This document shows, piece by piece, positions 1-64,000 of a DNA stretch of 64,000 nucleotides (its first letter is position 1; each line of letters opens with the position of its first letter). The notes beneath the pieces are model-generated. The model had not been told where the DNA came from. It did no database searches and was given only the letters and a program-made list of their open reading frames with translations. The translations under genes were made by a program, and so were the position numbers. The DNA lies in IMG/VR virus record IMGVR_UViG_3300042884_000193, positions 55,557 to 119,556 of that record. One strand, 5' to 3'. The DNA comes from a virus.

Positions 1-2299
1 TTTGTAATGCTGCAATTAGTCCACTATTATAAGCATTTAAAGAAGCAGTGCCTTCTACAGATTCTTTTTTCTTACCTGCTATATGAACAACAATTGCTTC
101 AGCGATACCCGTTAAACATGCTACAATAAATGCTAAGTCAGTAAGTAACTTATGTCTAGGATGTCCAGGAACAGGTCTAAACTTACCCCTTACATTATAA
201 CCAAACTCATCAGAATTTTGAGATATCTCTGTATAGATTTTAAGTTCTGTTGGGGATAAGTAAGGATTTCTAAAGTTAGTTTCTGGTGAGTGAAATGTAA
301 AAAGATTTTGGCTATAAAATTTTATATCAGATGCTGATGTAGTTACACCAGGCCCATAAAAATAAATTTCATTAGTATCATTAACACCCCCATTAGTTTC
401 GTCATTAACAATAGCAGGATCTACATATAATGGATTAAAAGGATAGTTTTGAAATAAACCAATTGTAGTAGGCTCACTTGAGCCATCTACATCACTAACA
501 TTTTGTAACTTATAAGTACGCATGTTATTAATGATACCTTTTGCAAGTACTGTTTTATTACCTACACGAGTACCTCTTAATATTTCATAGCCTACAATAC
601 TAGGTATTATGTTACCATAATTATCTACAGGTGGTTTTATATTATCAAAAGTAACACCTAGCAATCTTATATATTGAGCTTTACCTAATGAGTCAGTTCT
701 AACATGTGTGTAGCTATCATTTATCACACCGTTAGCTGGTCCGTTAAATGTGTTAAGTAAATCGGCTGGCATCTTATGGTGTCGTATCGGCTTACCACAA
801 AGATCATAATCAAAACTATTAGTAGTTCCACCAATGTTTACTCCTGTATCAGGATCTGTATATGTAGCATTCCAGATATTGGGTTTATTATCTGGATAAA
901 TCTCAGATGATTCCCAGTAACCCATATCACCTTGAGCAATTACTACACCTCCATCAGGTAGTGTATAGTTAGTTGGTGTAAAGGTTGCTGTATTATATAC
1001 CTCCCATCTTTTAGGTATATAGGGCTCCATAGGATCCCCAGCTTCAATAGCATCAATATTATTTACAACAAAGTCTTGTCCTGTTGCAATATTATATTCT
1101 ATAAAAGGCTTACGCGCGCGACCCGGTATATGATAAGATGAACTTGTCTCGCCCGTATCATACACCCACCTAATCCAAAAAGCATATTGCTCATCACGCA
1201 TATATCCAACATTGGTTCCTGCTTTTTCATAGTAGGTATGTGGGTACTCGGTCATTACCCACTGTGTTGAAATCTGATTTGCTAAAGGTTGATAGTTGAA
1301 ATCAAATCTTCCTGTAGGTGCAATTCTAAATAAATACTCAGAGCTTGCTGCCATTGTATCTGATTTCTCATAAGGAAAGTTTCTATATGGTATTAGGGCC
1401 AATGGTATAGAGGGTAAAGACTCCTCTAAATTATCTATTGACACATATTTTGTACGAGTACTATAAGTACCAAATCTTTTAGCTGAACTATTAGCAGCCA
1501 CCATCCTAACTACAACAAGTTCAAACTCATCATAGTTATCTTGATCTAAGTTACTAAAGGTAATATCTAAAGATCCTTGTAAGTTATCGTGATTAAATAC
1601 AGCAACAACATTACTTGGAGAAAAATAATCAGTAGCCTTTACTCCATTTATAGTATATGCGATTACAACAAAGTAAGATCCATTAAGTAATGTCCCTCCA
1701 GTTGTTCCAATATCCATTGACATACAAGGTGAATGCGCATGTGATATAAGTCTTATTGCATCACAGTCTAATTGATTTGTAGGTGTGCATATAATACAAC
1801 TATCAATAGTAGTACAGTTTTGGATATACGGAACATTATCTACATTTAAAGATCTATCAGGATTTAATCCGTCTGCCCAGTATAATTGCCAGCTGCAATC
1901 AAAATTAAGTTTAGCAGCTCCAGTAATAAGATTACTTTGACTAAAACTTAAGCAATCATCATTAACAACTTTTATATAAGCATCAGTATCTCCACATTTT
2001 GCAGTATCAAAAAGACCAACCTCAGAATGAATATTATCTGTAGAGAAAATACCCCAAGTGGTATCGTGCATATATACAGCACCAATAACAGTATAAGGAG
2101 CAGAAGCACATAACAAGGTAGCCTGCTCAGTACTCAAGGTACCTAACTGTCCCTCATTTGTATTGTTTACAGCATTACGCGCATGTGACCACGCCCCTTC
2201 GGGAAAGAACACTTCATCATAGTCTTTAGTAAGACCTTTATTAAATGTACTTGTATTAACTTCTGATCCTGCATTTGAAGGGCCTTCTTTCTTTGCCAT
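1..2299 (-). CDS. Large tail stabilization / muzzle-like protein, C-terminus cut by window
   Basis: The frame is open from an ATG at 2299 down to base 1, giving at least 766 residues with no stop. The N-terminus (NTSTFNKGLTKDYDEVFFPE, then NAVNN and GTLSTEQ) matches, from memory, the start of the long stabilization/muzzle proteins of crAss-like phages, which line the tail exit. The visible part is rich in Cys, Tyr, Asn and Thr, as is usual for beta-rich tail proteins. Near the cut end there is a hydrophobic stretch (LTDLAFIVACLTGIAEAIVV) followed by a basic KKK. It lies 2 bases downstream of the 300-aa tail gene, in one leftward operon. The phage tail-protein call is strong; the exact position in the tail is inferred. 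Confidence 0.65.
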   Translation of the reverse strand, partial: MAKKEGPSNAGSEVNTSTFNKGLTKDYDEVFFPEGAWSHARNAVNNTNEGQLGTLSTEQATLLCASAPYTVIGAVYMHDTTWGIFSTDNIHSEVGLFDTAKCGDTDAYIKVVNDDCLSFSQSNLITGAAKLNFDCSWQLYWADGLNPDRSLNVDNVPYIQNCTTIDSCIICTPTNQLDCDAIRLISHAHSPCMSMDIGTTGGTLLNGSYFVVIAYTINGVKATDYFSPSNVVAVFNHDNLQGSLDITFSNLDQDNYDEFELVVVRMVAANSSAKRFGTYSTRTKYVSIDNLEESLPSIPLALIPYRNFPYEKSDTMAASSEYLFRIAPTGRFDFNYQPLANQISTQWVMTEYPHTYYEKAGTNVGYMRDEQYAFWIRWVYDTGETSSSYHIPGRARKPFIEYNIATGQDFVVNNIDAIEAGDPMEPYIPKRWEVYNTATFTPTNYTLPDGGVVIAQGDMGYWESSEIYPDNKPNIWNATYTDPDTGVNIGGTTNSFDYDLCGKPIRHHKMPADLLNTFNGPANGVINDSYTHVRTDSLGKAQYIRLLGVTFDNIKPPVDNYGNIIPSIVGYEILRGTRVGNKTVLAKGIINNMRTYKLQNVSDVDGSSEPTTIGLFQNYPFNPLYVDPAIVNDETNGGVNDTNEIYFYGPGVTTSASDIKFYSQNLFTFHSPETNFRNPYLSPTELKIYTEISQNSDEFGYNVRGKFRPVPGHPRHKLLTDLAFIVACLTGIAEAIVVHIAGKKKESVEGTASLNAYNSGLIAALQ

Positions 2300-2301
2300 A
2301 C

Positions 2302-3204
2302 TTAAACTGCATTATTAATATTATAGTCAATCGGATAAAAATATGACTTGAACATGTCATAGTATTTACCATACATAGCCTTACGATTCATAGCCCAAAC
2401 TTTCTGCATCTCAGAGAAGTTAGGAGTATTAACTACCGATAGTGCATTATTACGCGCAGCTCTAAATTCAGTAGCAATTAGTTGATACTGAACTGTCACA
2501 TTTTCTCCCATAAGAAGTAATGTCTCATAGATTTTCTTTTTAAGGGCATACTCGTAGTACTCATTTAAAAAAGGGTGATCTGGTACCATTAACTCTCCAT
2601 CCTCATTCTCCATATTTCCTTGATAGTTGATATAGATGTTACCCTCTTGGAAGCTTGTCCAAATAAAATTATCTTTTATGTAGGCGTCATCAGAAGAGTA
2701 CATCTGGAGATTAGGGCAATCACAGTCAATAAACTGAGAATTTTTAAACCTAATAGGAAACATAGATTTGTAATGACGTGTAGTTGTATTGACAACTTGA
2801 ATAAGCTGGTAATCATTTCCACATTTTGTTAGGCATACTGGTGTATTTGTAGTGTTTACTTGAGAACACAAGTTACCTTCAACCCAATCTCTATATTCAG
2901 GAACTACTTGTTGAATCTGAGTACCTTGAGGATTTACAATAGTACTCGTATACTCACCACAAATAAGAGCAAAGTTCATTACAAAGAAGTCATCAGGAAG
3001 TCTAACCTTTCCTTTAACAACTTCTAAAACTTTTTCTTTAGTGTGATATATACGTAGACCTAAATCATAGTTAGCTTTAATTGCAATTTTGACAAGCGTA
3101 GCAGGCTCAATTTTGTTCTCCAATGACGCAGTTGGAAGATCCACTCGGACATCTTCCAAAAGTTGCTCAAAAGTCCTATATTTAAGAGTGTAGTTATAGT
3201 TCAT
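2302..3204 (-). CDS. Tail/ring structural protein (300 aa)
   Basis: This mostly alpha/beta protein has several cysteines in its middle (CLTKCGNDY, DCDCPNL). It overlaps the preceding gene by 4 bases and is followed directly by the large tail protein, so the three are probably co-translated and co-assembled. Proteins with a similar start (TFEQLLEDV) and with LPDDFF and KKKIYETLLLMGE segments occur in crAss-like and related Bacteroidota phages beside the stabilization protein, by my recollection. That suggests a connector-ring or tail-hub role. No enzyme motif is visible. Function is inferred from position. Confidence 0.55.
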   Translation of the reverse strand: MNYNYTLKYRTFEQLLEDVRVDLPTASLENKIEPATLVKIAIKANYDLGLRIYHTKEKVLEVVKGKVRLPDDFFVMNFALICGEYTSTIVNPQGTQIQQVVPEYRDWVEGNLCSQVNTTNTPVCLTKCGNDYQLIQVVNTTTRHYKSMFPIRFKNSQFIDCDCPNLQMYSSDDAYIKDNFIWTSFQEGNIYINYQGNMENEDGELMVPDHPFLNEYYEYALKKKIYETLLLMGENVTVQYQLIATEFRAARNNALSVVNTPNFSEMQKVWAMNRKAMYGKYYDMFKSYFYPIDYNINNAV

Positions 3205-3875
3205 GTTCTGATAATGTTTTGTTTGTCATCTTGAGCACTGTCCGCTGGCATTTGAGCTGTTGTAAAGAATCCTGATACAACCTGCTGCTCAATCTCCATA
3301 AATAGATATTCAGGTAATGCTAGTTGTTGATCTTGTCTTATAGAACATTCTGAATTTGCATCACAAGTAAATAAAGTAACATCATCTTCAAATATACCTT
3401 CAACCTTTGCAGCATCCCAATCTACATTAGGAAAATACAAATAACCATTGAGGTACCAAAAATACTTAGTCTTATTGTATCTAAATTTGGTAGTCTTAGT
3501 CATTGCTGTATATTGAGCAGGGTCTGTTTTATATACAAAGAATGACCCGTCAACAGAAGTCACACTCCTAAGCAATGGGCCATAGGTACCTTCCATAAGG
3601 TTAGGTAACTTTTCTCTAGTGCGTTTTATTATTACTCCGGACTGAACATCGCAGCATGCCTCAACCTTGTCTATCTCAATAAGCTCGACGCAAGGCAAAG
3701 TTTTAAATATACTGTTATACTTAAGCAGTTGATTCAGTGAATCTTGTCGCTTAAGATAAAATTTTGCAGCCTTTGTTATAAGACTGAATAAGAGTCTATC
3801 AGTAATAAAAGCATCTTGAGTAAGACCTTTTATTAATGAGCGGACCCTTGATATGCTTTCTCCTACTGTAGTCAT
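3201..3875 (-). CDS. Tail/ring structural protein (224 aa)
   Basis: The N-terminal part is helical (VGESISRVRSLIKGL, then DAFITDRLLFSLITKAAK) and is followed by a beta-rich domain with KTKYFWYLNGYLYFPNVDW and an acidic FEDD segment. This pattern is familiar from crAss-like phage structural proteins next to the stabilization/muzzle gene, where ring or adaptor proteins sit below the portal. The stop overlaps the start of the 300-aa tail gene by 4 bases. The exact ring assignment is not settled from sequence alone. Confidence 0.55.
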   Translation of the reverse strand: MTTVGESISRVRSLIKGLTQDAFITDRLLFSLITKAAKFYLKRQDSLNQLLKYNSIFKTLPCVELIEIDKVEACCDVQSGVIIKRTREKLPNLMEGTYGPLLRSVTSVDGSFFVYKTDPAQYTAMTKTTKFRYNKTKYFWYLNGYLYFPNVDWDAAKVEGIFEDDVTLFTCDANSECSIRQDQQLALPEYLFMEIEQQVVSGFFTTAQMPADSAQDDKQNIIRT

Positions 3876-3877
3876 AG

Positions 3878-4459
3878 TTAAAATTCAAATTCATTATATG
3901 TTGAAATATCTTGTTCTTTAAGCTCAGAGAAAACAAAAGGCTTTGTTCTATTTGATATTAAAGCTGATACATTATCGCGTCTGCCTATGGTTACATAGGT
4001 CTTCCAGTTATTCTTAAACTCAGCAGAAAAGGTTCTCTTAAACTGTCTAATTGGAGTAAACCCCCACATAGAATAGTCTTTCATTGTACCCTTCTGCGTA
4101 TAGTTGGTATAAAATATTTTAGCCAATGCCCCATCTGACTCCCAATTCTTTCTTGCTACAGCTCCATCATCATTATGATAACTATAATAAGTCTTATAGT
4201 TATTACCATCATTGATGCAAGTAGCGCCAAATAACATTCCCAAATGCTCCGGAAGCTTAATACCATCTCGGGTAGTAATAACAGTTTTCCAGATCTCTTC
4301 AGAATGATGCATTATAATTTCTTTAAACTCCTTGTACTCAAGGTCTTTGTATTTAGGGAACTTGTTAATGAATTCTTTAAACATGTCTATGTTCAAAGTA
4401 GTTATAACATTCTTCCTAAATCTAGGTCCTTTTATATCAGGTCTTTGGTTATTACTCAT
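3878..4459 (-). CDS. Conserved phage protein of unknown function (193 aa), tail operon
   Basis: I do not recognise a domain with confidence. The protein is soluble, basic at its N-terminus (RPDIKGPRFRKNV) and rich in aromatic residues, with a HHSEEIWKTV segment and a conserved-looking LPEHLGMLFGATCIND stretch. It is the first gene of the terminal tail operon, after the terminator at 4538-4560, and ends 2 bases before the 224-aa tail protein. Position suggests a tail or tail-assembly role. Confidence 0.5.
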   Translation of the reverse strand: MSNNQRPDIKGPRFRKNVITTLNIDMFKEFINKFPKYKDLEYKEFKEIIMHHSEEIWKTVITTRDGIKLPEHLGMLFGATCINDGNNYKTYYSYHNDDGAVARKNWESDGALAKIFYTNYTQKGTMKDYSMWGFTPIRQFKRTFSAEFKNNWKTYVTIGRRDNVSALISNRTKPFVFSELKEQDISTYNEFEF

Positions 4460-4537
4460 AACGTATACTACAATTTACAAAATTTCTTTCAGGTTTGAAA
4501 GATAATACATAATTGATTACTAGACAAGTAGTAGAAA

Positions 4538-4560
4538 GCCCCCAAGTTGTACTTGAGGGC
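4538..4560 (-). terminator. Intrinsic terminator after the fibronectin-type protein
   Basis: Read on the minus strand, a 10-base stem (GCCCTCAAGT with ACTTGGGGGC, one G-U pair) closes a 3-base loop and is followed by TTTCTAC. It lies between the 181-aa gene and the tail operon, so it separates two leftward transcripts. The U-tract is short, so termination may be partial. Confidence 0.6.
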
Positions 4561-4597
4561 CCCCTGGTTTAGTCACGAATAAACCAACAAACGTAGA

Positions 4598-5143
4598 CTA
4601 TAATACAGGTAATGTCTTTATCATAATAAGCGCACTAATAGAAGTATCGCCATCACAATCTGTTCTCACTCTAAAATAATAGTTAGTATTAGAGTTTAAA
4701 AGAGTAAGTGTAAAAGTAGGAGTTGTTAAAGTAGGTGAGGTTGTATATACCCCTTCTACAGTTCCATAATCTACAGTATAACTTTCTGCTCCTGTATCTT
4801 CCCAATTAAGTATGATAGCTGTTGTACCTACATAACTAGGATGTATATTGATTGGAGGAAGACAGTTAGGATCAACACTTTGTGCTGACATTGCTTGGTA
4901 AGCATTTTCTAGTGAAGCTCCTGCAGGTAATGCTGGGTAAGAGTCACCACCTGCTAATAATTCTCCAAAGTTAATGATGCTATAGTTACCATGTTTTACA
5001 CAAGTGTCTTGGATAGTCTCATAGCACGGAGTTGGATCCGGGCATTTAATATCAGGAGGACATGTATATACAGGTGCAGTTGTAAGGGGGAGATCCTTAC
5101 AACCGCATGATGTATTTGTAGATTGACAAGTTGAACAAGCCAT
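4598..5143 (-). CDS. Fibronectin type III-like virion appendage protein (181 aa)
   Basis: The N-terminal third is very cysteine-rich (CSTCQSTNTSCGCKD, CPPDIKCPDPTPCYE). Residues from about 95 to the end form a typical FN3 domain: a TTAIILNWEDTGAESYTVDY strand pattern, then NTNYYFRVRTDCDGD and a final strand. FN3 domains in phage virions usually mediate weak binding to cell-surface glycans. It ends the appendage gene run and is followed by an intrinsic terminator. The FN3 call is clear; the virion location is inferred from the neighbours. Confidence 0.65.
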   Translation of the reverse strand: MACSTCQSTNTSCGCKDLPLTTAPVYTCPPDIKCPDPTPCYETIQDTCVKHGNYSIINFGELLAGGDSYPALPAGASLENAYQAMSAQSVDPNCLPPINIHPSYVGTTAIILNWEDTGAESYTVDYGTVEGVYTTSPTLTTPTFTLTLLNSNTNYYFRVRTDCDGDTSISALIMIKTLPVL

Positions 5144-5148
5144 TTTAG

Positions 5149-6651
5149 TTAGGGTTTAGTAGTTACTGAGGTAAATGGACAATCTGTAATTGTTGATCCA
5201 ATAATTACTCTCATGCGAATTTGATAATTAGTAGCTGCTACAAGACCTGTTATTTGTCCAAGTACAGGACCTACTGCAGGATTTATAGAAGATACTGTGG
5301 TTACAATTGCAGTTTGAGCTGAATTCCAACACTCAAGCATGTACGTAACAGGACTTGATAATGGATTAGCAAACACATAATCAATATAAGTAACGTCTGC
5401 AGAGTAAGTTACAGATGGACAAAGTGCACTATTCACAATTGAATAATTTAAAGATTGGCTACACTTTAAACCAGCTATTGTATCATCCATACATAAGTTA
5501 AGACTTACGGTATAGTCAGTATAAGCATTTAAAGATGTTGCGGTTATATTAATTGGAACAGGTGCTCCATTAATATTAGATGCAACATTAATTTGTGTAG
5601 TATAGGCATTACCATATGCATCGGTTATTGTTATGTAACAACCTGCTGCATAGCAATCTGTAAATGATCCAATAGAACCAGTTAGATCAACAAGGATACT
5701 TGGTGATGTGTAAGATGCTGTCATAGTTACATCAACATCATCGCAGCTTGGTGTGCAGCATGTAGTAACTACATTGTATACTGCATTACGCATATCACAA
5801 ATAGTAATCCACATATTGTTGATTGCATCTGCCATAGTGTTATAACTACCTGCCAATACCCATCCTGGCAAACTACCCATGTTAACGGATGTGTTAGTTA
5901 GGGAAGGTGATGTATCTAAGTTTATACACTCTTGTGAAATGGCTGAATAAATCTGAGAAGGTGTACCTGTAGAGTTTTGAAGAGCACAGAATGTAGTCTC
6001 AAGGTTCTCTACAAAATCACTAATATCAATATTAGTTCCAGCAGTTAAACAACTAGTAGGAATTGTAATAGGGGGGTATACGGGATTACAAGGATCACAA
6101 GCTTCAATTATTATCAATCTATCATTGATATCTGTTACTGTATTTGTTAGGGCCGTTAAGCTGCTTGCAATAGAGCAAACTCTTGATCCAATTGCTGCAG
6201 CATAATCTGCAATAGACATTTCTACAACAAGATTACCAAATCCATCAGTATATTGAAAACAAGAAGCAATTGGAACTAAACAGCTCATTGATTCTTGACA
6301 ATTGGTTACAGGAACTTCTCCAGGAACTAAAGATTTACTTGTACCTGTAGTAGTGGATGTTCCTGTTGTAAGTGCACAAAGTTGATCTAAGATAAACTGA
6401 ATAAGATCATGAATATTCTCAGGCTTTGGACAAATAGGTGAGAAACACGTTAAGTCAAAACCAGGATTGGTAAGACTTAGTTGCTCAGCTAATGTGCATA
6501 TCTCTATTGCTACCTTATAAGTAACATCAGAAATACTATCTCCTCTGCATAATGTAATGCATGGAATATCCGGTCCCTGCCAGATTACGCAGTTACTTGA
6601 AACAGGATTACATCCTGCTTGAGTATTAGTTGGTTGAATAGGAAGTGCCAT
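5149..6651 (-). CDS. Cysteine-rich structural protein with FN3-like C-terminus (500 aa)
   Basis: The protein has many spaced cysteines, long Thr/Ser/Ile-rich stretches and a short Thr-rich linker (TTGTSTTTGTS, about residues 96-106). The last 180 residues show two beta-sandwich repeats with YTDYTVSLNLCMDD and ATNYQIRMRVIIGS, the pattern of FN3-like modules. No catalytic motif is evident. It is 5 bases upstream of the 181-aa FN3 protein, with a similar cysteine style, so both are probably parts of one host-contact appendage. Confidence 0.55.
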   Translation of the reverse strand: MALPIQPTNTQAGCNPVSSNCVIWQGPDIPCITLCRGDSISDVTYKVAIEICTLAEQLSLTNPGFDLTCFSPICPKPENIHDLIQFILDQLCALTTGTSTTTGTSKSLVPGEVPVTNCQESMSCLVPIASCFQYTDGFGNLVVEMSIADYAAAIGSRVCSIASSLTALTNTVTDINDRLIIIEACDPCNPVYPPITIPTSCLTAGTNIDISDFVENLETTFCALQNSTGTPSQIYSAISQECINLDTSPSLTNTSVNMGSLPGWVLAGSYNTMADAINNMWITICDMRNAVYNVVTTCCTPSCDDVDVTMTASYTSPSILVDLTGSIGSFTDCYAAGCYITITDAYGNAYTTQINVASNINGAPVPINITATSLNAYTDYTVSLNLCMDDTIAGLKCSQSLNYSIVNSALCPSVTYSADVTYIDYVFANPLSSPVTYMLECWNSAQTAIVTTVSSINPAVGPVLGQITGLVAATNYQIRMRVIIGSTITDCPFTSVTTKP

Positions 6652-6688
6652 ATATATAATTTACTGTTTTTTTATCTATTATCAAAAT

Positions 6689-8986
6689 TTATCCTCCGCA
6701 TAATAAGCATGGCAAAACACCATCTTCTAAAACTATACTTGTAATATTTGCTGAGGTCATAGTATATGTTTGAAAAGTAGGATCGGAACCAGCAACTATT
6801 GTAAATCCAATTGCCCATAAACAATTACCATTATAATTAAATACGTATGCAGAAAAAGGATCCAGGCTATCTAAAATATTATAATCAAGTACCAGATTAA
6901 ATTGAGGACAAAGATTAGCACCTCCGCTAGGGGCACTCCCATCAAGACACTGTGTGCAACCAAAAGTACCTGGATCAACTCCATACGCTCCTACTGTAAA
7001 TGTATAAGTTATAGGTGGAGGTGGTGGTATAAAAGGATTACCTGAAGGTTCTGGACAAATAACTGGAACAACAGGTGTTGTTATTATACAGGCTGTAGGA
7101 TCATTGATAACAGCTAAGTCTGATAAATTCTTTTTAATCCATAATCTTTCTAGGTTAATACCATCGCATTGATTACTTATACCATACTTTAACTCTTTAA
7201 ACAGTCTGTAGTAACCATCTGCAAATCTTATGTTAGCCGTTATATCACACTGACTCTGCTGGATCTGATAAAACTTTCTATCAGGCTTAGGAATAACTCT
7301 TGTATACTTTATAGGAGCTGGATCTGGTGCTGGAAGACAGCACTCACAGTCTTTAAATATTTGAAGAACTCCTTCCTCATCTACGTATATAGTAAGATTA
7401 CTAATTGCTTGATCATCAAAAGGAATTTCTGCTACTTTCCAACAACTTCTTGGATCTGTATCTTGTGTTATTTTAACAACCTGCTCAAGTTCTGCAGGTT
7501 CTGCAAACTGAGAATTATAAGTATAAAGAATATCTAAAGGATCTAAACAATTAGTCAACTCATAAACAGGAGGTGGGCCAGGTAATTGACTTGCACAATC
7601 TGGACAAGTTCCAAAATTATTTAGTATTGTTATTGCTTGAGGTGAATCACCTGATTGTTCTACTACTAACCAACAAGTATTCGGATAACCTGCAATATAA
7701 AGAACTTGGCCTACGTATCCTGATATACCTGGTGTTAAAGCTACCGTTGTGTATTGTGTTTGCTCTAGTGCTATACAGTCCCTTATAGCATAAATAGTCG
7801 GAGGTGGATCACATGCTGCGCAGTTTGCAACCGAGATAATATTAGAATATACCACATGTATTGTATTACTACAATCCTCTGATTCTGTTACATAAAAACA
7901 AGAACCATCAATATTAACAAAACCGTCAAGGTAAGATGAGAATTCAGTATTAGATGCAATTAAAATATCACCTGTTTGACCACAGGGTGTTAATACATAA
8001 CAAGTTACATCAGCTACAGAACTTGTCATTGCAAGTACTGACTTCTGGTATGTGTCAGATACAGATGCCGTAAATGTAGTTAAATTAACTTGTTCTAATC
8101 TATAGATGGTTTCATCAGCGTCACTGTTAAAAAATCCAACTGGGGCACCACTTGTAGTAAATCCTTGAAAAAGGGTTGATCCTGATTTAGAGTCAATTGT
8201 TGTAGGGGGTATCATACCTACTGTATTTATCCAACTAGCACCTGCATTGTAAGAATACAATACATTACCATTACCTGCAGAAGCAATTAAAATATTATCA
8301 CTTGACCAAGCTAGATTAGTATACTTAGGTGATTTGCCCATAGCAGCAACGGTTGTACCAAAGTACTGGACCATAGTAAAACCTAATCCACCATCTGTTG
8401 ATCTAAATATTTTTCTTTTTGTAGTTACTATAATAGTAGATGCATCTGCTGATAAATGCAGACTTGTTATATAGTCATTAGGAAAAGCAGAGTCTATAAC
8501 ATTACCGGTATATAACGGTAACCATGACACACCGCCATCAATTGTCTTATATAATTTAGATTCTTGAGATGCAATACCAACTAAATCATTTATAAAATGA
8601 ATAGCAAGGCATTGAAGGCCAATTACTGCAGTAAAACTATTTAAGCGATTAAATGATACACCACCATCTGTAGATTTTGCTACACCGCCCATACCCGCTG
8701 TATAGATGATACTATTATTATTGGTATAACTTATTCGATAAATAGTTGGTGTATATGCGCTCCAGTTACCTGTACAAGTTACAAGAGTAGTACCACTATC
8801 AACTGACCTAGACAGATAGCCTAATCCTCCTAATATAATTTCATTAGGATTAGTGGGATCAGCTTTTACATCATAGAATGCAGGTGAACCACTAATAGAT
8901 TTATCGGTCCATATGCTTGTAGCATGATCATAGACTTTTAGTTTTCCCTCATCACCACAATAATATGTTTTACCTATAATGGGCAT
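6689..8986 (-). CDS. Asp-box beta-propeller tail appendage protein (765 aa)
   Basis: The first 330 residues carry about five Asp-box/BNR-type motifs (SVDSGTTL, STDGGVSF, TIDGGVSW, STDGGLGF and a weaker SYNAGASW) spaced as blades of a beta-propeller. These are common in sialidases and glycan-binding proteins, but the sialidase catalytic residues cannot be assigned here. The C-terminal half contains several cysteine-rich repeats with CxxC pairs and ends in PCLLCGG. It is probably a receptor-binding or glycan-binding appendage; enzymatic activity is not supported. Confidence 0.6.
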   Translation of the reverse strand: MPIIGKTYYCGDEGKLKVYDHATSIWTDKSISGSPAFYDVKADPTNPNEIILGGLGYLSRSVDSGTTLVTCTGNWSAYTPTIYRISYTNNNSIIYTAGMGGVAKSTDGGVSFNRLNSFTAVIGLQCLAIHFINDLVGIASQESKLYKTIDGGVSWLPLYTGNVIDSAFPNDYITSLHLSADASTIIVTTKRKIFRSTDGGLGFTMVQYFGTTVAAMGKSPKYTNLAWSSDNILIASAGNGNVLYSYNAGASWINTVGMIPPTTIDSKSGSTLFQGFTTSGAPVGFFNSDADETIYRLEQVNLTTFTASVSDTYQKSVLAMTSSVADVTCYVLTPCGQTGDILIASNTEFSSYLDGFVNIDGSCFYVTESEDCSNTIHVVYSNIISVANCAACDPPPTIYAIRDCIALEQTQYTTVALTPGISGYVGQVLYIAGYPNTCWLVVEQSGDSPQAITILNNFGTCPDCASQLPGPPPVYELTNCLDPLDILYTYNSQFAEPAELEQVVKITQDTDPRSCWKVAEIPFDDQAISNLTIYVDEEGVLQIFKDCECCLPAPDPAPIKYTRVIPKPDRKFYQIQQSQCDITANIRFADGYYRLFKELKYGISNQCDGINLERLWIKKNLSDLAVINDPTACIITTPVVPVICPEPSGNPFIPPPPPITYTFTVGAYGVDPGTFGCTQCLDGSAPSGGANLCPQFNLVLDYNILDSLDPFSAYVFNYNGNCLWAIGFTIVAGSDPTFQTYTMTSANITSIVLEDGVLPCLLCGG

Positions 8987-8994
8987 ATCTTAAT

Positions 8995-9129
8995 TTATTT
9001 AGGTGTATCAATAGTTTTAGCAACAGGTTTTGGTTTGTGTATACAATGTGTACACATTTGTTTACCGTCTTTAGTTGTTCTCTTTTGGCAGCCACAACTC
9101 AGGGCTGTTCCACAATTTGCGCATTTCAT
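8995..9129 (-). CDS. Small zinc-ribbon-like protein (44 aa)
   Basis: It starts MKCANCGTALSCGCQKRT and carries CxxC, CxC and a later CTHCIH, which can make one or two small zinc sites. It fits the gap between the Asp-box protein and the 185-aa gene, and its leader AAAACCAACATATC resembles that of other structural genes here. Similar tiny zinc proteins sit among structural genes of Bacteroidota phages, from memory. The role is unknown. Confidence 0.6.
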   Translation of the reverse strand: MKCANCGTALSCGCQKRTTKDGKQMCTHCIHKPKPVAKTIDTPK

Positions 9130-9146
9130 GATATGTTGGTTTTAAA

Positions 9147-9704
9147 TTATTTACACGTTCCACACCCACATCCACAAGCTAACTTAGTAAGTTTACCTAA
9201 CACATAAGTGTACATTGCCATACCTTCTGTAGGGTTATGACAATACTCTACACGTGCTTTAGCAGCTTGTAACATGGTCCAGAGAAGTTGTACTTCTCTT
9301 AATTTATTTGCTAGAGGTGATAGGGGTTCACAATTAGGAACATCTAGACAACAAAGCAAATCATTTATCTGGTTTAATGCCTGAGTAATACGTAAGTGGT
9401 TATACTCAACATAAACAGTCTCATTAGGAGCAACACTGTATCTAACAACATATACACCATCAGGAATTGCATTACGTGTAGTTCCACAGTTAGTTAATTG
9501 TAAACCTAACTCACATGCTGTATAGTTTACAGAGAAGTCTGTACCTGGTTGCAATTCAATTGCAGTGGTAAATCCAGGAGCTGTAATCTCAAGCTTAGGA
9601 CAATCCAAAGGTACAGTATCATTGTAAGTACTAGTATCTATAACTCTAAAGATACAGTTAGTAAGAACATCAGGAATTTCTATTGAGAGTGCGTGTTGTG
9701 CCAT
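9147..9704 (-). CDS. Conserved structural-region protein with Cys-rich C-terminus (185 aa)
   Basis: The N-terminal half is a beta-rich domain (ALSIEIPDVLTNCIFRVIDT, then GVYVVRYSVAPNETVYVEYN). The C-terminal half is helical (LANKLREVQLLWTMLQAAKA) and ends in a CGCGCGTCK cluster that could bind metal or form disulphides. It is the first gene after the strong terminator at 9738-9776 and has its own TATCTTTG -7 box a few bases before the ATG. It may be an adaptor or assembly factor for the appendage proteins that follow; no family name is certain. Confidence 0.5.
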   Translation of the reverse strand: MAQHALSIEIPDVLTNCIFRVIDTSTYNDTVPLDCPKLEITAPGFTTAIELQPGTDFSVNYTACELGLQLTNCGTTRNAIPDGVYVVRYSVAPNETVYVEYNHLRITQALNQINDLLCCLDVPNCEPLSPLANKLREVQLLWTMLQAAKARVEYCHNPTEGMAMYTYVLGKLTKLACGCGCGTCK

Positions 9705-9716
9705 AGTACTAAGTTA

Positions 9717-9724
9717 CAAAGATA
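9717..9724 (-). promoter_or_regulatory. Bacteroidota-type -7 promoter box
   Basis: The minus strand reads TATCTTTG, a match to TAnnTTTG. It lies 13 bases before the ATG at 9704, so the predicted leader is only a few bases long. It begins just beyond the terminator of the upstream gene, forming a compact terminator/promoter junction. No clear -33 TTG is visible. Confidence 0.5.
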
Positions 9725-9737
9725 TAGTGTAAAAATA

Positions 9738-9776
9738 AAAAAGGGAGAGAGTTTTTTTTGCTCCCTCCCTTTTTAT
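9738..9776 (-). terminator. Strong intrinsic terminator of the 522-aa structural gene
   Basis: On the minus strand, AAAAAGGGAGGGAG pairs with CTCTCTCCCTTTTT around an A-rich loop, and the stem runs into a U-tract. The hairpin is nearly symmetrical, so it could work in both directions, but only the leftward gene precedes it. Confidence 0.75.
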
Positions 9777-9791
9777 AAGTTTTAGTTAAGA

Positions 9792-11360
9792 TTATCGGTT
9801 GTCCGCGTTAGGATCAATTGGGTCGCAAGTCTCTGGACAAGCATATGTTGTCAAAGTAGTACAGCCGCTACCTGCGTTGCTCAACCAAGCTTCAACAAAG
9901 CCTTCAAATGCTACGTTGTAGTTAGTAGTTGCAGACAATACACTTGTTGCATCTAATGCTACAGTTATAGGTGCTGTTGCACTACCTAAAGTAATTGTGA
10001 ATACTGTAGTACTTACTACTTCATAGATGTAAGCATTAGCAACGATAGTACCCGTTCCACCTGTTAAAGTAACAACCATACCTGGTAACAAACCTGCTGT
10101 AGAAGCTACAGTGATTGTACCATAAGCTGGAATAGCACCTGCAGCAGCAGTACTTGTAGAAGCAGCAGTTGAATCAATACCTGCAACAACATTATCCTCA
10201 GTTACAACAATTTGCAACAAGTACTGATCATTATCAAATACACCAGTTGGGTTGTTAAAGCGGGGAACATTGTGCTGAATATAATAGCTAGTATAGAAAG
10301 CATTGCGATTAATTGTATCATACACGTCTGTACCATTAGTGATCTCACGGATACGCAAGTCAGATCCAGTATAGAAAGGTTGTTGCATGTAGGCTTCAGT
10401 TAAGATAAGCTGACGAATAACATTCTCTCCTGTTCCTTTTAATTGCTGAGGGGTACAAGTATCATTAACACAGATACCTGTGAAAGCACAAGGATCTCCA
10501 TTAAGATCTACTTCAGAAGCATAGATTTTAACTGGCTCTAAGAAAGCAATGATAGAATCATTAGGGTAGAAAGTACAGTCTTGGAAACGTGTATCAACAT
10601 AAGCTCCTGTAATAATCAAACCAGCACCGTCAGTAGCATCAGCAGGGTCAACTACAGGAAGAGATGCTGGATTCTGAATGTAACCTAATAATAGATCTAA
10701 GTTTGTCGTAGAAGATGTACCATCTCCAAGCTCAGTCCAAGACCCACCACTGTTAGTTGTATAAGTAATCGCAACTTGAATAAATGGATTAACCAATGGA
10801 GAGTTCAACAATTGGTAAGCCCACTGTACGTATACAATCAAAGGATTTACAGCTACTGGAGCAATTGCATCAGCTGGACAACATCCAGTGTAACCAGCGG
10901 CAGTATAATAACTATTACGAGTTAATGTACGTAATACTGGAGAACCTTTGATGTCTACACGCAAGTTGTAAGTTTCACCGCAAAGGAAATCTTTAGTGCA
11001 AGTACCACCAAATTCATAGTCTGTATCACCTACTACAATTTGAGCTTGTTGAGAAGGACAAGATTCTACTTTGTAGAAAGATGATACATACTTAGGGTTG
11101 ATAGTCTTAGACTTTACAGACTCAGAATATCCACCGTGGAATGGACCAATTTTGTCATTAGGGTGAATAGAACCTGATACAAGTACCAATGGGCACTTTA
11201 AAGCAGTTGATGGATCAAGATCCGTAGGGATAGTCCAAGTTTTTGGATCAACAAAAGTAAACTGACCTAGAGTTAAGTCACTTGTTGATAATCCTGGATC
11301 AGTAACAAAACCATTGTATCCTACAAAGGTTTTCTGAAAGGCATGATTAAAATACGACAT
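9792..11360 (-). CDS. Abundant-type structural protein, candidate auxiliary capsid or tail protein (522 aa)
   Basis: This is a large soluble beta-rich protein with several Cys pairs (CTKDFLCGE, CCPADA, CTFYP). Around residues 400-475 there is an Ala/Thr-rich segment (IPAYGTITVASTAGLLPG) that looks like an inserted Ig-like or decoration domain. It stands as its own transcription unit, with an A/T-rich promoter region upstream and a strong terminator after it. Its leader AACCCTTAAA plus poly-A resembles that of the major capsid gene, which suggests high expression. No homologous fold can be named securely. Confidence 0.5.
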   Translation of the reverse strand: MSYFNHAFQKTFVGYNGFVTDPGLSTSDLTLGQFTFVDPKTWTIPTDLDPSTALKCPLVLVSGSIHPNDKIGPFHGGYSESVKSKTINPKYVSSFYKVESCPSQQAQIVVGDTDYEFGGTCTKDFLCGETYNLRVDIKGSPVLRTLTRNSYYTAAGYTGCCPADAIAPVAVNPLIVYVQWAYQLLNSPLVNPFIQVAITYTTNSGGSWTELGDGTSSTTNLDLLLGYIQNPASLPVVDPADATDGAGLIITGAYVDTRFQDCTFYPNDSIIAFLEPVKIYASEVDLNGDPCAFTGICVNDTCTPQQLKGTGENVIRQLILTEAYMQQPFYTGSDLRIREITNGTDVYDTINRNAFYTSYYIQHNVPRFNNPTGVFDNDQYLLQIVVTEDNVVAGIDSTAASTSTAAAGAIPAYGTITVASTAGLLPGMVVTLTGGTGTIVANAYIYEVVSTTVFTITLGSATAPITVALDATSVLSATTNYNVAFEGFVEAWLSNAGSGCTTLTTYACPETCDPIDPNADNR

Positions 11361-11428
11361 GTTTTTTTGTTTTTAAGGGTTATAAATATATATTCAATAT
11401 AAGAAGAACTTTTATATTCTCCAAATTT

Positions 11429-12019
11429 TTACAAATAATCTTTCATCTCATGGTCAAGTAAGCGCATTGCTGTCTTGTCTGTACCAAAAGCATTGAGCTG
11501 GTCTACCCAGTTTTGCATCTTGTTATGCTCTTCTACCTGCTCTTTTAGATACGCTAATGCAAACTCATATAACATATGATCTGCTTTCTTCATAGCATCA
11601 TTTGCTAAATCTTTAATCTGCTTAGTTATGGTAATTTCATGGTCATAAGACATTTCAATAATTTCAGGCAATCCTGAAAAAGTTTGATTTGGTGCATCTA
11701 ACTTAGGAGTCATTGGCTGTACGCCCATAGATAACAAGTAAGTTCTTGCTAAATCTGAATGAGCCATTTCCTCATTAGAGTACTTACGCCAAATTTTAGC
11801 AGCATTAACATAACCGTTATTATCTAACCACATAGACATAGCCAAGTAGATTCTACCTGAGTATTCTTCTTGTTGTACGCGATAGTTTAAATACTCTACG
11901 CAGTCATCTGACAATAGTATGTTCTTACCTTTAGTAGGTATTGCTTTCTTTAAAGTTGCTTGTGGTGCTGTTGTACCTACGACTTCTCTCTTTAGTAAAT
12001 TTCTTGGTTGTTCGGCCAT
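11429..12019 (-). CDS. Ferritin with intact ferroxidase centre (196 aa)
   Basis: Residues 38-190 align over the whole four-helix bundle with bacterial non-haem ferritins such as E. coli FtnA. All ferroxidase ligands are kept: E51 (QQEEYS), E84 and H87 (EEMAH), E128 (DHE), Q161 and E164 (EQVEE). Such proteins oxidise Fe(II) and store iron in a 24-mer cage. The extra N-terminal 35 residues (basic, Thr/Pro/Lys-rich) are not part of the usual fold. The gene lies between ring-type and major structural genes, 12 bases after the 234-aa gene, in the late leftward operon. The late-operon place raises the possibility of packaging in virions, which is inference. Ferritin family membership is very well supported. 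Confidence 0.9.
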   Translation of the reverse strand: MAEQPRNLLKREVVGTTAPQATLKKAIPTKGKNILLSDDCVEYLNYRVQQEEYSGRIYLAMSMWLDNNGYVNAAKIWRKYSNEEMAHSDLARTYLLSMGVQPMTPKLDAPNQTFSGLPEIIEMSYDHEITITKQIKDLANDAMKKADHMLYEFALAYLKEQVEEHNKMQNWVDQLNAFGTDKTAMRLLDHEMKDYL

Positions 12020-12030
12020 TATTGCATGTA

Positions 12031-12735
12031 TTATGAGTTTTCTTCACTAGAGCTTTGAGCAATTTGATATTGAGTAATTGACTCTATATCACCTGCTAAA
12101 ACTTGCACAGCGTCATCAACAATAGTTTCAGCGACATCATCTTTAAATTCACAAGGAACATCTGATGTAACTACAAAACCTGTGTATGGATTAACACAGC
12201 CTAAAATTTGTATCTCAACTGGATTTCTATAGTAGATAAGGTTAACTGTATCTATAGTAAAATCTGATTCTGTATATACTTTAATCTTGTTACCGGCTAA
12301 GGTACAAAATGTTTCTGCCCATTCAAAACTAGGCTTCTTGTTGGTATCACGTAGCAGAATTGCTGCATTAGCCTCCTCAGCTAAATAAACAATCATGCGC
12401 CTTGGATTAGGGCAACAGTCACTAGAGGCATAAGCATCAATTCTCTTAAACTCCATGTAGTCTGGAGGTAATGATTCTGACATTACATAATCAGGCATGT
12501 TAACAGTTGAGAGAGCTGTTGTTGTTAGCAAGGGTTGAAGATCATCAATTTTCCTTTTTGATTGCTCATCACCTTGCTTTTGGATATTAATACCTGCAAG
12601 TTGTCGACGGACCCATTGGATCTGTGCTTTATTAAAAGCCTCAACAATCTGCCAGCACTCTATGTTATCATAGTCATTACTAGCAAGCTTGTTAAGCCTT
12701 TGTTTTATTTTAATTTGCAGGGTTGAGTTGTTCAT
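12031..12735 (-). CDS. Ring/neck-type structural protein (234 aa)
   Basis: The helical N-terminus (LQIKIKQRLNKLASNDYDNIECWQ cut across residues 5-28) is followed by LPPDYMEFKRIDAYASSDCC and a beta-rich C-terminal part. The architecture (helical start, LPPDY segment, acidic C-terminus) matches ring or head-to-tail adaptor proteins of crAss-like phages as I recall them. It overlaps the 57-aa basic protein by one base and precedes the ferritin gene. Confidence 0.5.
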   Translation of the reverse strand: MNNSTLQIKIKQRLNKLASNDYDNIECWQIVEAFNKAQIQWVRRQLAGINIQKQGDEQSKRKIDDLQPLLTTTALSTVNMPDYVMSESLPPDYMEFKRIDAYASSDCCPNPRRMIVYLAEEANAAILLRDTNKKPSFEWAETFCTLAGNKIKVYTESDFTIDTVNLIYYRNPVEIQILGCVNPYTGFVVTSDVPCEFKDDVAETIVDDAVQVLAGDIESITQYQIAQSSSEENS

Positions 12736-12908
12736 TATCCTTTAACTCTTTTTAATCTTGGGTTTTTAGCTTTTGCTTTAGCAGAAGCCTTGCGTGTGCT
12801 AGTAGCTAAGATAGCTCCAGCAGCTTTTTTAGAAATGCCTTGTTTAGCAGCAATCTTAGATTGCACTGATTTAAAACCAGGATGTGCCGAATTACTCTTT
12901 TTCATCAT
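12735..12908 (-). CDS. Small basic protein (57 aa), probable virion-associated
   Basis: The product begins MMKKSNSAHPGFKSVQSKI and is about one third Lys/Arg, with an Ala/Lys-rich helix (GISKKAAGAILATSTRKAS). The start has two adjacent ATG codons, at 12908 and 12905. Its stop overlaps the next start (TAATG). Similar HPGFK-type proteins are frequent in phage structural blocks, from memory. It is likely a DNA-contacting internal protein; this is inferred from charge and place. Confidence 0.6.
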   Translation of the reverse strand: MMKKSNSAHPGFKSVQSKIAAKQGISKKAAGAILATSTRKASAKAKAKNPRLKRVKG

Positions 12909-12916
12909 CTATACTT

Positions 12917-13171
12917 TTAACATTTCCACTTTCTAAGTGACTTATTGATTCTGCTATCAGGATCATTAGCTGTCTTAGAGCTTGTAAGTTTCTTTTTCAT
13001 ACCAGACATTCTAGCACAAAAGCTTTTCTTTCTAGCTCCGCCCTCTGGTTGCGGTGCCTTCAATCCGGGTTTGCCAGGATTGGCTTTGTTATAAGAAGCA
13101 CGTCCTTTAGCATTAAGACCACCACTTGGTGCCTTACCCTCTTTTCTTTGCCATGCTGGTGACTTTGCCAT
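12917..13171 (-). CDS. DUF6321-like small basic protein (84 aa)
   Basis: The sequence AWQRKEGKAPSGGLNAKGRA is the hallmark of a small family I know as DUF6321, found in phage structural regions and some bacteria. It continues with a Pro/Lys-rich middle and SFCARMSGM. Function is unknown, but the protein is strongly basic and sits in a run of basic proteins, so an internal virion or DNA-condensing role is plausible. Confidence 0.65.
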   Translation of the reverse strand: MAKSPAWQRKEGKAPSGGLNAKGRASYNKANPGKPGLKAPQPEGGARKKSFCARMSGMKKKLTSSKTANDPDSRINKSLRKWKC

Positions 13172-13557
13172 TATTTCTTTTTTTTAACAGTTCCCCCCGC
13201 TTTACGATGCTGTATTTGTGCATTTAATATTGAAAGTTTGTCTCCTGCACGACCGGCCTTAGTAGCTATTCTATTCCCCAAGTTAAAGTTATTATTTTCA
13301 TATGCACTTCTTGCTCTATTTTCCAAATTGGCACTTCTGTTAGTCAAGAAATTTTTCTTAACGTTTTCAGAAAAGGTAGCCTTAGGATCATTTTGTTTAA
13401 AAATACCACCTTCCTCGTATTTCTTAACAGATTTAGCTTTAATCTTTTTCTCTTGCTTAAGCATTTGCGCAGTAGGTTTCTTTCCAGAACCTTTGTTAGC
13501 GCGAATGTTATCCCAAAGTCCTCTTTGAGATGTACTTCCATCTTTGCGCTTAAGCAT
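13171..13557 (-). CDS. Basic protein with LWDNIRANKGSGKKPT signature (128 aa)
   Basis: The ATG at 13557 is preferred because it lies just after the stop of the preceding 44-aa gene. A GTG seven codons further upstream (13578) is also in frame but would overlap that gene. The product has the GLWDNIRANKGSGKKPT motif seen in many Bacteroidota phage structural blocks, from memory, then an Asn/Arg-rich helical part and a lysine tail. It shares a base with the DUF6321-like gene. Probably virion-internal. Confidence 0.55.
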   Translation of the reverse strand: MLKRKDGSTSQRGLWDNIRANKGSGKKPTAQMLKQEKKIKAKSVKKYEEGGIFKQNDPKATFSENVKKNFLTNRSANLENRARSAYENNNFNLGNRIATKAGRAGDKLSILNAQIQHRKAGGTVKKKK

Positions 13558-13561
13558 TTGT

Positions 13562-13696
13562 TTACTTTTTGCAGCCACAGCTAGTCATTTTTGTGGGATA
13601 CACAGAACTCAAAGCACCACCTCTTTTAAAGGTAGGCTTTGAATTAGCATATCCAATTAATGATTTCTTTTCAGCAGTATTTACAATCTTGCTCAT
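13562..13696 (-). CDS. Small structural-block protein (44 aa)
   Basis: An ATG at 13696 opens a 44-codon frame (MSKIVNTAEKKSLIGYANSK to a CGCKK end). It exactly fills the gap between two basic-protein genes, with tight spacing on both sides. It contains a FKRGGALSS segment related in style to the GG-rich ends of its neighbours. No family is recognised. Confidence 0.5.
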   Translation of the reverse strand: MSKIVNTAEKKSLIGYANSKPTFKRGGALSSVYPTKMTSCGCKK

Positions 13697-13698
13697 TA

Positions 13699-14586
13699 TT
13701 ACTTTTTACCACCTTTTTTGTACATACCACCTTTGTTATACATGCCTCCTTTGTTGTACATAGGTGACATTTTACTACCAGCTCTTCCTCCTCGCTTCTT
13801 TTCACTAAGATCAACAATTTTAGTACCTGCTTTCTTCAAGCGAGTTGAGATAACAGAATTTGATCTTGATGAAGATGATCCACCTTCAGCATTAGAGCTA
13901 GAGTTAGCCTTAGAAGATCCTCCTGTTGCACCAGCATCACTTCTTGATGCAGGATTTGCCTGCACTTTAGTTGTTTGGTTATTGCTGTTAACATTAGTAG
14001 TAGTTGAAACAGATTCAGGATTTTTTCCACCACGCAATACTTCAGCAGTGCGTCTAGCTTTTGCATCTCTAACACCACCTAATACTTCTTCTTTTCTAAC
14101 TTTTTTATTCCAACGTCCTTCTTGACGAGCTGCTTTATCAGCTGCTTTGTTTGCTGCTTTAGTTGCTGCTTTATCTTGTCTTATATCAGCTCTTTCGGAT
14201 CTGCCCTGAACACGTGTAGTACGTCTATCTTGACGATCTTGACGTCTGTCTGCAGCACCAGGACCTTTACCAGCTATGGCTTTAACTGTATTTTTAACTC
14301 CTCTACCTACGGCAGAAGCAGCATCAGCAACAGCATATCTAGCATCATCTAGAGCATATCCAACATCAAATGCTACACCTTTAGCTGTATTTTTGTCTTT
14401 TGATACACCTTTTTTAACAACTGTTTTAAGATAAGGACCATCAGTGCGCTTTATCACTGATTTTTTAATATCACCTTTTCTATTTCGAACAACAGTTTCT
14501 TTAATAGAATAAGGACTTCCATCACCAACAATAGGAGTGGTTGTTGTAGTTCTTCTAGGAACTTTGGGTTTTTTACTTGTTGCCAT
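13699..14586 (-). CDS. Large basic protein with MYNKGG repeats (295 aa)
   Basis: The product is highly basic and of low complexity. It has a Thr-rich N-terminus, an Ala-rich central helix (VAFDVGYALDDARYAVADA), an Arg/Asp-rich stretch (RRQDRQDRRTT), a long Ser/Asn/Gly linker and a C-terminal tandem repeat (MYNKGG twice, then MYKKGG and KK). Such composition fits a DNA-binding or ejected cargo protein packed in the head. It heads the small-basic-protein block below the major capsid gene. The role is inferred. Confidence 0.5.
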   Translation of the reverse strand: MATSKKPKVPRRTTTTTPIVGDGSPYSIKETVVRNRKGDIKKSVIKRTDGPYLKTVVKKGVSKDKNTAKGVAFDVGYALDDARYAVADAASAVGRGVKNTVKAIAGKGPGAADRRQDRQDRRTTRVQGRSERADIRQDKAATKAANKAADKAARQEGRWNKKVRKEEVLGGVRDAKARRTAEVLRGGKNPESVSTTTNVNSNNQTTKVQANPASRSDAGATGGSSKANSSSNAEGGSSSSRSNSVISTRLKKAGTKIVDLSEKKRGGRAGSKMSPMYNKGGMYNKGGMYKKGGKK

Positions 14587-14603
14587 TATATTATGGGATT
14601 GAA

Positions 14604-14792
14604 TTAGTATTTATCAGGTTTAGCTTGTGGTTTATTTACTCCACCAGATTTTGCATTTTTAGGTGCGCTGTTCTGTGCAGTAGCTTTTGCATTTAAACCT
14701 ACATATGTGCCACTTGATTTAGGTGCACGCTCTACTGTAACGGGTGTGTTTAAGTTTACCCACACTCCACATGCTGAATTCTTTGTTTTCAT
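14604..14792 (-). CDS. Small basic Ala/Lys-rich protein (62 aa)
   Basis: The protein starts MKTKNSACGVWVNLNTPV and becomes a disordered Ala/Asn/Lys/Pro stretch. It follows the 339-aa structural gene and precedes the large basic protein, matching both in charge. There is no recognised domain. Its place suggests a virion component. Confidence 0.45.
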   Translation of the reverse strand: MKTKNSACGVWVNLNTPVTVERAPKSSGTYVGLNAKATAQNSAPKNAKSGGVNKPQAKPDKY

Positions 14793-14830
14793 TTTGATAT
14801 ATAAATATTAAGTTGTTATATTAAAGATAA

Positions 14831-15850
14831 TCATTGATTCCAATACTTTTCTACTTTTTTGGTTAAATCTACCAAAATTTCTTCATTTAAAGGATTAGTA
14901 AGATACTCTACAACATCTGGTTGGTTACGACCTAGTAGCACATTTTTATCTTTATGGTAGATAAATCCATCAGCTTTAGCTACAATAAACTTATAGTAAG
15001 TTGCATCTTTAACCAAAGACTTAATTTTCAAAGTCTCCATGCTAAAGTTACATGCATCTAAAAACTGTTGAGCTGCACGATTAGCACTTTTCTCAGAACC
15101 TTCTCCGGTAATATAGGTATCCATGTTGTCATAGATAATATCATTTGGTGTGTTCTTCTTGTACTGAGCACTTGCACTATCAACAACTTTAGCTATATAC
15201 CATAGTTTGTTTGTATTCTTATCAAATAGTTTTTGTAACTCAGACAAAGCTTTATTACGTAACTTCTTAGTTTCTGTTTTAGTAGATACGGTTTCAACAT
15301 GCTTATCCAAGTAAAACTTAGGAACCGGCATTTTTGATCTTGCATCTTCATAGCTTTTAGCAACGATGCTAAAGCCACCTGCATTAATCGCATACATCTT
15401 AACTAGATCATAAGGATCTTTAGGATCAAGAAATACTGGATCATTACCACACTTTAATTCAAGTTTAGACCAGAAATCATCATTGTCAGGTCTAAGCAAT
15501 TTAACTTTTGCCCAAAAGTCTTTGTCCTCTACATCAAGAACATTTGCTGCAAGCTCTCTTTCAATTTCTGCAACCACATTTCTAATTTCTTTAATTACAG
15601 CAGCTCTTACTTCTGGATCAGGAATGTTTTTAACATCTGGTGCAAATTCATTAAGCCCTGTTACATATCTTTTAATTCCATTGAATTCTAGACATGCTAA
15701 TTGTTCAATATGTTTTACTCCCTCATAGAGAGACATTCCGTATTTCTCTAATCCCATATTTGATATTCTGTCATCAAAATATGGTTTAATTGCTATTGGT
15801 GAGCGCTTAGTCTCTGAGTAACGCTCTACTTTTGTAAATGATGTTGACAT
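14831..15850 (-). CDS. Capsid-adjacent protein of unknown function (339 aa)
   Basis: This largely helical protein contains KNIPDPEVRAAVIKEIRNVV and a lysine-rich central segment (TETKKLRNKALSELQKLFD). It is the first gene after the major capsid gene and its terminator. The leader is AAAACCAACAAAC directly before the ATG at 15850, also seen before the scaffold-like gene, and TATCTTTA upstream is a near match to the -7 promoter box. A gene of this size next to the capsid gene is usual in crAss-like phages, but I cannot name its product. Confidence 0.5.
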   Translation of the reverse strand: MSTSFTKVERYSETKRSPIAIKPYFDDRISNMGLEKYGMSLYEGVKHIEQLACLEFNGIKRYVTGLNEFAPDVKNIPDPEVRAAVIKEIRNVVAEIERELAANVLDVEDKDFWAKVKLLRPDNDDFWSKLELKCGNDPVFLDPKDPYDLVKMYAINAGGFSIVAKSYEDARSKMPVPKFYLDKHVETVSTKTETKKLRNKALSELQKLFDKNTNKLWYIAKVVDSASAQYKKNTPNDIIYDNMDTYITGEGSEKSANRAAQQFLDACNFSMETLKIKSLVKDATYYKFIVAKADGFIYHKDKNVLLGRNQPDVVEYLTNPLNEEILVDLTKKVEKYWNQ

Positions 15851-15890
15851 GTTTGTTGGTTTTATTTTTTATTGGTTTTGTAAAGATAGT

Positions 15891-15921
15891 AAAAAGGGGG
15901 AGATTTTAACCTCCCCCTTTT
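15891..15921 (-). terminator. Strong intrinsic terminator after the major capsid gene
   Basis: On the minus strand AAAAGGGGGAG pairs with CTCCCCCTTTT around GTTAAAAT, and the 3' arm ends in five T. It lies 16 bases beyond the capsid stop codon. A strong terminator directly behind the capsid gene fits a highly expressed transcript. Confidence 0.8.
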
Positions 15922-15936
15922 ACAGATTATTTAAGA

Positions 15937-17556
15937 TTAGAATGATCCGCCAGTGATTGGGTTACGCATAACAATTTTCAATACTTTGGTTGGGTCTTTA
16001 ACCCAGATTGCAGGCATTGTTTGTGTCATGTATACACGGTATCCATTGAATTGTCCAGAAGACGCAAAGCCTTGGCTACGTCCCATGTAATCCATAGTTC
16101 CGTTTTGGTACCACCACTTTAATTGATTATCCCAAGATAATTTCAACAAGAAGATGTTGTCATTAGTATTATCTGTGATATCAAAGATGATGAAGCTATA
16201 AGAAGACAATGGGAAACCATCAATGATTGGGTTTTCAATGTCATTAGTATGTAAGTTGTCAAACGCTGGGTTAAGCACAAACTTCACGTTAGCCAAGAAT
16301 GGGATAACATAAGAAGTGTAAGCAAATCCAAAGTTCAAGTCCATACCTTGACCAGTGATTGCTCCGATGTCAGCAGCTTGGATCAACAAACCTGAAGACA
16401 TTGCTTCACGCTTGATTGCCTCATTAACCATACGCATACCACCCATACCTGTTTGTACAATCAACTGACGCTTAGGATCTGGACCTTGGAAGTCAACCTT
16501 ACCAGCGTAGAAGTTATACAATTCAGAACGGAATAAGTCAAGGTTAAAACCAGACTTGTTATATACGCGCTTAAATGAGTTGTCCAATTGCTTCCAAAGA
16601 CCCACAGATAAACGCAAGTCATCTGGACCGTCTTGACGCACACGACCACCTTGTCCCCACATTAAGTAAGTCTCGATGTCATTTGCAACTTTAGCCAAGT
16701 GAGCTGCTTCCATTGCAGTTAAGAAAGTGCGGCTTAAAGATCCGTTAGACATAGCACGCTTAACATAATCCTTACCCATACGCGAAACCATAGTATCTAG
16801 GTTAGCTACAGATGGATCCATGTTTTTGTCAAAGTTACGCCAGATCTCTACTACAGGTACAGTACCATCAGCATTCATACCACCCTTAAGCATAAGGTCA
16901 GCACGAGAAGATACAGAATAGTGTACGTGAGCTTCAGTTCCTCCTACAAAGTTGTAGAATTCACGGAAACCAGTAGCAGTAGTGATGTCAGAGAAACGCT
17001 CTCCGTACTCACCACGAGCAGAACCTTTACGGAAGATTTTAGTACCTGGTACAAGATAGTTAGTTGATAACGAGAAAGAGCTATCATTGTTTACCAATTG
17101 TACAGTGTACAAGAAACCATCACCTAGAGGAACAATGTCATCTACAGTAATGTACATCTCAGCACCGTTGTACTTGTCATAAGTGATGATATCACCATGT
17201 CCAAATTCACGACGTGACAATTTGATTCTAAATGTAGTACCATCAGCACCTACTGTTGTAGCGCCATCTAATTCTACATCATCAACAATGTAAGGAAGAT
17301 CTAATACAACTGGTGTTTGCCACTTGTACTCTCCACGAGCATTGTCAACATTAATTACATTCTTTCCACCAAAGCTAGACATTTGGTACAAAGGCATTTC
17401 TACCTTTTGCGCCATTGCCCAAAGATCTACTGGTCCTAAATCCATAGGTTCAGAGTTCTTGAGCATGTTAACCAAGTGGTAAGAATCTACGTGTGAGCTA
17501 GCGGTGTAGCTGGTATCCCGCAGAAATATACCATTGTTTAAAACTGGAGTTGCCAT
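15937..17556 (-). CDS. Major capsid protein candidate (539 aa)
   Basis: The protein is downstream of portal and scaffold-like genes and just before a strong terminator, as expected for the major head protein. The sequence (VDLWAMAQKVEMPLYQMSSF near residue 45, SRREFGHGDIITYDKYNG, a GMGGMRMVNEAIKRE helix and PNP-like loops) is consistent with crAss-like HK97-fold capsid proteins as I recall them. It is longer than the minimal HK97 fold, allowing an insertion domain. Its A-rich leader (AACCCTTAAA then AAATAAAAAAAAC) has no Shine-Dalgarno sequence. Confidence 0.7.
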   Translation of the reverse strand: MATPVLNNGIFLRDTSYTASSHVDSYHLVNMLKNSEPMDLGPVDLWAMAQKVEMPLYQMSSFGGKNVINVDNARGEYKWQTPVVLDLPYIVDDVELDGATTVGADGTTFRIKLSRREFGHGDIITYDKYNGAEMYITVDDIVPLGDGFLYTVQLVNNDSSFSLSTNYLVPGTKIFRKGSARGEYGERFSDITTATGFREFYNFVGGTEAHVHYSVSSRADLMLKGGMNADGTVPVVEIWRNFDKNMDPSVANLDTMVSRMGKDYVKRAMSNGSLSRTFLTAMEAAHLAKVANDIETYLMWGQGGRVRQDGPDDLRLSVGLWKQLDNSFKRVYNKSGFNLDLFRSELYNFYAGKVDFQGPDPKRQLIVQTGMGGMRMVNEAIKREAMSSGLLIQAADIGAITGQGMDLNFGFAYTSYVIPFLANVKFVLNPAFDNLHTNDIENPIIDGFPLSSYSFIIFDITDNTNDNIFLLKLSWDNQLKWWYQNGTMDYMGRSQGFASSGQFNGYRVYMTQTMPAIWVKDPTKVLKIVMRNPITGGSF

Positions 17557-17588
17557 GTTTTTTTTATTTATTTAAGGGTTAAGTTAAT

Positions 17589-18806
17589 TTATCGTTTAAA
17601 AAAGTTATCATTTCTAGGTATGCGGCGTTGAACTTTCTCCTCTCTTTCTACTACCGGAGTACTAGATGTTTTACGAGCTTCTTCACTTTTCAACTGACGC
17701 ACAGTTTTTTCTACTTGCTCATTCTTGCCGCTGTCCTTTATCTTATTTCTGTATCCTACAGGATCAGCTAATAACCAAAGTGCCTCAGCAATCAATGGGT
17801 AGTTTGGTTCTACATATTGGTGTTTCTCTAGCAAGTGACCTAACATATTTGTAGGTTTACCTGACATAGATGGGTAGTTAGGTTGTACAAGACCAGCATA
17901 TAACATACCCTGTGTCTTCTTATCTAACTTAATTCCATTAAGTTCACCAGGCTGTAAAGTTGTATATACATTATGTACATATGCTTTAGCAGCTTCCTGT
18001 TGTTGTGATCTTATTTGCTCTTGTTGAGCAAGCTTTTGAGCAACAACAGATTCTTGCATTTTGTCCAACTTTGGTTTGAACTTTAATGCCTTAGCTTCTA
18101 GATCACCACGATCTCTCCAGTCTTCAATTTCTTCTTCAATATCAGCGGTAGTACCAAAGTTTGTAGCTCTCAAGTACTCACGTACTATCTGCTCTTGGTC
18201 ATCTGCTTTCTTAGGATTTAATTCTCTTACTTCCTCAACTTGAGCAAGTACTTTAAATAATCCTTTTAAGTCATCACCGCCATCTGCTACATATTTAGCA
18301 GCAGCTTGAAGTTCCTCTGGAAGAGCTTCAAAGAATTCTACAGGTGTTTCCTGACGTATTCTATTTTCTCTTTCACTGAAGTTGGCTTCTAAAAGCTCTT
18401 CAAAATCTTTAATTGAATATTCATCAAGAGACTTATCATCATCAAAAGGTACAATTTGTCCCTTCTCAATAAGCTTATTCATTACCTCAGCCATTCCGCT
18501 TTTGTCAAGCTTAGGGCGACCTCCTGATTTTTTAGTTTCAGATTCATCATCTGAAGCCATAACAGGATCAATGTCTTTTAGAATATCATCAATAGATTCT
18601 GGTGCTTTCTGTCCCTGTGGATCTTCTTCATCCTCAGGATTGTCAATAAAAGAAAGATCTTCATTCCTAGGACTAAAAATACTAGGCTTTGTTTCTTTCT
18701 CAGGGAGCACAACGCTTTCTGCACCCGGTGTTCCTAGAATTTCATCTAGGTTCATTTCTACTTGTGCTACTTCCGTAACATCGGTATTTATATTATCTAA
18801 GCTCAT
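17589..18806 (-). CDS. Scaffolding protein candidate (405 aa)
   Basis: The protein is strongly acidic in its first half (DNPEDEEDPQ, DDILKDIDP) and helical with long charged segments and a Gln-rich coil (QKLAQQEQIRSQQQEAAKAY). It ends in a basic tail (RRIPRNDNFFKR), the usual design of phage head scaffolds, whose basic C-terminus contacts capsid protein. It sits between portal and capsid genes. The ATG at 18806 is preferred over one at 18848 because a TACTTTTG promoter box lies at 18836-18843 and the leader AAACCAACAAAC directly precedes 18806. Confidence 0.65.
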   Translation of the reverse strand: MSLDNINTDVTEVAQVEMNLDEILGTPGAESVVLPEKETKPSIFSPRNEDLSFIDNPEDEEDPQGQKAPESIDDILKDIDPVMASDDESETKKSGGRPKLDKSGMAEVMNKLIEKGQIVPFDDDKSLDEYSIKDFEELLEANFSERENRIRQETPVEFFEALPEELQAAAKYVADGGDDLKGLFKVLAQVEEVRELNPKKADDQEQIVREYLRATNFGTTADIEEEIEDWRDRGDLEAKALKFKPKLDKMQESVVAQKLAQQEQIRSQQQEAAKAYVHNVYTTLQPGELNGIKLDKKTQGMLYAGLVQPNYPSMSGKPTNMLGHLLEKHQYVEPNYPLIAEALWLLADPVGYRNKIKDSGKNEQVEKTVRQLKSEEARKTSSTPVVEREEKVQRRIPRNDNFFKR

Positions 18807-18835
18807 TGTTTGTTGGTTTATAATATTAATATAGG

Positions 18836-18843
18836 CAAAAGTA
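18836..18843 (-). promoter_or_regulatory. -7 promoter box before the scaffold-like and capsid genes
   Basis: The minus strand reads TACTTTTG, matching TAnnTTTG. The predicted start of transcription is about 7 bases downstream, leaving a leader near 20 bases to the ATG at 18806. No well-spaced -33 TTG was found. It would let scaffold and capsid be transcribed more than portal and terminase. Confidence 0.45.
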
Positions 18844-18904
18844 TTCATTTAAACTTTTAAGATTTTAAAATCTCAAAAATTAAAGTTGATCATATAGCTA
18901 ATGG

Positions 18905-21640
18905 CTACTCTTCTGCTCCAGCATCAAATCTATTTTTGTTCTCTCTAGCAATTTGCAGCTTGGTCATCGCAATATCTTTTTGAGTAGCAAGTTTCTCTTT
19001 TTCAAGGTCTAGTTTAGTAGATGCCTGTGAAGCTCTTGAAACTTCCTTATCTTGTTGAATCTGAGTGTTTTGTCTATATAACTCAGTATTCTGAAGTTTG
19101 TCCATAGCATCAACATAGTCACTTTGCTTGTTCTCATTGATGTCTTTCATTGAGCCAAAGCCTGCAGATTTGATCTGAGCTTGTAGAATATCAGCTTGAC
19201 GATTTTTCTCATTCTCAGCAGACTCAAACTCCATCTTCTGCTTAGCTTCATCTTGTTTAGCTTTGATAGCTTGATCTTGCATTTGTTGTTGCTGTTGCAT
19301 TTCTTCTTTACGCTTTTGCTCAGATTTAATCTCAGTAGCTTTAAGTACATTAGTAACTTCGGCAATAGACTCAGACTTCATAATATTACCAAGATCATAG
19401 ATTGACGCATTAGTTGTATTATTCTGAATAGCTAATTGTTTAAGCTGATCTAGTAATGCTCTTTGGTTAGAGCGCGTTGTGCAATATACATTAAAGTCTC
19501 TGAGCATTAGATCAGTACCGTTAATCTCAAAGTTAGCTTTTTCTTCAGCTGTTGTTATATATTGTAAGCGTACCGAGGGTTTGGTACTGTGATAATACTG
19601 GGATAAATCTGTACGCATAGAGTGTACACGTGGCATTAAATAATCACAGTGCTGTATAAAATATATTTCAGTTTGAGCATAAGATGAGTTTACAGCTTGT
19701 TCAACACCTGTTGCAGTTTCTTGTGATAACTGTTGTCCCATCCGTTGCGGAGTAATACCTATTGTCTCAAAAGCTTGCATCTTAAAGTAATTAGCCAACT
19801 GAATACGAGACATTAAGCGGTTAGTTTGCTCAAGGTCAAGTTTCTGATAGTGCTGGAAGGCAAGTGGATTTTCTGTATTACTGATAGATGTATCTAAGGG
19901 TAAGATCTGAAAATTCTTCATTGCAACATATGCTTTTGCATAAGCATTCTTACCCCAGTCTTCTCCAAGAGAATGTTTAGGTAAAGCATTCTGATCCAAT
20001 AAGATAACTGTTCCCAGTTCATCTATTAATATATCTGCAATCTGGTTATTTACAATGTTGTAGCCAATCTGAAATGGCTTCATTAAATCAATTAGGGAAG
20101 TAGATCTTGTATTACGGTCAGAGAATACGGAGCCCTCAATAGGAAGTTTACAACCATACAGAGAGTTGTCTCCTTTAAATTGAAACTTTATTGGCTTGAT
20201 TGCATTTTGGTTCACACCTAAATATATAGGATTAATACCTCCGGGAGATTTAGTTCCCCAGAAAGATGGCGCGTGAGGGCCAATCTTAACTCCACCCCAA
20301 ACCTCATTGATCCAGATCCAATCTATATGTTCACCAAACATTAGATTATTTTTGGTCTTATTTTTAATAAGGTTAGTATCATAGACAGGTTTATCTACAA
20401 CCTGATAGTCTTCTGTAATAACTTCATGTGATGCATTACCAAGATCATCAATCTTGGTTAAGTGCCCTACACGACGCTGCGATTTCCAATATACTGTAGT
20501 TACACGAAGCATATCTGTTAATCCCATGTCAAAGAAATCCTCTGACTCACTCATAATCCATTTAACAATATCTCCACCTACTGTAGAATTTTGCCACATG
20601 GATGTATATTGACGGTAACCAAGAGATGGCATTTCTGTATTCCACTCATGTGATTTAGTGCCATCATAGTAACTACCATCATTCTGATATCCCTGGATAG
20701 GATATCCCGCAGAGCGCACAGGATATATAAGCTCTAATGATTTAAGCTGATCCTCATTCATCAACCACCCATACTTGTCAACTACATCAGCAACAGACAT
20801 CATATCAAACTTACCAGCCCAACTTCCCTCTGATATATAACGTGTGTCTGGTGATTTATGGTAGAATGTTAATACTGGATTCCATAACTCAATATTATAG
20901 TCGTCCTCCATCATCTTAAAGTGCCAGAACTCACGGTCAGTAATAAGCATATCACGGAAAGCTCTTTCTTCAAGTTCTTCCATGTGAAATCTCTCAATAT
21001 CATTCAAGTGTTGGTGAGTAGCCCATTGCTCTACTATACCTGTATAACTTTTCTGAAAAAAGTTCTGTATCTCAGGTAATGTTTTAAGTTTATCTGGCGA
21101 TAGTACATCTTGATATTGTTTTTCATCAATATCATATCCCATATTTTGAAGATTAGTTTTAACCTTCAACTCTGCTTGTTTTAACAATAACTGCTCTACT
21201 TCAGTTCTCTTAGCCTCTAATTCTTCATTATATGAAATATCATCAACAGCTTTAAATATAACCTTTGTACTTCTCTTAGAAAATTCAGCAACAAGTGTAT
21301 TAATTACACTAGGAATAATAGGATAAAACTTAAGCTCTAATGCTGAAGTATCTTCTTTTGTAAGAACTTCTATCATGTCGGCATACTCATTATCCTGCTC
21401 TATGATATAGTCGGTTTTATCTATGATACCTTTAGCCAGCTTATAGTTCTTCATAAGGCGGCGAGCATTGCGACGGATTTGTTTTAATCCTTCCCATTCC
21501 AACCAGTCAAGGTTCCATGCAGCCCAAGCTTCATCTTTTTTGGAACGTGGCAAAAACTGAATAGGCTGATTAAGAGTACCCATTTTGTTGTACTCAACCT
21601 TGGCACCAGCCTTAACTTGCATTGCATTAAATATCTGCAT
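18905..21640 (-). CDS. Portal protein (911 aa)
   Basis: The length, the place between TerL and the scaffold/capsid genes, and a long helical, Gln/Lys-rich C-terminal tail (from about residue 760, with a Q-repeat) fit the large portals of crAss-like phages. The central part has many aromatic and charged residues (WHFKMMEDDYNIELWNPV; TSMWQNSTVGGDIVKW). The portal is the dodecameric channel for packaging and ejection. Its start is 5 bases from the TerL stop, so the two are co-translated. The long tail may form the barrel inside the head. Confidence 0.75.
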   Translation of the reverse strand: MQIFNAMQVKAGAKVEYNKMGTLNQPIQFLPRSKKDEAWAAWNLDWLEWEGLKQIRRNARRLMKNYKLAKGIIDKTDYIIEQDNEYADMIEVLTKEDTSALELKFYPIIPSVINTLVAEFSKRSTKVIFKAVDDISYNEELEAKRTEVEQLLLKQAELKVKTNLQNMGYDIDEKQYQDVLSPDKLKTLPEIQNFFQKSYTGIVEQWATHQHLNDIERFHMEELEERAFRDMLITDREFWHFKMMEDDYNIELWNPVLTFYHKSPDTRYISEGSWAGKFDMMSVADVVDKYGWLMNEDQLKSLELIYPVRSAGYPIQGYQNDGSYYDGTKSHEWNTEMPSLGYRQYTSMWQNSTVGGDIVKWIMSESEDFFDMGLTDMLRVTTVYWKSQRRVGHLTKIDDLGNASHEVITEDYQVVDKPVYDTNLIKNKTKNNLMFGEHIDWIWINEVWGGVKIGPHAPSFWGTKSPGGINPIYLGVNQNAIKPIKFQFKGDNSLYGCKLPIEGSVFSDRNTRSTSLIDLMKPFQIGYNIVNNQIADILIDELGTVILLDQNALPKHSLGEDWGKNAYAKAYVAMKNFQILPLDTSISNTENPLAFQHYQKLDLEQTNRLMSRIQLANYFKMQAFETIGITPQRMGQQLSQETATGVEQAVNSSYAQTEIYFIQHCDYLMPRVHSMRTDLSQYYHSTKPSVRLQYITTAEEKANFEINGTDLMLRDFNVYCTTRSNQRALLDQLKQLAIQNNTTNASIYDLGNIMKSESIAEVTNVLKATEIKSEQKRKEEMQQQQQMQDQAIKAKQDEAKQKMEFESAENEKNRQADILQAQIKSAGFGSMKDINENKQSDYVDAMDKLQNTELYRQNTQIQQDKEVSRASQASTKLDLEKEKLATQKDIAMTKLQIARENKNRFDAGAEE

Positions 21641-21645
21641 ATCTT

Positions 21646-23859
21646 TTATCTAAAATTTTTAAATGGACTTCTTGGTAACTTCATACCACTAAAGCTCTTG
21701 TCACCCCCACCAATATGACGGAAAGGGCTCATATTCAATTTACTGAATTTATCGTTGTTATCCAAGCTTTTTGGTTTACCGCTATCTTCAAATCTTTTTT
21801 TATAACCTCTATTTGCTTGTTGAACTTTTGCAAAAGCTACTAAAGCAGCAAAAGCTACAAGTCTATCTACGTTAACTCCTTCTCTATAAGCTTGCATTTC
21901 TTTAAGCAACATGATGTCTGGTATACGCTCTATACCATAGGTAGTCTTAACTACTTTACCATCAGCTGTTGTTTCTTCATGTAGCTCCTCACGTAAGAAT
22001 TCAATAGCATAACTTACCATATGACTTTTAAATAAAGTCCCTGTATTACGCCAGCCGTATTCCTGGAATACATTAGCGTTAGCTCCTATATCTTTCAAGA
22101 ATAGAATCTGCTGTCTTGGAACTAAATACTTTTGCTTCTTACGGTTAATCATATGTGTGATAAACTGTGGAATATTATTCTCAACAATAGTCCAGGCATT
22201 GTACCACTCAATAATAAGTTCTAATCTCTCATGTGTTTTATTGATATCATCAAAGCGGCCACACCAAGCAGCTACTAGTTTATCCTGCTCAATAGCAGTC
22301 TCTACCTCATCACCGTCTCTCCTTGTTACTTCTACAGATGTTTTATACACATAGATGGCGCACAAGGACTCTGATGTAGTAGTTTTACCTTCTCCCACGG
22401 GATCGACAGATGCATAATACATCCCAAATTCAGGATCCTTGCAGGGTCTTTCATATACAACAACACATCCTGTTTTATCCTCTGTGTCTTTTGTAATAGG
22501 AAAATCCTTGATAGGTAATTTGTTAGTCTCCTTTGCAGTTATCTTACCATTCTCATCTTTATATATCTCAAGGTGCTCATAAGGATAAATCTTTTCTTCA
22601 ATTCTTCTCATTTGAGCAACAACCAAATGCTGAGGAAATGCAGATGCTGTTCTAAAATCAAAAGCTTCTTTAATATTTCTAGGATGCTGTGATATACGAA
22701 GCTGATATTCTGCCGGATCTAATTCTCTTTTCCATGCCGCAAATTGTTCATCCAATGCAACAAGAGCTTCTTCTACTTTAGAGTTACCAAAAGAATCTAT
22801 AAATGGGGGCATTGACCATTGTTCAGGAATAAACAAACCTGTTCTACCATGCACACCGGTCTCATCAATTAATCTTGATTCTACTGCATATATATCATTA
22901 GCATCAGGCCTGATAATCATTTTACGTAAAGGCTCACACTGAGACAAATCTCCTACAGAACCTGCAGCAATAAACATTCCCGTAGTCATGAATCCTGATT
23001 TCATAGCAGGGCGTATGTACTCAAATGTTGTATCCATCTTAGGAGCAATACCTGCTTCCTCATGGAAAAAATACCTGCACGGTCCCCCTACACCATTGGT
23101 AGGATCTTTCTCAAAAGACATACCCTGGAGTACACCTTTAAGACCTATTTCTGTTTTACGTTTCTGAATACCTGTGGTTATCTCAATCTTCTGTTGCCAC
23201 ATCATAACCTTATTAGGATTCATAGGGCGGTACCAGGCAGTGTGTTGATTTAAAAAAGCCTCGTATTCATTTAAGAATTTCCAAGTTCCTTTCTCATTAA
23301 TATAGTCTTTAAGACTAGCTCCCATTTTAAGAGTAACCCCTTCCTCAAACCAGATCTGATTTATAAACTTACCAGCATGATAATAGGATGATGCAATTTG
23401 ACGTTTCTTTAATATGGCGGCATGTTTAAAGTTTAATTCAGCCAGCATCTCATATAACGCCATATGATACTGAGCATCTCTGACATCAGCAAAACCATAT
23501 TTTTGAATCTCTTTATTAAAGATAGGTAAGAAGTTTAACCACATATAATAGTCACGTGGTATATACCAGGCATTGCCATTATTTTTATATATAGCTCCTA
23601 AACGACATTTATCTTTTTGATCATTCCAGTATTGTATGTAGTCTTTAGTACCCTGAGGAAATTGACAATAAAAACCTTTAGCATTAAAGTTTCTTGCCTC
23701 AGCATTGAATACAAGACTTGTTTCATCAAACTGATATTGACCCGGCTCTTTAAATATGCTAAAAACAAAATCTCTAAAATCATCATGAGTAGCAAAGAGG
23801 GTCATTGACCACTCTCCATTTTCCCATGTAGGAATTTCTATATCTGTTTGTTGTAGCAT
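21646..23859 (-). CDS. terL: Terminase large subunit, TerL (737 aa)
   Basis: TerL pumps DNA into the head through the portal and cuts it. The N-terminal ATPase has a deviant Walker A around residues 148-165 (LKKRQIASSYYHAGKF) and a Walker B-like CRYFFHEEAG at 261-270 with paired Glu. The C-terminal RNase H-type nuclease begins at MYYASVDPVGEG with D486; E560 (TIVENN) and Asp residues in the last third (GIERIPDIMLLKEM) are candidate metal ligands. It is followed at once by the portal gene. Confidence 0.85.
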   Translation of the reverse strand: MLQQTDIEIPTWENGEWSMTLFATHDDFRDFVFSIFKEPGQYQFDETSLVFNAEARNFNAKGFYCQFPQGTKDYIQYWNDQKDKCRLGAIYKNNGNAWYIPRDYYMWLNFLPIFNKEIQKYGFADVRDAQYHMALYEMLAELNFKHAAILKKRQIASSYYHAGKFINQIWFEEGVTLKMGASLKDYINEKGTWKFLNEYEAFLNQHTAWYRPMNPNKVMMWQQKIEITTGIQKRKTEIGLKGVLQGMSFEKDPTNGVGGPCRYFFHEEAGIAPKMDTTFEYIRPAMKSGFMTTGMFIAAGSVGDLSQCEPLRKMIIRPDANDIYAVESRLIDETGVHGRTGLFIPEQWSMPPFIDSFGNSKVEEALVALDEQFAAWKRELDPAEYQLRISQHPRNIKEAFDFRTASAFPQHLVVAQMRRIEEKIYPYEHLEIYKDENGKITAKETNKLPIKDFPITKDTEDKTGCVVVYERPCKDPEFGMYYASVDPVGEGKTTTSESLCAIYVYKTSVEVTRRDGDEVETAIEQDKLVAAWCGRFDDINKTHERLELIIEWYNAWTIVENNIPQFITHMINRKKQKYLVPRQQILFLKDIGANANVFQEYGWRNTGTLFKSHMVSYAIEFLREELHEETTADGKVVKTTYGIERIPDIMLLKEMQAYREGVNVDRLVAFAALVAFAKVQQANRGYKKRFEDSGKPKSLDNNDKFSKLNMSPFRHIGGGDKSFSGMKLPRSPFKNFR

Positions 23860-23860
23860 A

Positions 23861-24382
23861 TTAAGTCATTTGGTCATAAGCAAGTCCAGCACCCCCGCGC
23901 GCACGACCTGCTTGTTCTTCTTGAAGGTCTTTATAAGCACCTTTATAAGCTTCTCTAATTTGTTGAAACTTAGCCGCTGTATTTGTAAGAGCCGTAAGAT
24001 TACCATCTCTACCATCTGTAATACTTGTTGTACCCATATAGTTAGCCAGCCTATCAAGCATTTGTTTAATACCATTATAAGCTCTCATAGTTGGTGTCTC
24101 ATAAAGCTTCTTACAAAGCTGTAAAGCTCCTGGAATACCATCATCCTCAGGACTAAATTCCGCTTTGATCTCAGCTAATATAATCTCTTCTTTGTCATCT
24201 TCTGCAAGATTGAAAAAAGGATTTAGATCTGGATTAGGACAGCTCATATAAAAAAGATACAGATATATCTTCAAATGATCCTCTGGATAGTCATCCATAA
24301 TTTTCTTTAAAGTACTTATAGTGTAGCAGTGTTCACTAGGAACTACCACTCCATTTTGCATATCAAATAGTTTTACCAGCAT
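23861..24382 (-). CDS. Unknown protein upstream of TerL, possible small terminase (173 aa)
   Basis: The protein is helical and acidic in its first two thirds (DDYPEDHLKIYLYLFY; LAEDDKEEIILAEIKAEF) and ends in a Gln/Arg/Gly-rich tail (EEQAGRARGGAGL). Its stop is 1 base from the TerL start. Position suggests a TerS or other packaging partner, but no DNA-binding helix-turn-helix is clear, so the function stays open. Confidence 0.4.
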   Translation of the reverse strand: MLVKLFDMQNGVVVPSEHCYTISTLKKIMDDYPEDHLKIYLYLFYMSCPNPDLNPFFNLAEDDKEEIILAEIKAEFSPEDDGIPGALQLCKKLYETPTMRAYNGIKQMLDRLANYMGTTSITDGRDGNLTALTNTAAKFQQIREAYKGAYKDLQEEQAGRARGGAGLAYDQMT

Positions 24383-25187
24383 TTCTCATTGTATTTATAA
24401 TACTAATCACCTCATTTTTGAGGTAAGGCACCTCATATTCAACTATTCCACTCACAACAGGCTCACCAAACTGATCATATAAAACAACTCTATTATCATA
24501 AGCATCTTTACCAGCTTCCTCAAACAATATGTGTTCTATAATCATCATCCCTGGCTTTAATCTAGGGTTATGTTTAAGAATCATATACATATAGAAACTT
24601 AACTGTAATGCATAATGGTTAAGATTACAATCATCCAAATGATGGAGTGGAGCAAGCATTCTATCACTAACTCCTTCCCAATTAACATAAGACTCAGTCT
24701 TAATTTCTTTATTAGTCTTGTAATCATATATATTGACCTTTCCGTTAATTACTTCTATTCTATCTGCTTGACCACATAGTCCCGCACTCTTAAGATACGT
24801 CATATGCTCAGGATATATACCATCTGCAAGTTTTTGATCAGGTGCCTTTTTAATCCCATCAACTTCAATAGGTTTAAAAATAGGTATAATACAACCATCT
24901 TTTTCTATAGTGCTACATGATGTATAAGCAAGCTCTCTTTGGTTATGATACCATGTGCCTAGATTAACAGCTTTTTGTGATTCATTTCTCCAAGCTTCTT
25001 TAACATCAGTTTCTGTCATACCATACCATTTGCTCCAATTGTTCTTAACAGATTTAGCAGCTATAATATCAGCATCAAAAGGTTTCTTATATTTAGATAT
25101 GATGCTTGTTACGCTAGTCCATGTGATATTATCACTGGTATCTATGCTTGTATAACTATGTGTCTCGGGTTTAAATACTATTGCCAT
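24363..25187 (-). CDS. PD-(D/E)XK nuclease, RecB/Cas4-like (274 aa)
   Basis: The order of motifs fits the PD-(D/E)XK superfamily: GTWYHNQRE in the first half (the conserved H and E), then GLCGQADRIEV with the Asp, and NIYDYKTNKEI with the D-x-K core. These enzymes are Mg-dependent DNA nucleases acting in recombination or end processing. It overlaps the gene upstream of TerL by 20 bases; a nuclease of this type beside TerL also occurs in crAss-like phages. A role in DNA maturation or recombination is inferred. Confidence 0.75.
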   Translation of the reverse strand: MAIVFKPETHSYTSIDTSDNITWTSVTSIISKYKKPFDADIIAAKSVKNNWSKWYGMTETDVKEAWRNESQKAVNLGTWYHNQRELAYTSCSTIEKDGCIIPIFKPIEVDGIKKAPDQKLADGIYPEHMTYLKSAGLCGQADRIEVINGKVNIYDYKTNKEIKTESYVNWEGVSDRMLAPLHHLDDCNLNHYALQLSFYMYMILKHNPRLKPGMMIIEHILFEEAGKDAYDNRVVLYDQFGEPVVSGIVEYEVPYLKNEVISIINTMRNAGKTI

Positions 25188-25497
25188 CGGTTTCTAGTTT
25201 AGCGTTTAAATCATCCTCTTCTTCTTCACTCATTACTGCAAACCATCTACCTTTAGGACAGGCTGAAGATAGACTGCGAGTTTTATATTTAAGGGAACAG
25301 CCACAATCACTGCAACACGGTTGAGTTCCAGGTACCTCACATTTATCACCTTTAAGATCTATTAAAGGACACGTACTACATATATCATTTCTGTAACTAG
25401 CAATTCTCTCAATCTTCTTGCGAGTAAAATAGTAATTAAAAACTCCCTCTAAGATGAGCCACTTAGTCTTCCAGATTTTTTTGAGTTTGCTTATCAT
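25171..25497 (-). CDS. Cysteine-rich zinc-binding protein (108 aa)
   Basis: The basic N-terminal helix (SKLKKIWKTKWLILEGVF) is followed by eight cysteines in CSTCPL, KCEV, CCSDCGC and ACPKGRW, which can hold two zinc ions. An acidic tail (EEEEDDLNAK) ends the protein. It overlaps both neighbours in the packaging operon. Similar proteins sit before terminase genes in other Bacteroidota phages, from memory; the role is unknown. Confidence 0.55.
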   Translation of the reverse strand: MISKLKKIWKTKWLILEGVFNYYFTRKKIERIASYRNDICSTCPLIDLKGDKCEVPGTQPCCSDCGCSLKYKTRSLSSACPKGRWFAVMSEEEEDDLNAKLETDGNSI

Positions 25498-25843
25498 TTT
25501 TATGTTGGTTTTTCTTTTCTATATACTCATCCATAATTCCTTTAGCTCTGTTATATCTCTTTAGTTTTTCTACATAACTATTATAGATGTTATATTTAAC
25601 AAAGCTTTTAGGGGGATCTTGTGCTACTTCCTTTTTAGCAGACTCAATCTTCTTATTAAGGATGTTATATCTAAGGGTAAATGTACCGAGATTTGGTAAC
25701 CTTATAAAGGGATGCTCAATTTCTCCTAGGGTTTTTCTTACATGTACCCAGTAGAAATCTACAACATCCTTTACAAGATCAGGGCTTTTTTTAAGAGCTT
25801 TAGCTGTAGCGCTACTCAGATCCTTTGCTTTCTTGGGGTTCAA
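25463..25843 (-). CDS. HU/IHF-like DNA-bending protein (126 aa)
   Basis: The order helix, helix, then beta-arm entry with FIRLPNLGTFTLR (residues 46-58) matches the core of the HU/IHF family, where G-x-G-T-F-x-x-R leads into the DNA-clasping arm. These proteins bend DNA as dimers and help packaging or replication complexes; crAss-like phages are known to carry IHF-like genes near TerL. The frame has only a TTG available as start after an upstream stop, overlapping the previous gene by 32 bases. Confidence 0.65.
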   Translation of the reverse strand: MNPKKAKDLSSATAKALKKSPDLVKDVVDFYWVHVRKTLGEIEHPFIRLPNLGTFTLRYNILNKKIESAKKEVAQDPPKSFVKYNIYNSYVEKLKRYNRAKGIMDEYIEKKNQHKNDKQTQKNLED

Positions 25844-26201
25844 ATCTTATAAATTTATAGTCCAATAAAATATTACCTGTAGTTTGCACAACAATTTCCT
25901 TAGAGATTTTGATTTTTTTACGGTTTTTTCCAACCTTTACAAAATCAATAAGTCCTTTGCGCTCAGCCTTTGCAACAGCATTTCTAACTGACTGACTACA
26001 ACCAAATATGTTATTGTCAGCAGCCGTATTACAAAAATCAGTAAGTTCTGTTTCACCAGAAATAGCAAGCATAGATAAGCAGCTCAAGTCCAGATCAGAA
26101 ACTTTAATGTTCTTTATAAAGCAATGAGTGATGAATTGGAGTTTTACAATCTCCCATAAGTCCATCCTCACTTTTTTTTGTACTTGATTTACTATAGCCA
26201 T
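25812..26201 (-). CDS. Winged-helix-like DNA-binding protein (129 aa)
   Basis: The central part reads as a helix-turn-helix followed by a wing: LTDFCNTAADNN, then SQSVRNAVAKAERKGLIDFV and KVGKNRKKIKIS. It lies in the promoter-proximal part of the packaging operon, next to the HU/IHF-like gene. It may regulate late genes or recognise packaging sites; both are inference. Confidence 0.5.
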   Translation of the reverse strand: MAIVNQVQKKVRMDLWEIVKLQFITHCFIKNIKVSDLDLSCLSMLAISGETELTDFCNTAADNNIFGCSQSVRNAVAKAERKGLIDFVKVGKNRKKIKISKEIVVQTTGNILLDYKFIRFEPQESKGSE

Positions 26202-26204
26202 GAC

Positions 26205-26468
26205 TTATTTCTCAGCTTTTAGTTTACGGCCTTGTTGAGGAATAGGCTGCTCTTTAGATTCTGCTGCATGTGAATCAGGACCTGCTTCAATTTGAGCTAT
26301 CTTCATAGCAGCATACAAGCGTCTAGCTCTAAGTTCTTCTAACTCAGTAATAGCAGTCTCATAACGCTTTTGAGCTTCAAGTAATTCCATCTGAGAATCA
26401 AAGTATTTAATCATCTCAGCTTTTCTCTCCTCAATCATTTCAGGAGTAATTGTTTGTTGGTTTTCCAT
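26205..26468 (-). CDS. Small coiled-coil protein, first gene of packaging operon (87 aa)
   Basis: Residues 5-60 form a continuous charged helix (MIEERKAEMIKYFDSQ, YETAITELEELRARRLY) likely to be a coiled coil; the tail is Pro/Gln/Lys-rich. It is the first gene behind the promoter at 26492-26521. The function is unknown; position allows a packaging or assembly helper. Confidence 0.5.
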   Translation of the reverse strand: MENQQTITPEMIEERKAEMIKYFDSQMELLEAQKRYETAITELEELRARRLYAAMKIAQIEAGPDSHAAESKEQPIPQQGRKLKAEK

Positions 26469-26491
26469 AATTTTAAATATTTAGATTTAAA

Positions 26492-26521
26492 CAAATATAG
26501 GTGAAAAGTTTAAACTTACAA
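26492..26521 (-). promoter_or_regulatory. Full Bacteroidota-type promoter of the packaging/head operon
   Basis: On the minus strand TTG (26519-26521) is followed after 19 bases by TATATTTG (26492-26499), which fits the Flavobacterium/Bacteroides consensus TTG, 17-23 bases, TAnnTTTG. The predicted transcript starts about 15-20 bases before the ATG at 26468. The terminator of the upstream gene lies immediately before it. Confidence 0.7.
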
Positions 26522-26530
26522 CATTTAAAC

Positions 26531-26575
26531 AAAAAAAAAGACCCGCTAGCAGATCTTACGGTATGCTAGACGGGT
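26531..26575 (-). terminator. Intrinsic terminator after the fibre operon
   Basis: On the minus strand ACCCGTCTAGCA pairs with TGCTAGCGGGT (one bulged T) around a 12-base loop, and is followed by C and nine T. It separates the appendage operon from the packaging operon. Confidence 0.8.
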
Positions 26576-26591
26576 ACCTAATACTTAAGAG

Positions 26592-26945
26592 TTAAGCTCG
26601 TTTACCGTCTTCTTCTCTCTTAGCCTTTATATATCCTGTTAACTCAGCAATGTTAGTACTCAACTGAGTCATGTGCGTAGTAAGGTTATCCATCTTTAGA
26701 TCAAGCTTCTCGTGAGCAGCTTTCTGATCTTCTTTAAGTATTTCCATTCTATTATAGATGCTTGTCTCTTTAGCCATAAGATCTGTTTCTAGGGAGTCCA
26801 TGTCACTTGCGAGTTTATCCACCTTCCCTTTCAACTTCCCTAGTTCCTGCTTAAGAGCATAATATGCTGATAAACCTGCACCTATTGTCATCACTATCCA
26901 GATAACATCTTTAGTGGTAAATACCCACGCTTCTGCTGATCCCAT
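26592..26945 (-). CDS. Membrane-anchored coiled-coil protein, possible holin-like (117 aa)
   Basis: One N-terminal membrane segment (DVIWIVMTIGAGLSAYYAL, residues 13-31) is followed by about 80 residues of coiled coil (KLKGKVDKLASDMDSLETD and on). The layout resembles XhlA-like or spanin-type lysis helpers, and the gene ends a late operon before a terminator, but no endolysin is nearby. It overlaps the preceding gene by one base. The membrane and coil prediction is firm; the lysis role is a guess. Confidence 0.5.
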   Translation of the reverse strand: MGSAEAWVFTTKDVIWIVMTIGAGLSAYYALKQELGKLKGKVDKLASDMDSLETDLMAKETSIYNRMEILKEDQKAAHEKLDLKMDNLTTHMTQLSTNIAELTGYIKAKREEDGKRA

Positions 26946-27496
26946 TATAATTTCTTTAGAGGGTTAATAATTGCTGGTCCCATAGAAAGTGTTGTTCCTA
27001 CATTATTTAAAGTTACAGCAAAAATAATATATATCGGTTGTGTAATATCAAAAATAGTCGAGTTCGTATATCCCCCAGGTAATGTTGCTGTTGAAGTATT
27101 TTGCACATTAGTATTACTTGTAATACGAGTCATAGCATTAGCCGCACCCCCTGATGTAGAATTAATACCAAAGGCATAAGCTGCGGTACCAGTTGAAGCT
27201 CCGGCACTTAGTCCACCACCTAATTGAATAGGACTACCTGATAAATTAGTAGTATTGTTCATATAAACCAGCATGCTTGTAGCACCTGTTCCCGCATAGT
27301 TTATAGCTGCTTCTACACTTCCAAAATCTTTATTTCCTACATTCCAATAATTACCAATCGTTAACGTATTAGCAGGTATAGTTAAAATCTTTACAATAGT
27401 TTGAGTTAATGTTCCTGTTAAAGTTGTAAACGTTGTATCAGATACGGCAGCTATAGGTAACTGATTAATAGATGGTATTTGTATTTGCGTACTCAT
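26945..27496 (-). CDS. Beta-rich virion surface protein (183 aa)
   Basis: The product is rich in Thr, Asn, Gly and Ala, with short strands (TLTQTIVKILTIPANTL; YWNVGNKDFGSVEAAI) and no cysteine pairs. It resembles jelly-roll or decoration proteins of phage appendages in composition only. It lies between the 305-aa appendage protein and the membrane protein, in the fibre operon. Confidence 0.4.
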   Translation of the reverse strand: MSTQIQIPSINQLPIAAVSDTTFTTLTGTLTQTIVKILTIPANTLTIGNYWNVGNKDFGSVEAAINYAGTGATSMLVYMNNTTNLSGSPIQLGGGLSAGASTGTAAYAFGINSTSGGAANAMTRITSNTNVQNTSTATLPGGYTNSTIFDITQPIYIIFAVTLNNVGTTLSMGPAIINPLKKL

Positions 27497-27527
27497 AATT
27501 ATGCTTGGTTATAGATTGTAAATATAG

Positions 27528-28445
27528 TTACACTAGTGAAATAATTAATAACTCTCCACCTGCTCCTGTAGCATTGTAAGCTACAGAACCTAGTGTATTA
27601 TTAATAGCTCCGGCATCAAAGTTCATTGTTTCACCAGGTTTTAGTGTAACACCACCAACAGTTGCATTGATAGTTCCTACATTAGCAAATGACATAGAGT
27701 ATCTACCTGCGGGTATAGTACCTGATGTACCTGCAGGTCTTAGGAAAGTAGGAGTTCTTTGAACACCTGCTTGATCACTAGCAATAGCAACTGATATAGA
27801 GTTAGCCATTGTCTGTTGACCTTCATTAGGTAATGCTCCGATATTCACAGTACCATCTACAGTAATAGAACCTCCACCATCTGAAATATTAACGTGTCCA
27901 CTTGCATTTACCTCAATAGTTTGCTGAATTCCACCAGCTGTAACACCTGCTACAAGAAAAGAATTTGGAGGTGCTGTAACCCCATCTGTTCCTACGCAAT
28001 TATCTATAAGTTGAACACTAGTTTCAATCTTAGTAAGAGTCTCATTACCAGCTTCAATAGCCCCTAATATAAGTGCTAATACAGCAGAAGGATCTGCATA
28101 TACTAAACATCCTGGAGTAGCTGCCCCTGGAGGAACTACAGGTGTTGTACTACCTGGTAGATAGTATGTAATCGGACCCCAGGTAGATGTATCAGGATTC
28201 CATACCCGTACCTCTAAATATACTGTATCACCATTACAAGTATCTACTGTAAATTTAGCTTCATACTCTGTACTAGCTTGAAGTGTAGTAAGTATTGATG
28301 AAAGTATAAATTCTACATCATCGGTATTAGCATCAATAATTTTAAGTTGATCACAAGTACATTGAAGTCCTTGTAATACTTTTAACTCGTAGTTAAAGTT
28401 AGAGCCTTTATCTCCTTCTTTTGGGTTTCCGTTTCCTAGTGACAT
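27528..28445 (-). CDS. Appendage protein with MSLGNGNPKEGDKGSN start (305 aa)
   Basis: The N-terminal motif MSLGNGNPKEGDKGSNFNYE is, from memory, a widely shared start of fibre or appendage proteins in Bacteroidota phages and is likely a docking module. The rest is beta-rich: a domain with WNPDTSTWGPITYYL, a Pro-rich linker, then a C-terminal strand-rich domain with GGSITVDGTVNIGALP. It is likely a virion surface protein that varies outside its start. Confidence 0.5.
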   Translation of the reverse strand: MSLGNGNPKEGDKGSNFNYELKVLQGLQCTCDQLKIIDANTDDVEFILSSILTTLQASTEYEAKFTVDTCNGDTVYLEVRVWNPDTSTWGPITYYLPGSTTPVVPPGAATPGCLVYADPSAVLALILGAIEAGNETLTKIETSVQLIDNCVGTDGVTAPPNSFLVAGVTAGGIQQTIEVNASGHVNISDGGGSITVDGTVNIGALPNEGQQTMANSISVAIASDQAGVQRTPTFLRPAGTSGTIPAGRYSMSFANVGTINATVGGVTLKPGETMNFDAGAINNTLGSVAYNATGAGGELLIISLV

Positions 28446-28459
28446 AGTTTTATAATTTT

Positions 28460-28642
28460 TTAAGCTCTCTTTGGAGCATCTTGAGGATTTGCATAAAGTG
28501 CTAACTTTTCACGTGTATTAGGCTCTACCTTATCCTGATAACATGTTATTGGACGGCCTCCTATAGGAGCTTTACATCCTGCTGATTTAGAACCAGGTAC
28601 ACTGTTATAATATTCTTCTAATGATCCTTTTCTTAATGACAT
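28460..28642 (-). CDS. Small structural-region protein (60 aa)
   Basis: The product (MSLRKGSLEEYYNSVPGSKS at the start, CKAPIGGRPITC in the middle) is short and partly disordered. It sits between the fibre paralogs and the 305-aa protein with close spacing on both sides. No family is recognised; it may be an adaptor or linker in the appendage. Confidence 0.45.
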   Translation of the reverse strand: MSLRKGSLEEYYNSVPGSKSAGCKAPIGGRPITCYQDKVEPNTREKLALYANPQDAPKRA

Positions 28643-28656
28643 ATGTTTAAGTTTTA

Positions 28657-29304
28657 TTAGTTAAAGTAAACTAGTGTTTGGTCAGACATAAACTCAATAT
28701 CTATGTATGCTGTACCTACCCAAGATGCTCCAGCAGTTGCTACAATAGATACAAAGTAGTCATCAAGACCTGCTATTGTATTATCCAGTACAATCGTTGC
28801 AAATGTAAGTGGTATAGCTGCTCCTGTACTTGCGTTTTTTACTAAAGCGTTTACTGTAAACTTACCAGATACTCCATTATATGTAGTTACGCCAAGAGCG
28901 CCAATCACACTAGCATCATTAATTAATCTAAGTCTAGTATCTCCTGATATTACACCAATTAGGTATGAATAAGACGATTGACCTATCCCATTAAAGTTTA
29001 CAATACCACCTAATTTGTAAGTATTGTATAATAGTGGACCGCTTGTAATAGTATCAGGTAACTGTATAAAATCACTTTCTGCTTCTGGATCTAATATACC
29101 CGTTACATAGTTCATTTGAGTACCCGGAGCAGGTACTATAGATGCAGCAAAATCTTCTACGGTCATACCATAAGACTGGTACTTGTCTCCGCGTTTAGCG
29201 TAAGTTACGTTGTTACCAAGAATTACAAGATCTTGTGTAGGATCTTGTACTGTAGTTTTTACTAGTTTGTTTTTGAGTAGGTATACCCAGTTTAAAATAT
29301 CCAT
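28657..29304 (-). CDS. Fibre paralog with shared MDILNW docking module (215 aa)
   Basis: Residues 1-52 (MDILNWVYLLKNKLV, QDLVILGNNVTYAKRGDKYQ, then YGMTVEDFA) match the starts of the 183-aa and 579-aa proteins encoded next to it. Such a common start with unlike ends is typical of fibres that dock on the same virion site. The C-terminal 150 residues are beta-rich with no named fold. It is 2 bases from its paralog. Confidence 0.6.
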   Translation of the reverse strand: MDILNWVYLLKNKLVKTTVQDPTQDLVILGNNVTYAKRGDKYQSYGMTVEDFAASIVPAPGTQMNYVTGILDPEAESDFIQLPDTITSGPLLYNTYKLGGIVNFNGIGQSSYSYLIGVISGDTRLRLINDASVIGALGVTTYNGVSGKFTVNALVKNASTGAAIPLTFATIVLDNTIAGLDDYFVSIVATAGASWVGTAYIDIEFMSDQTLVYFN

Positions 29305-29305
29305 C

Positions 29306-29857
29306 TTAGTTATTTATTGTATAAAGTTCATAATAAACGTACAAATCACCATCCCAGTTATTAACCCCAGCTATTGTAGGATTAGCGTTATAAAGATTAA
29401 ACTCTAATCCGTTTGAAACTCCTGTAGCAATTAAATGAGGGATAACATTATCAGTTATAGTGTTTTTGTAATACACTGAGTATTGTACATATACGTTATC
29501 TCTGTTAGTTATAGTAAGGTCTAGATCTGGATTATCAATCAAGAAAGAAACTGAAGTAGCATAAGCTGCACTAGGTGTTAAAGGAGCAGATGTTCCCATA
29601 TTGACAATATCAATAATACCACGGGCAGTAGTTACTGTTACAACGCTAGTAGCTGCAATATCTAACTCATAGTGAGCCGTATTAGCAATGAGACCTGCTT
29701 CAATAAAATCTTCAGCAGGCATGGCATAAGATTGATACTTATCTCCCCGTTTTTGGAATGATACATCAGCACCAAGCACTAGTAAGTCTTGTGGACTGTC
29801 TAGTGTGGTTCTGATTAAGTCTTGTTTCTTTATGCCTAGCCAGTTAAGGATGTCCAT
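29306..29857 (-). CDS. Fibre paralog with shared MDILNW docking module (183 aa)
   Basis: The start (MDILNWLGIKKQDLIRTT, DLLVLGADVSFQKRGDKYQ, YAMPAEDFIEAG) is homologous to that of the 215-aa and 579-aa proteins. The rest is a compact beta-rich domain that ends YVYYELYTINN. It follows the 40-aa protein and precedes the 215-aa paralog in the operon. It is probably a short fibre or cap. Confidence 0.6.
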   Translation of the reverse strand: MDILNWLGIKKQDLIRTTLDSPQDLLVLGADVSFQKRGDKYQSYAMPAEDFIEAGLIANTAHYELDIAATSVVTVTTARGIIDIVNMGTSAPLTPSAAYATSVSFLIDNPDLDLTITNRDNVYVQYSVYYKNTITDNVIPHLIATGVSNGLEFNLYNANPTIAGVNNWDGDLYVYYELYTINN

Positions 29858-29860
29858 TTT

Positions 29861-29983
29861 TTACATTTTTAGTTCATTAAGGGCTTGCAAAATAACCTCT
29901 ACATCTTTTAGAGTATATACTCCTTTTAATGTAGCTGCATTTAACGCTTGCTCAATAATTTCAATTGCTCTTTCTTTTTCCAT
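29861..29983 (-). CDS. Small helical protein behind the long fibre gene (40 aa)
   Basis: The product is two short helices (EKERAIEIIEQALNAATLKG; TLKDVEVILQALNELKM). Its ATG overlaps the stop of the long fibre gene by one base (TAATG), so it is translationally coupled. Small coupled genes behind fibres often encode assembly helpers; this is only suggested here. Confidence 0.6.
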   Translation of the reverse strand: MEKERAIEIIEQALNAATLKGVYTLKDVEVILQALNELKM

Positions 29984-31722
29984 TATGCTAGTAATACTTT
30001 TTGTGCTACTCCATTGATTATTACAGTCCATGTTTTACTAGAAGATACTGTTGTTTCAGTAGTAACAGCTCCAGCGTTGTAAGTAGTAGAACCTACAACA
30101 AACTGATTACTTCCAGTTGCAGTAGCAGCTCTACCTAAAAGAACAGATCCACTAAAGTTACCTGATACAGTGTTTGGTCCGATGGCTACGTTATTAGCTC
30201 CAGTAGTGTTAGCTTGAAGAGCTTGATAACCCATAGCTACGTTATTACTTCCTGTATTACTTTGTAAAGCTTGGTAACCTATAGCAACAGCATTAGCTCC
30301 ACCGTTTTGTAATGCAGATTGCCCTACAGCAGTTCCGAAGTTACCTGTAAAACTAGTCATTGCTGCAGAACCTACAGCAGTATTACCGTTTCCTCCAACA
30401 TTAGCTCTTAAAGCTTGGTATCCAAGTGCAGCATTACCAGTTCCTGAAGAATTATTTAATGAAGCTTCAAATCCAACAGCTACGTTAGCTGATCCACTTG
30501 TGTTATTTGAAAGTGCAAAAGCTCCAACTGCTGTAAGTTCACCCGTAGTGTTAGTACTGCTAAACAAAGCGCTTACCCCAACAGCTACATTATAATTTCC
30601 AATAACGTTATTTTTTAAAGCTTCTGAGCCAATAGCCGTGTTCTGAAGACCGGAAGTATTAAATCGTAAAGCCTGTACTCCAACAGCAACGTTAGCTGCT
30701 CCGCTTCCATTAGAATACATAGCGGATGATCCAACTGCTGTGTTGTTTCCGGCAGCATTATTATATAAGGCTTGTGAACCAATAGCAGTGCTTCCACTAG
30801 AATTTGAATTTAAACGCAAAGTGTTGTAACCCACAGCTGTGTTTTCTCCTCCAGCAGCAGCTTGTTCCATAGAATAACTACCTATGGCTGTGTTATAATT
30901 ACCAAAAGTTATTGTGACACCAGCTTGATTTCCTACAAGAGTACAGCCAGTAGATGAAATTAAACTATTTCCTGCATAACTTCCAATAGCTGTGTTTTGA
31001 ACACCGTTTGTATTACTTCTTAATGTATTATAACCATATGCTGTATTTTCAAAACCAATGGTATTAGCTTCTAAAGCATTTTGTCCAAAACTAGTGTTAG
31101 AAGGGGCGTCATTTTGACCATTATTCCAAATTGTTCTATCAGTGTTATTCCACTCTAAATGAGGGATCTGTGTTTGATATACAGGAATGTTAATTACTCC
31201 ACCGCCTAATGTTGCAGCACCACCTGTACCAGTAGTAGTTAAGCTATTAGTAGCTCCTGAAGGACCCGTTGCTCCAGTTGGACCTTGTAATCCAGTGGCA
31301 CCAGTAGCTCCATTTGCACCTTGTGCAGCAAGTAATGCCCAGTTAGTAGGATCTGCAGAAGGATTGGTAGCAGATGGACCTACAGGATTTATACAGAACC
31401 AAGATGCTCCGCCATAGCCTACGGCATCATCAATTACATAAGTTCCTCCAGCAGACCAAGCTCCTTGCCAGTTTAAACCAGCAGGACCTACAGGACCAGG
31501 TATACCAGCAGGACCGGTATTACCAGCAACTCCTTGAGGACCAGCTGGGCCAGCAGGTAAGATTTGAGCAAAGTCTCCAATCTCCATTGCGTAGTTCTGA
31601 TAAAGATCTCCGCGTTTATTAAATCCTACTTTAGAACCAAAGATCATTAAATCTTGAAGGTTAGCAGGTTGTGTACGTACAAATTTGTTTTTAGCTAGAT
31701 ATAGCCAGTTTAGAATGTCCAT
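29983..31722 (-). CDS. Long tail/head fibre with collagen-like and head-repeat domains (579 aa)
   Basis: The order is: shared docking module (residues 1-52, MDILNWLYLAKNKFV), a collagen-like Gly-X-Y run (GPAGPQGVAGNTGPAG, about 55-80), a linker with WCINPVGPSATNPSADPTNW, and a second Gly-X-Y run (GANGATGATGLQGPTGATG). About fifteen repeats of the type N-TA-(V/I)-GY/GS-x-AL follow (residues 215-545), and then a C-terminal cap (SSSKTWTVIINGVAQKVLLA). Collagen-like and YadA-head-like repeats form trimeric stalks. This is the main receptor-binding candidate of the window. Confidence 0.75.
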   Translation of the reverse strand: MDILNWLYLAKNKFVRTQPANLQDLMIFGSKVGFNKRGDLYQNYAMEIGDFAQILPAGPAGPQGVAGNTGPAGIPGPVGPAGLNWQGAWSAGGTYVIDDAVGYGGASWFCINPVGPSATNPSADPTNWALLAAQGANGATGATGLQGPTGATGPSGATNSLTTTGTGGAATLGGGVINIPVYQTQIPHLEWNNTDRTIWNNGQNDAPSNTSFGQNALEANTIGFENTAYGYNTLRSNTNGVQNTAIGSYAGNSLISSTGCTLVGNQAGVTITFGNYNTAIGSYSMEQAAAGGENTAVGYNTLRLNSNSSGSTAIGSQALYNNAAGNNTAVGSSAMYSNGSGAANVAVGVQALRFNTSGLQNTAIGSEALKNNVIGNYNVAVGVSALFSSTNTTGELTAVGAFALSNNTSGSANVAVGFEASLNNSSGTGNAALGYQALRANVGGNGNTAVGSAAMTSFTGNFGTAVGQSALQNGGANAVAIGYQALQSNTGSNNVAMGYQALQANTTGANNVAIGPNTVSGNFSGSVLLGRAATATGSNQFVVGSTTYNAGAVTTETTVSSSKTWTVIINGVAQKVLLA

Positions 31723-31786
31723 GATTAGATTAGATTAATGGATTAGTATATAGTATAATATAAGAAGACTTGTTTACATATGCAAA

Positions 31787-32224
31787 TTATAACTGGACAT
31801 ATACATCTGTAATGTACCAGCTATTAACAGGATCTGGATTAGCAACTACAGTCACTGCTCCAGGATCACCTGTATTACCTAGTGCCATTATGGTTATAGA
31901 AGGATAAGTACCCGCATCTAACTGCACTCCTGCAACAGGTTGTACAGAATAATTATCAGGCGTAACGTTTTTAATCATTACAGTCTGACCATTCAAACTA
32001 TTAGTAGATGGTAAGTATACCGTAGGGCTTGTAGCTGTAGTAGCTCCTGTTAAGAAAATATATGTAAGGTAACTTGTAAACTGTGCACAGCTTAATGAGT
32101 ACTCAGTAATACCAAGAGTATCAAAGTCTAATACAATAACAGTAGGAGCACCTAAAGGTGTAGATCTTGGATCGGGTTTAGTAGCTACATTTGTAGCAAA
32201 TATATTGTTAGGAGGTGTTGGCAT
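31787..32224 (-). CDS. Structural-region protein (145 aa)
   Basis: The protein is beta-rich (VIVLDFDTLGITEYSLSCAQ; GQTVMIKNVTPDNYSVQP) and resembles the tail domains of phage fibres (GQTV-I-N-x-T-P pattern). It shares one base with the 96-aa basic gene and precedes the long fibre. It is probably a small fibre or adaptor. Confidence 0.5.
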   Translation of the reverse strand: MPTPPNNIFATNVATKPDPRSTPLGAPTVIVLDFDTLGITEYSLSCAQFTSYLTYIFLTGATTATSPTVYLPSTNSLNGQTVMIKNVTPDNYSVQPVAGVQLDAGTYPSITIMALGNTGDPGAVTVVANPDPVNSWYITDVYVQL

Positions 32225-32514
32225 TATTTTAATCTTTTATTGTTTCCTTTTCCATTGCGGGCCCTGTTAGTAGATCTTGATTCCTTAACCAACTTGCCTG
32301 TTTTTGTATGAGATTCATCTTTACCGTTACTGTTCCCGTAGGTACCTGCTGCACGGTTTGCCATGTTTAGCTTAGCTCTATACTTATTTCTCTCAGGTGT
32401 ACTGTGATACTCTTTATTATAAGCATTCTTTTTAGCACGAGCCTCAGGATGACTAGCAAAATACTTTGCAGACTTGCTTTTTCCTGTAGATTTTCCCGCT
32501 AAACTATTTCTCAT
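32224..32514 (-). CDS. Basic protein at head of the fibre operon (96 aa)
   Basis: The start at 32514 (MRNSLAGKSTGKSKSAKYF) is chosen because a TATATTTG promoter box lies at 32533-32540, inside the longer version that would begin at 32562. The protein is a Lys/Asn/Arg-rich helix (SHPEARAKKNAYNKEYHST) with a disordered tail (SRSTNRARNGKGNNKRLK). This resembles the basic virion or DNA-binding proteins at 12.7-14.6 kb. The function is unknown. Confidence 0.55.
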   Translation of the reverse strand: MRNSLAGKSTGKSKSAKYFASHPEARAKKNAYNKEYHSTPERNKYRAKLNMANRAAGTYGNSNGKDESHTKTGKLVKESRSTNRARNGKGNNKRLK

Positions 32515-32532
32515 ACTATAAAGATACAACAA

Positions 32533-32540
32533 CAAATATA
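32533..32540 (-). promoter_or_regulatory. -7 promoter box of the fibre operon
   Basis: The minus strand reads TATATTTG, an exact TAnnTTTG match. Transcription would start about 12 bases before the ATG at 32514. No exact -33 TTG lies at the usual distance; the upstream stretch is T-rich. It faces a rightward promoter across a short divergent gap. Confidence 0.55.
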
Positions 32541-32561
32541 AAAATATCTGTAGAAAAAGCA

Positions 32562-32590
32562 TTGAAAATCAAAAAAAATTCATAATCTTG
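32562..32590 (+). promoter_or_regulatory. Rightward promoter of the metallophosphoesterase gene
   Basis: TTG at 32562-32564 is followed after 18 bases by TAATCTTG (32583-32590), one mismatch from TAnnTTTG. The predicted leader to the ATG at 32610 is about 10-13 bases. Confidence 0.4.
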
Positions 32591-32609
32591 TATAAGATAT
32601 CCACACTAT

Positions 32610-33608
32610 ATGAAGCTAACCGCTACTGGTAAACTCGCTAAAGAGTATCTAAAGAAGTATCCTAAACTTCCAATCCAAACACTTGCTAAACTTATGCTTG
32701 CTGAAAATGAGCTACACTTTAATAGTATAGATCATGCACGCTCACTACTTAAAGCACATGCTGGACTAGGAGGTAAACTTACCAGAAAGACTGTAGACCC
32801 TGAGTTACAAAGACCCATAACATATAACTATGCACCCTTTAATGATATACCAAAGTCATATAAGTCTGGACCTAATGACTTTATACTACCAGATGATGCC
32901 AATCATATTCTTGTTCTTTCTGATATACACTTCCCTTATCATGATGAAGAAGCTCTTGGTAGTGCTATTCAATATGGAATTGCTCAAGAAGTTAATACAA
33001 TTCTCCTTAACGGTGATGTTTTAGATTTCTACCAGCTGTCACGGTTTGACAAGGACCCTTCTAAACCTAAGATGCAAGTAGAACTTGAACAAGGTAGATG
33101 GTTTATGAAAGCATTACGTACAGCATTCCCTAAAGCTAGAATTTATTACAAGATTGGTAACCACGAGGAGAGACTTGAGAAGTGGCTAAGGATTAAAGCA
33201 CCTGAATGGATTGGTATGGATGAGTTTGAGTTGAAGATGCTCCTAAGATTTGGAGAGAATCAAATTCAACTTATAGAGTCTACATCTACCATCAAGGCAG
33301 GTAACTTAAATATCATTCACGGTCATGAATATCTAGGTGGTGGTACAGTGAACCCTGCAAGAAACTTATATCTTAAAGCAAAGGCTAGTACTATCTGCGG
33401 TCACTTTCATAGAAAATCAGAATTTATAACAAGAGACATTAACAACAATATCCAAGGAGCTTGGAGTACTGGTTGCTTATGTGAGTTATATCCTGAGTAC
33501 ATGAAAGGTCATTCCGATTGGGTACATGGATTTGCAGTAGTTAAAATAGAAAAGGATGGTACCTTTTCAGTAGATAACAAGATGATCATTGATGGGGTAG
33601 TATCATAA
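32610..33608 (+). CDS. Calcineurin-like metallophosphoesterase (332 aa)
   Basis: All metal-binding motifs of the superfamily are present in order: LSDIHFPYHD (D105, H107), NGDVLDFY (D136), GNHEERLE (N184, H185), HGHE (H237, H239) and CGHFHRK (H265, H267). The N-terminal 60 residues form a helical, possibly DNA-binding part (LAKEYLKKYPKLPIQTLAKL). Enzymes of this fold hydrolyse phosphomono- or diesters in nucleotides, nucleic acids or proteins; the substrate cannot be told. It is a rightward gene among leftward structural genes, with its own promoter, so it may be expressed at a different time. Confidence 0.85.
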   Translation: MKLTATGKLAKEYLKKYPKLPIQTLAKLMLAENELHFNSIDHARSLLKAHAGLGGKLTRKTVDPELQRPITYNYAPFNDIPKSYKSGPNDFILPDDANHILVLSDIHFPYHDEEALGSAIQYGIAQEVNTILLNGDVLDFYQLSRFDKDPSKPKMQVELEQGRWFMKALRTAFPKARIYYKIGNHEERLEKWLRIKAPEWIGMDEFELKMLLRFGENQIQLIESTSTIKAGNLNIIHGHEYLGGGTVNPARNLYLKAKASTICGHFHRKSEFITRDINNNIQGAWSTGCLCELYPEYMKGHSDWVHGFAVVKIEKDGTFSVDNKMIIDGVVS

Positions 33609-33610
33609 CT

Positions 33611-33832
33611 ATGGCAACTTATATTAAAGCAGGAACATATCAAGTACCTCATTCTGATGAACAGATTGAGGCTAACATATATATAGACCCGCGAGTAATA
33701 CAAGTACTTGATAGTGAAGAAGAACTAGTAGTAGAACTTACCTATGAAGAACTCCGTGGTATCATGGCCATCATGGCAGCAGAGCAAGAGAAGACTCACT
33801 TCCGTATCCAAGCTCTAGGCAGAAACAATTAA
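33611..33832 (+). CDS. Small acidic protein after the phosphoesterase (73 aa)
   Basis: The product begins MATYIKAGTYQVPHSDEQIE and has an acidic helix near its end (DSEEELVVELTYEELRGIMA). It starts 2 bases after the phosphoesterase stop, so the two genes are one operon. No family is recognised; it may be a partner of that enzyme. Confidence 0.55.
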   Translation: MATYIKAGTYQVPHSDEQIEANIYIDPRVIQVLDSEEELVVELTYEELRGIMAIMAAEQEKTHFRIQALGRNN

Positions 33833-33840
33833 AAAGAGAG

Positions 33841-33905
33841 TAGGGTCTACGTTACGAGCAGATCCTATCCCGAGATAAGATGTGTTTGGAGTAAAGCAGA
33901 CCCTA
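33841..33905. other. Inverted repeat between convergent genes, possible two-way terminator or RNA
   Basis: GTAGGGTCT at the left end pairs exactly with AGACCCTAC at the right end, enclosing about 48 bases. It lies between the stop codons of a rightward and a leftward gene, the usual place of a shared terminator, but it lacks a long T-tract and the loop is unusually large. ACGTAGGGTCT recurs in the intergenic stretch near 38695. Confidence 0.4.
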
Positions 33906-33909
33906 CGTA

Positions 33910-34200
33910 TTAATATACAATTGCTACAGCATGGTCTTGAACCATCATGTAGTCAACTCCATCTAGTTGTACTAGCTCAGCATTAGATAGCATACCAGCG
34001 CTAACATACACCTCATCACCAGACTTAAGATCAGTAACATCAGTACCTACAGCAAATACTGTAAGACGAGTCCACTTGATCATCATCTCCTGGTCAAGCT
34101 GTGCCTGAACCTCTGGAGTTATTTCTATAAGAGACTTTATTTCTGATACTGGCTTAGTAATCAGGATGCGTTTTCCGCGTAGTTGTTTGAATGCGCTCAT
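33910..34200 (-). CDS. GroES-like co-chaperonin (96 aa)
   Basis: The product has the length and the C-terminal pattern of co-chaperonin GroES: VFAVGTDVTDLKSGDEVYVS, then AELVQLDGVDYMMVQDHAVA and a final IVY, matching the G-D-x-V and DG-x-Y-x-(V/I) strands of the GroES barrel. The mobile loop is likely near residues 20-35. In phage T4 gp31, a GroES stand-in helps GroEL fold the capsid protein; a similar role is inferred. It has a full promoter at 34224-34253 and stands alone. Confidence 0.6.
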   Translation of the reverse strand: MSAFKQLRGKRILITKPVSEIKSLIEITPEVQAQLDQEMMIKWTRLTVFAVGTDVTDLKSGDEVYVSAGMLSNAELVQLDGVDYMMVQDHAVAIVY

Positions 34201-34223
34201 GTGTTTATTGGTTTAATGTGTGA

Positions 34224-34253
34224 CAAATATATACAAGAATTTGTTACGGGCAA
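34224..34253 (-). promoter_or_regulatory. Full Bacteroidota-type promoter of the GroES-like gene
   Basis: On the minus strand TTG (34251-34253) is followed after exactly 19 bases by TATATTTG (34224-34231). The ATG lies 24 bases downstream of the -7 box. Its upstream end overlaps the end of the 66-aa gene. Confidence 0.7.
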
Positions 34254-34444
34254 GAATTTTTTTTATGCTCCCGCCATTCCATATAGAATCCGACAGCTAC
34301 TATAAGATTCATACCTACAGAAGAAAGTATCTCTACCAAGTCCTCGTAGACATTAATACTGAGGTGGATGTGCCCAACTGTCCAGAAAGGAATAGCTAGG
34401 TTAGAAGATATCCACCGTAGGGTATAGGTAATAAACTGTAGCAT
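34244..34444 (-). CDS. Small membrane-type protein (66 aa), uncertain
   Basis: An ATG at 34444 lies just behind a TATATTTG box, so the shorter frame is preferred over starts further upstream. The product (MLQFITYTLRWISSNLAIPF; SSVGMNLIVAVGFYMEWREH) has two weakly hydrophobic segments and a charged end. No family is recognised, and the gene could be non-functional; promoter placement is the main support. Confidence 0.35.
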   Translation of the reverse strand: MLQFITYTLRWISSNLAIPFWTVGHIHLSINVYEDLVEILSSVGMNLIVAVGFYMEWREHKKNSCP

Positions 34445-34451
34445 CTCGTAA

Positions 34452-34459
34452 CAAATATA
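34452..34459 (-). promoter_or_regulatory. -7 promoter box, possibly giving a leaderless transcript
   Basis: The minus strand reads TATATTTG, 7 bases before the ATG at 34444. If transcription begins at the usual distance, the transcript would start on the start codon. The -33 site is TAG instead of TTG at 19 bases. Confidence 0.4.
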
Positions 34460-34761
34460 GCGTAAAATTGTTACCACACTATAGTATGTTTTAATAGTCA
34501 TTAACCCCAATTTCACAGGCTAATGCATAGTATATCATACTTTAATGTGGTTTATAGGGAACAAAAAACCTGGTTTTTATACCCTGTAAGGGATGTTATC
34601 ATGTATAGAGAGTATACTCCGTACCTCCCCGGGTACGTTTCATAGTACAGATATCAGGATAAACCTGGCACCATTGATATGAGATAGATGTGGTTAATAA
34701 CATCTGTCACATATATATGCTAAATTTGTGACGCAAATATCTACTATACTTGCGACAGCTA

Positions 34762-34847
34762 TAGTGGAAAATAATCACCAGAATCAGCCCTTTAGTGGAA
34801 AATAATCCCCAACCCCCTTGCGCTAATCCGCCATTACTGGAAAATTT
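34762..34847. repeat. Direct repeat TAGTGGAAAATAATC, two exact copies and a variant
   Basis: Exact copies lie at 34762-34776 and 34793-34807, and a variant TACTGGAAAATTT at 34835-34847. The spacing is 31 and 42 bases, three and four turns of the helix, as expected for sites of a DNA-binding protein. Confidence 0.6.
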
Positions 34848-34870
34848 TAGGAGTATTGGCGAACTATAGA

Positions 34871-34904
34871 GTGCCAAACTCCGTAACAAAAAGGTGCCAA
34901 ACTC
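34871..34904. repeat. Direct repeat GTGCCAAACTC, two copies
   Basis: Copies lie at 34871-34881 and 34894-34904, 23 bases apart (about two helical turns). They directly follow the TAGTGGAAAATAATC repeats, so two different binding proteins may meet here. Confidence 0.55.
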
Positions 34905-35048
34905 GGAAGTTCTCCGAATTACCCTATATAATTTTGCATGAATTTTTCCAGAAATTACATGCTCCGGCATATAGTAATCCAATATACCCCATATCTATAC
35001 GTAGGGACATATAGTCCCCGGGTAGTAATCTTTACCGGGACACCCCCC

Positions 35049-35097
35049 GGGCAGGGTGGAGGTAGGGGATTTATATTGTGGGAGAGGGTGTAAGGGG
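35049..35097 (+). other. Cluster of six G-runs, possible G-quadruplex
   Basis: Runs of three or four G occur at 35049-51, 35054-56, 35064-67, 35080-82, 35086-88 and 35094-97 on the plus strand. Four of them can be chosen with loops of 2-13 bases, longer than the classic limit for some pairs. Such a cluster is exceptional in this AT-rich genome. Confidence 0.4.
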
Positions 35098-35266
35098 TGT
35101 TCTATAGCGATGGCCCGGCTCGGCTGGCTGGCGGGGGTACCCCCTGGCTCTTGGAGGATCACTCATCTGGTCATCTGCTTGAGGGGGGTGGCTACCTTCT
35201 GCGACGGGCAAGGTTCTCATGCTTGCTTGCACTGCATGCACAGCATGGCCAACACGACCGTGGCAC

Positions 35267-35280
35267 TGCTCCACACAAAC
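35267..35280 (+). repeat. Copy 1 of the TGCTCCACACAAACTCA element
   Basis: The sequence TGCTCCACACAAAC is shared with copies near 35328, 36191 and 36791. Unlike the others it is followed by ACC instead of TCA, and no hairpin follows. Confidence 0.5.
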
Positions 35281-35327
35281 ACCAGACCACACAGCCACAG
35301 CCTCCTACGTCGGCTCTGTCTGCGTGT

Positions 35328-35362
35328 TGCTCCAAAGAAACTCATTATCGCCAAAGGCGGTG
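35328..35362 (+). repeat. Copy 2 of the element, with hairpin
   Basis: TGCTCCAAAGAAACTCA is followed by TTATCGCCAAAGGCGG, which folds as CGCC-AAA-GGCG. It lies about 80 bases before the start of the 212-aa gene. Confidence 0.5.
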
Positions 35363-35438
35363 CTTAACATTTAAGTACTGACTCGCGTGTAATGGACTAC
35401 GCTTCAAGTGTCCTATAATAGCCCAAAAACTTATACAA

Positions 35439-36077
35439 ATGGCTATTACTGCAATCCTCCGCTTGCCGAATGCGGACAACAAAACGGCAAAAAGTTCTAA
35501 CATCTATCGCTATGCTGTCAAGTGTGACACGCCTGCCGAGAGACAAATGTTAGACACAGCACTCGACAAGGTGCGTACTGTTAACGGGAACTTGTGGGTC
35601 TTCGACCCAACGAGCCTAGACCCCCAAATCCAGGACCGCACTCGTCGAGACATTGCTGCAGGCTGTATCTTGCCTAAAGGTACAATCACCATATTGTCCA
35701 ATCTACAGATCCCTCACGAGAGATTCCAAGATTGGTCAAGTGCGTGCACCATTCTGCAAACTGATAGCGGGTATTCCATTTCACTGGAAGAACACCCTAT
35801 CGATGCAGAGCAACGTGCTGCAATGCAAGACACCATACTTGCAATGCGTGAGCGCGGTGCTGTTGGTGGTCTCTCACAAGATGATATCAATGCTCGCATT
35901 GGTGACCTCTTGTTTGCAGACATTGCAGTTCCCAAGTTGGTTGTCAAGAAGCGCACCTTTGTGCCGATGACAATTGACTTCAGTGCCACACCTTTCACAG
36001 ACTCTGCACCAGAGACTCCTGAAAGCGAGACACCAATCTTCGGCACTCCTGCTGAAGACACCGAGAGCGGGGAATAG
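35439..36077 (+). CDS. Unknown protein with GC-rich codon use (212 aa)
   Basis: I do not recognise the family. The N-terminal 170 residues look globular (RLPNADNKTAKSSNIYRYAV; LWVFDPTSLDPQIQDRTRRD; an ARIGDLLFADIAVPKL segment). The last 40 residues are an acidic Pro/Thr/Glu tail (DSAPETPESETPIFGTPAED). Codon choice is much more GC-rich than in neighbouring genes. It has a TATAAT-like box 35414-35419, lies in a GC-rich island and has its own strong terminator, so it is a separate transcription unit. It may be a recent import or a highly expressed early gene. Confidence 0.65.
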   Translation: MAITAILRLPNADNKTAKSSNIYRYAVKCDTPAERQMLDTALDKVRTVNGNLWVFDPTSLDPQIQDRTRRDIAAGCILPKGTITILSNLQIPHERFQDWSSACTILQTDSGYSISLEEHPIDAEQRAAMQDTILAMRERGAVGGLSQDDINARIGDLLFADIAVPKLVVKKRTFVPMTIDFSATPFTDSAPETPESETPIFGTPAEDTESGE

Positions 36078-36094
36078 TCCTCGGCCTCACCTAT

Positions 36095-36134
36095 ACCACA
36101 CACATTGCTTCGGCTCTGTGTGTGGTTTTTTTTT
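36095..36134 (+). terminator. Strong intrinsic terminator of the 212-aa gene
   Basis: ACCACACACA pairs perfectly with TGTGTGTGGT around a 12-base loop and is followed by eight T. It lies 18 bases after the stop codon. Confidence 0.85.
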
Positions 36135-36190
36135 CCTCGGCGCTGCGTATACTCTCACCGTGCACTCTCACCGCACACTCCTCACTGGAT

Positions 36191-36216
36191 CAGCTCCACA
36201 CAAACTCAGCTTACCA
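36191..36216 (+). repeat. Copy 3 of the element, with hairpin
   Basis: CAGCTCCACACAAACTCAGC is followed by TTACCAGAGCTG; CAGCT and AGCTG can pair. It lies in the 240-base gene-free gap before the 73-aa gene. That gap also holds a tandem CACTCTCACCG repeat. Confidence 0.5.
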
Positions 36217-36318
36217 GAGCTGCTGCCGCTGCGCGAACACTGACAATAACATTAGTTACTATCACCAACAAGAGAGGGAGCACTACTACTCATATGGAAA
36301 ACTTATACACTTATATAT

Positions 36319-36540
36319 ATGACAACACAAGCAACACTTACAGCAGAGGAGACAGACCTATGCTACAACGAATTCACCAGACAGATGACTGAGGAAGATC
36401 CAGACTGCAGTGACAACTGTAGGATATGTGACACTGAGGATGAGTGCAGTGAGATGCATGTCTGCTGCGGTACTTACAACTGGTCATTCACTCTACCATC
36501 AGGTAGAATAGTATGGTTAGGTTATGACTACGGTCATTAA
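36319..36540 (+). CDS. Small cysteine-rich acidic protein (73 aa)
   Basis: Seven cysteines are concentrated in residues 30-50 (CSDNCRICDTEDECSEMHVC, then C), a pattern suited to one or two zinc sites, within an acidic protein. It ends SGRIVWLGYDYGH. It is likely a small early protein with a zinc knuckle; no name can be given. A weak stem (AGCAGGGG with CCCTTGCT) just behind the stop may end its transcript. Confidence 0.55.
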   Translation: MTTQATLTAEETDLCYNEFTRQMTEEDPDCSDNCRICDTEDECSEMHVCCGTYNWSFTLPSGRIVWLGYDYGH

Positions 36541-36600
36541 ACAGCAGGGGCTACGGCCCTTGCTCTAACTTTTACTATCACCTCCATGATCAAGGTAACG

Positions 36601-36858
36601 ACTATGGACTATTCTTGGAAAGCTAGTATGGTCTGCTACTATGGACAAACACAAACTCATATGCTGAGGATCAGTTAGTTAGCTACTATGGACTATTGTA
36701 TTCCTATGGAAAAGGAAGGGTGGGGGAAGAGGCACAGGCACACTACTATGGACATGCTCGCGCTTCGCGCTCGCTCCCTCTCTTCCTCCTTGCTCCACAT
36801 AAACTCATTTTATCAGACCCATTGCGCCTTCGGCGTTGACAAGGACTATGGACTATGG
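36601..36858 (+). repeat. Cluster of CTACTATGGACTAT repeats
   Basis: Five close copies of (CT)ACTATGGAC(TAT) lie at 36601-36613, 36636-36646, 36683-36697, 36743-36753 and 36845-36858, all in one orientation and in a gap of 354 bases without a convincing gene. A half copy CTATGGA lies at 36704. The gap also holds a GCGC-TTC-GCGC hairpin and copy 4 of the GCTCCACA element. Iteron-like or regulator binding sites are possible. Confidence 0.6.
36791..36840 (+). repeat. Copy 4 of the element, with hairpin
   Basis: TGCTCCACATAAACTCATTT is followed by TATCAGACCC and a GCGCC-TTC-GGCG hairpin, then TTGACA. It lies about 55-100 bases before the 172-aa gene, like copy 2 before the 212-aa gene. Confidence 0.5.
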
Positions 36859-36894
36859 GCATTAACATTGAACAATTAACAACCAAATATAAAT

Positions 36895-37413
36895 ATGCTA
36901 AAAGCACAATTTATCGGTGCATCTAAGACTGGGTCTTGGAAGTACCGCGTTATCGGCACGACAGCCGAAGTTACAGCCTTTAAGGTATGGAACACTACAC
37001 AGGTTAACAACAAAACCGGTGAACTGATTAAGCGCACTGCGCAGAATCATGATGTCTTATTTGTATCAATGTACAACAGAGATGAGCAGGGTAATGTAAC
37101 AGGGACTGTTGTTCCTTACCCATCAGGTACTGTTATACATAGACCATTAGTTGCGGGTGACCGTATTGGCGAAATGATCTATGAGTTTGAGCCTGATGCA
37201 AAAACAGCGTCCATTATTAATATGGCACAGGCTGTTGGTACAGAGATTACTACTATGATGCACAACATTGGGGCATTCAATGGAGTAAGCAATACTCAGG
37301 CGACTGTGGTTTCTGCAAATCCTGTGGCTGCAACACCTGCCATTAACTTCAATGCAGTACCATTATTGGAGGCTGAGGCAGATGGAGAAGAAGAAGAGGA
37401 AGATGAAGCATAA
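36895..37413 (+). CDS. Unknown early protein with acidic tail (172 aa)
   Basis: The N-terminal 110 residues look like a small beta-barrel (KAQFIGASKTGSWKYRVIGT; GTVIHRPLVAGDRIGEMIYE). A low-complexity linker and a strongly acidic end (EADGEEEEEDEA) follow. This design resembles single-strand DNA-binding proteins, whose acidic tails recruit partners, but no SSB signature is clear. It stands behind the repeat cluster as a probable early gene. Confidence 0.55.
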   Translation: MLKAQFIGASKTGSWKYRVIGTTAEVTAFKVWNTTQVNNKTGELIKRTAQNHDVLFVSMYNRDEQGNVTGTVVPYPSGTVIHRPLVAGDRIGEMIYEFEPDAKTASIINMAQAVGTEITTMMHNIGAFNGVSNTQATVVSANPVAATPAINFNAVPLLEAEADGEEEEEDEA

Positions 37414-37560
37414 TCTTGATGTAAATCATTAAGAAACGGTAGTTAAGTGGTTGGGTATCAGCGAGTTACAGTGACTTGTTGACACCCACCACTGACTACC
37501 TATCTTTATGCTAATTGCCTCAAAATCAATAACAATAGCCGTAACATATGGCTAAATGAT

Positions 37561-37728
37561 ATGATTAAGACTTTCAACTTCATTGGTAAGTTATACTCTC
37601 ATATAGTTACTATGTACTATAAGCTTAAAGAGAGATACTCTTATGTTAGATTCATAGTAGTTAGACTCCGTGGTGGAGTTTGCTTTGGTTACTTCTCTGT
37701 TAGTAATGATATAGAGAATGCCTTATGA
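37561..37728 (+). CDS. Small basic protein (55 aa)
   Basis: An ATG at 37561 opens 55 codons (MIKTFNFIGKLYSHIVTMYY at the start, VVRLRGGVCFGYFSV near the end). The stop overlaps the next start by four bases (ATGA), which supports a real coupled gene. It is aromatic and basic with a weakly hydrophobic core. The function is unknown. Confidence 0.55.
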   Translation: MIKTFNFIGKLYSHIVTMYYKLKERYSYVRFIVVRLRGGVCFGYFSVSNDIENAL

Positions 37729-37919
37729 ATCACCTATTGCTTTATTTCTATCTTATGACCGGGATGGTTACTAAGAACGAGGACGGATTGTATGATATAC
37801 ATAGTCCCAATGCTGTTGTAATAGAATCGGCCTGTGAAGGTGAGGTTTTATTATGGATAGAGACCGGTGAGTTTGCATATGATGATAATCTATGTAGAGC
37901 CGGTGAGTTAAATGATTAA
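37725..37919 (+). CDS. Small acidic protein (64 aa)
   Basis: It begins MNHLLLYFYLMTGMVTKNED, a hydrophobic start that could be a short membrane or signal segment, and continues acidic (IESACEGEVLLWIETGEFAY). It is translationally coupled to the 55-aa gene by ATGA. No family is recognised. Confidence 0.45.
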   Translation: MNHLLLYFYLMTGMVTKNEDGLYDIHSPNAVVIESACEGEVLLWIETGEFAYDDNLCRAGELND

Positions 37920-38075
37920 ATACTATATGCCATGTTAGATAGATTAATTTACTAAATCGCAGTTTCCGTAGTCACCAATTTCTTTGAATAATGTTTAGGG
38001 TGATAAATACGACAGAGAAAGAACATTACATACAGCTGATGAAGTAGGCTGTTTTATTACTTAATACCTTTAAGC

Positions 38076-38366
38076 ATGACACAGATATTAGTTCCCGATA
38101 ATGTCAACCCATATGATAAGAAAGAACTAATGTCCTTTATAGAGTCATTAGGCTTAAGTCTTATGGAAGACTATGAGGAAGTATTCCAATATCTTGATCC
38201 ATTTACCCAAGGTAGATGGATTGATATGGGAATGAAAGTATTTTTAACTGTGAATACTTATAGACGACATCCAGGTAAAAGATTTGTAGTAGGCTATAAT
38301 GTAGACTATGTAAGATCTGATAAGCCTGTTAAGTCTTATGTAGTTCACGAGTATAAAATGATTTAG
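38076..38366 (+). CDS. Small unknown protein (96 aa)
   Basis: The protein is soluble, with an acidic first half (LMEDYEEVFQYLDPF) and a basic strand-rich end (RRHPGKRFVVGYNVDYVRSD). It stands alone between gene-poor stretches in the early region. No family is recognised. Confidence 0.5.
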   Translation: MTQILVPDNVNPYDKKELMSFIESLGLSLMEDYEEVFQYLDPFTQGRWIDMGMKVFLTVNTYRRHPGKRFVVGYNVDYVRSDKPVKSYVVHEYKMI

Positions 38367-38452
38367 TGAGCCGGTGCAGTATAGGTGAAAGTTGAATAAG
38401 ACCTACTCTGTAAACAAAACCTCAACCCGGGTACACGATGTAAGGGTCAACT

Positions 38453-38626
38453 ATGCAGGTCTGTAAATTCACAGTTCAGACAACCTGCGAGATAACAGAA
38501 ACTGTAACAGATTATGAGAGCCGTGACTACCATATAAAAGTAGTCAGTCCACGATGGCAAGGTATGCAAGGGTTAACACTTACTATGATAGGCTTCATAA
38601 TTCTGATTTGTATTAATGCATCATAA
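38453..38626 (+). CDS. Small C-tail-anchored membrane protein (57 aa)
   Basis: The frame encodes a polar N-terminal part (MQVCKFTVQTTCEITETVTD) and a C-terminal hydrophobic segment (GLTLTMIGFIILICINAS), the layout of a tail-anchored membrane protein. It fills part of a 447-base gap. There is no homology call; the membrane segment is the main support. Confidence 0.4.
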   Translation: MQVCKFTVQTTCEITETVTDYESRDYHIKVVSPRWQGMQGLTLTMIGFIILICINAS

Positions 38627-38813
38627 CTTACTTCACAAGGGTAAGCAGTTATAGTATATGCCGAGTTAGATAGATTTGATAATCTATACTATACGTAGGG
38701 TCTCTTCAGACTTGGAGTAACGTCCAGCAGGTAATACTATAACTGAATGCAGAGTGGTACACACCAAGGTTAAACTTCTACCTTAAAAGAAGTAACATAA
38801 AACAAATAGTAAT
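38627..38813. other. Gene-free gap with structured elements
   Basis: No gene is seen in these 187 bases. The stretch contains TATACGTAGGGTCTC near 38691-38705, which shares ACGTAGGGTCT with the inverted repeat at 33841-33905, and several short stems. It may be a leader RNA of the next gene. Confidence 0.3.
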
Positions 38814-39125
38814 ATGGCAGACGAGAGCATATTCGCTAAACCATTACCAGTATACTGGACTATGGCAAACAAACAGAGTATTAAGGTAGATGATATGGGC
38901 AATGGCCATGTCAGGAATGCTTTTAAAGTACTCATTGTTCAGCATAACAAGTTAAAGCGTGAGTATAATACGCTTGTTGATATGTACGATGACTTGATGA
39001 AGCAATCAGGAACTGTTGTCAAGTCCTATAAAGAGGTTACTCTTAATGGTGATATGGCACAAGAGTTTAATGATAAGCAAGAAGAACAAGCCAATGACCC
39101 TGAAGGTGATGGCTGTCCATTTTAA
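38814..39125 (+). CDS. Small unknown protein (103 aa)
   Basis: A short N-terminal part (ESIFAKPLPVYWTMANKQSI) is followed by a long helix (MDDLMKQ-type, AFKVLIVQHNKLKREYNTLV) and an acidic Gln/Glu-rich end (DKQEEQANDPEGDGCPF). The terminal acidic-hydrophobic end resembles peptide tails that bind partners, but this is only suggestive. A strong terminator follows. Confidence 0.5.
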   Translation: MADESIFAKPLPVYWTMANKQSIKVDDMGNGHVRNAFKVLIVQHNKLKREYNTLVDMYDDLMKQSGTVVKSYKEVTLNGDMAQEFNDKQEEQANDPEGDGCPF

Positions 39126-39181
39126 TGTGTGAAGGATAGACATAAGGTTTTTATAAGTTCCTTATTGTCGCTGTGTGGAAA

Positions 39182-39219
39182 ACCTGCGGGTGTTGGGCTA
39201 TGCCCGCAGGTACTTTTTT
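39182..39219 (+). terminator. Strong intrinsic terminator
   Basis: ACCTGCGGG pairs perfectly with CCCGCAGGT around a 12-base loop and is followed by AC and six T. It closes the unit ending with the 103-aa gene. Confidence 0.85.
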
Positions 39220-39250
39220 GTAAATAAGTTAAATCAATTAATACACGACT

Positions 39251-39373
39251 ATGAAAGCTAGAATTAAAGATGTTATTGTATGGGCTATTGTCATATTAGG
39301 CAATGCTGCGATTTGGTATCTGTGGTATCATTTGGGTTATATGGTAGGAAATTTAAACACGGGGTGTTTATGA
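39251..39373 (+). CDS. Small membrane protein (40 aa)
   Basis: The product begins MKARIKDVIVWAIVILGNAA and has one membrane segment of about 20 residues (VIVWAIVILGNAAIWYLWYH). Its stop overlaps the ATG at 39370 by four bases (ATGA), so it is coupled to the next gene. The function is unknown. Confidence 0.55.
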   Translation: MKARIKDVIVWAIVILGNAAIWYLWYHLGYMVGNLNTGCL

Positions 39374-39564
39374 CCGACGCACAAAAGACTAAGATATCTC
39401 TAATAGAAGATATCAATAAGGCCAAACTCCTTATGTATGATAAGATTCTGACTGTTGATGACTTTGATAATCTGTATGACATGACTAACTTTGAGTTAGA
39501 GCATGTGCTATATGGGTTAGACAGAAGCATTGCATTTTCAAGAGAACTAATCAAAAACATATGA
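39370..39564 (+). CDS. Small helical protein (64 aa)
   Basis: The ATG at 39370 is preferred to one at 39280 because the latter would lie inside the 40-aa membrane gene. The product is helical (SLIEDINKAKLLMYDKILTV; FELEHVLYGLDRSIAFSREL). It is coupled on both sides by ATGA overlaps. No family is recognised. Confidence 0.55.
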   Translation: MTDAQKTKISLIEDINKAKLLMYDKILTVDDFDNLYDMTNFELEHVLYGLDRSIAFSRELIKNI

Positions 39565-39806
39565 GTAAAATGAAAAACACCCCAGAATTTGAGAAAATGA
39601 TGGCAGACCAAGAGTTGGCTGCTTCAGTGCATTATCAAGAAGAAGAAGCTGAACGCTCTGCTCTTCTTGAAGAGTTAGCCAAACTAGAGGCTATTGCACA
39701 AGTAAGAATTGCTTATGATAAAGCTGTTAGAGAATTGGACATTGCTATGAACAATTATGCAGATGCTGTTACTAACCTACATAAATTATTAGATGAAAAA
39801 GAGTAA
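39561..39806 (+). CDS. Small coiled-coil protein (81 aa)
   Basis: The protein is almost wholly one charged helix (QEEEAERSALLEELAKLEAI, then AVRELDIAMNNYADAVTNLH), fit for a coiled coil. It is preceded by an ATGA overlap and its end overlaps the lipoprotein gene by 14 bases. The function is unknown. Confidence 0.55.
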   Translation: MSKMKNTPEFEKMMADQELAASVHYQEEEAERSALLEELAKLEAIAQVRIAYDKAVRELDIAMNNYADAVTNLHKLLDEKE

Positions 39807-39945
39807 TGCCCTTATCTTAATGTACTTTGTGTTAATCACATTAGTAGCATTAATGACCTCTTGTACAACCACACATAGTTGTCAAGATAGTTTTAAACCA
39901 AAGATCCGCGAGAACTATAATCCTCGCGGAACTAACGGGTGGTAA
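39793..39945 (+). CDS. Small lipoprotein (50 aa)
   Basis: The start MKKSNALILMYFVLITLVAL is a signal peptide with a lipobox LMTSC at residues 20-24, so the mature protein would be a 27-residue lipopeptide beginning with C24. No Lys-Asp/Glu surface-export signal follows the cysteine. The mature part ends in a coding stretch whose DNA also forms a CCGCGAG/CTCGCGG hairpin. Phage lipoproteins such as T5 Llp block superinfection; a similar role is inferred. Confidence 0.6.
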   Translation: MKKSNALILMYFVLITLVALMTSCTTTHSCQDSFKPKIRENYNPRGTNGW

Positions 39946-40130
39946 GATAATAGCCCCGCTCGCGAGGGGATCGTAAAACACAGTAAGCCTCTTGACAATG
40001 CTCAAAGTAACTGTTCTCATCGTATAGGAGATAGAGTTAGCCTTCTCGACGTCGTTTAAAAAGGTTGACAGCTTGGAAAGACAGCCACCTTTAGGGTGTT
40101 AAAATTAAGTTCAACTAAAAACCAACTAAA
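39946..40130. other. Gene-free gap before the 142-aa gene
   Basis: These 185 bases hold no gene. They contain CCCC-GCTCGCGA-GGGG near the left end and a GTTGACAGCTTGG segment near 40065 that could include a -35-like TTGACA. A leader RNA or promoter region is possible. Confidence 0.3.
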
Positions 40131-40559
40131 ATGAAGTTATTAATCAATGTGTGTTATGGCGGATACGGTATATCTGATGAAGCCTTTGAGTTATGGGCAA
40201 AGAAAAAGAATATTGAGCTCACAAAAAAGACTCTTGAGTATGGTGACTATGGTTACTATGTAGATGGTGATACTATTATATCAGAAAATGATATAGATAG
40301 AGATGACCCTACTATTATAGAAGTTTTTGAAGAACTAGGTTCAGAAAGAACTTCGGGTCGGCATGGTCAGCTAAAACTTGTTGAGTTACCTGACGGCTGT
40401 CAGTATGATATCACAGAGTTTGATGGCTGGGAGTCTATAGGTGATACATGGATTACTGTAACTGTTAAAGAACTTATGGAAGGTCTATCACCTGATAAAC
40501 TTGAAGCAGCTCTTAATGTAAGGTCAATTAAAATTAAATCAACTAAACAATCAACTTGA
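40131..40559 (+). CDS. Conserved phage protein with CYGGYGISDEA start (142 aa)
   Basis: The start LLINVCYGGYGISDEAFELW, the RDDPTIIEVFEELG middle and the KLVELPDGCQYDITEFDGWE end match a family common in phage early regions of many hosts (as I remember it, I-N-x-C-F/Y-G-G-F/Y-G-(L/I)-S-D). No function is known. It is 3 bases upstream of the PcfJ-like gene. Confidence 0.6.
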   Translation: MKLLINVCYGGYGISDEAFELWAKKKNIELTKKTLEYGDYGYYVDGDTIISENDIDRDDPTIIEVFEELGSERTSGRHGQLKLVELPDGCQYDITEFDGWESIGDTWITVTVKELMEGLSPDKLEAALNVRSIKIKSTKQST

Positions 40560-40562
40560 GAA

Positions 40563-41702
40563 ATGGAAACAACAATTATTAGTAAAGCTGTTTTTACAGA
40601 AAGAGAAGCTTATACTACTCTTAAGACACAGTCATTAGATAAGCAAAGATTTGCTTTCTTTGGTCATAAACTGCATACATGGGCAGAAGATACGCGTGCA
40701 GAGTCTGATACGCATGTGTATTGGGCAAGCAATGCCTGTATTCCTAAATGGAATATTAAGACAGGCTTGTATCTTAAAAGAGAAGCTGGTGCAGGATGTA
40801 GCTATGATAAAGTCAAGAAGACTTTTAAATGGTGGTATGGTAAGCAAGCTATTATAGCATGTCCTGTGTTAGTGGCTGATATGTGTAACTATTTTAAGAC
40901 AGAATGGTTTGATGCTATTCCGCCGTCTTTGAGAGTTAGTTGTACTAATACTAATCTTAACAAGGTATTGTTAGGTAAAGTTACTAATCCTCGTGATCTA
41001 ATCAAGGCTATTCTAAAGACTAATCCTGTAATGCGTGGTATGAATATTTCTACAGAAACTCTGTGGAAATATGTAAACACAAGAGGTCAAGCCAATAGAC
41101 TTCAAGCTTTATCTGATATAATGACTGTTGCAAAGGACCCTAATCATGCATTAGAGTACATGGCAACTGCAGAGTATATGAGTTTTGATACGCAGGATTT
41201 GATTAAGCAGGCTCAAAGACTTAACCGCAAAATAGATTTTAAGTGGTCTAGATCTCGTATGGGTGAGGTTCACAGTGAGTGGACCAAAGACATAATGGAT
41301 ATAGAGCAAGAGCATGTGGAATGCATTGACTATGCGTATATTAACGAGTTACCCAATAATGGTAGCCTTGAGTTAGTTACTAATAGTAAGGATCTATATA
41401 TAGAAGGTAGACTTATGTCTCACTGCGTGTATACCAACTATGCTTCACAGGTTAAGGATAAATCTTATTTTGTATTTAAGTTTAATGACCGTGATGTACG
41501 TGCTACTGTTGGTATTACTAGATACTATGATCATAATTGTTTTGTTATTAACCAGATGCATGGTAAGCATAACAAGAGCATTGATCAATGTCATCAGGAT
41601 TATGTAAAGGAATGGTTAGACAAACCAGAAGTACAACAATGGTTTAAAGAGAACTACAAGACTAATCAGTTGGCAAGTCCACCTGAAATGTTGTGGTTAT
41701 AA
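40563..41702 (+). CDS. PcfJ-like protein (379 aa)
   Basis: The C-terminal third carries the PcfJ domain pattern: RLMSHCVYTNYASQVKDKSY, FVFKFNDRDVRATVGI and VINQMHGKHNKSI. The rest is helical and basic. PcfJ-like proteins occur on conjugative elements and in phages; no activity is established. The gene shares the operon of the 142-aa gene and ends at a hairpin (41739-41760). Confidence 0.7.
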   Translation: METTIISKAVFTEREAYTTLKTQSLDKQRFAFFGHKLHTWAEDTRAESDTHVYWASNACIPKWNIKTGLYLKREAGAGCSYDKVKKTFKWWYGKQAIIACPVLVADMCNYFKTEWFDAIPPSLRVSCTNTNLNKVLLGKVTNPRDLIKAILKTNPVMRGMNISTETLWKYVNTRGQANRLQALSDIMTVAKDPNHALEYMATAEYMSFDTQDLIKQAQRLNRKIDFKWSRSRMGEVHSEWTKDIMDIEQEHVECIDYAYINELPNNGSLELVTNSKDLYIEGRLMSHCVYTNYASQVKDKSYFVFKFNDRDVRATVGITRYYDHNCFVINQMHGKHNKSIDQCHQDYVKEWLDKPEVQQWFKENYKTNQLASPPEMLWL

Positions 41703-41738
41703 TTTTAAGGGTGAGTGGTAGATAAGACCTAATACATT

Positions 41739-41763
41739 GCAGGAGTGTCAATTCTCCTGCTTT
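41739..41763 (+). terminator. Probable terminator after the PcfJ-like gene
   Basis: GCAGGAG pairs perfectly with CTCCTGC around TGTCAATT and is followed by TTTG. The U-tract is short, so termination may be incomplete. Confidence 0.5.
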
Positions 41764-41787
41764 GTAGTTAGGGTTAACTAATTGATT

Positions 41788-41967
41788 ATGAGTGAACAAG
41801 ATAAAAGACCCGTATATATGGGCAACTTTGAGCGTTTCAAGAAAGAAGTGCAAGTGAAGCAAGATGATATTATCCTACAATTAGGCCTGACTAAGAAGGT
41901 ATTAAGGTTTGTAATGATAGTTTCTTGTGCTGCTTTGCTTGCTGCAATTATAGCAATAGCTATATAA
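41788..41967 (+). CDS. Small tail-anchored membrane protein (59 aa)
   Basis: The ATG at 41788 is preferred to an in-frame TTG at 41782. A polar N-terminal part (MSEQDKRPVYMGNFERFKKE) is followed by a C-terminal membrane segment (FVMIVSCAALLAAIIAIAI). It is a single-span protein with its polar domain probably in the cytoplasm. The function is unknown. Confidence 0.6.
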   Translation: MSEQDKRPVYMGNFERFKKEVQVKQDDIILQLGLTKKVLRFVMIVSCAALLAAIIAIAI

Positions 41968-42022
41968 TGCAATTTATTTTTTGTTACTAGTTGTAAATCA
42001 AGTTATTATTAAGTATAGGGTT

Positions 42023-42030
42023 TATATTTG
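42023..42030 (+). promoter_or_regulatory. -7 promoter box before the 92-aa gene
   Basis: TATATTTG matches TAnnTTTG exactly, 17 bases before the ATG at 42047; the leader would be about 10 bases. The -33 region has GTT rather than TTG at 18 bases. Confidence 0.5.
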
Positions 42031-42046
42031 TTTAACCCTAATGTAA

Positions 42047-42325
42047 ATGTTATATCAACTTCCCAATGGCAAAGTGATTCATATGAGTATAGATGAGTAT
42101 CTGTCCTTAACTGATGATGATGTCCGCTTTTTAGTAAGTGTTAATGCCGGGGAAACTATTATCAATCCATTTCAGGGTTCTGTACTACAGGATAATATTA
42201 AAGATGATGTCGAGTATGAAGAGGAAGAAGTCCTTGATGAAACTGATGTTATAATCTTTGATATAGATGAGGAAAAAACATTAAATGATTTCCTATCTGA
42301 GTATGATATAGATCCTGAAGAGTAA
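42047..42325 (+). CDS. Small acidic protein (92 aa)
   Basis: The protein is strongly acidic in its second half (DDVEYEEEEVLDETDVIIFD; ending SEYDIDPEE). It is soluble, with no domain recognised. It heads an operon with the 162-aa gene. Acidic early phage proteins often act as DNA mimics or inhibitors, which is a possibility only. Confidence 0.5.
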   Translation: MLYQLPNGKVIHMSIDEYLSLTDDDVRFLVSVNAGETIINPFQGSVLQDNIKDDVEYEEEEVLDETDVIIFDIDEEKTLNDFLSEYDIDPEE

Positions 42326-42345
42326 TCAACTTTAAATTTTTTAGT

Positions 42346-42834
42346 ATGTCAAAAGTAATTGTAACCGCTAAGGACGGTAATGTCATTGTTTTAACTGATG
42401 ATCAGTTTGGCTATGTGCGCGTAGAGCAAACAGTAACCTCATTTACAGAACGTGGATTTGCATTAGAGAAAAAGCAAAGCGCTCTTGTATTTGGTGAAGT
42501 TAATGTGTTGCGTGGTTTAGGTTGGAAGGACAACCAAGAAATATCTGGTAAGATTGTTATTAAAGAGTCACTTACTCCTTTTAACAAGAAGAATCCAGAT
42601 AAAGATCTTAAGACAGCAGGTTCTTCAGGTATTGCATGCACTAAAAATGGTAGAAATATCTATCGTCGTGCTGTGTATACATCTGATATGTCTGCTACTG
42701 ATGAGCTAATCCCTCATGATAATTATATCCCTTCAGAAAGATCATTGTCAGAGCAATTGCTTGATGGTCAAACTGCTGAGGTAATAGACTTTTCTTCTGT
42801 ACCAAGCTTTGGTGAAGAAGAAGAAGAGAACTAG
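42346..42834 (+). CDS. Unknown protein with acidic tail, SSB-like layout (162 aa)
   Basis: The beta-rich first 100 residues (VIVTAKDGNVIVLTDDQFGY; VFGEVNVLRGLGWKDNQEIS; GKIVIKESLTPF) are followed by a linker and an acidic hydrophobic end (IDFSSVPSFGEEEEEN). This layout is like that of single-strand DNA-binding proteins, but the OB-fold is not proved. It is followed by a weak terminator. Confidence 0.5.
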   Translation: MSKVIVTAKDGNVIVLTDDQFGYVRVEQTVTSFTERGFALEKKQSALVFGEVNVLRGLGWKDNQEISGKIVIKESLTPFNKKNPDKDLKTAGSSGIACTKNGRNIYRRAVYTSDMSATDELIPHDNYIPSERSLSEQLLDGQTAEVIDFSSVPSFGEEEEEN

Positions 42835-42856
42835 TATTAATTGTGTATGTATTTCG

Positions 42857-42883
42857 GGGCGGGGAAGTTTCTCCGCCCTTCTC
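42857..42883 (+). terminator. Probable intrinsic terminator
   Basis: GGGCGGGGA pairs with TCTCCGCCC (one G-U pair) around AGTT and is followed by TTCTC. The stem is strong, the T-tract weak. Confidence 0.6.
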
Positions 42884-42905
42884 ATTGTAAAAAATTCAAC
42901 TAATA

Positions 42906-43370
42906 ATGTCATATCAAAAAGTAAATTACACAGGAAGACTACAGTCTTACCAGTTATACGGCTCTAATAATTCCAAGATGGAGTTTGAGCGTGATCCTTT
43001 TAATGCATATCAGAACTTCTTATATAAGAGGGCTCTGTTTGGACTATCTGTTTATCAGGAAGTCGAGTTATCTAAGATGCATAAGGATAAGAAAAAAAGA
43101 ATTACAAAGGTTCACCAGCGTGCACAACAAGTGTTAAACATTTGGAAGCAACAGCTTACTAATCAGTGGGCTGCTGACCTAATGGGTAAGTTCTTTCACC
43201 ATAGTAATTTGGTAAAAGAATTTACTGAAAATGTTGCGGATGCAATTGATCCTGATTATATTAGCAACCTTGAGTTTAAATCTCTTGGTATTGACAAAAA
43301 AGAAATTGTCAATAAGCTAATAGAAGAAAAAGTTTTACCTAAAGATTTTTACACACTTAAAGCAGCTTAA
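42906..43370 (+). CDS. Unknown helical protein (154 aa)
   Basis: The protein is mainly helical and basic in its middle (KDKKKRITKVHQRAQQVLNI; WKQQLTNQWAADLMGKFFHH). It ends in a helix (KEIVNKLIEEKVLPKDF). It begins a new run after a terminator and is followed after 1 base by the 103-aa gene. No family is recognised. Confidence 0.5.
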   Translation: MSYQKVNYTGRLQSYQLYGSNNSKMEFERDPFNAYQNFLYKRALFGLSVYQEVELSKMHKDKKKRITKVHQRAQQVLNIWKQQLTNQWAADLMGKFFHHSNLVKEFTENVADAIDPDYISNLEFKSLGIDKKEIVNKLIEEKVLPKDFYTLKAA

Positions 43371-43371
43371 G

Positions 43372-43683
43372 ATGAGTATCAACGAGTTAAACAATGAAGA
43401 AGTTCTCTTCTTGTATTTCACTAATCGCAAATGGATTGACACATATGAAGATATGTTTAAACATAAAAGCATTATAGACACTATGGAGATTCTAGACTTT
43501 GGTAGAATTAGTGTAACTAAATATATAGATGACGAGTCTATAGATGAAATGCAAGATAGTTCTCATTACAAATACTCATTTGATATCAACGAGAAGCTTG
43601 AGCCTGTTGCTCATATGATTGAGGATATAGATCCTAATCTATTTGACAAGGTTAAAGACTGCTTTGAAAAAACTCAAATTTAA
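43372..43683 (+). CDS. Small acidic protein (103 aa)
   Basis: The protein is soluble and acidic (DDESIDEMQDSSHYKYSFDI; AHMIEDIDPNLFDKVKDCFE). It begins directly after the 154-aa gene and ends directly before the 69-aa gene. No family is recognised. Confidence 0.5.
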   Translation: MSINELNNEEVLFLYFTNRKWIDTYEDMFKHKSIIDTMEILDFGRISVTKYIDDESIDEMQDSSHYKYSFDINEKLEPVAHMIEDIDPNLFDKVKDCFEKTQI

Positions 43684-43893
43684 ATGAAGACAACTTTTAT
43701 AATGAATGGTAGTACTAGACTAGTACTTACCCCAGAAACTGAAGCAGAAGAAGTAATGCTTAAACAGTTAACCTCACAAGATAATATTATTACACATGTA
43801 GGAGAGGGCAGTCACATTGCTCTCACCTACGGTAATGATTCTATTATCATAATGAAATCTGATAATGTTACAAGCCAAGCTGAAGAAGTGTGA
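43684..43893 (+). CDS. Small protein (69 aa)
   Basis: The protein is beta-rich (FIMNGSTRLVLTPETEAEEV; HVGEGSHIALTYGNDSIIIM). It abuts the previous gene and overlaps the HNH gene by 29 bases. No family is recognised. Confidence 0.5.
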   Translation: MKTTFIMNGSTRLVLTPETEAEEVMLKQLTSQDNIITHVGEGSHIALTYGNDSIIIMKSDNVTSQAEEV

Positions 43894-44290
43894 TGGATGT
43901 AGCGAAGTAACAACAATCTGGAAGAGAGAAGGTACGCAAAAGTTTTGTAAGCAATGCTGGACTAAACAATTTAAGGGTTTATCAAGCACTAAAAAACCAA
44001 CAGCCAAGAAACCTATGCGCCTTCAATCTTCCAAGATTGTTAAACTTAATGCAGCTTACTCAATACTACGGGAACAATACATGAAACATCATCCTCATTG
44101 CGAAGCACACCTAGCAGGTTGTGCTATCAATGCCTGTGATATCCATCACAAGAAAGGAAGAGTAGGTGCACTATTCTTAGATGATACAGAGTTTTTAGCA
44201 GTATGCAGGACTTGTCATGGTTGGATTGAGACACACCCTAAAGAAGCCAAGTTATTAAACTTCAGTAAATCAAGAGAATCAAATGAGTGA
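43865..44290 (+). CDS. HNH-type nuclease-like protein with zinc finger (141 aa)
   Basis: It has an N-terminal zinc ribbon (CDGCSEV at 9-15, later CKQCW), a basic linker (SSTKKPTAKKPMRLQSS) and a C-terminal HNH-like core (CEAHLAGCAINACDIHHKKG, then FLAVCRTCHGWIETHPKEA). The last part, with IHHKKGR and CRTCH, resembles the nucleases that phages use in recombination (NinG/HNH group). It may resolve or nick DNA; the catalytic His pair is present. It overlaps the next gene by 8 bases. Confidence 0.65.
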   Translation: MLQAKLKKCDGCSEVTTIWKREGTQKFCKQCWTKQFKGLSSTKKPTAKKPMRLQSSKIVKLNAAYSILREQYMKHHPHCEAHLAGCAINACDIHHKKGRVGALFLDDTEFLAVCRTCHGWIETHPKEAKLLNFSKSRESNE

Positions 44291-44570
44291 AGATTTAGAA
44301 TTTGTAGGTAATTACTTTGAAGTAGTTATTTATTTTGAAGAAGACTTTGAAGAGCCTTTAACTAATACTTTATTTATTCCATGTGGTCAATTGTCCCATG
44401 AGTTTATCAAATCAAGTATTAAGAAGAGAGGAATGGTCTATGAGAATCCTCCACTATTTGCTCGCATACATGTATATGATGTATGGGGTGAAGATTGGGA
44501 TTTTGTTGATCATAACAGAGTTATTGTAATGAATAGTAAACAATGTAAACATGTTTGGAAATGGTACTAA
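44283..44570 (+). CDS. Small acidic protein (95 aa)
   Basis: The protein is acidic at its N-terminus (SEDLEFVGNYFEVVIYFEED) and basic near its end (NSKQCKHVWKWY). It overlaps the HNH gene and the 112-aa gene. No family is recognised. Confidence 0.5.
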   Translation: MSEDLEFVGNYFEVVIYFEEDFEEPLTNTLFIPCGQLSHEFIKSSIKKRGMVYENPPLFARIHVYDVWGEDWDFVDHNRVIVMNSKQCKHVWKWY

Positions 44571-44899
44571 AATTTGAAGTAATAGATGGGCTTGAAAACC
44601 TAAGACTATTAGACCGCACGTGGCGTGGAGACAGCAATGATCTTACACTACATATTGATCTTACTAACCTTATACGTAAGCTATATGGTGATACAGAAGA
44701 TAAGGTACTAACCTTTGAGATATCTGCAGTGCCCATAGAAGACAGTGAGAGATTTACTCTTGATAAAGTTAGCAAAGGATTACCTGGGGCCATGTATACT
44801 CATAGTACACTAGGTCTCCACTATATATGTGAGTTACTGCTCTTGTATGTAGGACCCGATTTCCCTAAACATTTTTATATTAAAAAACAAACAGCATGA
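44561..44899 (+). CDS. Unknown protein (112 aa)
   Basis: The ATG at 44561 is chosen over an upstream TTG at 44555. The protein (LKFEVIDGLENLRLLDRTW; DLTLHIDLTNLIRKLYGD) is soluble with alternating strands and helices. Its end overlaps the lipoprotein gene by 4 bases (ATGA). No family is recognised. Confidence 0.5.
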   Translation: MVLKFEVIDGLENLRLLDRTWRGDSNDLTLHIDLTNLIRKLYGDTEDKVLTFEISAVPIEDSERFTLDKVSKGLPGAMYTHSTLGLHYICELLLLYVGPDFPKHFYIKKQTA

Positions 44900-45135
44900 A
44901 GAAGTTAATGATGATTATTATGCTAGCTATTGGATTAGTTAGCTGCAGTAAAGAAGAAGATAAGCAGTGTAACTGTGGTACAATTGCTAATGATGGTATT
45001 ACTGGTACTTGTTACTGGTTAGAGATTACTAATGATTGTACAGGTAATAAGAAGACATTCTGCTTTGATCAAAGTGTATGGATGGATGCCTATGTAGGCA
45101 GTAACTTCTGCGTTACTAACCAAGGTCAATGGTAA
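44896..45135 (+). CDS. Surface-export-type lipoprotein (79 aa)
   Basis: MKKLMMIIMLAIGLVSC is a lipoprotein signal peptide with lipobox LVSC ending at C17. The next residues SKEEDK fit the Bacteroidota lipoprotein export signal (Lys followed by two acidic residues), which sends lipoproteins to the outer face of the outer membrane. The mature part has six cysteines besides C17 (CNCGTI, CYWLEITNDC, CFDQ, CVTN). A surface lipoprotein made during infection could mask a receptor against other phages; this is inferred. Confidence 0.75.
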   Translation: MKKLMMIIMLAIGLVSCSKEEDKQCNCGTIANDGITGTCYWLEITNDCTGNKKTFCFDQSVWMDAYVGSNFCVTNQGQW

Positions 45136-45136
45136 T

Positions 45137-46222
45137 ATGACCCGGGAAGAAATACAAAGCAATGCTCTGAAAGCAATTGAAGATTGTGACAGATGTGGTA
45201 TTGCTGTTAGTATGGGTGTAGGTAAAACCTTAATTGGTCTGCAACATATAGCTAACAGCTATACAGATACACTAAGAGTACTGGTTGTTGCACCAAAGAA
45301 ATCTATTATACAATCCTGGAAAGATGAAGCTGCCAAGTTTAATATGACCTATCTATTAGATCACATTAAGTTTAGTACTTATCTCTCCTTGGTAAAACAA
45401 GATCTTGATTTTGATATAGTATATTTAGATGAGTGTCACAACTTATTATTTTCTCATGAGCCTTGGCTTACTAGTTACAAAGGTAAGATTGTAGGTCTTA
45501 CAGGTACACCGCCAAAGGTTGCAAGTTCTGAGAAAGGTCAAATGGTATCACGCTTTTGCCCTATAGCTTATGAGTATGTAACTGATGATGCAGTTAATGA
45601 TGGCATCTTAAATGATTATCAAATTATTGTGCATAAGTTGGATCTATCTAGTAATAAAGACTATATGCAGAAGACCAAGAAGGGTCATTTTCCTACATCA
45701 GAGTTAGTTAATTATAATTACTGGACAGAGAAGTTAATGAATGCAGTTACACAAAAAGATATACAAATTCTTAGAGTAATGCGCATGAAAGGGTTAATGG
45801 CTTATCCAAGTAAGGAAAGATATGCTAAGTCTTTATTTGAATTTATAACAGACAAGGTAATCTTATTTGCAAATACACAAGAGCAGGCAGATAAACTTTG
45901 CGAGCATAGCTACCATGCAAATAATAAAAGTTCTGAAGAGAACTTGATTATGTTTAAGGACGGTAAGATAAACAAGTTAAGTTGTGTATTACAGCTTAAT
46001 GAAGGTGTCAACATACCTAATCTTAAACAAGGTATTATAATGCATTCTTATGGTAATGAGCGCAAGTCAGCACAAAGATTAGGCAGATTGCTCCGCCTGA
46101 ATCCTAATGAGAAATCTGTAGTGCACATCCTGTGCTATGAAGATACTGTTGATGAGACCTGGGTTAAGAAGGCCTTAGAGCAGTATGATGAATCAAAAGT
46201 TAAATGGGTTAAATATAAGTAA
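45137..46222 (+). CDS. SF2 helicase, DECH type (361 aa)
   Basis: It has motif I GVGKT at residues 27-31, motif II DECH at 98-101, motif III GLTGTP, motif V-like LNEGVNIPNLKQGIIM and motif VI QRLGRLLRL near 316. This set marks a superfamily 2 DNA translocase or helicase similar to UvsW and restriction-type/SNF2-like helicases. It probably acts in recombination or fork repair. The gene starts 1 base after the lipoprotein gene and ends 1 base before the ParB-like gene. Confidence 0.8.
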   Translation: MTREEIQSNALKAIEDCDRCGIAVSMGVGKTLIGLQHIANSYTDTLRVLVVAPKKSIIQSWKDEAAKFNMTYLLDHIKFSTYLSLVKQDLDFDIVYLDECHNLLFSHEPWLTSYKGKIVGLTGTPPKVASSEKGQMVSRFCPIAYEYVTDDAVNDGILNDYQIIVHKLDLSSNKDYMQKTKKGHFPTSELVNYNYWTEKLMNAVTQKDIQILRVMRMKGLMAYPSKERYAKSLFEFITDKVILFANTQEQADKLCEHSYHANNKSSEENLIMFKDGKINKLSCVLQLNEGVNIPNLKQGIIMHSYGNERKSAQRLGRLLRLNPNEKSVVHILCYEDTVDETWVKKALEQYDESKVKWVKYK

Positions 46223-46223
46223 A

Positions 46224-46955
46224 ATGGAATTTTCAAAACACATCACAATCGAGGTAACTGTAGACAAGATTAAAGAATTGACTTTTAACCGTGCAAAAAG
46301 CGAGAAGCATGTACAGGCGTTAGTTAAGTCAATTGCAAATGTAGGGGTGTTGAGAACACCTGTGTTAGCTTATACTAAATGTATTAGTGGTAAGCTAGAG
46401 TATTATAATGTAGATGGTCAACACTTGGTTGAGTCATTAAAGAGATTAAACATTAAGAAAGTAAACGCTATTGTTGTTGAGACAGAATCTGTAAATAAGA
46501 TTGTTGAGATGATGGCTATACTAAATAATGTTCAGCAGAAGTGGACATTGGTAGACTATATCAATGCATACTGTGGATTAGGTAATGAGAATTACTTTAA
46601 GTTGAAGACTCACTTCCTAGGTAATGGTCTTACTCCTGCTGTATCAAGTATGATATTGAGTGGTAATGCATCTAGTGGTAAAGGTCTTAACGGTGTACGC
46701 AATGGTAATTTCCAGGTTACTGCTGAAGATTCAGTGCAGCTTACTAAAGATTTGATTGAAGCTTCTGCTTTAGTTAAGACTACTAATGCTAAATTTCATG
46801 GGGCTTTCTGTAACTTCTACAGATCTCAAGGTAAGAAGTACAATCATGCTCGTATGCTTATAGCATTGCGTGGTAATACAGACTTTGATAATATCCCACA
46901 TGATACAAGTTATATTCATAGTTTAATTAATAAAGCTTATAACAATGCAAGATAA
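46224..46955 (+). CDS. ParB/Srx-like protein (243 aa)
   Basis: The start at 46224 (MEFSKHITIE) is preferred since an earlier in-frame ATG would lie inside the helicase gene. Residues 18-80 show a ParB N-terminal pattern (AKSEKHVQALVKSIANVGVL, RTPVLAY, YYNVDGQHLVESLKRL, VNAIVVE). The later part is helical. Such domains bind CTP or act as nucleases in plasmid and phage proteins; the function here is unknown. It overlaps the next gene by 11 bases. Confidence 0.65.
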   Translation: MEFSKHITIEVTVDKIKELTFNRAKSEKHVQALVKSIANVGVLRTPVLAYTKCISGKLEYYNVDGQHLVESLKRLNIKKVNAIVVETESVNKIVEMMAILNNVQQKWTLVDYINAYCGLGNENYFKLKTHFLGNGLTPAVSSMILSGNASSGKGLNGVRNGNFQVTAEDSVQLTKDLIEASALVKTTNAKFHGAFCNFYRSQGKKYNHARMLIALRGNTDFDNIPHDTSYIHSLINKAYNNAR

Positions 46956-47187
46956 TTTACCCGCTGGTGCACAACAAGATGTTAATGCACCTTGGAATCA
47001 AGTAGATGATTTATGTAGATACTGTGATCAAGATATCATTAGGGGTATGGCTCAAGAGGCCACCCTTGATGAGTCTGATACACAGGAACATATGGAAACA
47101 TTGCTTGAAGAAGCAGGTTTATGTATAGATTGTTTTAAAGAACAAGATGCAGATGACAATGATGATTGGTGTAACTGGAAGTCCTGA
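46945..47187 (+). CDS. Small acidic zinc-binding protein (80 aa)
   Basis: There are two CxxC pairs, CRYC and CIDC (near residues 24 and 60), in an acidic protein (EATLDESDTQEHMETLLEEA; DADDNDDWCNW). It overlaps the ClpS-like gene by 41 bases, or less if that gene uses a later start. It may work with ClpS or the ParB-like protein; this is inferred only from place. Confidence 0.5.
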   Translation: MQDNLPAGAQQDVNAPWNQVDDLCRYCDQDIIRGMAQEATLDESDTQEHMETLLEEAGLCIDCFKEQDADDNDDWCNWKS

Positions 47188-47458
47188 GACTTTAACTGAT
47201 GAAGACGTGACGCTTGACCTGTCCTTTATGGAGGACAGCAAGCTCGTCTTGTATAATGATGATCATAATTCTTTTGATAAGGTGATTATGGCTCTTATTG
47301 TATATTGTCAAATCTCCAGTGCAAAAGCAGCAGAGATTGCAATGAAAGTACACAATGACGGTAAAGCTGTAGCAAAGTATGGTCCTCGTAAAGACCTAGA
47401 AGTTATAGCTGGTATATTTGGTGAACTAGATTTAACCTGTGAAATAGAAGACCCATGA
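47147..47458 (+). CDS. clpS: ClpS-like protease adaptor (103 aa)
   Basis: Residues 32-100 match the ClpS fold: KLVLYNDDHNSFDKVIMAL, AAEIAMKVHNDGKAVAKYG and LTCEIE. The N-degron pocket residues of E. coli ClpS have counterparts: the Asn-Asp-Asp triad (N37 D38 D39) and Val-His (V68 H69); the Met gate is not clear. ClpS delivers N-end rule substrates to ClpAP/ClpCP. The N-terminal 30 residues would be the ClpA/C-binding extension. Starts at 47159 or 47162 are also possible. It lies in the early operon. A host-proteolysis role is inferred. Confidence 0.85.
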   Translation: MQMTMMIGVTGSPETLTDEDVTLDLSFMEDSKLVLYNDDHNSFDKVIMALIVYCQISSAKAAEIAMKVHNDGKAVAKYGPRKDLEVIAGIFGELDLTCEIEDP

Positions 47459-47682
47459 AACCAGGGGATTGTTTTATAGATGATTACTATGAGCCAGATA
47501 CTGTTGTATTAAAAGTTAGTGATATAATAGGGGTTGATCGTCATAAATGTAAAGTTGTTTATTCAAGTGACCCTGACCGTATGAGCATAGGTGAAATTAT
47601 AGTACGTACATCTGATGATGAGGACCTTATACCAGTAGCTATGATCACCATAGATAATAAAGTAATACTAATTAATTTATGA
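47455..47682 (+). CDS. Small protein (75 aa)
   Basis: The protein is beta-rich and acidic (DCFIDDYYEPDTVVLKVSD; KCKVVYSSDPDRMSIGEIIV). It is coupled to the ClpS-like gene by an ATGA overlap and to the next gene by another. No family is recognised. Confidence 0.5.
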   Translation: MKPGDCFIDDYYEPDTVVLKVSDIIGVDRHKCKVVYSSDPDRMSIGEIIVRTSDDEDLIPVAMITIDNKVILINL

Positions 47683-47972
47683 AAAGTAAAAGACTAACTG
47701 ATGATGACATGGTAAAAGATATAATCAACACCATGTTTATAATAGCTGGTCATGATGTATCCTATGAGGACATCAAAGACCGCAAGGATAAATGGTATGA
47801 AGAATGGACCATGACTCCTGAGCAAGAAGAAAAGTGGACGGAGTGGATGGTAGGGTACTTACGTAAGCATAGAAGGCTTACTATTAAGTATGCTCAGAGA
47901 TCTGCTTCTATGTATAACCTGATGTGGGGCCTTAAGGTCAACCGTCCTGAACTAGAGCAAGAGAATGAGTAA
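47679..47972 (+). CDS. Small helical protein (97 aa)
   Basis: The protein is rich in charged and aromatic residues (DDMVKDIINTMFIIAGHDVS; KWYEEWTMTPEQEEKWTEWM; KHRRLTIKYAQRSA). It is coupled to both neighbours by short overlaps. No family is recognised. Confidence 0.5.
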   Translation: MKSKRLTDDDMVKDIINTMFIIAGHDVSYEDIKDRKDKWYEEWTMTPEQEEKWTEWMVGYLRKHRRLTIKYAQRSASMYNLMWGLKVNRPELEQENE

Positions 47973-48216
47973 GTTTATAACTGCTAACATTGACTTAATT
48001 AATAGCAAGTTAGCTAACCTTATTGGTGGAGAGACCTGTACCATGAAGGCGGAGGTAAAGATACTCACAGATAATATCATAGCCCTAAGAGAATGGGCAG
48101 ATGAAGAGGATGATGAGATCAACCCCAAAATGTGTGCTGTATATTTAACAAGCGGTGAATTCTTCATCCTGTATAAACCGTATGCAGAGGTAGTTGAAAT
48201 CTTAGAATGGTATTAA
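47965..48216 (+). CDS. Small protein, paralog of the gene at 58634 (83 aa)
   Basis: The C-terminal half (ALREWADEEDDEINPKMCAV, YLTSGEFFILYKPYAEVVEI) aligns with AVRQNADEADIINPDMCVVY and SGELFFIFTPYEEVLR of the protein at 58634-58888; the N-termini differ. It opens cassette cluster A. The function is unknown. Confidence 0.6.
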   Translation: MSKFITANIDLINSKLANLIGGETCTMKAEVKILTDNIIALREWADEEDDEINPKMCAVYLTSGEFFILYKPYAEVVEILEWY

Positions 48217-48229
48217 TAATTAAACAACT

Positions 48230-48370
48230 ATGGAAACAATAGGTTATGCTTTATTATGTATGCTAATGTGCATACCCATATTCTTTTTAATCTACATTGG
48301 GGTATGGATGCCTAAAGACAAAATGAAAGGTCATGCAGGTAGAGGTAAATGTAAATGTTGTAAAAACTAA
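48230..48370 (+). CDS. Small membrane protein with basic Cys-rich end (46 aa)
   Basis: A membrane segment (YALLCMLMCIPIFFLIYIGV) is followed by KDKMKGHAGRGKCKCCKN, with three cysteines that could bind a metal. The start has the leader TAAACAACT. It lies in the small-gene cluster and is too short for most gene finders. Confidence 0.5.
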   Translation: METIGYALLCMLMCIPIFFLIYIGVWMPKDKMKGHAGRGKCKCCKN

Positions 48371-48381
48371 AAACTTTAAAC

Positions 48382-48486
48382 ATGAACAATCTTAGTAAAA
48401 GATTATCAATGCTCACGGTAACCGTGTTGCAGAAAATAGCTAGAGCCTGTGTTGATAGGTCAGCTAAAATATTAAACAAACTTTAA
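48382..48486 (+). CDS. Very small basic protein (34 aa)
   Basis: The product MNNLSKRLSMLTVTVLQKIA and on is one amphipathic basic helix. It ends in the AAAACTAAATAACTATG element that starts the next gene, which supports a real gene boundary. The function is unknown. Confidence 0.4.
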   Translation: MNNLSKRLSMLTVTVLQKIARACVDRSAKILNKL

Positions 48487-48501
48487 AACTAAATAACTAT
48501 G
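48485..48501 (+). repeat. Conserved gene-junction leader, copy 1
   Basis: AAAACTAAATAACTATG spans the end of one small gene and the start codon of the next. Exact or near copies lie at 48649, 48764, 49017, 59104 and 59520. Confidence 0.7.
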
Positions 48502-48660
48502 ACACCACAAGAGAAGGACTATATAAGCTATTCTTGCGTAGCTGTTGCAAATAACATTTACTCTTTAGAAATAGTAACTCCTGATGGTCTTATGCTATTT
48601 CAAGGAAGTCTTGAAGATTGTAAAGCGCAAATTAATTATATGAACTTTAAAACTAAATAA
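48499..48660 (+). CDS. Small protein of the MTP(K/Q)EK type (53 aa)
   Basis: The start MTPQEKDYISYSCVAVANNI resembles that of the 79-aa protein at 48778 (MTPKEKAEEL). The rest (VTPDGLMLFQGSLEDCKAQI) is soluble. It is bounded on both sides by the conserved leader. The function is unknown. Confidence 0.5.
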   Translation: MTPQEKDYISYSCVAVANNIYSLEIVTPDGLMLFQGSLEDCKAQINYMNFKTK

Positions 48661-48665
48661 CTATG
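48649..48665 (+). repeat. Conserved gene-junction leader, copy 2
   Basis: This is an exact copy of AAAACTAAATAACTATG at the junction between the 53-aa and 31-aa genes. Confidence 0.7.
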
Positions 48666-48758
48666 GAACACATTTATTTTTGGGTGCCAACCTTATTACA
48701 AGTCATAATGATTATTGAATTAAGACTTATTAGGGAGAACACAAAGAACAAATATTAA
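48663..48758 (+). CDS. Very small membrane-type peptide (31 aa)
   Basis: The product has a hydrophobic helix (IYFWVPTLLQVIMIIELRLI) and a polar end. It uses the conserved leader as its start region. The coding status is supported mainly by that leader. Confidence 0.4.
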   Translation: MEHIYFWVPTLLQVIMIIELRLIRENTKNKY

Positions 48759-48763
48759 ACTCT

Positions 48764-48780
48764 AAAACTAAATAATTATG
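48764..48780 (+). repeat. Conserved gene-junction leader, copy 3 (one change)
   Basis: AAAACTAAATAATTATG differs from the other copies by one base and precedes the 79-aa gene. Confidence 0.65.
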
Positions 48781-49017
48781 ACACCTAAAGAGAAAGCAGA
48801 AGAATTGTTAGATAAGATGAATGTAATTCATTATCGCACGTTAGTTGGTAAAAAAAAGGATATGAGAGTTCCTATTTCAATGTACGATAGCCAAATTAAG
48901 CAATGTGCCTTGATAGCAGTAGATGAGATAATTAACACAGGACTTTTAGAAGGCACAACAACAGGAGTGTTAAAAAAGTATTGGAAAGAAGTAAAACAAG
49001 AAATAGAAAAACTTTAA
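48778..49017 (+). CDS. MTPKEKA-family small protein (79 aa)
   Basis: The constant start (MTPKEKAEELLDKM) and constant end (QCALIAVDEIINTG, then YWKEVKQEIEKL) belong to a family of small proteins that I remember from many Flavobacteriia phages and prophages, with variable middles. The function is unknown. It lies in cluster A and is followed by the leader copy at 49017. Confidence 0.6.
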   Translation: MTPKEKAEELLDKMNVIHYRTLVGKKKDMRVPISMYDSQIKQCALIAVDEIINTGLLEGTTTGVLKKYWKEVKQEIEKL

Positions 49018-49033
49018 AAACTAAATAACTATG
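49017..49033 (+). repeat. Conserved gene-junction leader, copy 4
   Basis: This is an exact copy of AAAACTAAATAACTATG, running into the first MEKKQTA-family gene. Confidence 0.7.
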
Positions 49034-49297
49034 GAAAAGAAACAAACTGCGGTTGAATGGTTCATTGAACAACTCGATAAACTTGAATATGAGTATGATG
49101 TTGAAGGAATAAGCATATTAGAGTTCGACAAAAGAAAAATAGAAATTGAAAACCAAGCCAGGCAAATGGAGAAGGAGCAACACGAAGAAACTTGGTTTAG
49201 TAGTAGAGTAGAAGATATGGGTGATGAATTTAAGGTGGAGCAAAAGTCATTTGAGGACTACTATAACGAAACTTACGGAGGTCAAGATGAAAACTAA
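49031..49297 (+). CDS. MEKKQTA-family small protein, copy A (88 aa)
   Basis: The start MEKKQTAVEWFIEQ, the central ARQMEKEQ block and the end YYNETYGGQDEN are shared with the proteins at 59118 and 59534, while the parts between differ in length and sequence. Constant blocks are nearly identical even in DNA (for example AAATGGAGAAGGAGCA). The family is frequent in Bacteroidota phages from memory; no function is known. The end overlaps the next gene by 11 bases. Confidence 0.65.
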   Translation: MEKKQTAVEWFIEQLDKLEYEYDVEGISILEFDKRKIEIENQARQMEKEQHEETWFSSRVEDMGDEFKVEQKSFEDYYNETYGGQDEN

Positions 49298-49574
49298 AAC
49301 TGTAGAGAGACTAATGGCTGAGACACCTGAAGATGTTAAGAAACAAGTAAGTAGATATGCAGATGGTTTAGTTATGGGTAAGTATCTAATGTGGGTATTA
49401 GCATTTATCTTACTACTAGATTGTGCTGCTACAATAGGTTTATACCTATCTGTAAAGGATAAGCCTCTTGAGAGAGAGGACTACCAAATGTTTAAAGCTG
49501 TTAAGATACCGGAGGATACCGTTTGGGTAGACCCGATAACTGTAGGCACAACAACTGATCCTGAAGGTTTATGA
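49287..49574 (+). CDS. Small single-span membrane protein (95 aa)
   Basis: The ATG at 49287 (MKTKTVERLMAETPEDVKKQ) is preferred to one at 49221 because the upstream extension lies inside the MEKKQTA gene and reads as a shadow. A membrane segment (YLMWVLAFILLLDCAATIGL) occupies residues 34-53, and the polar C-terminal 40 residues follow. It is coupled to the next gene by ATGA. Confidence 0.6.
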   Translation: MKTKTVERLMAETPEDVKKQVSRYADGLVMGKYLMWVLAFILLLDCAATIGLYLSVKDKPLEREDYQMFKAVKIPEDTVWVDPITVGTTTDPEGL

Positions 49575-49717
49575 CAACAAAAGAAGTATTAGAAGATCTT
49601 ATTAAGCAGATGGAGAATTTGCGTAATAACAAGACAGTACCTTATCTTAACCCTTACAAGGGTATAGAGGACTGTGTTGAAATGCTGTATAAAAGAATTA
49701 AAACCCTTAAAGAATGA
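49571..49717 (+). CDS. Small helical protein (48 aa)
   Basis: The product is MTTKEVLEDLIKQMENLRNN, then a NPYKGIEDCVEMLYKRIKTL helix. It is coupled on both sides by four-base ATGA overlaps, which strongly supports translation. No family is recognised. Confidence 0.55.
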   Translation: MTTKEVLEDLIKQMENLRNNKTVPYLNPYKGIEDCVEMLYKRIKTLKE

Positions 49718-50022
49718 AGACTGAGTACACTAACAGGTATGGTGATGTAATTACCTTTGAGAAGAAGGATAATGTCATAGAGATGACTGGTTTTACTGAG
49801 CACTACCGCGTAGGTGGATGGCCTGGTGAAACAGAGATGCCTAACTATAAGTTCTCTATGATAGACCCTAGTGGTGGACCATACATTACTGCTCAAGCGG
49901 AGTGGCATGGTGAGGAGATGAATGGTACAGATATGGGATCTTTCCTACCAGAGTGGGCAGGTCTTAAGATAGAGTACATTACAGTAGAGGATAAGCTAGC
50001 TAAATTACATTTATGCAGTTGA
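49714..50022 (+). CDS. Unknown protein (102 aa)
   Basis: The protein is beta-rich (YGDVITFEKKDNVIEMTGFT; YITAQAEWHGEEMNGTDMGS) and ends in a hydrophobic helix (VEDKLAKLHLCS). It is coupled to its neighbours by overlaps. No family is recognised. Confidence 0.5.
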   Translation: MKTEYTNRYGDVITFEKKDNVIEMTGFTEHYRVGGWPGETEMPNYKFSMIDPSGGPYITAQAEWHGEEMNGTDMGSFLPEWAGLKIEYITVEDKLAKLHLCS

Positions 50023-50354
50023 AAAGAGAAGATGAAGACAGACTCAAGATTGCTAATCTTGTAGTGTGGTTACAAATGGCTGTATTTGCAGCTGATGAAA
50101 CTACTCATATTAAGTGGTTTAATAGGCATAAGACTAAGAATGTCTTGAATAACTTTAATGATATCGTGGTTAAAGAACACGGTCCATTACTGAAAGCATT
50201 CTGGGATATACCTGACCAGATAGACATGGTGGAGATGTCTAATAGATTGAGCAAGTTTGCAGAGCTCATAACAGATATGAATTATCTGGAGATGCAAGAG
50301 TGTGCGGAATTAATAGAGAAACATTTAAAACAAAAAAGAAATGGAAACGTTTAA
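50013..50354 (+). CDS. Unknown helical protein (113 aa)
   Basis: The protein is helical (LKIANLVVWLQMAVFAADET; MVEMSNRLSKFAELITDMNY; CAELIEKHLKQKRNGNV). It overlaps the next gene by 14 bases. No family is recognised. Confidence 0.5.
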   Translation: MQLKREDEDRLKIANLVVWLQMAVFAADETTHIKWFNRHKTKNVLNNFNDIVVKEHGPLLKAFWDIPDQIDMVEMSNRLSKFAELITDMNYLEMQECAELIEKHLKQKRNGNV

Positions 50355-50706
50355 TGTATTTGATGTATGTGTATTTGTATTTACTGGTTTAACTACTGGT
50401 ATGGCTATAGGTTTAGCTATTAGAAATAAGAAGACTAAGAATCTTCAGGATGAACTAGACTATCTAGAAAATAGGTACAAGAGTTTAGTAGATGATTATA
50501 CTGAATGTGTTATTGAAAATCACAATGTACAGTGTGTTATTGAAAATCACAGACTACAGTTTGAGAAGTATTTAAAACCTATTACTCCTGTTAAGAAAGA
50601 GGTTGTAGTTAAGAAGAAAGTAGGAAGACCTAAAGGAAGTACTAATAAACCTAAACAAGATGGCAAACCAACTACCCGTAAGTATACGCGCAAAAGTAGT
50701 AAGTAA
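50341..50706 (+). CDS. Membrane-anchored protein with AT-hook (121 aa)
   Basis: An N-terminal membrane segment (VFDVCVFVFTGLTTGMAIGL) is followed by a coiled coil with a short duplication (CVIENHNV then CVIENHRL). The basic tail contains KKKVGRPKGSTNKPK, whose GRPKG core is the AT-hook that binds the minor groove of AT-rich DNA. Together this could tether phage DNA to the membrane; that is inference. Confidence 0.6.
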   Translation: METFNVFDVCVFVFTGLTTGMAIGLAIRNKKTKNLQDELDYLENRYKSLVDDYTECVIENHNVQCVIENHRLQFEKYLKPITPVKKEVVVKKKVGRPKGSTNKPKQDGKPTTRKYTRKSSK

Positions 50707-51034
50707 GAACTTAGAGATAGATCCATTGGGATCTGCTAAGTTGTCTCAATTTATCCAGGGTATGGATGAGGGTGATACAATTATTATTACTTATGAAGTA
50801 CAGAATGATGATGCTAGCTATGCTCAAGTGAGTAAAGTGCATAAACACATCAGAGAACTTGCTAGTTATACCGGTGATTCATTTGAAGATATGAAACTCC
50901 AGGTTAAGTTACGTGCTGGTTTATGTAATAATTCAGATTGCAAATCTTTTGCTGATTGTAGCAAAGAAGAAGTGTCTATGGCTATTCAGGCGTCGATTGA
51001 GATTGGGGAGCTTGTGGGTTTTTCTCTGTATTAA
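50660..51034 (+). CDS. Conserved early protein, possibly recombination-related (124 aa)
   Basis: The sequence (FIQGMDEGDTIIITYEVQND, then DASYAQVSKVHKHIRELASY, SFEDMKLQVKLRAGLC and KSFADCSKEEVSMAIQASIE) follows a pattern that I know from phage proteins near recombination genes, loosely like NinB in layout. A true NinB relation is not shown. It overlaps the AT-hook gene by 47 bases and its end overlaps a minus-strand gene by 53 bases. Confidence 0.5.
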   Translation: MANQLPVSIRAKVVSKNLEIDPLGSAKLSQFIQGMDEGDTIIITYEVQNDDASYAQVSKVHKHIRELASYTGDSFEDMKLQVKLRAGLCNNSDCKSFADCSKEEVSMAIQASIEIGELVGFSLY

Positions 51035-51326
51035 CCATCTCACCAGTTTCTACGTCTAATGTAGTTTTTTTAATCTTACCTTGTTCTCTTGCGGCTTCTT
51101 CAATTAGAAGTGTAAGTCCAAAGAGAACTTTGTATTTAAAGAAATCTAGGTTATCATCTGATGTACTAGAGTTAACAGACTCCATTAATAGTTTGTAGCT
51201 GTCCATATCTTTTGGAAGCAAATCAATAATTAGTTTGTTAATTTGAGCATACATTGCTGCAGGAATTTCTACAGTTACTGATGTTTGCTCGTCAAGTACA
51301 TCAATGTCAATAGTTTTATTTGCCAT
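50982..51326 (-). CDS. Isolated leftward gene, unknown soluble protein (114 aa)
   Basis: The ATG at 51326 opens a well-formed protein (IDIDVLDEQTSVTVEIPAAM; FKYKVLFGLTLLIEEAAREQ) with a disordered Pro/Gln/Ser tail. It is the only leftward gene in the right arm and fills an otherwise empty 318-base gap. Its 3' end overlaps the rightward 124-aa gene. The balanced composition supports a real gene; no family is recognised. Confidence 0.55.
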   Translation of the reverse strand: MANKTIDIDVLDEQTSVTVEIPAAMYAQINKLIIDLLPKDMDSYKLLMESVNSSTSDDNLDFFKYKVLFGLTLLIEEAAREQGKIKKTTLDVETGEMVNTEKNPQAPQSQSTPE

Positions 51327-51351
51327 AAATTTAAATTTAGAAAGCTAAGAT

Positions 51352-52059
51352 ATGCTAGAAAGTGTAAACCTACAAGATGTAAAACAAAAACTCGTAAGCA
51401 AACTTCAACCTTGTGGTTGGGGTGCTAAGCTAAGAACCTTTATGCTGGGAGAAGATATGGATGTTATATTAGATAAGCTTCTCAAAGATGCCTTAGATAA
51501 TAAAAGATTCACTCCTAAGATTAAGGATATCTTTAATGCTTTTGAGGAATGTCCTTTTGATACTACAAGAGTAGTTGTTATTGGTCAGGATCCCTATCCG
51601 CAACTTAATGTTGCTGATGGCTTAGCATTTAGCTGTAGTAAGAAAGGTAAGATAGAAGCCTCTCTTGCATATATGCACGGGTCTATTAAAAAGACAGCAG
51701 TTCCCGGTTATATTGGTAGTTGTGATCTCAAGCCTTGGGCTAATCAAGGTGTGTTATTATTAAATAGTGCATTTACAACGGTGATAAATAAACCAGGTAG
51801 TCACTATTTGCTATGGCGCCCTTTCCTTGTACAAGTATTAGATAGTTTAGTTTGGGAAAAGCCCGGACTCATCTATGTATTCTTAGGTAAGAAAGCTCAA
51901 GAGTATGCAGATCTAATTCCTGATAACAATTATAAGATTATGGTATCGCATCCTGCGAGTGCTGCTTATGAGAATCAAGAAGAGTGGGACTGTGAAGACA
52001 TGTGGAATAAGATTAACAAATATTTAGAACAAGATGGAGGAACCAAAATATCCTGGTAA
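51352..52059 (+). CDS. ung: Uracil-DNA glycosylase, family 1 (235 aa)
   Basis: The water-activating motif GQDPYP lies at residues 78-83 (Asp 80), then LAFS, LLLNSAFTT and the minor-groove loop HPASAAY near 200. The enzyme removes uracil from DNA, here most likely to repair phage DNA; crAss-like phages commonly encode one. Pro after GQDPY replaces the His of the E. coli enzyme, as in several other family 1 members. It overlaps the next gene by 26 bases. Confidence 0.85.
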   Translation: MLESVNLQDVKQKLVSKLQPCGWGAKLRTFMLGEDMDVILDKLLKDALDNKRFTPKIKDIFNAFEECPFDTTRVVVIGQDPYPQLNVADGLAFSCSKKGKIEASLAYMHGSIKKTAVPGYIGSCDLKPWANQGVLLLNSAFTTVINKPGSHYLLWRPFLVQVLDSLVWEKPGLIYVFLGKKAQEYADLIPDNNYKIMVSHPASAAYENQEEWDCEDMWNKINKYLEQDGGTKISW

Positions 52060-52318
52060 AGTAAAAGTGTCTGCATTTATAGATGTAAACTTTGGAGAGA
52101 TGTGGTTTGAGGTTGAAGGTAAAGGTAGGCTGACTATAAAAAACAAATGTTTATATGATGCTCTATCTAAGTTTGATATCAAGATGGACCGCGCTAAGGA
52201 AATTGTTAAGGTTATTGCTAATGATATAGCAAGCTGTCGTAACTATTATGTTGATTTATGTGATTACCGAGTAAGTTATGAAGAAGAAACAATTGAATCA
52301 GTTACAGCAGAATGTTGA
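52034..52318 (+). CDS. Unknown protein after ung (94 aa)
   Basis: The protein (KVKVSAFIDVNFGEMWFEVE; RAKEIVKVIANDIASCRNYY) is alpha/beta and moderately acidic at its end. It overlaps ung and the next gene, so it is co-translated with them. No family is recognised. Confidence 0.5.
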   Translation: MEEPKYPGKVKVSAFIDVNFGEMWFEVEGKGRLTIKNKCLYDALSKFDIKMDRAKEIVKVIANDIASCRNYYVDLCDYRVSYEEETIESVTAEC

Positions 52319-52763
52319 CAGCTATGTTAGAGACTTAAACACATCAATTAGTGCAGCTGTAAATAAGTTTTTTGCTCAAATGAGTGAGATACTTGAGGAA
52401 GATATTGATCATGATGATTATATCTTACCATGCACTGTAACATTTGAAGAGCTTGTGCAAATTGTAGAGGATACATTCCCTAGGGAAAAACCTTTTACTG
52501 CTAGTGTAAGTTCAAGAGCTAATCGTGTACCTTTGATAAGGCAGCTGACATATTACATTGGTGCAAGCATGGGTCATACATATAATCATATGTATAATGC
52601 ATTGAATGTGCTATATGGTAATAAGGTTATTAAGAATCATGCTACTATAGATCATAGTATTAAGAAGATCCGAGATCTTTTATCTATCAATGATCCTAAG
52701 TGCATTACTCTAAGGTTGCAAATTATGAATGCTGTAATTAAATATGTAGAAAAAGATGAATGA
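52278..52763 (+). CDS. Unknown protein (161 aa)
   Basis: The protein is helical (LQQNVDSYVRDLNTSISAAV; RQLTYYIGASMGHTYNHMYN; IRDLLSINDPKCITLRLQIM). The central part resembles the helix-turn-helix of DnaA domain IV in outline (H-T-Y-N-x-M-Y-N, then K-I-R-D-L), which may be a DNA-binding element. It sits before the replication genes. A role in origin recognition is possible but unproved. Confidence 0.45.
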   Translation: MKKKQLNQLQQNVDSYVRDLNTSISAAVNKFFAQMSEILEEDIDHDDYILPCTVTFEELVQIVEDTFPREKPFTASVSSRANRVPLIRQLTYYIGASMGHTYNHMYNALNVLYGNKVIKNHATIDHSIKKIRDLLSINDPKCITLRLQIMNAVIKYVEKDE

Positions 52764-53310
52764 GCTATTTGAGTTTTTAGAAGCCAATAAGATTACACCT
52801 AACCAGTATTATCTTTTATGGTGTATACATACGGGTAACAAGCCTAAGAATATTAATGCTCACCTAGAACTTAGAGCATTACAAGCTTCTAACTTTGTAA
52901 AGGGTGCTAAGCTTAATGACTCAGCTCTTGCTTTGATTGGACATACTCCGGCTGTAAAAGAATTTAGTTTTGAAGAAGGTGCATCAAGCATTGATACATT
53001 TATTTCTATATTCCCTAAGGGTAAGTTGCCTACGGGTAAACCTGCCAGAGTGAACAAGAAAAATATTGAAGATGCTTTTAAGTGGTTCTTTAATAACTAT
53101 GACTATAGCTGGGATGTAATACTACAAGCAACATTGTATTATGTTGAGACCTATGAGAAAAGTAATTTCATGTATATGAGGAATTCTCAATACTTTATCC
53201 GTAAACAAAATACAGATAGATCTTGGGACTCAGAGCTTGCTAATTACTGTGAGATTATTATTAACGGAGATGAAGAAGACACATCTCATTTTACTGATAG
53301 AGTTGTATGA
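52756..53310 (+). CDS. Unknown protein in the replication block (184 aa)
   Basis: The N-terminal helices (LFEFLEANKITPNQYYLLWC; HLELRALQASNFVKGAKL) look like a winged helix and are followed by a helical region with aromatic residues (DAFKWFFNNYDYSWDVILQA; SNFMYMRNSQYFIRK). It overlaps both neighbours by short stretches. Place and layout suggest a helicase-loading or primosome helper; not confirmed. Confidence 0.45.
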   Translation: MNELFEFLEANKITPNQYYLLWCIHTGNKPKNINAHLELRALQASNFVKGAKLNDSALALIGHTPAVKEFSFEEGASSIDTFISIFPKGKLPTGKPARVNKKNIEDAFKWFFNNYDYSWDVILQATLYYVETYEKSNFMYMRNSQYFIRKQNTDRSWDSELANYCEIIINGDEEDTSHFTDRVV

Positions 53311-53504
53311 GTTTAATTTCTGAAAAGTTTTTAGCTAAGTTTTTGGTATCCGCTGTGGTATCACTAATGTGCTGGACAATTATAAATAATGTGGTCACTC
53401 CAATTGGTTTTGGCTCCTATCTTTTTATAGAATTTCTCTTGCTTGTGGCAAGGTTTTTTTATATATTTGCATGGAAGAGAATCGATGGGTACACACCCAG
53501 ATAA
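53307..53504 (+). CDS. Small membrane protein (65 aa)
   Basis: Two hydrophobic segments (FLVSAVVSLMCWTIINNVV; LFIEFLLLVARFFYIFAW) make a two-span protein with a basic end. It is coupled to the preceding gene by ATGA. The promoter of the helicase operon lies inside its 3' end. Confidence 0.55.
   Translation: MSLISEKFLAKFLVSAVVSLMCWTIINNVVTPIGFGSYLFIEFLLLVARFFYIFAWKRIDGYTPR
53439..53469 (+). promoter_or_regulatory. Full Bacteroidota-type promoter of the replication operon
   Basis: TTG (53439-53441) is followed after 20 bases by TATATTTG (53462-53469), within the end of the membrane-protein gene. The leader to the ATG at 53523 is about 47 bases. It would allow separate expression of the helicase, Sak4-like and SSB-like genes. 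Confidence 0.6.
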
Positions 53505-53522
53505 TGTAAATCCCAATAATTA

Positions 53523-54536
53523 ATGCTTAATGAATCTGAAGATGTAAACAGTCTTCCCTGGAATAGTCAGCGAGAAGGTTTCCTAGACTCGCTCAACTAT
53601 ATGAAGGGCAGACAAGAAGGTCGGATTAAAAGTTTAAAGACACCTTGGGATAAGTTTAATGATGCTACAACAGACGGTCTAGAATGGCACTCTATGACAG
53701 TTATAGGTGGAAGACCTGGTAGTGGCAAAACTCTTATTAAAGATCAAATTGTAAGAGAAGCTTTTAAACTTAATCAAGGTGAATCATTTAGGGTACTAGA
53801 GTTTCAGTTTGAGATGCTAGCCCGGACTAGTGCCATTAGAGAATACTCTAGTGTGCTTGGAAAATCTTATAAGTATTTGTGTAGCGCTGACGGCAAGCTC
53901 ACTACTGAAGATCTCCAGAAATGTTATCAACATGCCGTTGAGAGAGTAAAGTATCCAATAGATGTTGTAGAAAATCCTATTACTGTAAATGAGTTAAAGG
54001 ATATAGTACAGCAGTATATGAACTTTCATGCTATAAGAGATGAGGATAAAAACTTTGTAGCTTATTGCAAGACTGTAGTGACACTTGATCACTCTCTCCT
54101 ATTAAAGAAAGCGCCATTTGAAAAGGACAAGTATGATACTTTGTATAATTTAGGAGAGGCTATAACAGAACTTAAACGTAAGTTTCCAATAGCTTTTATT
54201 ATCCTGACACAATTAAACAGAGGCATAGATAATCCTGAAAGGAATGAGGACGGTAGGTATGGTAATTACATACTTGAGTCTGATATTTTTGGTTCAGATG
54301 CGCTATTGCAACATGCGGATACTCTTGTTGGTATTAACAGGCCAGGTAAACAGAAGATTAAAATGTATGGTCCTGACAAATACCTTATTGAAGATGATCG
54401 TATCCTAGTACTACACTTTCTTAAGTGCCGTAATGGTGATAACCGCATGAGTTTTTTCAGAGCAGAATTTGAAAAGATGAGGATTTCAGAAATGGAAACC
54501 CCACCTAAACAAGAAAGAAAATTAACAACAAGATGA
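53523..54536 (+). CDS. DnaB-like replicative helicase (337 aa)
   Basis: The Walker A GGRPGSGKT is at residues 62-70, and motifs VVTLDHSLLL, FIILTQLNRGIDN and LHFLKCRNGDNRMSFFRAEF follow, as in the C-terminal RecA fold of DnaB. The N-terminal DnaB domain is missing; only a short start precedes the ATPase, as in some phage helicases. It unwinds the fork with the primase encoded 3 kb downstream. The stop overlaps the next start by four bases. Confidence 0.8.
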   Translation: MLNESEDVNSLPWNSQREGFLDSLNYMKGRQEGRIKSLKTPWDKFNDATTDGLEWHSMTVIGGRPGSGKTLIKDQIVREAFKLNQGESFRVLEFQFEMLARTSAIREYSSVLGKSYKYLCSADGKLTTEDLQKCYQHAVERVKYPIDVVENPITVNELKDIVQQYMNFHAIRDEDKNFVAYCKTVVTLDHSLLLKKAPFEKDKYDTLYNLGEAITELKRKFPIAFIILTQLNRGIDNPERNEDGRYGNYILESDIFGSDALLQHADTLVGINRPGKQKIKMYGPDKYLIEDDRILVLHFLKCRNGDNRMSFFRAEFEKMRISEMETPPKQERKLTTR

Positions 54537-55069
54537 GTATATCAACAAAAACCGAGGATTCAAGGGACAAAGTGGCTGAGCTTAGAAAACATCATGAGCC
54601 ATTGCTAGATGCAATAGGACAACCTGATGCTTTATTTCAACCTAAGTTAGCATATGTTCCTAAAGGAAAGACAGAAGCTCATGTGAGTTTCTTCTTAGGA
54701 GATTTTAAAAAGAAGCAAGATATCTACATTGAATTTGCAAGTAGAGATCTTGAAGTAGAAGATCCTTCAAGAACATTATGGTTGTGGCAGTTTAATCCAC
54801 ACTGGGAAGAAGAATATGATACTACCGAGCCTATGGCTAATGGTCAAGTAAGATATCTTATTCCTGTATCAGAATTAATGAAGGTGTCTGCACCTGTAGA
54901 AAAGAAAGTAGCAACCTCTGAGCAATTAGATCTTATTACATTCTTCTCTGAGATTATTGATCCTGATCAGGATGTACCACTTGACCAAATGACTGTTAGA
55001 GATCTTGCAGCTATTCTTTTAAAGAAGCCTGTAAGTAATAAGAAATGGTTAAATGATTTAATTAAATAA
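54533..55069 (+). CDS. Unknown replication-block protein (178 aa)
   Basis: The first 110 residues look like a small alpha/beta domain (PKLAYVPKGKTEAHVSFFLG; IYIEFASRDLEVEDPSRTLW). A linker and a C-terminal helical part (LDLITFFSEIIDPDQDVPLD) follow. It is coupled to the helicase gene and lies 1 base before the Sak4-like gene, so it is likely a replication or recombination partner. Confidence 0.5.
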   Translation: MSISTKTEDSRDKVAELRKHHEPLLDAIGQPDALFQPKLAYVPKGKTEAHVSFFLGDFKKKQDIYIEFASRDLEVEDPSRTLWLWQFNPHWEEEYDTTEPMANGQVRYLIPVSELMKVSAPVEKKVATSEQLDLITFFSEIIDPDQDVPLDQMTVRDLAAILLKKPVSNKKWLNDLIK

Positions 55070-55070
55070 C

Positions 55071-55814
55071 ATGGAGATTAAACTTCCTACTAGTAAGGTT
55101 CCGGCTGAGCAATCAAGTCCGCGTAACCTGGTAATCTTTTCAAAGCCAAAGACTGGCAAAACAACATTATTGTCACAGCTTGATAACTGTCTTATTCTAG
55201 ATTTAGAAAAGGGCTCTAAGTATGTAGATGCGATGAAAGTTGAAGCTCACTCTATTGAGGAGATTAAGCAAATCGGTAAAGCAATTACAGAAGCAGGTAA
55301 CCCCTATAAGTATATTGCTGTAGACACAATCACTGCATTAGAAGAGATGTGTATTCCGTATGCTGAACAATTGTATATGAAAACTCCTATGGGTAAGAAC
55401 TGGCCTACTGATGGTAAGCTTAAGTACGGAACCATTATAGGACTACCTAACGGTGCTGGTTACCAGTATCTTAGAGAAGCTTTTACGAAAGCTGTAGCCT
55501 ATATTCAAACATGGGCACCTAGAATTATTCTAGTAGGACACGTGAAAGATACAATGTTGGAGAAAGATGGTGCTGAGTTTAACTCATTAGATTTAGATCT
55601 AACAGGTAAACTAAAAAGAATTACAGCATCTAATTCTGATTCTATTGGATATCTTTACAGAAAAGGTAAGAAGAATATCTTGAGCTTTAAGACTAGTGAT
55701 GAGATTGCATGTGGTGCAAGACCTAGGCACTTGAGTAACCAAGAAATTATTCTATCTGAAATAGATAGCGAGGGTAATATTACTACAAACTGGGATAAAA
55801 TTTACATTGATTAA
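55071..55814 (+). CDS. Sak4-like RecA-fold ATPase (247 aa)
   Basis: Residues 20-32 hold the Walker A (FSKPKTGKTT), and YIAVDT near 83-88 is the Walker B. The small RecA core with RIILVGHVKDTML and LDLDLTGKLKRITASN matches the AAA_24/Sak4 single-strand annealing ATPases. Sak4 proteins drive phage recombination together with an SSB-like partner, and the next gene fits this. The gene stops just before that partner. Confidence 0.75.
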   Translation: MEIKLPTSKVPAEQSSPRNLVIFSKPKTGKTTLLSQLDNCLILDLEKGSKYVDAMKVEAHSIEEIKQIGKAITEAGNPYKYIAVDTITALEEMCIPYAEQLYMKTPMGKNWPTDGKLKYGTIIGLPNGAGYQYLREAFTKAVAYIQTWAPRIILVGHVKDTMLEKDGAEFNSLDLDLTGKLKRITASNSDSIGYLYRKGKKNILSFKTSDEIACGARPRHLSNQEIILSEIDSEGNITTNWDKIYID

Positions 55815-55824
55815 ACTAGAAAAA

Positions 55825-56517
55825 ATGATTAGCACAAAAAACATCGGAGGAGAACAATCCTCGTCAACACCAAAGACATTGCAACCAGGTAACAATGCCT
55901 GTAAAATTCTTGGTTTAAAGCTTGAACCAACTCGCTTTGATCCTAAAGCTTTTAATGTAATGTTGAGCCTTGAAGGTAATGATCTAGGATCAGACTTTGA
56001 GGGATTCTTTATCAATAAGGATGATGAGTCTCTGGGTCGTCACAAAGGTCAAGTAGGTAGAGTGCGTCTTAGTGAGTATGCTTACCAAGATGGTACTACT
56101 AAAAGTGGTATTAAAGTTAACCGTGACTATGAGATATTGCGCGCTCTTCAGAACCTGTGCAAAGTAACTGGATGTACTGATTGGTTTGAGAAGCAAGATA
56201 ATCAGCATGATACTATAGAATCTTTTGTTAATCAATTTGATTCTGATCTTCCTTGTACAGATAAGTTTGTTAACTTCTGTATTGGTGGTAAAGAGTATCA
56301 AAACAAACAGGGCTATACTAACTTTGATTTATATGTAGTAAAGCCAGCTCGTGGTCAATATGGTTACGAGTCAGCTGATGTAGCACCTGAGAATAGTAAG
56401 CTTATGAAATTTGATTCTGCTCTTCACATTAAGAAAAGTAAGTCAGATACAGTTACATCCTTTGGAGATGGTCCTGTAACAACCTCATCATCAGTGAGTA
56501 ACGATTTTGAGTTGTAA
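55825..56517 (+). CDS. SSB-like partner of the Sak4 ATPase (230 aa)
   Basis: The ATG at 55825 (MISTKNIGGEQ) is preferred to one at 55807, which overlaps the ATPase gene. An N-terminal beta-barrel-like domain (ILGLKLEPTRFDPKAFNVML; EGFFINKDDESLGRHKGQVG) is followed by a long body and ends in NDFEL, an acidic-hydrophobic tail like that of SSB proteins. The gene pair order supports a single-strand binding role; the OB-fold is inferred. A terminator follows. Confidence 0.6.
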   Translation: MISTKNIGGEQSSSTPKTLQPGNNACKILGLKLEPTRFDPKAFNVMLSLEGNDLGSDFEGFFINKDDESLGRHKGQVGRVRLSEYAYQDGTTKSGIKVNRDYEILRALQNLCKVTGCTDWFEKQDNQHDTIESFVNQFDSDLPCTDKFVNFCIGGKEYQNKQGYTNFDLYVVKPARGQYGYESADVAPENSKLMKFDSALHIKKSKSDTVTSFGDGPVTTSSSVSNDFEL

Positions 56518-56537
56518 ATTATTTGGTTGTTAATAGG

Positions 56538-56566
56538 AAGGGGAGTATTTTCACTCCCCTTTCTTT
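56538..56566 (+). terminator. Strong intrinsic terminator after the SSB-like gene
   Basis: AAGGGGAGT pairs perfectly with ACTCCCCTT around ATTTTC and is followed by TCTTTT. It ends the helicase to SSB-like transcript. Confidence 0.8.
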
Positions 56567-56579
56567 TACCCTATAAATT

Positions 56580-57551
56580 ATGATAAGTACAAAATCTTTG
56601 TTAGATGATCCATGTAAAGTACCGTCTTACTGGGTCTTTGAATATTATTGCTGTTTAACAGAGAGACTTGTAGGCCAGGATATTAAGATTAAATCTATAT
56701 TCAAACCTGATGAAAAAACACCAAGCTTTTGTATATATATGAAGGGTGATGTTTATTTCTACAAGGATTTTTCAACCGGCAAAGGTGGTAATTCACTGCA
56801 GTTTGTCAAAGATCTATTTAATATAGATGCAAGTCGAGCTGCAGCAAAAATTATTACTGATTACAATGAGTATATGATGTCTGGTAAAAAGGATGATGAC
56901 ATACGTAACTTTAAGAAGCAAGCTAAGTATCAAGTAAAGTATCACAAGAAAAGAGAGTGGACAAAACAAGATGGAACTTTCTGGACTAAGTATGCAATCA
57001 GTTCTGCTATACTAGAAAACTTTAATGTAATTCCTTTGGAAAGTTATACTATGACCAAAGAAGATGATGCTGATAGATTGATTATTAATGGACCTCACCT
57101 GTATGCATATACTAGAATTGATGGCACCATATATAAAATATATCAGCCCTATGTTACAGACCATAAGTTTCTCAAGGTAAAGAATTATATTCAAGGTACT
57201 GATCAGCTTAAGTTTAATCAACCTAACCTTGTTATATGTAGTTCTCTAAAGGATTCTATGTGCCTTACTAATTTTGGTTACAACACAGAAGTTGTTGCCC
57301 CAGACAGTGAGAATACTGTGATACCTAATGGTGCTATGTCAATGTACAAGCTGAAGTATAAAGCTATATGTACTCTCTTTGATAATGATGTAGCTGGCAT
57401 TAAGGCTGCACAGAAGTATGAAGAGCTATATGATTTGCCAGGTGTTATCATACCAATGTCTAAGGATCTATCTGATTCTGTTAGAGACTACGGTATACCT
57501 GAGACAAGAAAAGTGTTACACCCTTTATTAAAAGAAGCATTAAAGAAATAA
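56580..57551 (+). CDS. DnaG-like primase (323 aa)
   Basis: The N-terminal part has the DnaG Zn-domain fold pattern without the CHC2 cysteines (FKPDEKTPSFCIYMKGD, then YKDFSTGKGGNSLQFVKDLF). The C-terminal Toprim domain ends in TLFDNDVAGIKAAQKY (Asp-x-Asp). The usual Glu-Gly of the Toprim first motif reads Ser-Ser (LVICSSLKDSM), as I recall in other Bacteroidota phage primases. It makes RNA primers for the fork together with the DnaB-like helicase. Confidence 0.7.
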   Translation: MISTKSLLDDPCKVPSYWVFEYYCCLTERLVGQDIKIKSIFKPDEKTPSFCIYMKGDVYFYKDFSTGKGGNSLQFVKDLFNIDASRAAAKIITDYNEYMMSGKKDDDIRNFKKQAKYQVKYHKKREWTKQDGTFWTKYAISSAILENFNVIPLESYTMTKEDDADRLIINGPHLYAYTRIDGTIYKIYQPYVTDHKFLKVKNYIQGTDQLKFNQPNLVICSSLKDSMCLTNFGYNTEVVAPDSENTVIPNGAMSMYKLKYKAICTLFDNDVAGIKAAQKYEELYDLPGVIIPMSKDLSDSVRDYGIPETRKVLHPLLKEALKK

Positions 57552-57555
57552 AATT

Positions 57556-57828
57556 ATGGAAGAAGAGAATTTAAAATTAGCACATAGAATTTTACAGAAT
57601 TCAACATATGGAATCATGCATGATTCGTTACCTGAAACTATACCTATGCGTTATAATAGTGATTACGATAGGTTACTTGATCAGATTAGTACACTTTGTT
57701 TACCAGACCAAGCAGATAAGGTAATAGTTAAAATGCTTGATATTATTAAAGGTTATGATGCTGATGAGACTCACCGTCATATAAATGATTTACTAATGCA
57801 GATAGCTAGAAAGCATGTGGGTTTATAA
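57556..57828 (+). CDS. Small helical protein (90 aa)
   Basis: The protein is acidic and helical (EEENLKLAHRILQNSTYGIM; YDRLLDQISTLCLPDQADKV). It starts 4 bases after the primase stop and overlaps the next gene by 14 bases. No family is recognised. Confidence 0.5.
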   Translation: MEEENLKLAHRILQNSTYGIMHDSLPETIPMRYNSDYDRLLDQISTLCLPDQADKVIVKMLDIIKGYDADETHRHINDLLMQIARKHVGL

Positions 57829-58231
57829 ATTAAAAGAATTCACCGAGGACATGATTCCTGATGGTGCTGTAGGATTTGTATACCAGATGGATGTTATCCT
57901 AGATGGTGAACGTAAATCCTACATAGGCAAGAAGAACTTCTTTGCGGATGTTAAGACTAAGCTTTCTAAGAAGGCTATGCCCACTGATAAACGCTTGAAG
58001 TCCTACAAGCGCGTAAGAAAAATTGTATATCAGAACTACTATAGCAGTAATGAAAAACTTAAGGCAGCTCATAAGGCTGGAGTACAAATCAAAAGGACTA
58101 TCCTAAAGATATGTTACTCTAAGACAGAGCTCTCTTATCAAGAAGTTAAATACCAATTTATGTACGAGGTGCTAGAGAAAGACTTCTGGTTAAACGCAAA
58201 CATACTTGGTAGGTTTTATAAACAAAAGTAA
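57815..58231 (+). CDS. GIY-YIG-like endonuclease, SegE type (138 aa)
   Basis: The pattern GFVYQM (residues 20-25) followed by KSYIGKKNFF matches the GIY-YIG nuclease start, with a later LKICYSKTELSYQEVKYQF and NANILGRFYK end like the phage SegE-type family. GIY-YIG enzymes cut DNA and often act in mobile introns or defence against host DNA. The catalytic residues beyond the start are not all identified. Confidence 0.6.
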   Translation: MWVYKLKEFTEDMIPDGAVGFVYQMDVILDGERKSYIGKKNFFADVKTKLSKKAMPTDKRLKSYKRVRKIVYQNYYSSNEKLKAAHKAGVQIKRTILKICYSKTELSYQEVKYQFMYEVLEKDFWLNANILGRFYKQK

Positions 58232-58232
58232 T

Positions 58233-58592
58233 ATGGCAAGTTTAAAGACAGCAACCTTATTTGCAGCATTAAAAGATGCTGGTGTAACAAATGTAGAAAT
58301 TAGATATGATGGCGGAGGAGACTCTGGCCAGGTGGAAGATGTAGACTTTTATGGAGAAAATTTAGATACAGCTGTTCTTACTGATATGTATGAGGGGGAT
58401 ATGCAAGACCTAGCTTATCATATACTTGAGGAGCATTATCAGTATGACTGGTATAACAATGATGGTGGTTATGGAACCATTGACATTGACTTTGAAGAGG
58501 AACCTCCTACTATAAATATCAATGGTTATGTAAGAAATCTTACTGATGCTTATGGTTCAGTTGACCTCACAGATATTAAGTGGAAAGAGTAA
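58233..58592 (+). CDS. DUF6878-like protein (119 aa)
   Basis: The ATG at 58233 (MASLKTATLFAAL) is preferred over an in-frame upstream start inside the previous gene. The product has YDGGGDSGQVEDVDFYG and YDWYNNDGGYGTIDIDF, the pattern I associate with DUF6878 (DGxGDSGQ followed by NNDGxYG). The function is unknown; it is a small acidic protein found in phages and bacteria. Confidence 0.6.
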   Translation: MASLKTATLFAALKDAGVTNVEIRYDGGGDSGQVEDVDFYGENLDTAVLTDMYEGDMQDLAYHILEEHYQYDWYNNDGGYGTIDIDFEEEPPTININGYVRNLTDAYGSVDLTDIKWKE

Positions 58593-58633
58593 TGGCGCAT
58601 CCATATGATCATTAATAATTAAAACTAAAAACT

Positions 58634-58888
58634 ATGAGTAAATTACTAATCACTAAGACAGAACTCCTTCATGATAAGGAGTATGACTTTATGGAGCAGC
58701 AAGATAAAAGCCTTGCTGATGTATGTATAAAGTACGATGAGATAGTAGCAGTTAGGCAAAATGCAGATGAGGCTGACATTATTAACCCTGATATGTGTGT
58801 TGTCTATCTAAAAAGTGGAGAGCTATTCTTCATCTTCACACCCTATGAAGAGGTGTTACGTTTTATGAAACAATTAAACCAAGATTAA
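58634..58888 (+). CDS. Small protein, paralog of the gene at 47965 (84 aa)
   Basis: Its C-terminal half (AVRQNADEADIINPDMCVVY, then SGELFFIFTPYEEVLRFM) aligns with that of the 83-aa protein at 47965. The N-terminal part is different. It opens cassette cluster B, as its paralog opens cluster A, and is preceded by a leader variant at 58621. The function is unknown. Confidence 0.6.
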   Translation: MSKLLITKTELLHDKEYDFMEQQDKSLADVCIKYDEIVAVRQNADEADIINPDMCVVYLKSGELFFIFTPYEEVLRFMKQLNQD

Positions 58889-58893
58889 AAGCT

Positions 58894-59115
58894 ATGGAAA
58901 AAGAAACATTTGAAGAATTTTTAGAAAGAGAAGGCTACGATGAAGGTAGAACCCAAGAGATATGGGAAGACGGTGCTAGAAAAGGTGCTGAATGGCAAGC
59001 CAAACAAATGTATAGTAAGGAAGAATTAGCAGATTTAATAGACGCTACTTTTCAAGGTAGACAAGATGTTGCAGATTTATTTTCTGAATTGTTAGAAAAC
59101 CTAAAAACTAAATAA
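58894..59115 (+). CDS. Small acidic cassette protein (73 aa)
   Basis: The product begins MEKETFEEFLEREGYDEGRT and holds a WQAKQMYSKEEL segment related to the AKQMEKEQ block of the MEKKQTA family; it ends NLKTK through the conserved leader. It is a distant relative or partial copy of that family. The function is unknown. Confidence 0.55.
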   Translation: MEKETFEEFLEREGYDEGRTQEIWEDGARKGAEWQAKQMYSKEELADLIDATFQGRQDVADLFSELLENLKTK

Positions 59116-59120
59116 ATATG
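59104..59120 (+). repeat. Conserved gene-junction leader, copy 5
   Basis: AAAACTAAATAAATATG differs from the other copies at one base and precedes the MEKKQTA gene copy B. Confidence 0.65.
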
Positions 59121-59330
59121 GAAAAGAAACAAACTGCAGTTGAATGGTTGGAATGGCAAATCAATCTTGGATTATCTGAGAGAGGTTTAATTAGTGCTAT
59201 TAAAAAAGCCAAGCAAATGGAGAAGGAGCAGATACTTGATTCTTACATTGAAGGTCATAGCATATATGGTGAGTCTACAAATGCCGAACAATACTACAAC
59301 GAAACTTACGGAAAAACTAAAAATTTATAA
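59118..59330 (+). CDS. MEKKQTA-family small protein, copy B (70 aa)
   Basis: It starts MEKKQTAVEWLEWQINL, has AKQMEKEQILDSYIEG in the middle and EQYYNETYGKTKNL at the end, the same constant blocks as copies at 49031 and 59534, with a different and shorter spacer. The function is unknown. Confidence 0.65.
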   Translation: MEKKQTAVEWLEWQINLGLSERGLISAIKKAKQMEKEQILDSYIEGHSIYGESTNAEQYYNETYGKTKNL

Positions 59331-59332
59331 CT

Positions 59333-59527
59333 ATGGAAAATACAAAACAATTAGCATCAGTTAAGGCACTATTAAATCCTCCATATGTAGGTAAGTATTG
59401 CATAGGAGGTTATGGTGGAGGTTATGGTGGAGTGTGTATCTCTTTTACAAAAAAACCTAACTTCTTTCATCGTGCAATGATGAAGATGTTCTTAGGATGG
59501 GAATGGACTGACATAACTAAAAACTAA
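59333..59527 (+). CDS. Small Gly/Tyr-rich cassette protein (64 aa)
   Basis: A Gly/Tyr-rich segment (VGKYCIGGYGGGYGGVCISF) lies between a polar start and a helical end with FLGWEWTDITKN. It is placed between two MEKKQTA copies and shares their leaders. The function is unknown. Confidence 0.5.
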   Translation: MENTKQLASVKALLNPPYVGKYCIGGYGGGYGGVCISFTKKPNFFHRAMMKMFLGWEWTDITKN

Positions 59528-59536
59528 ATAACTATG
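59520..59536 (+). repeat. Conserved gene-junction leader, copy 6
   Basis: This is an exact copy of AAAACTAAATAACTATG before the third MEKKQTA-family gene, about 10.5 kb from copy 4. Confidence 0.7.
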
Positions 59537-59788
59537 GAAAAGAAACAAACTGCGGTAACACTATTATTTCAAGAATTTAGAGCTTTATCCGAAGTTATGA
59601 GAAAAGCAGGTGATGAGAAAAATGCTAACCTAATTGATTGTTTATGTGAAAGAGAGGAGGTAGCCAAGCAAATGGAGAAGGAGCAGATTATTGATGCAAG
59701 ACAAGATGGTATTGATGCTGTGTTTAAAGGATATTCAATAAGTAATGAGGAATACTACAACGAAACTTACGGAGGTCAAGATGAGTAA
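59534..59788 (+). CDS. MEKKQTA-family small protein, copy C (84 aa)
   Basis: The start MEKKQTAVTLLFQEFRAL, the AKQMEKEQIIDARQDG block and the end EEYYNETYGGQDE follow the constant pattern. The first 30 residues after the start have no counterpart in copies A and B. It is followed by an inverted repeat and an HNH gene. Confidence 0.65.
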   Translation: MEKKQTAVTLLFQEFRALSEVMRKAGDEKNANLIDCLCEREEVAKQMEKEQIIDARQDGIDAVFKGYSISNEEYYNETYGGQDE

Positions 59789-59807
59789 GTAATTATGGCT
59801 CATTCTT

Positions 59808-59864
59808 GTATGTATGATTATTTTGTTGTACATTGTACATGTATTAACATATAATCATACGTAC
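59808..59864. repeat. Inverted repeat upstream of the HNH endonuclease
   Basis: A 14-base arm (GTATGTATGATTAT, 59808-59821) is the inverted copy of ATAATCATACGTAC (59851-59864) with one wobble pair. The 29-base spacer contains a shorter palindrome (TGTACATTGTACA). The right arm ends at the ATG at 59865. It may be an operator, or a mark of how the endonuclease gene arrived. Confidence 0.6.
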
Positions 59865-60482
59865 ATGAGCTCATTTAAACAAACACTTATTTTTAAAGCG
59901 GGTGGTATCCTAAAAACCCGTAAAGGTGAAGAAACAAACTGGACATACTTAGAGGATGTATCAAAAAATGGTACCACAGGTAAACGTTATATTAAAGCAA
60001 AATGTAAATGTGGTAGATTGAAAACCATATGTCTTAATAATATAAGAAATGGTAACAGTAGTTCTTGTGGATTATCTCCTTGTAGAGGAACTGAAAGAGA
60101 TAAAGATCCTGATGTGGGTCATAGAGCTATCCTATATGTATACAAAAAACATGCTCGCGATAGAGGGTTTAGTTTTGAGTTAGACTCTGATTATTTTAAA
60201 GAGCTTACACAAAAAAACTGTAACTACTGCGGTATTGAACCTATACAAGTTTATCAATTAAAGAATCCTAAAACTGGTAAATTAAGATCTGGTGTACCCA
60301 TATTATACAATGGTATAGATAGGGTAGACTCTTCTAAAGGTTACACTAAAGAAAACGTTGTAACCTGCTGTAAAGTTTGTAACAGAGCAAAAAGTAATAT
60401 GAGTCTAGAAGACTTTAAAAATTGGATTATGAAAGTACATTTGATAACAATTAAAAAATTAACAGTATGTCCCACCCTATAG
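59865..60482 (+). CDS. HNH endonuclease, homing type (205 aa)
   Basis: The ATG at 59865 (MSSFKQTLIFKAGGI) is chosen since an upstream start at 59814 lies in the inverted repeat. An N-terminal cysteine-rich DNA-binding part (KCKCGRLKTICLNNIRNGNS) precedes the HNH core: KNCNYCGIEP, YNGIDRVDSSKGYTKENVV, TCCKVCNRAKSNMS. These enzymes cut DNA at one site and often move themselves. Its end overlaps the next gene by 16 bases. Confidence 0.8.
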   Translation: MSSFKQTLIFKAGGILKTRKGEETNWTYLEDVSKNGTTGKRYIKAKCKCGRLKTICLNNIRNGNSSSCGLSPCRGTERDKDPDVGHRAILYVYKKHARDRGFSFELDSDYFKELTQKNCNYCGIEPIQVYQLKNPKTGKLRSGVPILYNGIDRVDSSKGYTKENVVTCCKVCNRAKSNMSLEDFKNWIMKVHLITIKKLTVCPTL

Positions 60483-60808
60483 AGCACGCCAAATCCGCAG
60501 CAAGGCGGTGGGGAGGAACCTGGGAAGAATACATCCATATTGAGGAGTGGTTTGATGCTACTAAGGCCTGGTATGGTCACAGTATGCATAGATTATTCAG
60601 GCATCACAGTGAAGGTATCTTTGAATGTGAGAGGGTCTTCGGGCCCTTCTTTGTTAACTCAGTAGGTAAAAAAGTTATGACTCGCTATGTAGGCGAGCAA
60701 CATGTAAAAGAAGATTGCAATGGTTATCTACCAAGTGCAAAGGAGTGGATTACTAATATGAATAACCCTCCTGTATGGATGTTAAAAACTTTAAAAATAG
60801 AAGACTAA
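60467..60808 (+). CDS. DUF6915-like protein (113 aa)
   Basis: MSHPIEHAKSAARRWGGTWE, then WFDATKAWYGHSMHRLFRHH, SEGIFECERVFGPFFVNS and VGEQHVKEDCNGYLPS are the typical blocks of this conserved family of small phage and bacterial proteins (DUF6915 from memory). The many His residues could bind metal. Function is unknown. The stop overlaps the next start by one base. Confidence 0.65.
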   Translation: MSHPIEHAKSAARRWGGTWEEYIHIEEWFDATKAWYGHSMHRLFRHHSEGIFECERVFGPFFVNSVGKKVMTRYVGEQHVKEDCNGYLPSAKEWITNMNNPPVWMLKTLKIED

Positions 60809-61215
60809 TGGGAGAAGTATTTAAACTTGATGAGTCAACATATAAGAATTTGTTGGCTATGGCTAAGTCTGTAGATAAAGAGAACCATGTTGTGGTTAAG
60901 AATCTTATTGACTCTTCAGATATCCAGGCTAATTTACCCTACATACTTATGTTATGTAAAGAAGCAGGACATAAGAATCTAAATCTTGATTCAGATACTG
61001 TAGCAAAGCTAAAAGAAATTACTGGTTTAGATTATAACAGTGTCCTTACTTGGAATAGTATGTATGATGTACTTCACAAAAATGTGAATGTTGATCCAAT
61101 AGCTATGGGATTCTTTATTAATAGATTTTCAGAAGAATTAGGGAGGCAATTAGAAACTGCCGGTTTTACTTTCATGGAGAAATATCAATTAACATTAATA
61201 CCAAAAGGTAAATGA
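60808..61215 (+). CDS. Unknown protein preceding the VWA gene (135 aa)
   Basis: The ATG at 60808 (MGEVFKLDESTYKNL) overlaps the previous stop (TAATG) and is preferred to an earlier in-frame start. The product is helical (TYKNLLAMAKSVDKENHVVV; TVAKLKEITGLDYNSVLTWN; FFINRFSEELGRQLETAGF). It overlaps the VWA gene by 4 bases and may be a partner of the ATPase/VWA pair. Confidence 0.5.
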   Translation: MGEVFKLDESTYKNLLAMAKSVDKENHVVVKNLIDSSDIQANLPYILMLCKEAGHKNLNLDSDTVAKLKEITGLDYNSVLTWNSMYDVLHKNVNVDPIAMGFFINRFSEELGRQLETAGFTFMEKYQLTLIPKGK

Positions 61216-62405
61216 CAAAACAAGATAGTCTAGCTAAAGCTAGCAAAGAACTGATGTTGAAGGAGCCTTTTTACGGGCTCTTTCTCATTGGACTAAATAA
61301 ATTATGGAGCAAACGTGTTCCTACTGCTGGTGTATGCAAGCATAACATAAACTTTCAGTTGATGATCAATGAGGAGTTTTGGGAAAGCTTGAGTCCTGAG
61401 CATCACATAGGCCTACTAAAGCATGAGCTATTGCATATTGCATTCTTCCATCTTACTATACACAATGACTTTGCAGATCCTAAGCTAGCTAATGTAGCAA
61501 TGGACTTGGAGATTAATCAGTATATAGATGCACAGTATCTTCCTGACGGTGGTTGTACCATTGACAATGAGATGTTTGCACCTATGAATCTTCCTGCTAA
61601 GGCTGGCTGTAGAGAGTATTATAAACTACTACAAGAGCAAAAAGATAATGGAGACGGTACTAGTGAGTTTGAGCAGATGATGAAAGCTATGGAGGAAGGT
61701 CAGCCAACATATGGTGATGGTCAACCGGTTCCTGATCATAGCACGTGGGATGACTTCAAAGACTTAAGTGAGGCTGAACAAAAGCTTATACAAAAGCAAG
61801 TTGAGCATCAGCTTAAGGAGATTGCAGATCAAGTAACAAAGTCTAGAGGTCATGTACCTGGAGAACTCAAGGGTTTACTAGACAAGCTTAACAGTAGTGA
61901 GCCATCTAAGTTTGACTGGAAGTCTTATCTTAGAAGGTTTACTGGAGGTAGTCAGAAAGTATTTACTAAGAAGCTTAGACGTAAATCTAATAAAAGATTT
62001 GAGGATAACCCTGGTCTTAAGATTAAATTCCGTAAGCACATCTTAGTTGCTGTAGATACTAGCGGTTCCGTTAGTGATGTGGAAGTACAAGAGTTCTTCC
62101 ATGAGATTGATCATATCAATAAGACAGGTGCAGAGATAACTATTGTACAATGTGATACAAGTATACGTCATATCGGGCCATACAAGGCTGGAGATAAGAT
62201 TGAGATACATGGTCGCGGTGGTACTTACTTTGATCCTGTTTTAGAATTGTACAATGAGCACCAAGATAAGTATACTTGTTTGATATACTTAACAGATGGT
62301 GAATGTGATTGTAGTGTAAAGCCAAGAGGCAAAATGTTGTGGGTAATCTCTACCCGTGGAAGTATAAACAAGGATCTACCTGGTCCACAAATTAAATTAA
62401 ATTAA
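61212..62405 (+). CDS. Metallopeptidase-like and VWA-domain protein (397 aa)
   Basis: The N-terminal 150 residues carry a zinc motif HELLH at 71-75 with further His and Asp (HIAFFHLTIHND), as in the DUF2201 putative metallopeptidase domain. A linker and helical part follow. The C-terminal part is a VWA domain with a MIDAS-like DTSGSVSD, HGRGGTYF and YLTDGECD. This architecture is known with a MoxR ATPase partner, which is encoded next. The two may remodel or unload a target protein or metal; the target is unknown. Confidence 0.75.
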   Translation: MTKQDSLAKASKELMLKEPFYGLFLIGLNKLWSKRVPTAGVCKHNINFQLMINEEFWESLSPEHHIGLLKHELLHIAFFHLTIHNDFADPKLANVAMDLEINQYIDAQYLPDGGCTIDNEMFAPMNLPAKAGCREYYKLLQEQKDNGDGTSEFEQMMKAMEEGQPTYGDGQPVPDHSTWDDFKDLSEAEQKLIQKQVEHQLKEIADQVTKSRGHVPGELKGLLDKLNSSEPSKFDWKSYLRRFTGGSQKVFTKKLRRKSNKRFEDNPGLKIKFRKHILVAVDTSGSVSDVEVQEFFHEIDHINKTGAEITIVQCDTSIRHIGPYKAGDKIEIHGRGGTYFDPVLELYNEHQDKYTCLIYLTDGECDCSVKPRGKMLWVISTRGSINKDLPGPQIKLN

Positions 62406-62409
62406 GAGT

Positions 62410-63600
62410 ATGAGCGCAAATCAAGTTAACTTAAACACAGACGAGTTGAAGACCTTTATTGGTCACATTGTAAAGAACAACCAGCACATCCAAACTGAAG
62501 GAAAGATTCCTGTAGCAGTGAACATTGAAGGTGAGGCCGGTATAGGTAAGACAACCACAATTTTGCAGATTGGTAAAGAGCTAGGACTAGATGTAGTTAA
62601 GTTGAATCTTGCTCAGATCGAGGAGCTAGGTGACCTTACAGGTTTCCCTATTAAAGAATTTGAAGTAGTTAAGACTACAGATGATGGCAAGAAAACAGCT
62701 AAGTGGGTACCTGAGAACATCATGCCTATGTATATTCAGAATAAGTATGTTCCTAGCGGAGAAAAACGTATGGGTTATGCAGCTCCAGAGTGGATTCAAG
62801 GTAAGGAAGAAGGTGGTATCTTAATCTTAGATGACTACAGCCGTGCTGACCAAAGATTTACTCAAGCTGCAATGGAATTGATTGACCGTCAGAAGTATAT
62901 CTCATGGGAGCTACCAAAGAACTGGCATATTGTATTGACTAGTAATCCCGATAATGGTGACTATCAAGTAACATCTATGGATGCTGCTCAGAAGACTCGC
63001 TTTATTACAGCTTACTTAAAGTTTGATGCAGATTGCTGGGCTCGTTGGGCAGAGCAGAATAACATTGACTCTCGTTGTATTAACTTTTTGTTGATGCATC
63101 CTGAGTTGGTTACACAGACTACTAATGCTCGTAGTATTACTACTTTCTTTAATAGTATCTCTAGTATAGAGAACTTTGAGAAAGACTTACCACTTATCCA
63201 AATGATTGGTGAGGGTAGTGTAGGTAGCGAGTTTGCTACTCTATTTACTACATTCATTAACAACAAGTTAGATAAGTTAATTACTCCTAAGGACATGTTG
63301 ACTAACAACAGTTGGGAGTATGTTAAAGGTCAGATGAATTCTTGTATTGGTAAGGATGATGCATACCGTGCAGACATTGCTAGTATCTTGGCATTGCGCT
63401 TCACTAACTATGCTGTTCATTATAGCACAGATAATACGGTAGACCAAAAGATTATTGACCGTGTTACTAACTTCATCATTGATAAGGACATCTTTACTAA
63501 TGACTTGAAGTATGCTGTTATCAAGGGTATCCTTAACGGAAGTAAGAAGTTCACCAAGTTAATGTTAAACGCTAACATCGCTGCTATTGCAGTTAAGTAA
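62410..63600 (+). CDS. MoxR-type AAA+ ATPase (396 aa)
   Basis: The Walker A is EGEAGIGKTTT at residues 40-50, and the Walker B is GGILILDDYSRAD near 134-146. LTSNPDNGDYQVTSMDAAQK with a nearby Arg finger candidate, and a C-terminal helical lid, follow the MoxR/AAA_5 pattern. MoxR ATPases act as chaperones for a VWA-domain partner, here the 397-aa gene 4 bases upstream. The pair is a self-contained chaperone module. Confidence 0.8.
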   Translation: MSANQVNLNTDELKTFIGHIVKNNQHIQTEGKIPVAVNIEGEAGIGKTTTILQIGKELGLDVVKLNLAQIEELGDLTGFPIKEFEVVKTTDDGKKTAKWVPENIMPMYIQNKYVPSGEKRMGYAAPEWIQGKEEGGILILDDYSRADQRFTQAAMELIDRQKYISWELPKNWHIVLTSNPDNGDYQVTSMDAAQKTRFITAYLKFDADCWARWAEQNNIDSRCINFLLMHPELVTQTTNARSITTFFNSISSIENFEKDLPLIQMIGEGSVGSEFATLFTTFINNKLDKLITPKDMLTNNSWEYVKGQMNSCIGKDDAYRADIASILALRFTNYAVHYSTDNTVDQKIIDRVTNFIIDKDIFTNDLKYAVIKGILNGSKKFTKLMLNANIAAIAVK

Positions 63601-64000
63601 TGAAAATGGATTTGAATCTCGGTAATGTTACAGACACCATGCTGAAGCAGTTACCATTTATTAAAACAAAGGTAAGATATGCTAGTATAGATAGGAAGCA
63701 TAAACCACTTCCTCATACCTGGCTGTATACTGTAGATGATGATTCAGTAGAAAAGATTAATGCACTCCTCCAGGGGGGTGCATTAATTACCCTACCTGCT
63801 AAATCTAAAGGGTATGTTATACCCGGTTGTAAATATAGTGTTGGTCAGTTGAGAGACATTGCTCGTATAAATAACTGGACCATTACTAATGATGCATCTA
63901 AAGCAGATTTCTTTATTGGTCATAGTAATAATGTGAGTAGAGGTAATGCAGATCAACAAGTTCCTAATGCTCTCGTAGCTAGCAATTGCTCTGTAATGAG
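63600..64000 (+). CDS. Protein cut by window end (at least 133 aa)
   Basis: An ATG at 63600 overlaps the ATPase stop by one base (TAATG). The visible 133 residues (MDLNLGNVTDTMLKQLPF; LPHTWLYTVDDDSVEKINAL; YVIPGCKYSVGQLRDIARIN) are soluble alpha/beta. No family is recognised. Coupling suggests work with the MoxR/VWA pair. Confidence 0.5.
   Translation, partial: MKMDLNLGNVTDTMLKQLPFIKTKVRYASIDRKHKPLPHTWLYTVDDDSVEKINALLQGGALITLPAKSKGYVIPGCKYSVGQLRDIARINNWTITNDASKADFFIGHSNNVSRGNADQQVPNALVASNCSVM

Follow-up and report, generated by a model that had tools for sequence, protein, structure and literature searches.

A gene slot among the virion genes of crAss-like phages holds a ferritin or a Dps-like DUF5856 protein behind one short N-terminal tag

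In encapsulin systems, a short peptide directs cargo of the ferritin family to an HK97-fold shell, and in Escherichia coli Dps it is an N-terminal tail rich in Lys and Arg that binds DNA. Phages also encode proteins of the ferritin superfamily, such as the Dps of Lactobacillus phages and of Gratiaviridae, the latter having both Dps and Mn-catalase (PMC8008677). The Kuttervirus Sajous1 ‘ferritin’ gp217 turned up in mass spectra of virions purified on CsCl; the study itself cautions that low counts may reflect debris (PMC10892097). Phage iron carriage has so far been argued mainly on indirect grounds. Phage ferritin and Dps genes as such are thus already known, and the actual finding reported here is a gene slot in crAss-like phages in which two unrelated ferritin-superfamily cores alternate behind one tag. 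It includes a near-isogenic natural pair of loci differing mainly in the core, so that the function of the tag and the iron chemistry of the particle become directly testable. This alternation between ferritin and DUF5856, the key point, had escaped the earlier note on this DNA. Literature searches for ferritin together with Crassvirales, and for DUF5856, returned nothing.

The known systems differ from this slot in several ways. Sajous1 gp217 has a DUF5856 core (DUF5856-like by BLASTP, 1e-14), as does the alternative slot occupant, but it is tagless, belongs to the Ackermannviridae and lies outside a head/adaptor gene block, the Kuttervirus gene being near primase and endolysin genes. The Dps proteins of Lactobacillus phages and Gratiaviridae belong to other core families, and neither the crassvirus slot nor a shared tag is described in the available part of that source (PMC8008677). 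The resemblance to encapsulin cargo is an analogy of working only, namely addressing by a short peptide: the tag described here is N-terminal whereas the encapsulin signal is C-terminal, the shell would be the phage capsid, and loading is putative. The C-terminus of the ferritin is an E helix, the extension is N-terminal and the neighbours are portal, major capsid protein (MCP) and adaptor genes, none of which fits an encapsulin cargo.

The window, by which we mean the whole 64,000-nucleotide stretch analysed, comprises bases 55557-119556 of a virus record of 119,556 bp. The phage is crAss-like, because a conserved block on the minus strand holds terminase, portal, Crassvirus-type MCP and crAss ring proteins 1 and 2, the set that defines Crassvirales. 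The matches to PF23898, PF25702 and PF24228 all exceed the Pfam cut-offs, and portal and terminase large subunit (TerL) were identified through PHROGs profiles. The features of the block are as follows.

21646..23859, minus strand: terminase large subunit (phrog_6681, 2e-61)
18905..21640, minus strand: portal protein (phrog_6547, 5e-90)
15937..17556, minus strand: MCP, Crassvirus type (PF23898 Crass_capsid, 2.3e-33)
12031..12735, minus strand: adaptor/ring-type virion gene, upstream boundary of the slot (phrog_29507 virion structural protein, 1.4e-14)
9792..11360, minus strand: 522-aa structural-block gene, downstream boundary of the slot (phrog_6005 virion structural protein, 1.4e-5, a weak and partial match)
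3201..3875, minus strand: tail ring protein 2 (PF25702 CrAss_Ring_2, 1.9e-18)
2302..3204, minus strand: tail ring protein 1 (PF24228 CrAss_Ring_1, 4.3e-14)

The 12031-12735 gene also matches SU10_adaptor below cut-off, and its product shares 29.5% identity with gp064 of phi17:2, annotated as a virion structural protein. By MCP, the nearest isolates are Leptolyngbya phage Lbo-JY46 and Cellulophaga phages phi4:1 and phi17:2, at 26-28% identity. Lbo-JY46 (L194, PP438436.1), the best MCP match among isolates, encodes crass-like TerL, portal, MCP and adaptor in the gene order of the window phage; its host is a cyanobacterium, and Crassvirales are usually held to infect Bacteroidota.

Between the two slot boundaries lies the ferritin gene, with the following parts.

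11429..12019, minus strand: ferritin (FtnA type), 196 aa, ATG start; 35-aa N-terminal extension followed by a five-helix ferritin core
11915..12019, minus strand: basic extension at the N-terminus (residues 1-35), for the most part predicted to be disordered (residues 1-25 with pLDDT <50)
11985..12019, minus strand: codons of the shared tag, MAEQPRNLLKR; 35/35 nt identical to the DUF5856 gene of locus L116, the genes being unrelated beyond
11429..11914, minus strand: ferritin core, residues 36-196, from the invariant ligand columns of alignment A1 and the FtnA alignment
11867-11869, 11768-11770 and 11759-11761, minus strand: ferroxidase ligand codons E51, E84 and H87
11636-11638, 11537-11539 and 11528-11530, minus strand: ferroxidase ligand codons E128, Q161 and E164

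The product matches Pfam PF00210 at 6.7e-22 (78.4 bits; curated cut-off 24.5), and its best PDB relative is Vibrio cholerae ferritin 3qz3 (E 9.6e-25), with E. coli FtnA (1eum) matching too. An AlphaFold2 model built from 25 phage homologues reaches pLDDT >90 in the core and superimposes on 3qz3 with a TM score of 0.93 and 1.2 Å (Foldseek). Its helices (38-67, 71-97, 117-144, 148-178 and 182-195) form a four-helix bundle plus a short C-terminal E helix. The six ferroxidase ligands are invariant in 25/25 aligned homologues, as are the site-C ligands E83, E160 and E163; the former align with E17, E50, H53, E94, Q127 and E130 of FtnA. The open reading frame is thus an FtnA-type ferritin whose predicted catalytic site is intact. 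With the bacterial FtnA proteins it shares fold, A/B ferroxidase and site-C ligands and E helix, but it differs from them in sequence (30-33% identity), in its phage lineage, in the 35-aa tagged extension and in its location in a structural operon. The earlier note had proposed a complete ferritin with all six ligands and a basic N-terminal extension of 35 residues in a structural gene block, and in each of these respects its description held. Judged by a dN/dS of about 0.05-0.1, with a dN similar to the capsid protein's and lower than in the other neighbours, the gene is under purifying selection.

At least 74 distinct viral ferritin homologues were gathered; three human faecal matches (H1-H3), short unverified contigs, were left out of the analysis. 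A search for the same neighbourhood in related phages, as the earlier note had advised, found the ferritin flanked by homologues of 12031-12735 and 9792-11360 in nearly all close relatives, the 9792-11360 homologue being the conserved next gene at nearly all slot loci. In the window the ferritin starts 11 nt past the end of the adaptor gene on the same strand, and it is therefore probably co-expressed with the virion genes. At least about 160 related loci were gathered with the capsid and adaptor proteins, and most of their slots hold not a ferritin but a protein of 134-175 aa identified as DUF5856 (PF19174)/phrog_858, found as slot occupant at at least about 90 loci. The slot is empty at 11 distinct loci of the clade among the matches listed; phi17:2 and Lbo-JY46 have empty slots. 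The virion atlas of phiCrAss001 does not mention ferritin (PMC10172136), and together with these two empty slots this indicates that the function is dispensable across crassviruses. Both occupants stand in tandem within the slot of L308, L309, L310 and L312 (around 6001-7010), and between portal and MCP in L323 and L325 (6001-6920); these loci may be intermediates of a swap. Strict mutual exclusion, with which genome searches had agreed, is ruled out by the tandem loci. In those searches DUF5856 was found elsewhere in the genome in 0/12 ferritin-carrying records, and a ferritin search of 20 records gave a single clear match, in the record of L193, itself a ferritin-slot phage, besides two weak matches that are DUF5856 slot proteins. 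Across the gathered loci, then, the slot is fixed in this phage clade and is occupied by ferritin or Dps-like DUF5856, rarely by both or neither.

Ferritins also occur at other positions. In a sister lineage the gene lies between the portal and MCP genes and has different short N-termini, and in a few divergent phages it adjoins TerL or very large ORFs. The portal-MCP ferritins, found in a separate group of crAss-like phages (L323, L341, L349, L357), directly follow the portal gene, and their own short N-termini are conserved, for example MSSLKLTPPAKKTNPF and MAIPTFKPTGIKNPF.

DUF5856 has no BLASTP similarity to the ferritin, and HH-profile comparison of the two found no core similarity, the tag region alone aligning. 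Across 75 sequences H65, H77, D92 and E96 (L116 numbering) are invariant, forming the pattern H-x11-H in which D follows the second H by 15 positions and E by 19. This is the spacing of the Dps ferroxidase site, whose intersubunit ligands in E. coli are H51, H63, D78 and E82. Dps-type proteins are the best PDB matches of the DUF5856 profile (3e-6), and Foldseek assigns its model to the ferritin/Dps fold, mostly to Dps chains, at modest scores (E 0.01-0.05, TM about 0.6). The two occupants thus have in common the genomic slot, the N-terminal tag and, by ligand pattern, superfamily chemistry, whereas the Dps-like DUF5856 is shorter, has four helices and an H-H-D-E site, and lacks the E helix. 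DUF5856 is found in hundreds of phage records, and the slot offers it a plausible physiological role.

The tag on both proteins consists of M, a few residues, a hydrophobic residue and L-K-R (M-x-LLKR), followed by a variable basic Ala/Pro/Ser linker, as in the window ferritin (MAEQPRNLLKREVV..) and the DUF5856 protein of L116 (MAEQPRNLLKRDPEP..). A 13-position profile made from DUF5856 N-termini only was run on 2,204 N-termini from the gathered loci: ferritins are its nine best non-DUF matches, with 9/25 at E<=0.14 against 0/2,108 other ORFs. BLASTP of the L011 ferritin against the L040 DUF5856 protein aligns a 24-aa stretch (71%, 8e-5) that is, by inspection, the tag. Of 49 distinct slot ferritins 36 have LKR, whereas of 25 ferritins located elsewhere just one does (Fisher p 7.6e-9); a second element, SRP, occurs in 35/100 proteins of the slot and in 5/1,814 of the remaining ORFs. 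The leucine L9 is near-invariant (at least 90%, alignment A2), and an alternative tag, MQKIxRP, is common to the tandem ferritin and DUF5856 of L310. LKR is encoded by 12 different codon triplets, a synonymous variation that rules out an RNA-level cause of the conservation and points to selection on the peptide. The net charge of the extension is positive for 96% of the ferritins and for 95% of the DUF5856 proteins in the slot (means +3.6 and +2.4), and the cores are acidic. The earlier note had held the extension to be absent from cellular ferritins, which is true mostly but not universally: most of the 80 nearest cellular relatives start about 0-19 residues ahead of the core. The proteins of Winogradskyella ludwigii and Bizionia myxarmorum, the closest chromosomal relatives among the matches listed (43-48% identity), start almost directly at it; unlike the window ferritin they have no extension and are encoded on host chromosomes beside stress-type genes. 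In the Winogradskyella and Bizionia chromosomes (L199 and L201, about 3000-3530), this nearest tagless ferritin sits in a conserved stress-type cluster. Other virion proteins were considered as bearers of the tag: small basic ORFs and the families of 13171 and 14831-15850 reach at best E 0.37-0.5, and on inspection the 14831-15850 family has the motif IAIKPYFD, unlike the tag. Tag similarity follows phage phylogeny weakly and not significantly (permutation 171/2000), and co-evolution of the tag with a docking partner is therefore not demonstrated.

The exchange of cores is most visible between L116 and the window, which share 98.4-99.2% DNA identity on both sides of the slot. Identity ends 35 nt into the gene, after the tag (codon 11-12), and returns at the 3' end of the gene. 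A second swap pair, L008/L128 (82-89% around the slot), has a boundary of the same kind, and in the pair L011/L137 the switch falls at the start codon. Slot states were placed on a FastTree phylogeny, with local support values, of the MCP, 14831-15850 and 12031-12735 proteins from 107 loci, which had been gathered by similarity search among the matches listed and include some fragmentary contigs. Of these loci 73 carry DUF5856, 23 ferritin and 11 neither; explaining the ferritin label takes 15 changes, of which the starred branches force 14 or more. As read from these pairs and this tree, one core has repeatedly replaced the other behind a short N-terminal tag that both have in common. An assembly chimera is possible for the single L116/window pair and unlikely overall, because of the 14 or more state changes across the tree and because the ferritin version occurs in several contigs (G000, L001, L002). 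On the ferritin tree most phage ferritins cluster, and the sole intruders are the Winogradskyella/Bizionia pair and a phage-like ‘Sulfuricurvum’ contig; a clade made up of viral sequences alone stays compatible with the data (p-AU 0.159). Recent capture from a host was set aside on these grounds, and acquisition by phages looks old. The phage ferritins being a largely phage-specific group, the swaps would therefore reflect exchange that recurred between phages rather than a series of captures from hosts.

We propose, with a probability of about 55%, that the slot encodes a late-made, exchangeable iron-oxidising cage that its tag recruits to phage DNA or to the particle under assembly, where it would limit Fenton damage. 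Indirect experimental support comes from Sajous1 gp217, the DUF5856 relative seen in purified Kuttervirus virions. The gene would be expressed late along with the virion genes, and the ferritin would assemble into a 24-mer, oxidising Fe(II) and sequestering it. The tag, with its hydrophobic residue, L-K-R and flexible basic linker, would carry the cage to the particle or DNA, where it could shield packaged or soon-packaged DNA from iron and peroxide. An FtnA-like or a Dps-like core could fill the slot because both would share Fe(II) oxidation chemistry. A pair of this kind behind one tag suggests that these phages bring an iron-handling cage to their particles or DNA. A more specific version, which we put at somewhat below even odds, has a modular docking peptide loading interchangeable FtnA-type or Dps-type nanocages into or onto virions as a virion-borne antioxidant compartment, with recombination swapping the cargo behind the tag. 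Capsid space would be no obstacle, since the cargo zone of phiCrAss001 measures about 1.1e7 cubic Å (PMC10172136) and a ferritin sphere of 12 nm diameter, by our own estimate, about 9e5 cubic Å.

Among the alternatives, a soluble late iron and ROS buffer that stays in the cytosol, outside the virion, and limits Fenton damage as host iron homeostasis collapses is unlikely, though the least so. A ferroxidase core works without docking, cellular ferritins and Dps do the same job, and ferritins at other phage loci, like the Kuttervirus DUF5856 beside primase and endolysin genes, go without the LKR tag, which in the slot might then serve solubility, stability or a host partner. What such a buffer leaves unexplained is why one peptide motif persists on two unrelated cores despite variable linkers and synonymous codon changes, and why the slot keeps its position among virion genes. 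The idea of a docking tag, voiced in the earlier note, has gained support from the occurrence of that short tag on a second, unrelated core, the Dps-like one of this slot; for the extension taken by itself, a DNA-binding tail of the Dps kind is equally possible. The fuller form of that idea, with both cores coating and protecting phage DNA before or during packaging and making no specific capsid contact, draws on the Dps precedent, on the basic extensions before acidic cores and on the Dps-like nature of the majority occupant. The near-invariant Leu and the LKR and SRP motifs are more than charge can account for, and we consider this DNA-coating role improbable.

The least credible alternative by far is an iron gift, in which an iron-loaded ferritin carried by the virion exploits host iron receptors, in the manner of a Ferrojan horse, or supplies the next host, as the earlier note had entertained. 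The gene does lie among virion genes, and ferritin-mediated entry has been suggested for Kuttervirus, but TonB- and FeoB-deficient hosts proved about as susceptible as wild type (PMC10892097). Moreover, the crassvirus tail has constrictions of <50 Å (under 5 nm), and partial unfolding of cargo has been proposed (PMC10172136); a folded cage of ~12 nm should not pass, so that a loaded one is unlikely to reach the next host.

Further features of the phage lie outside the slot. Positions 12736-14830, bounded by the 14831-15850 and adaptor genes, hold hypervariable small basic ORFs whose number and content differ among relatives. Inside this stretch is a DUF6321 gene (12917-13171), a domain that PHROGs profiles place at the C-terminus of far larger proteins. 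Among replication-type genes on the plus strand, 61212-62405 encodes a DUF2201 metallopeptidase and VWA-like protein. Beyond the window limits, the same virus record (L032:9102-18632, minus strand) encodes a 3,176-aa protein in a block of giant proteins, with a sub-threshold match to an ADP-ribosyltransferase (ART-PolyVal).
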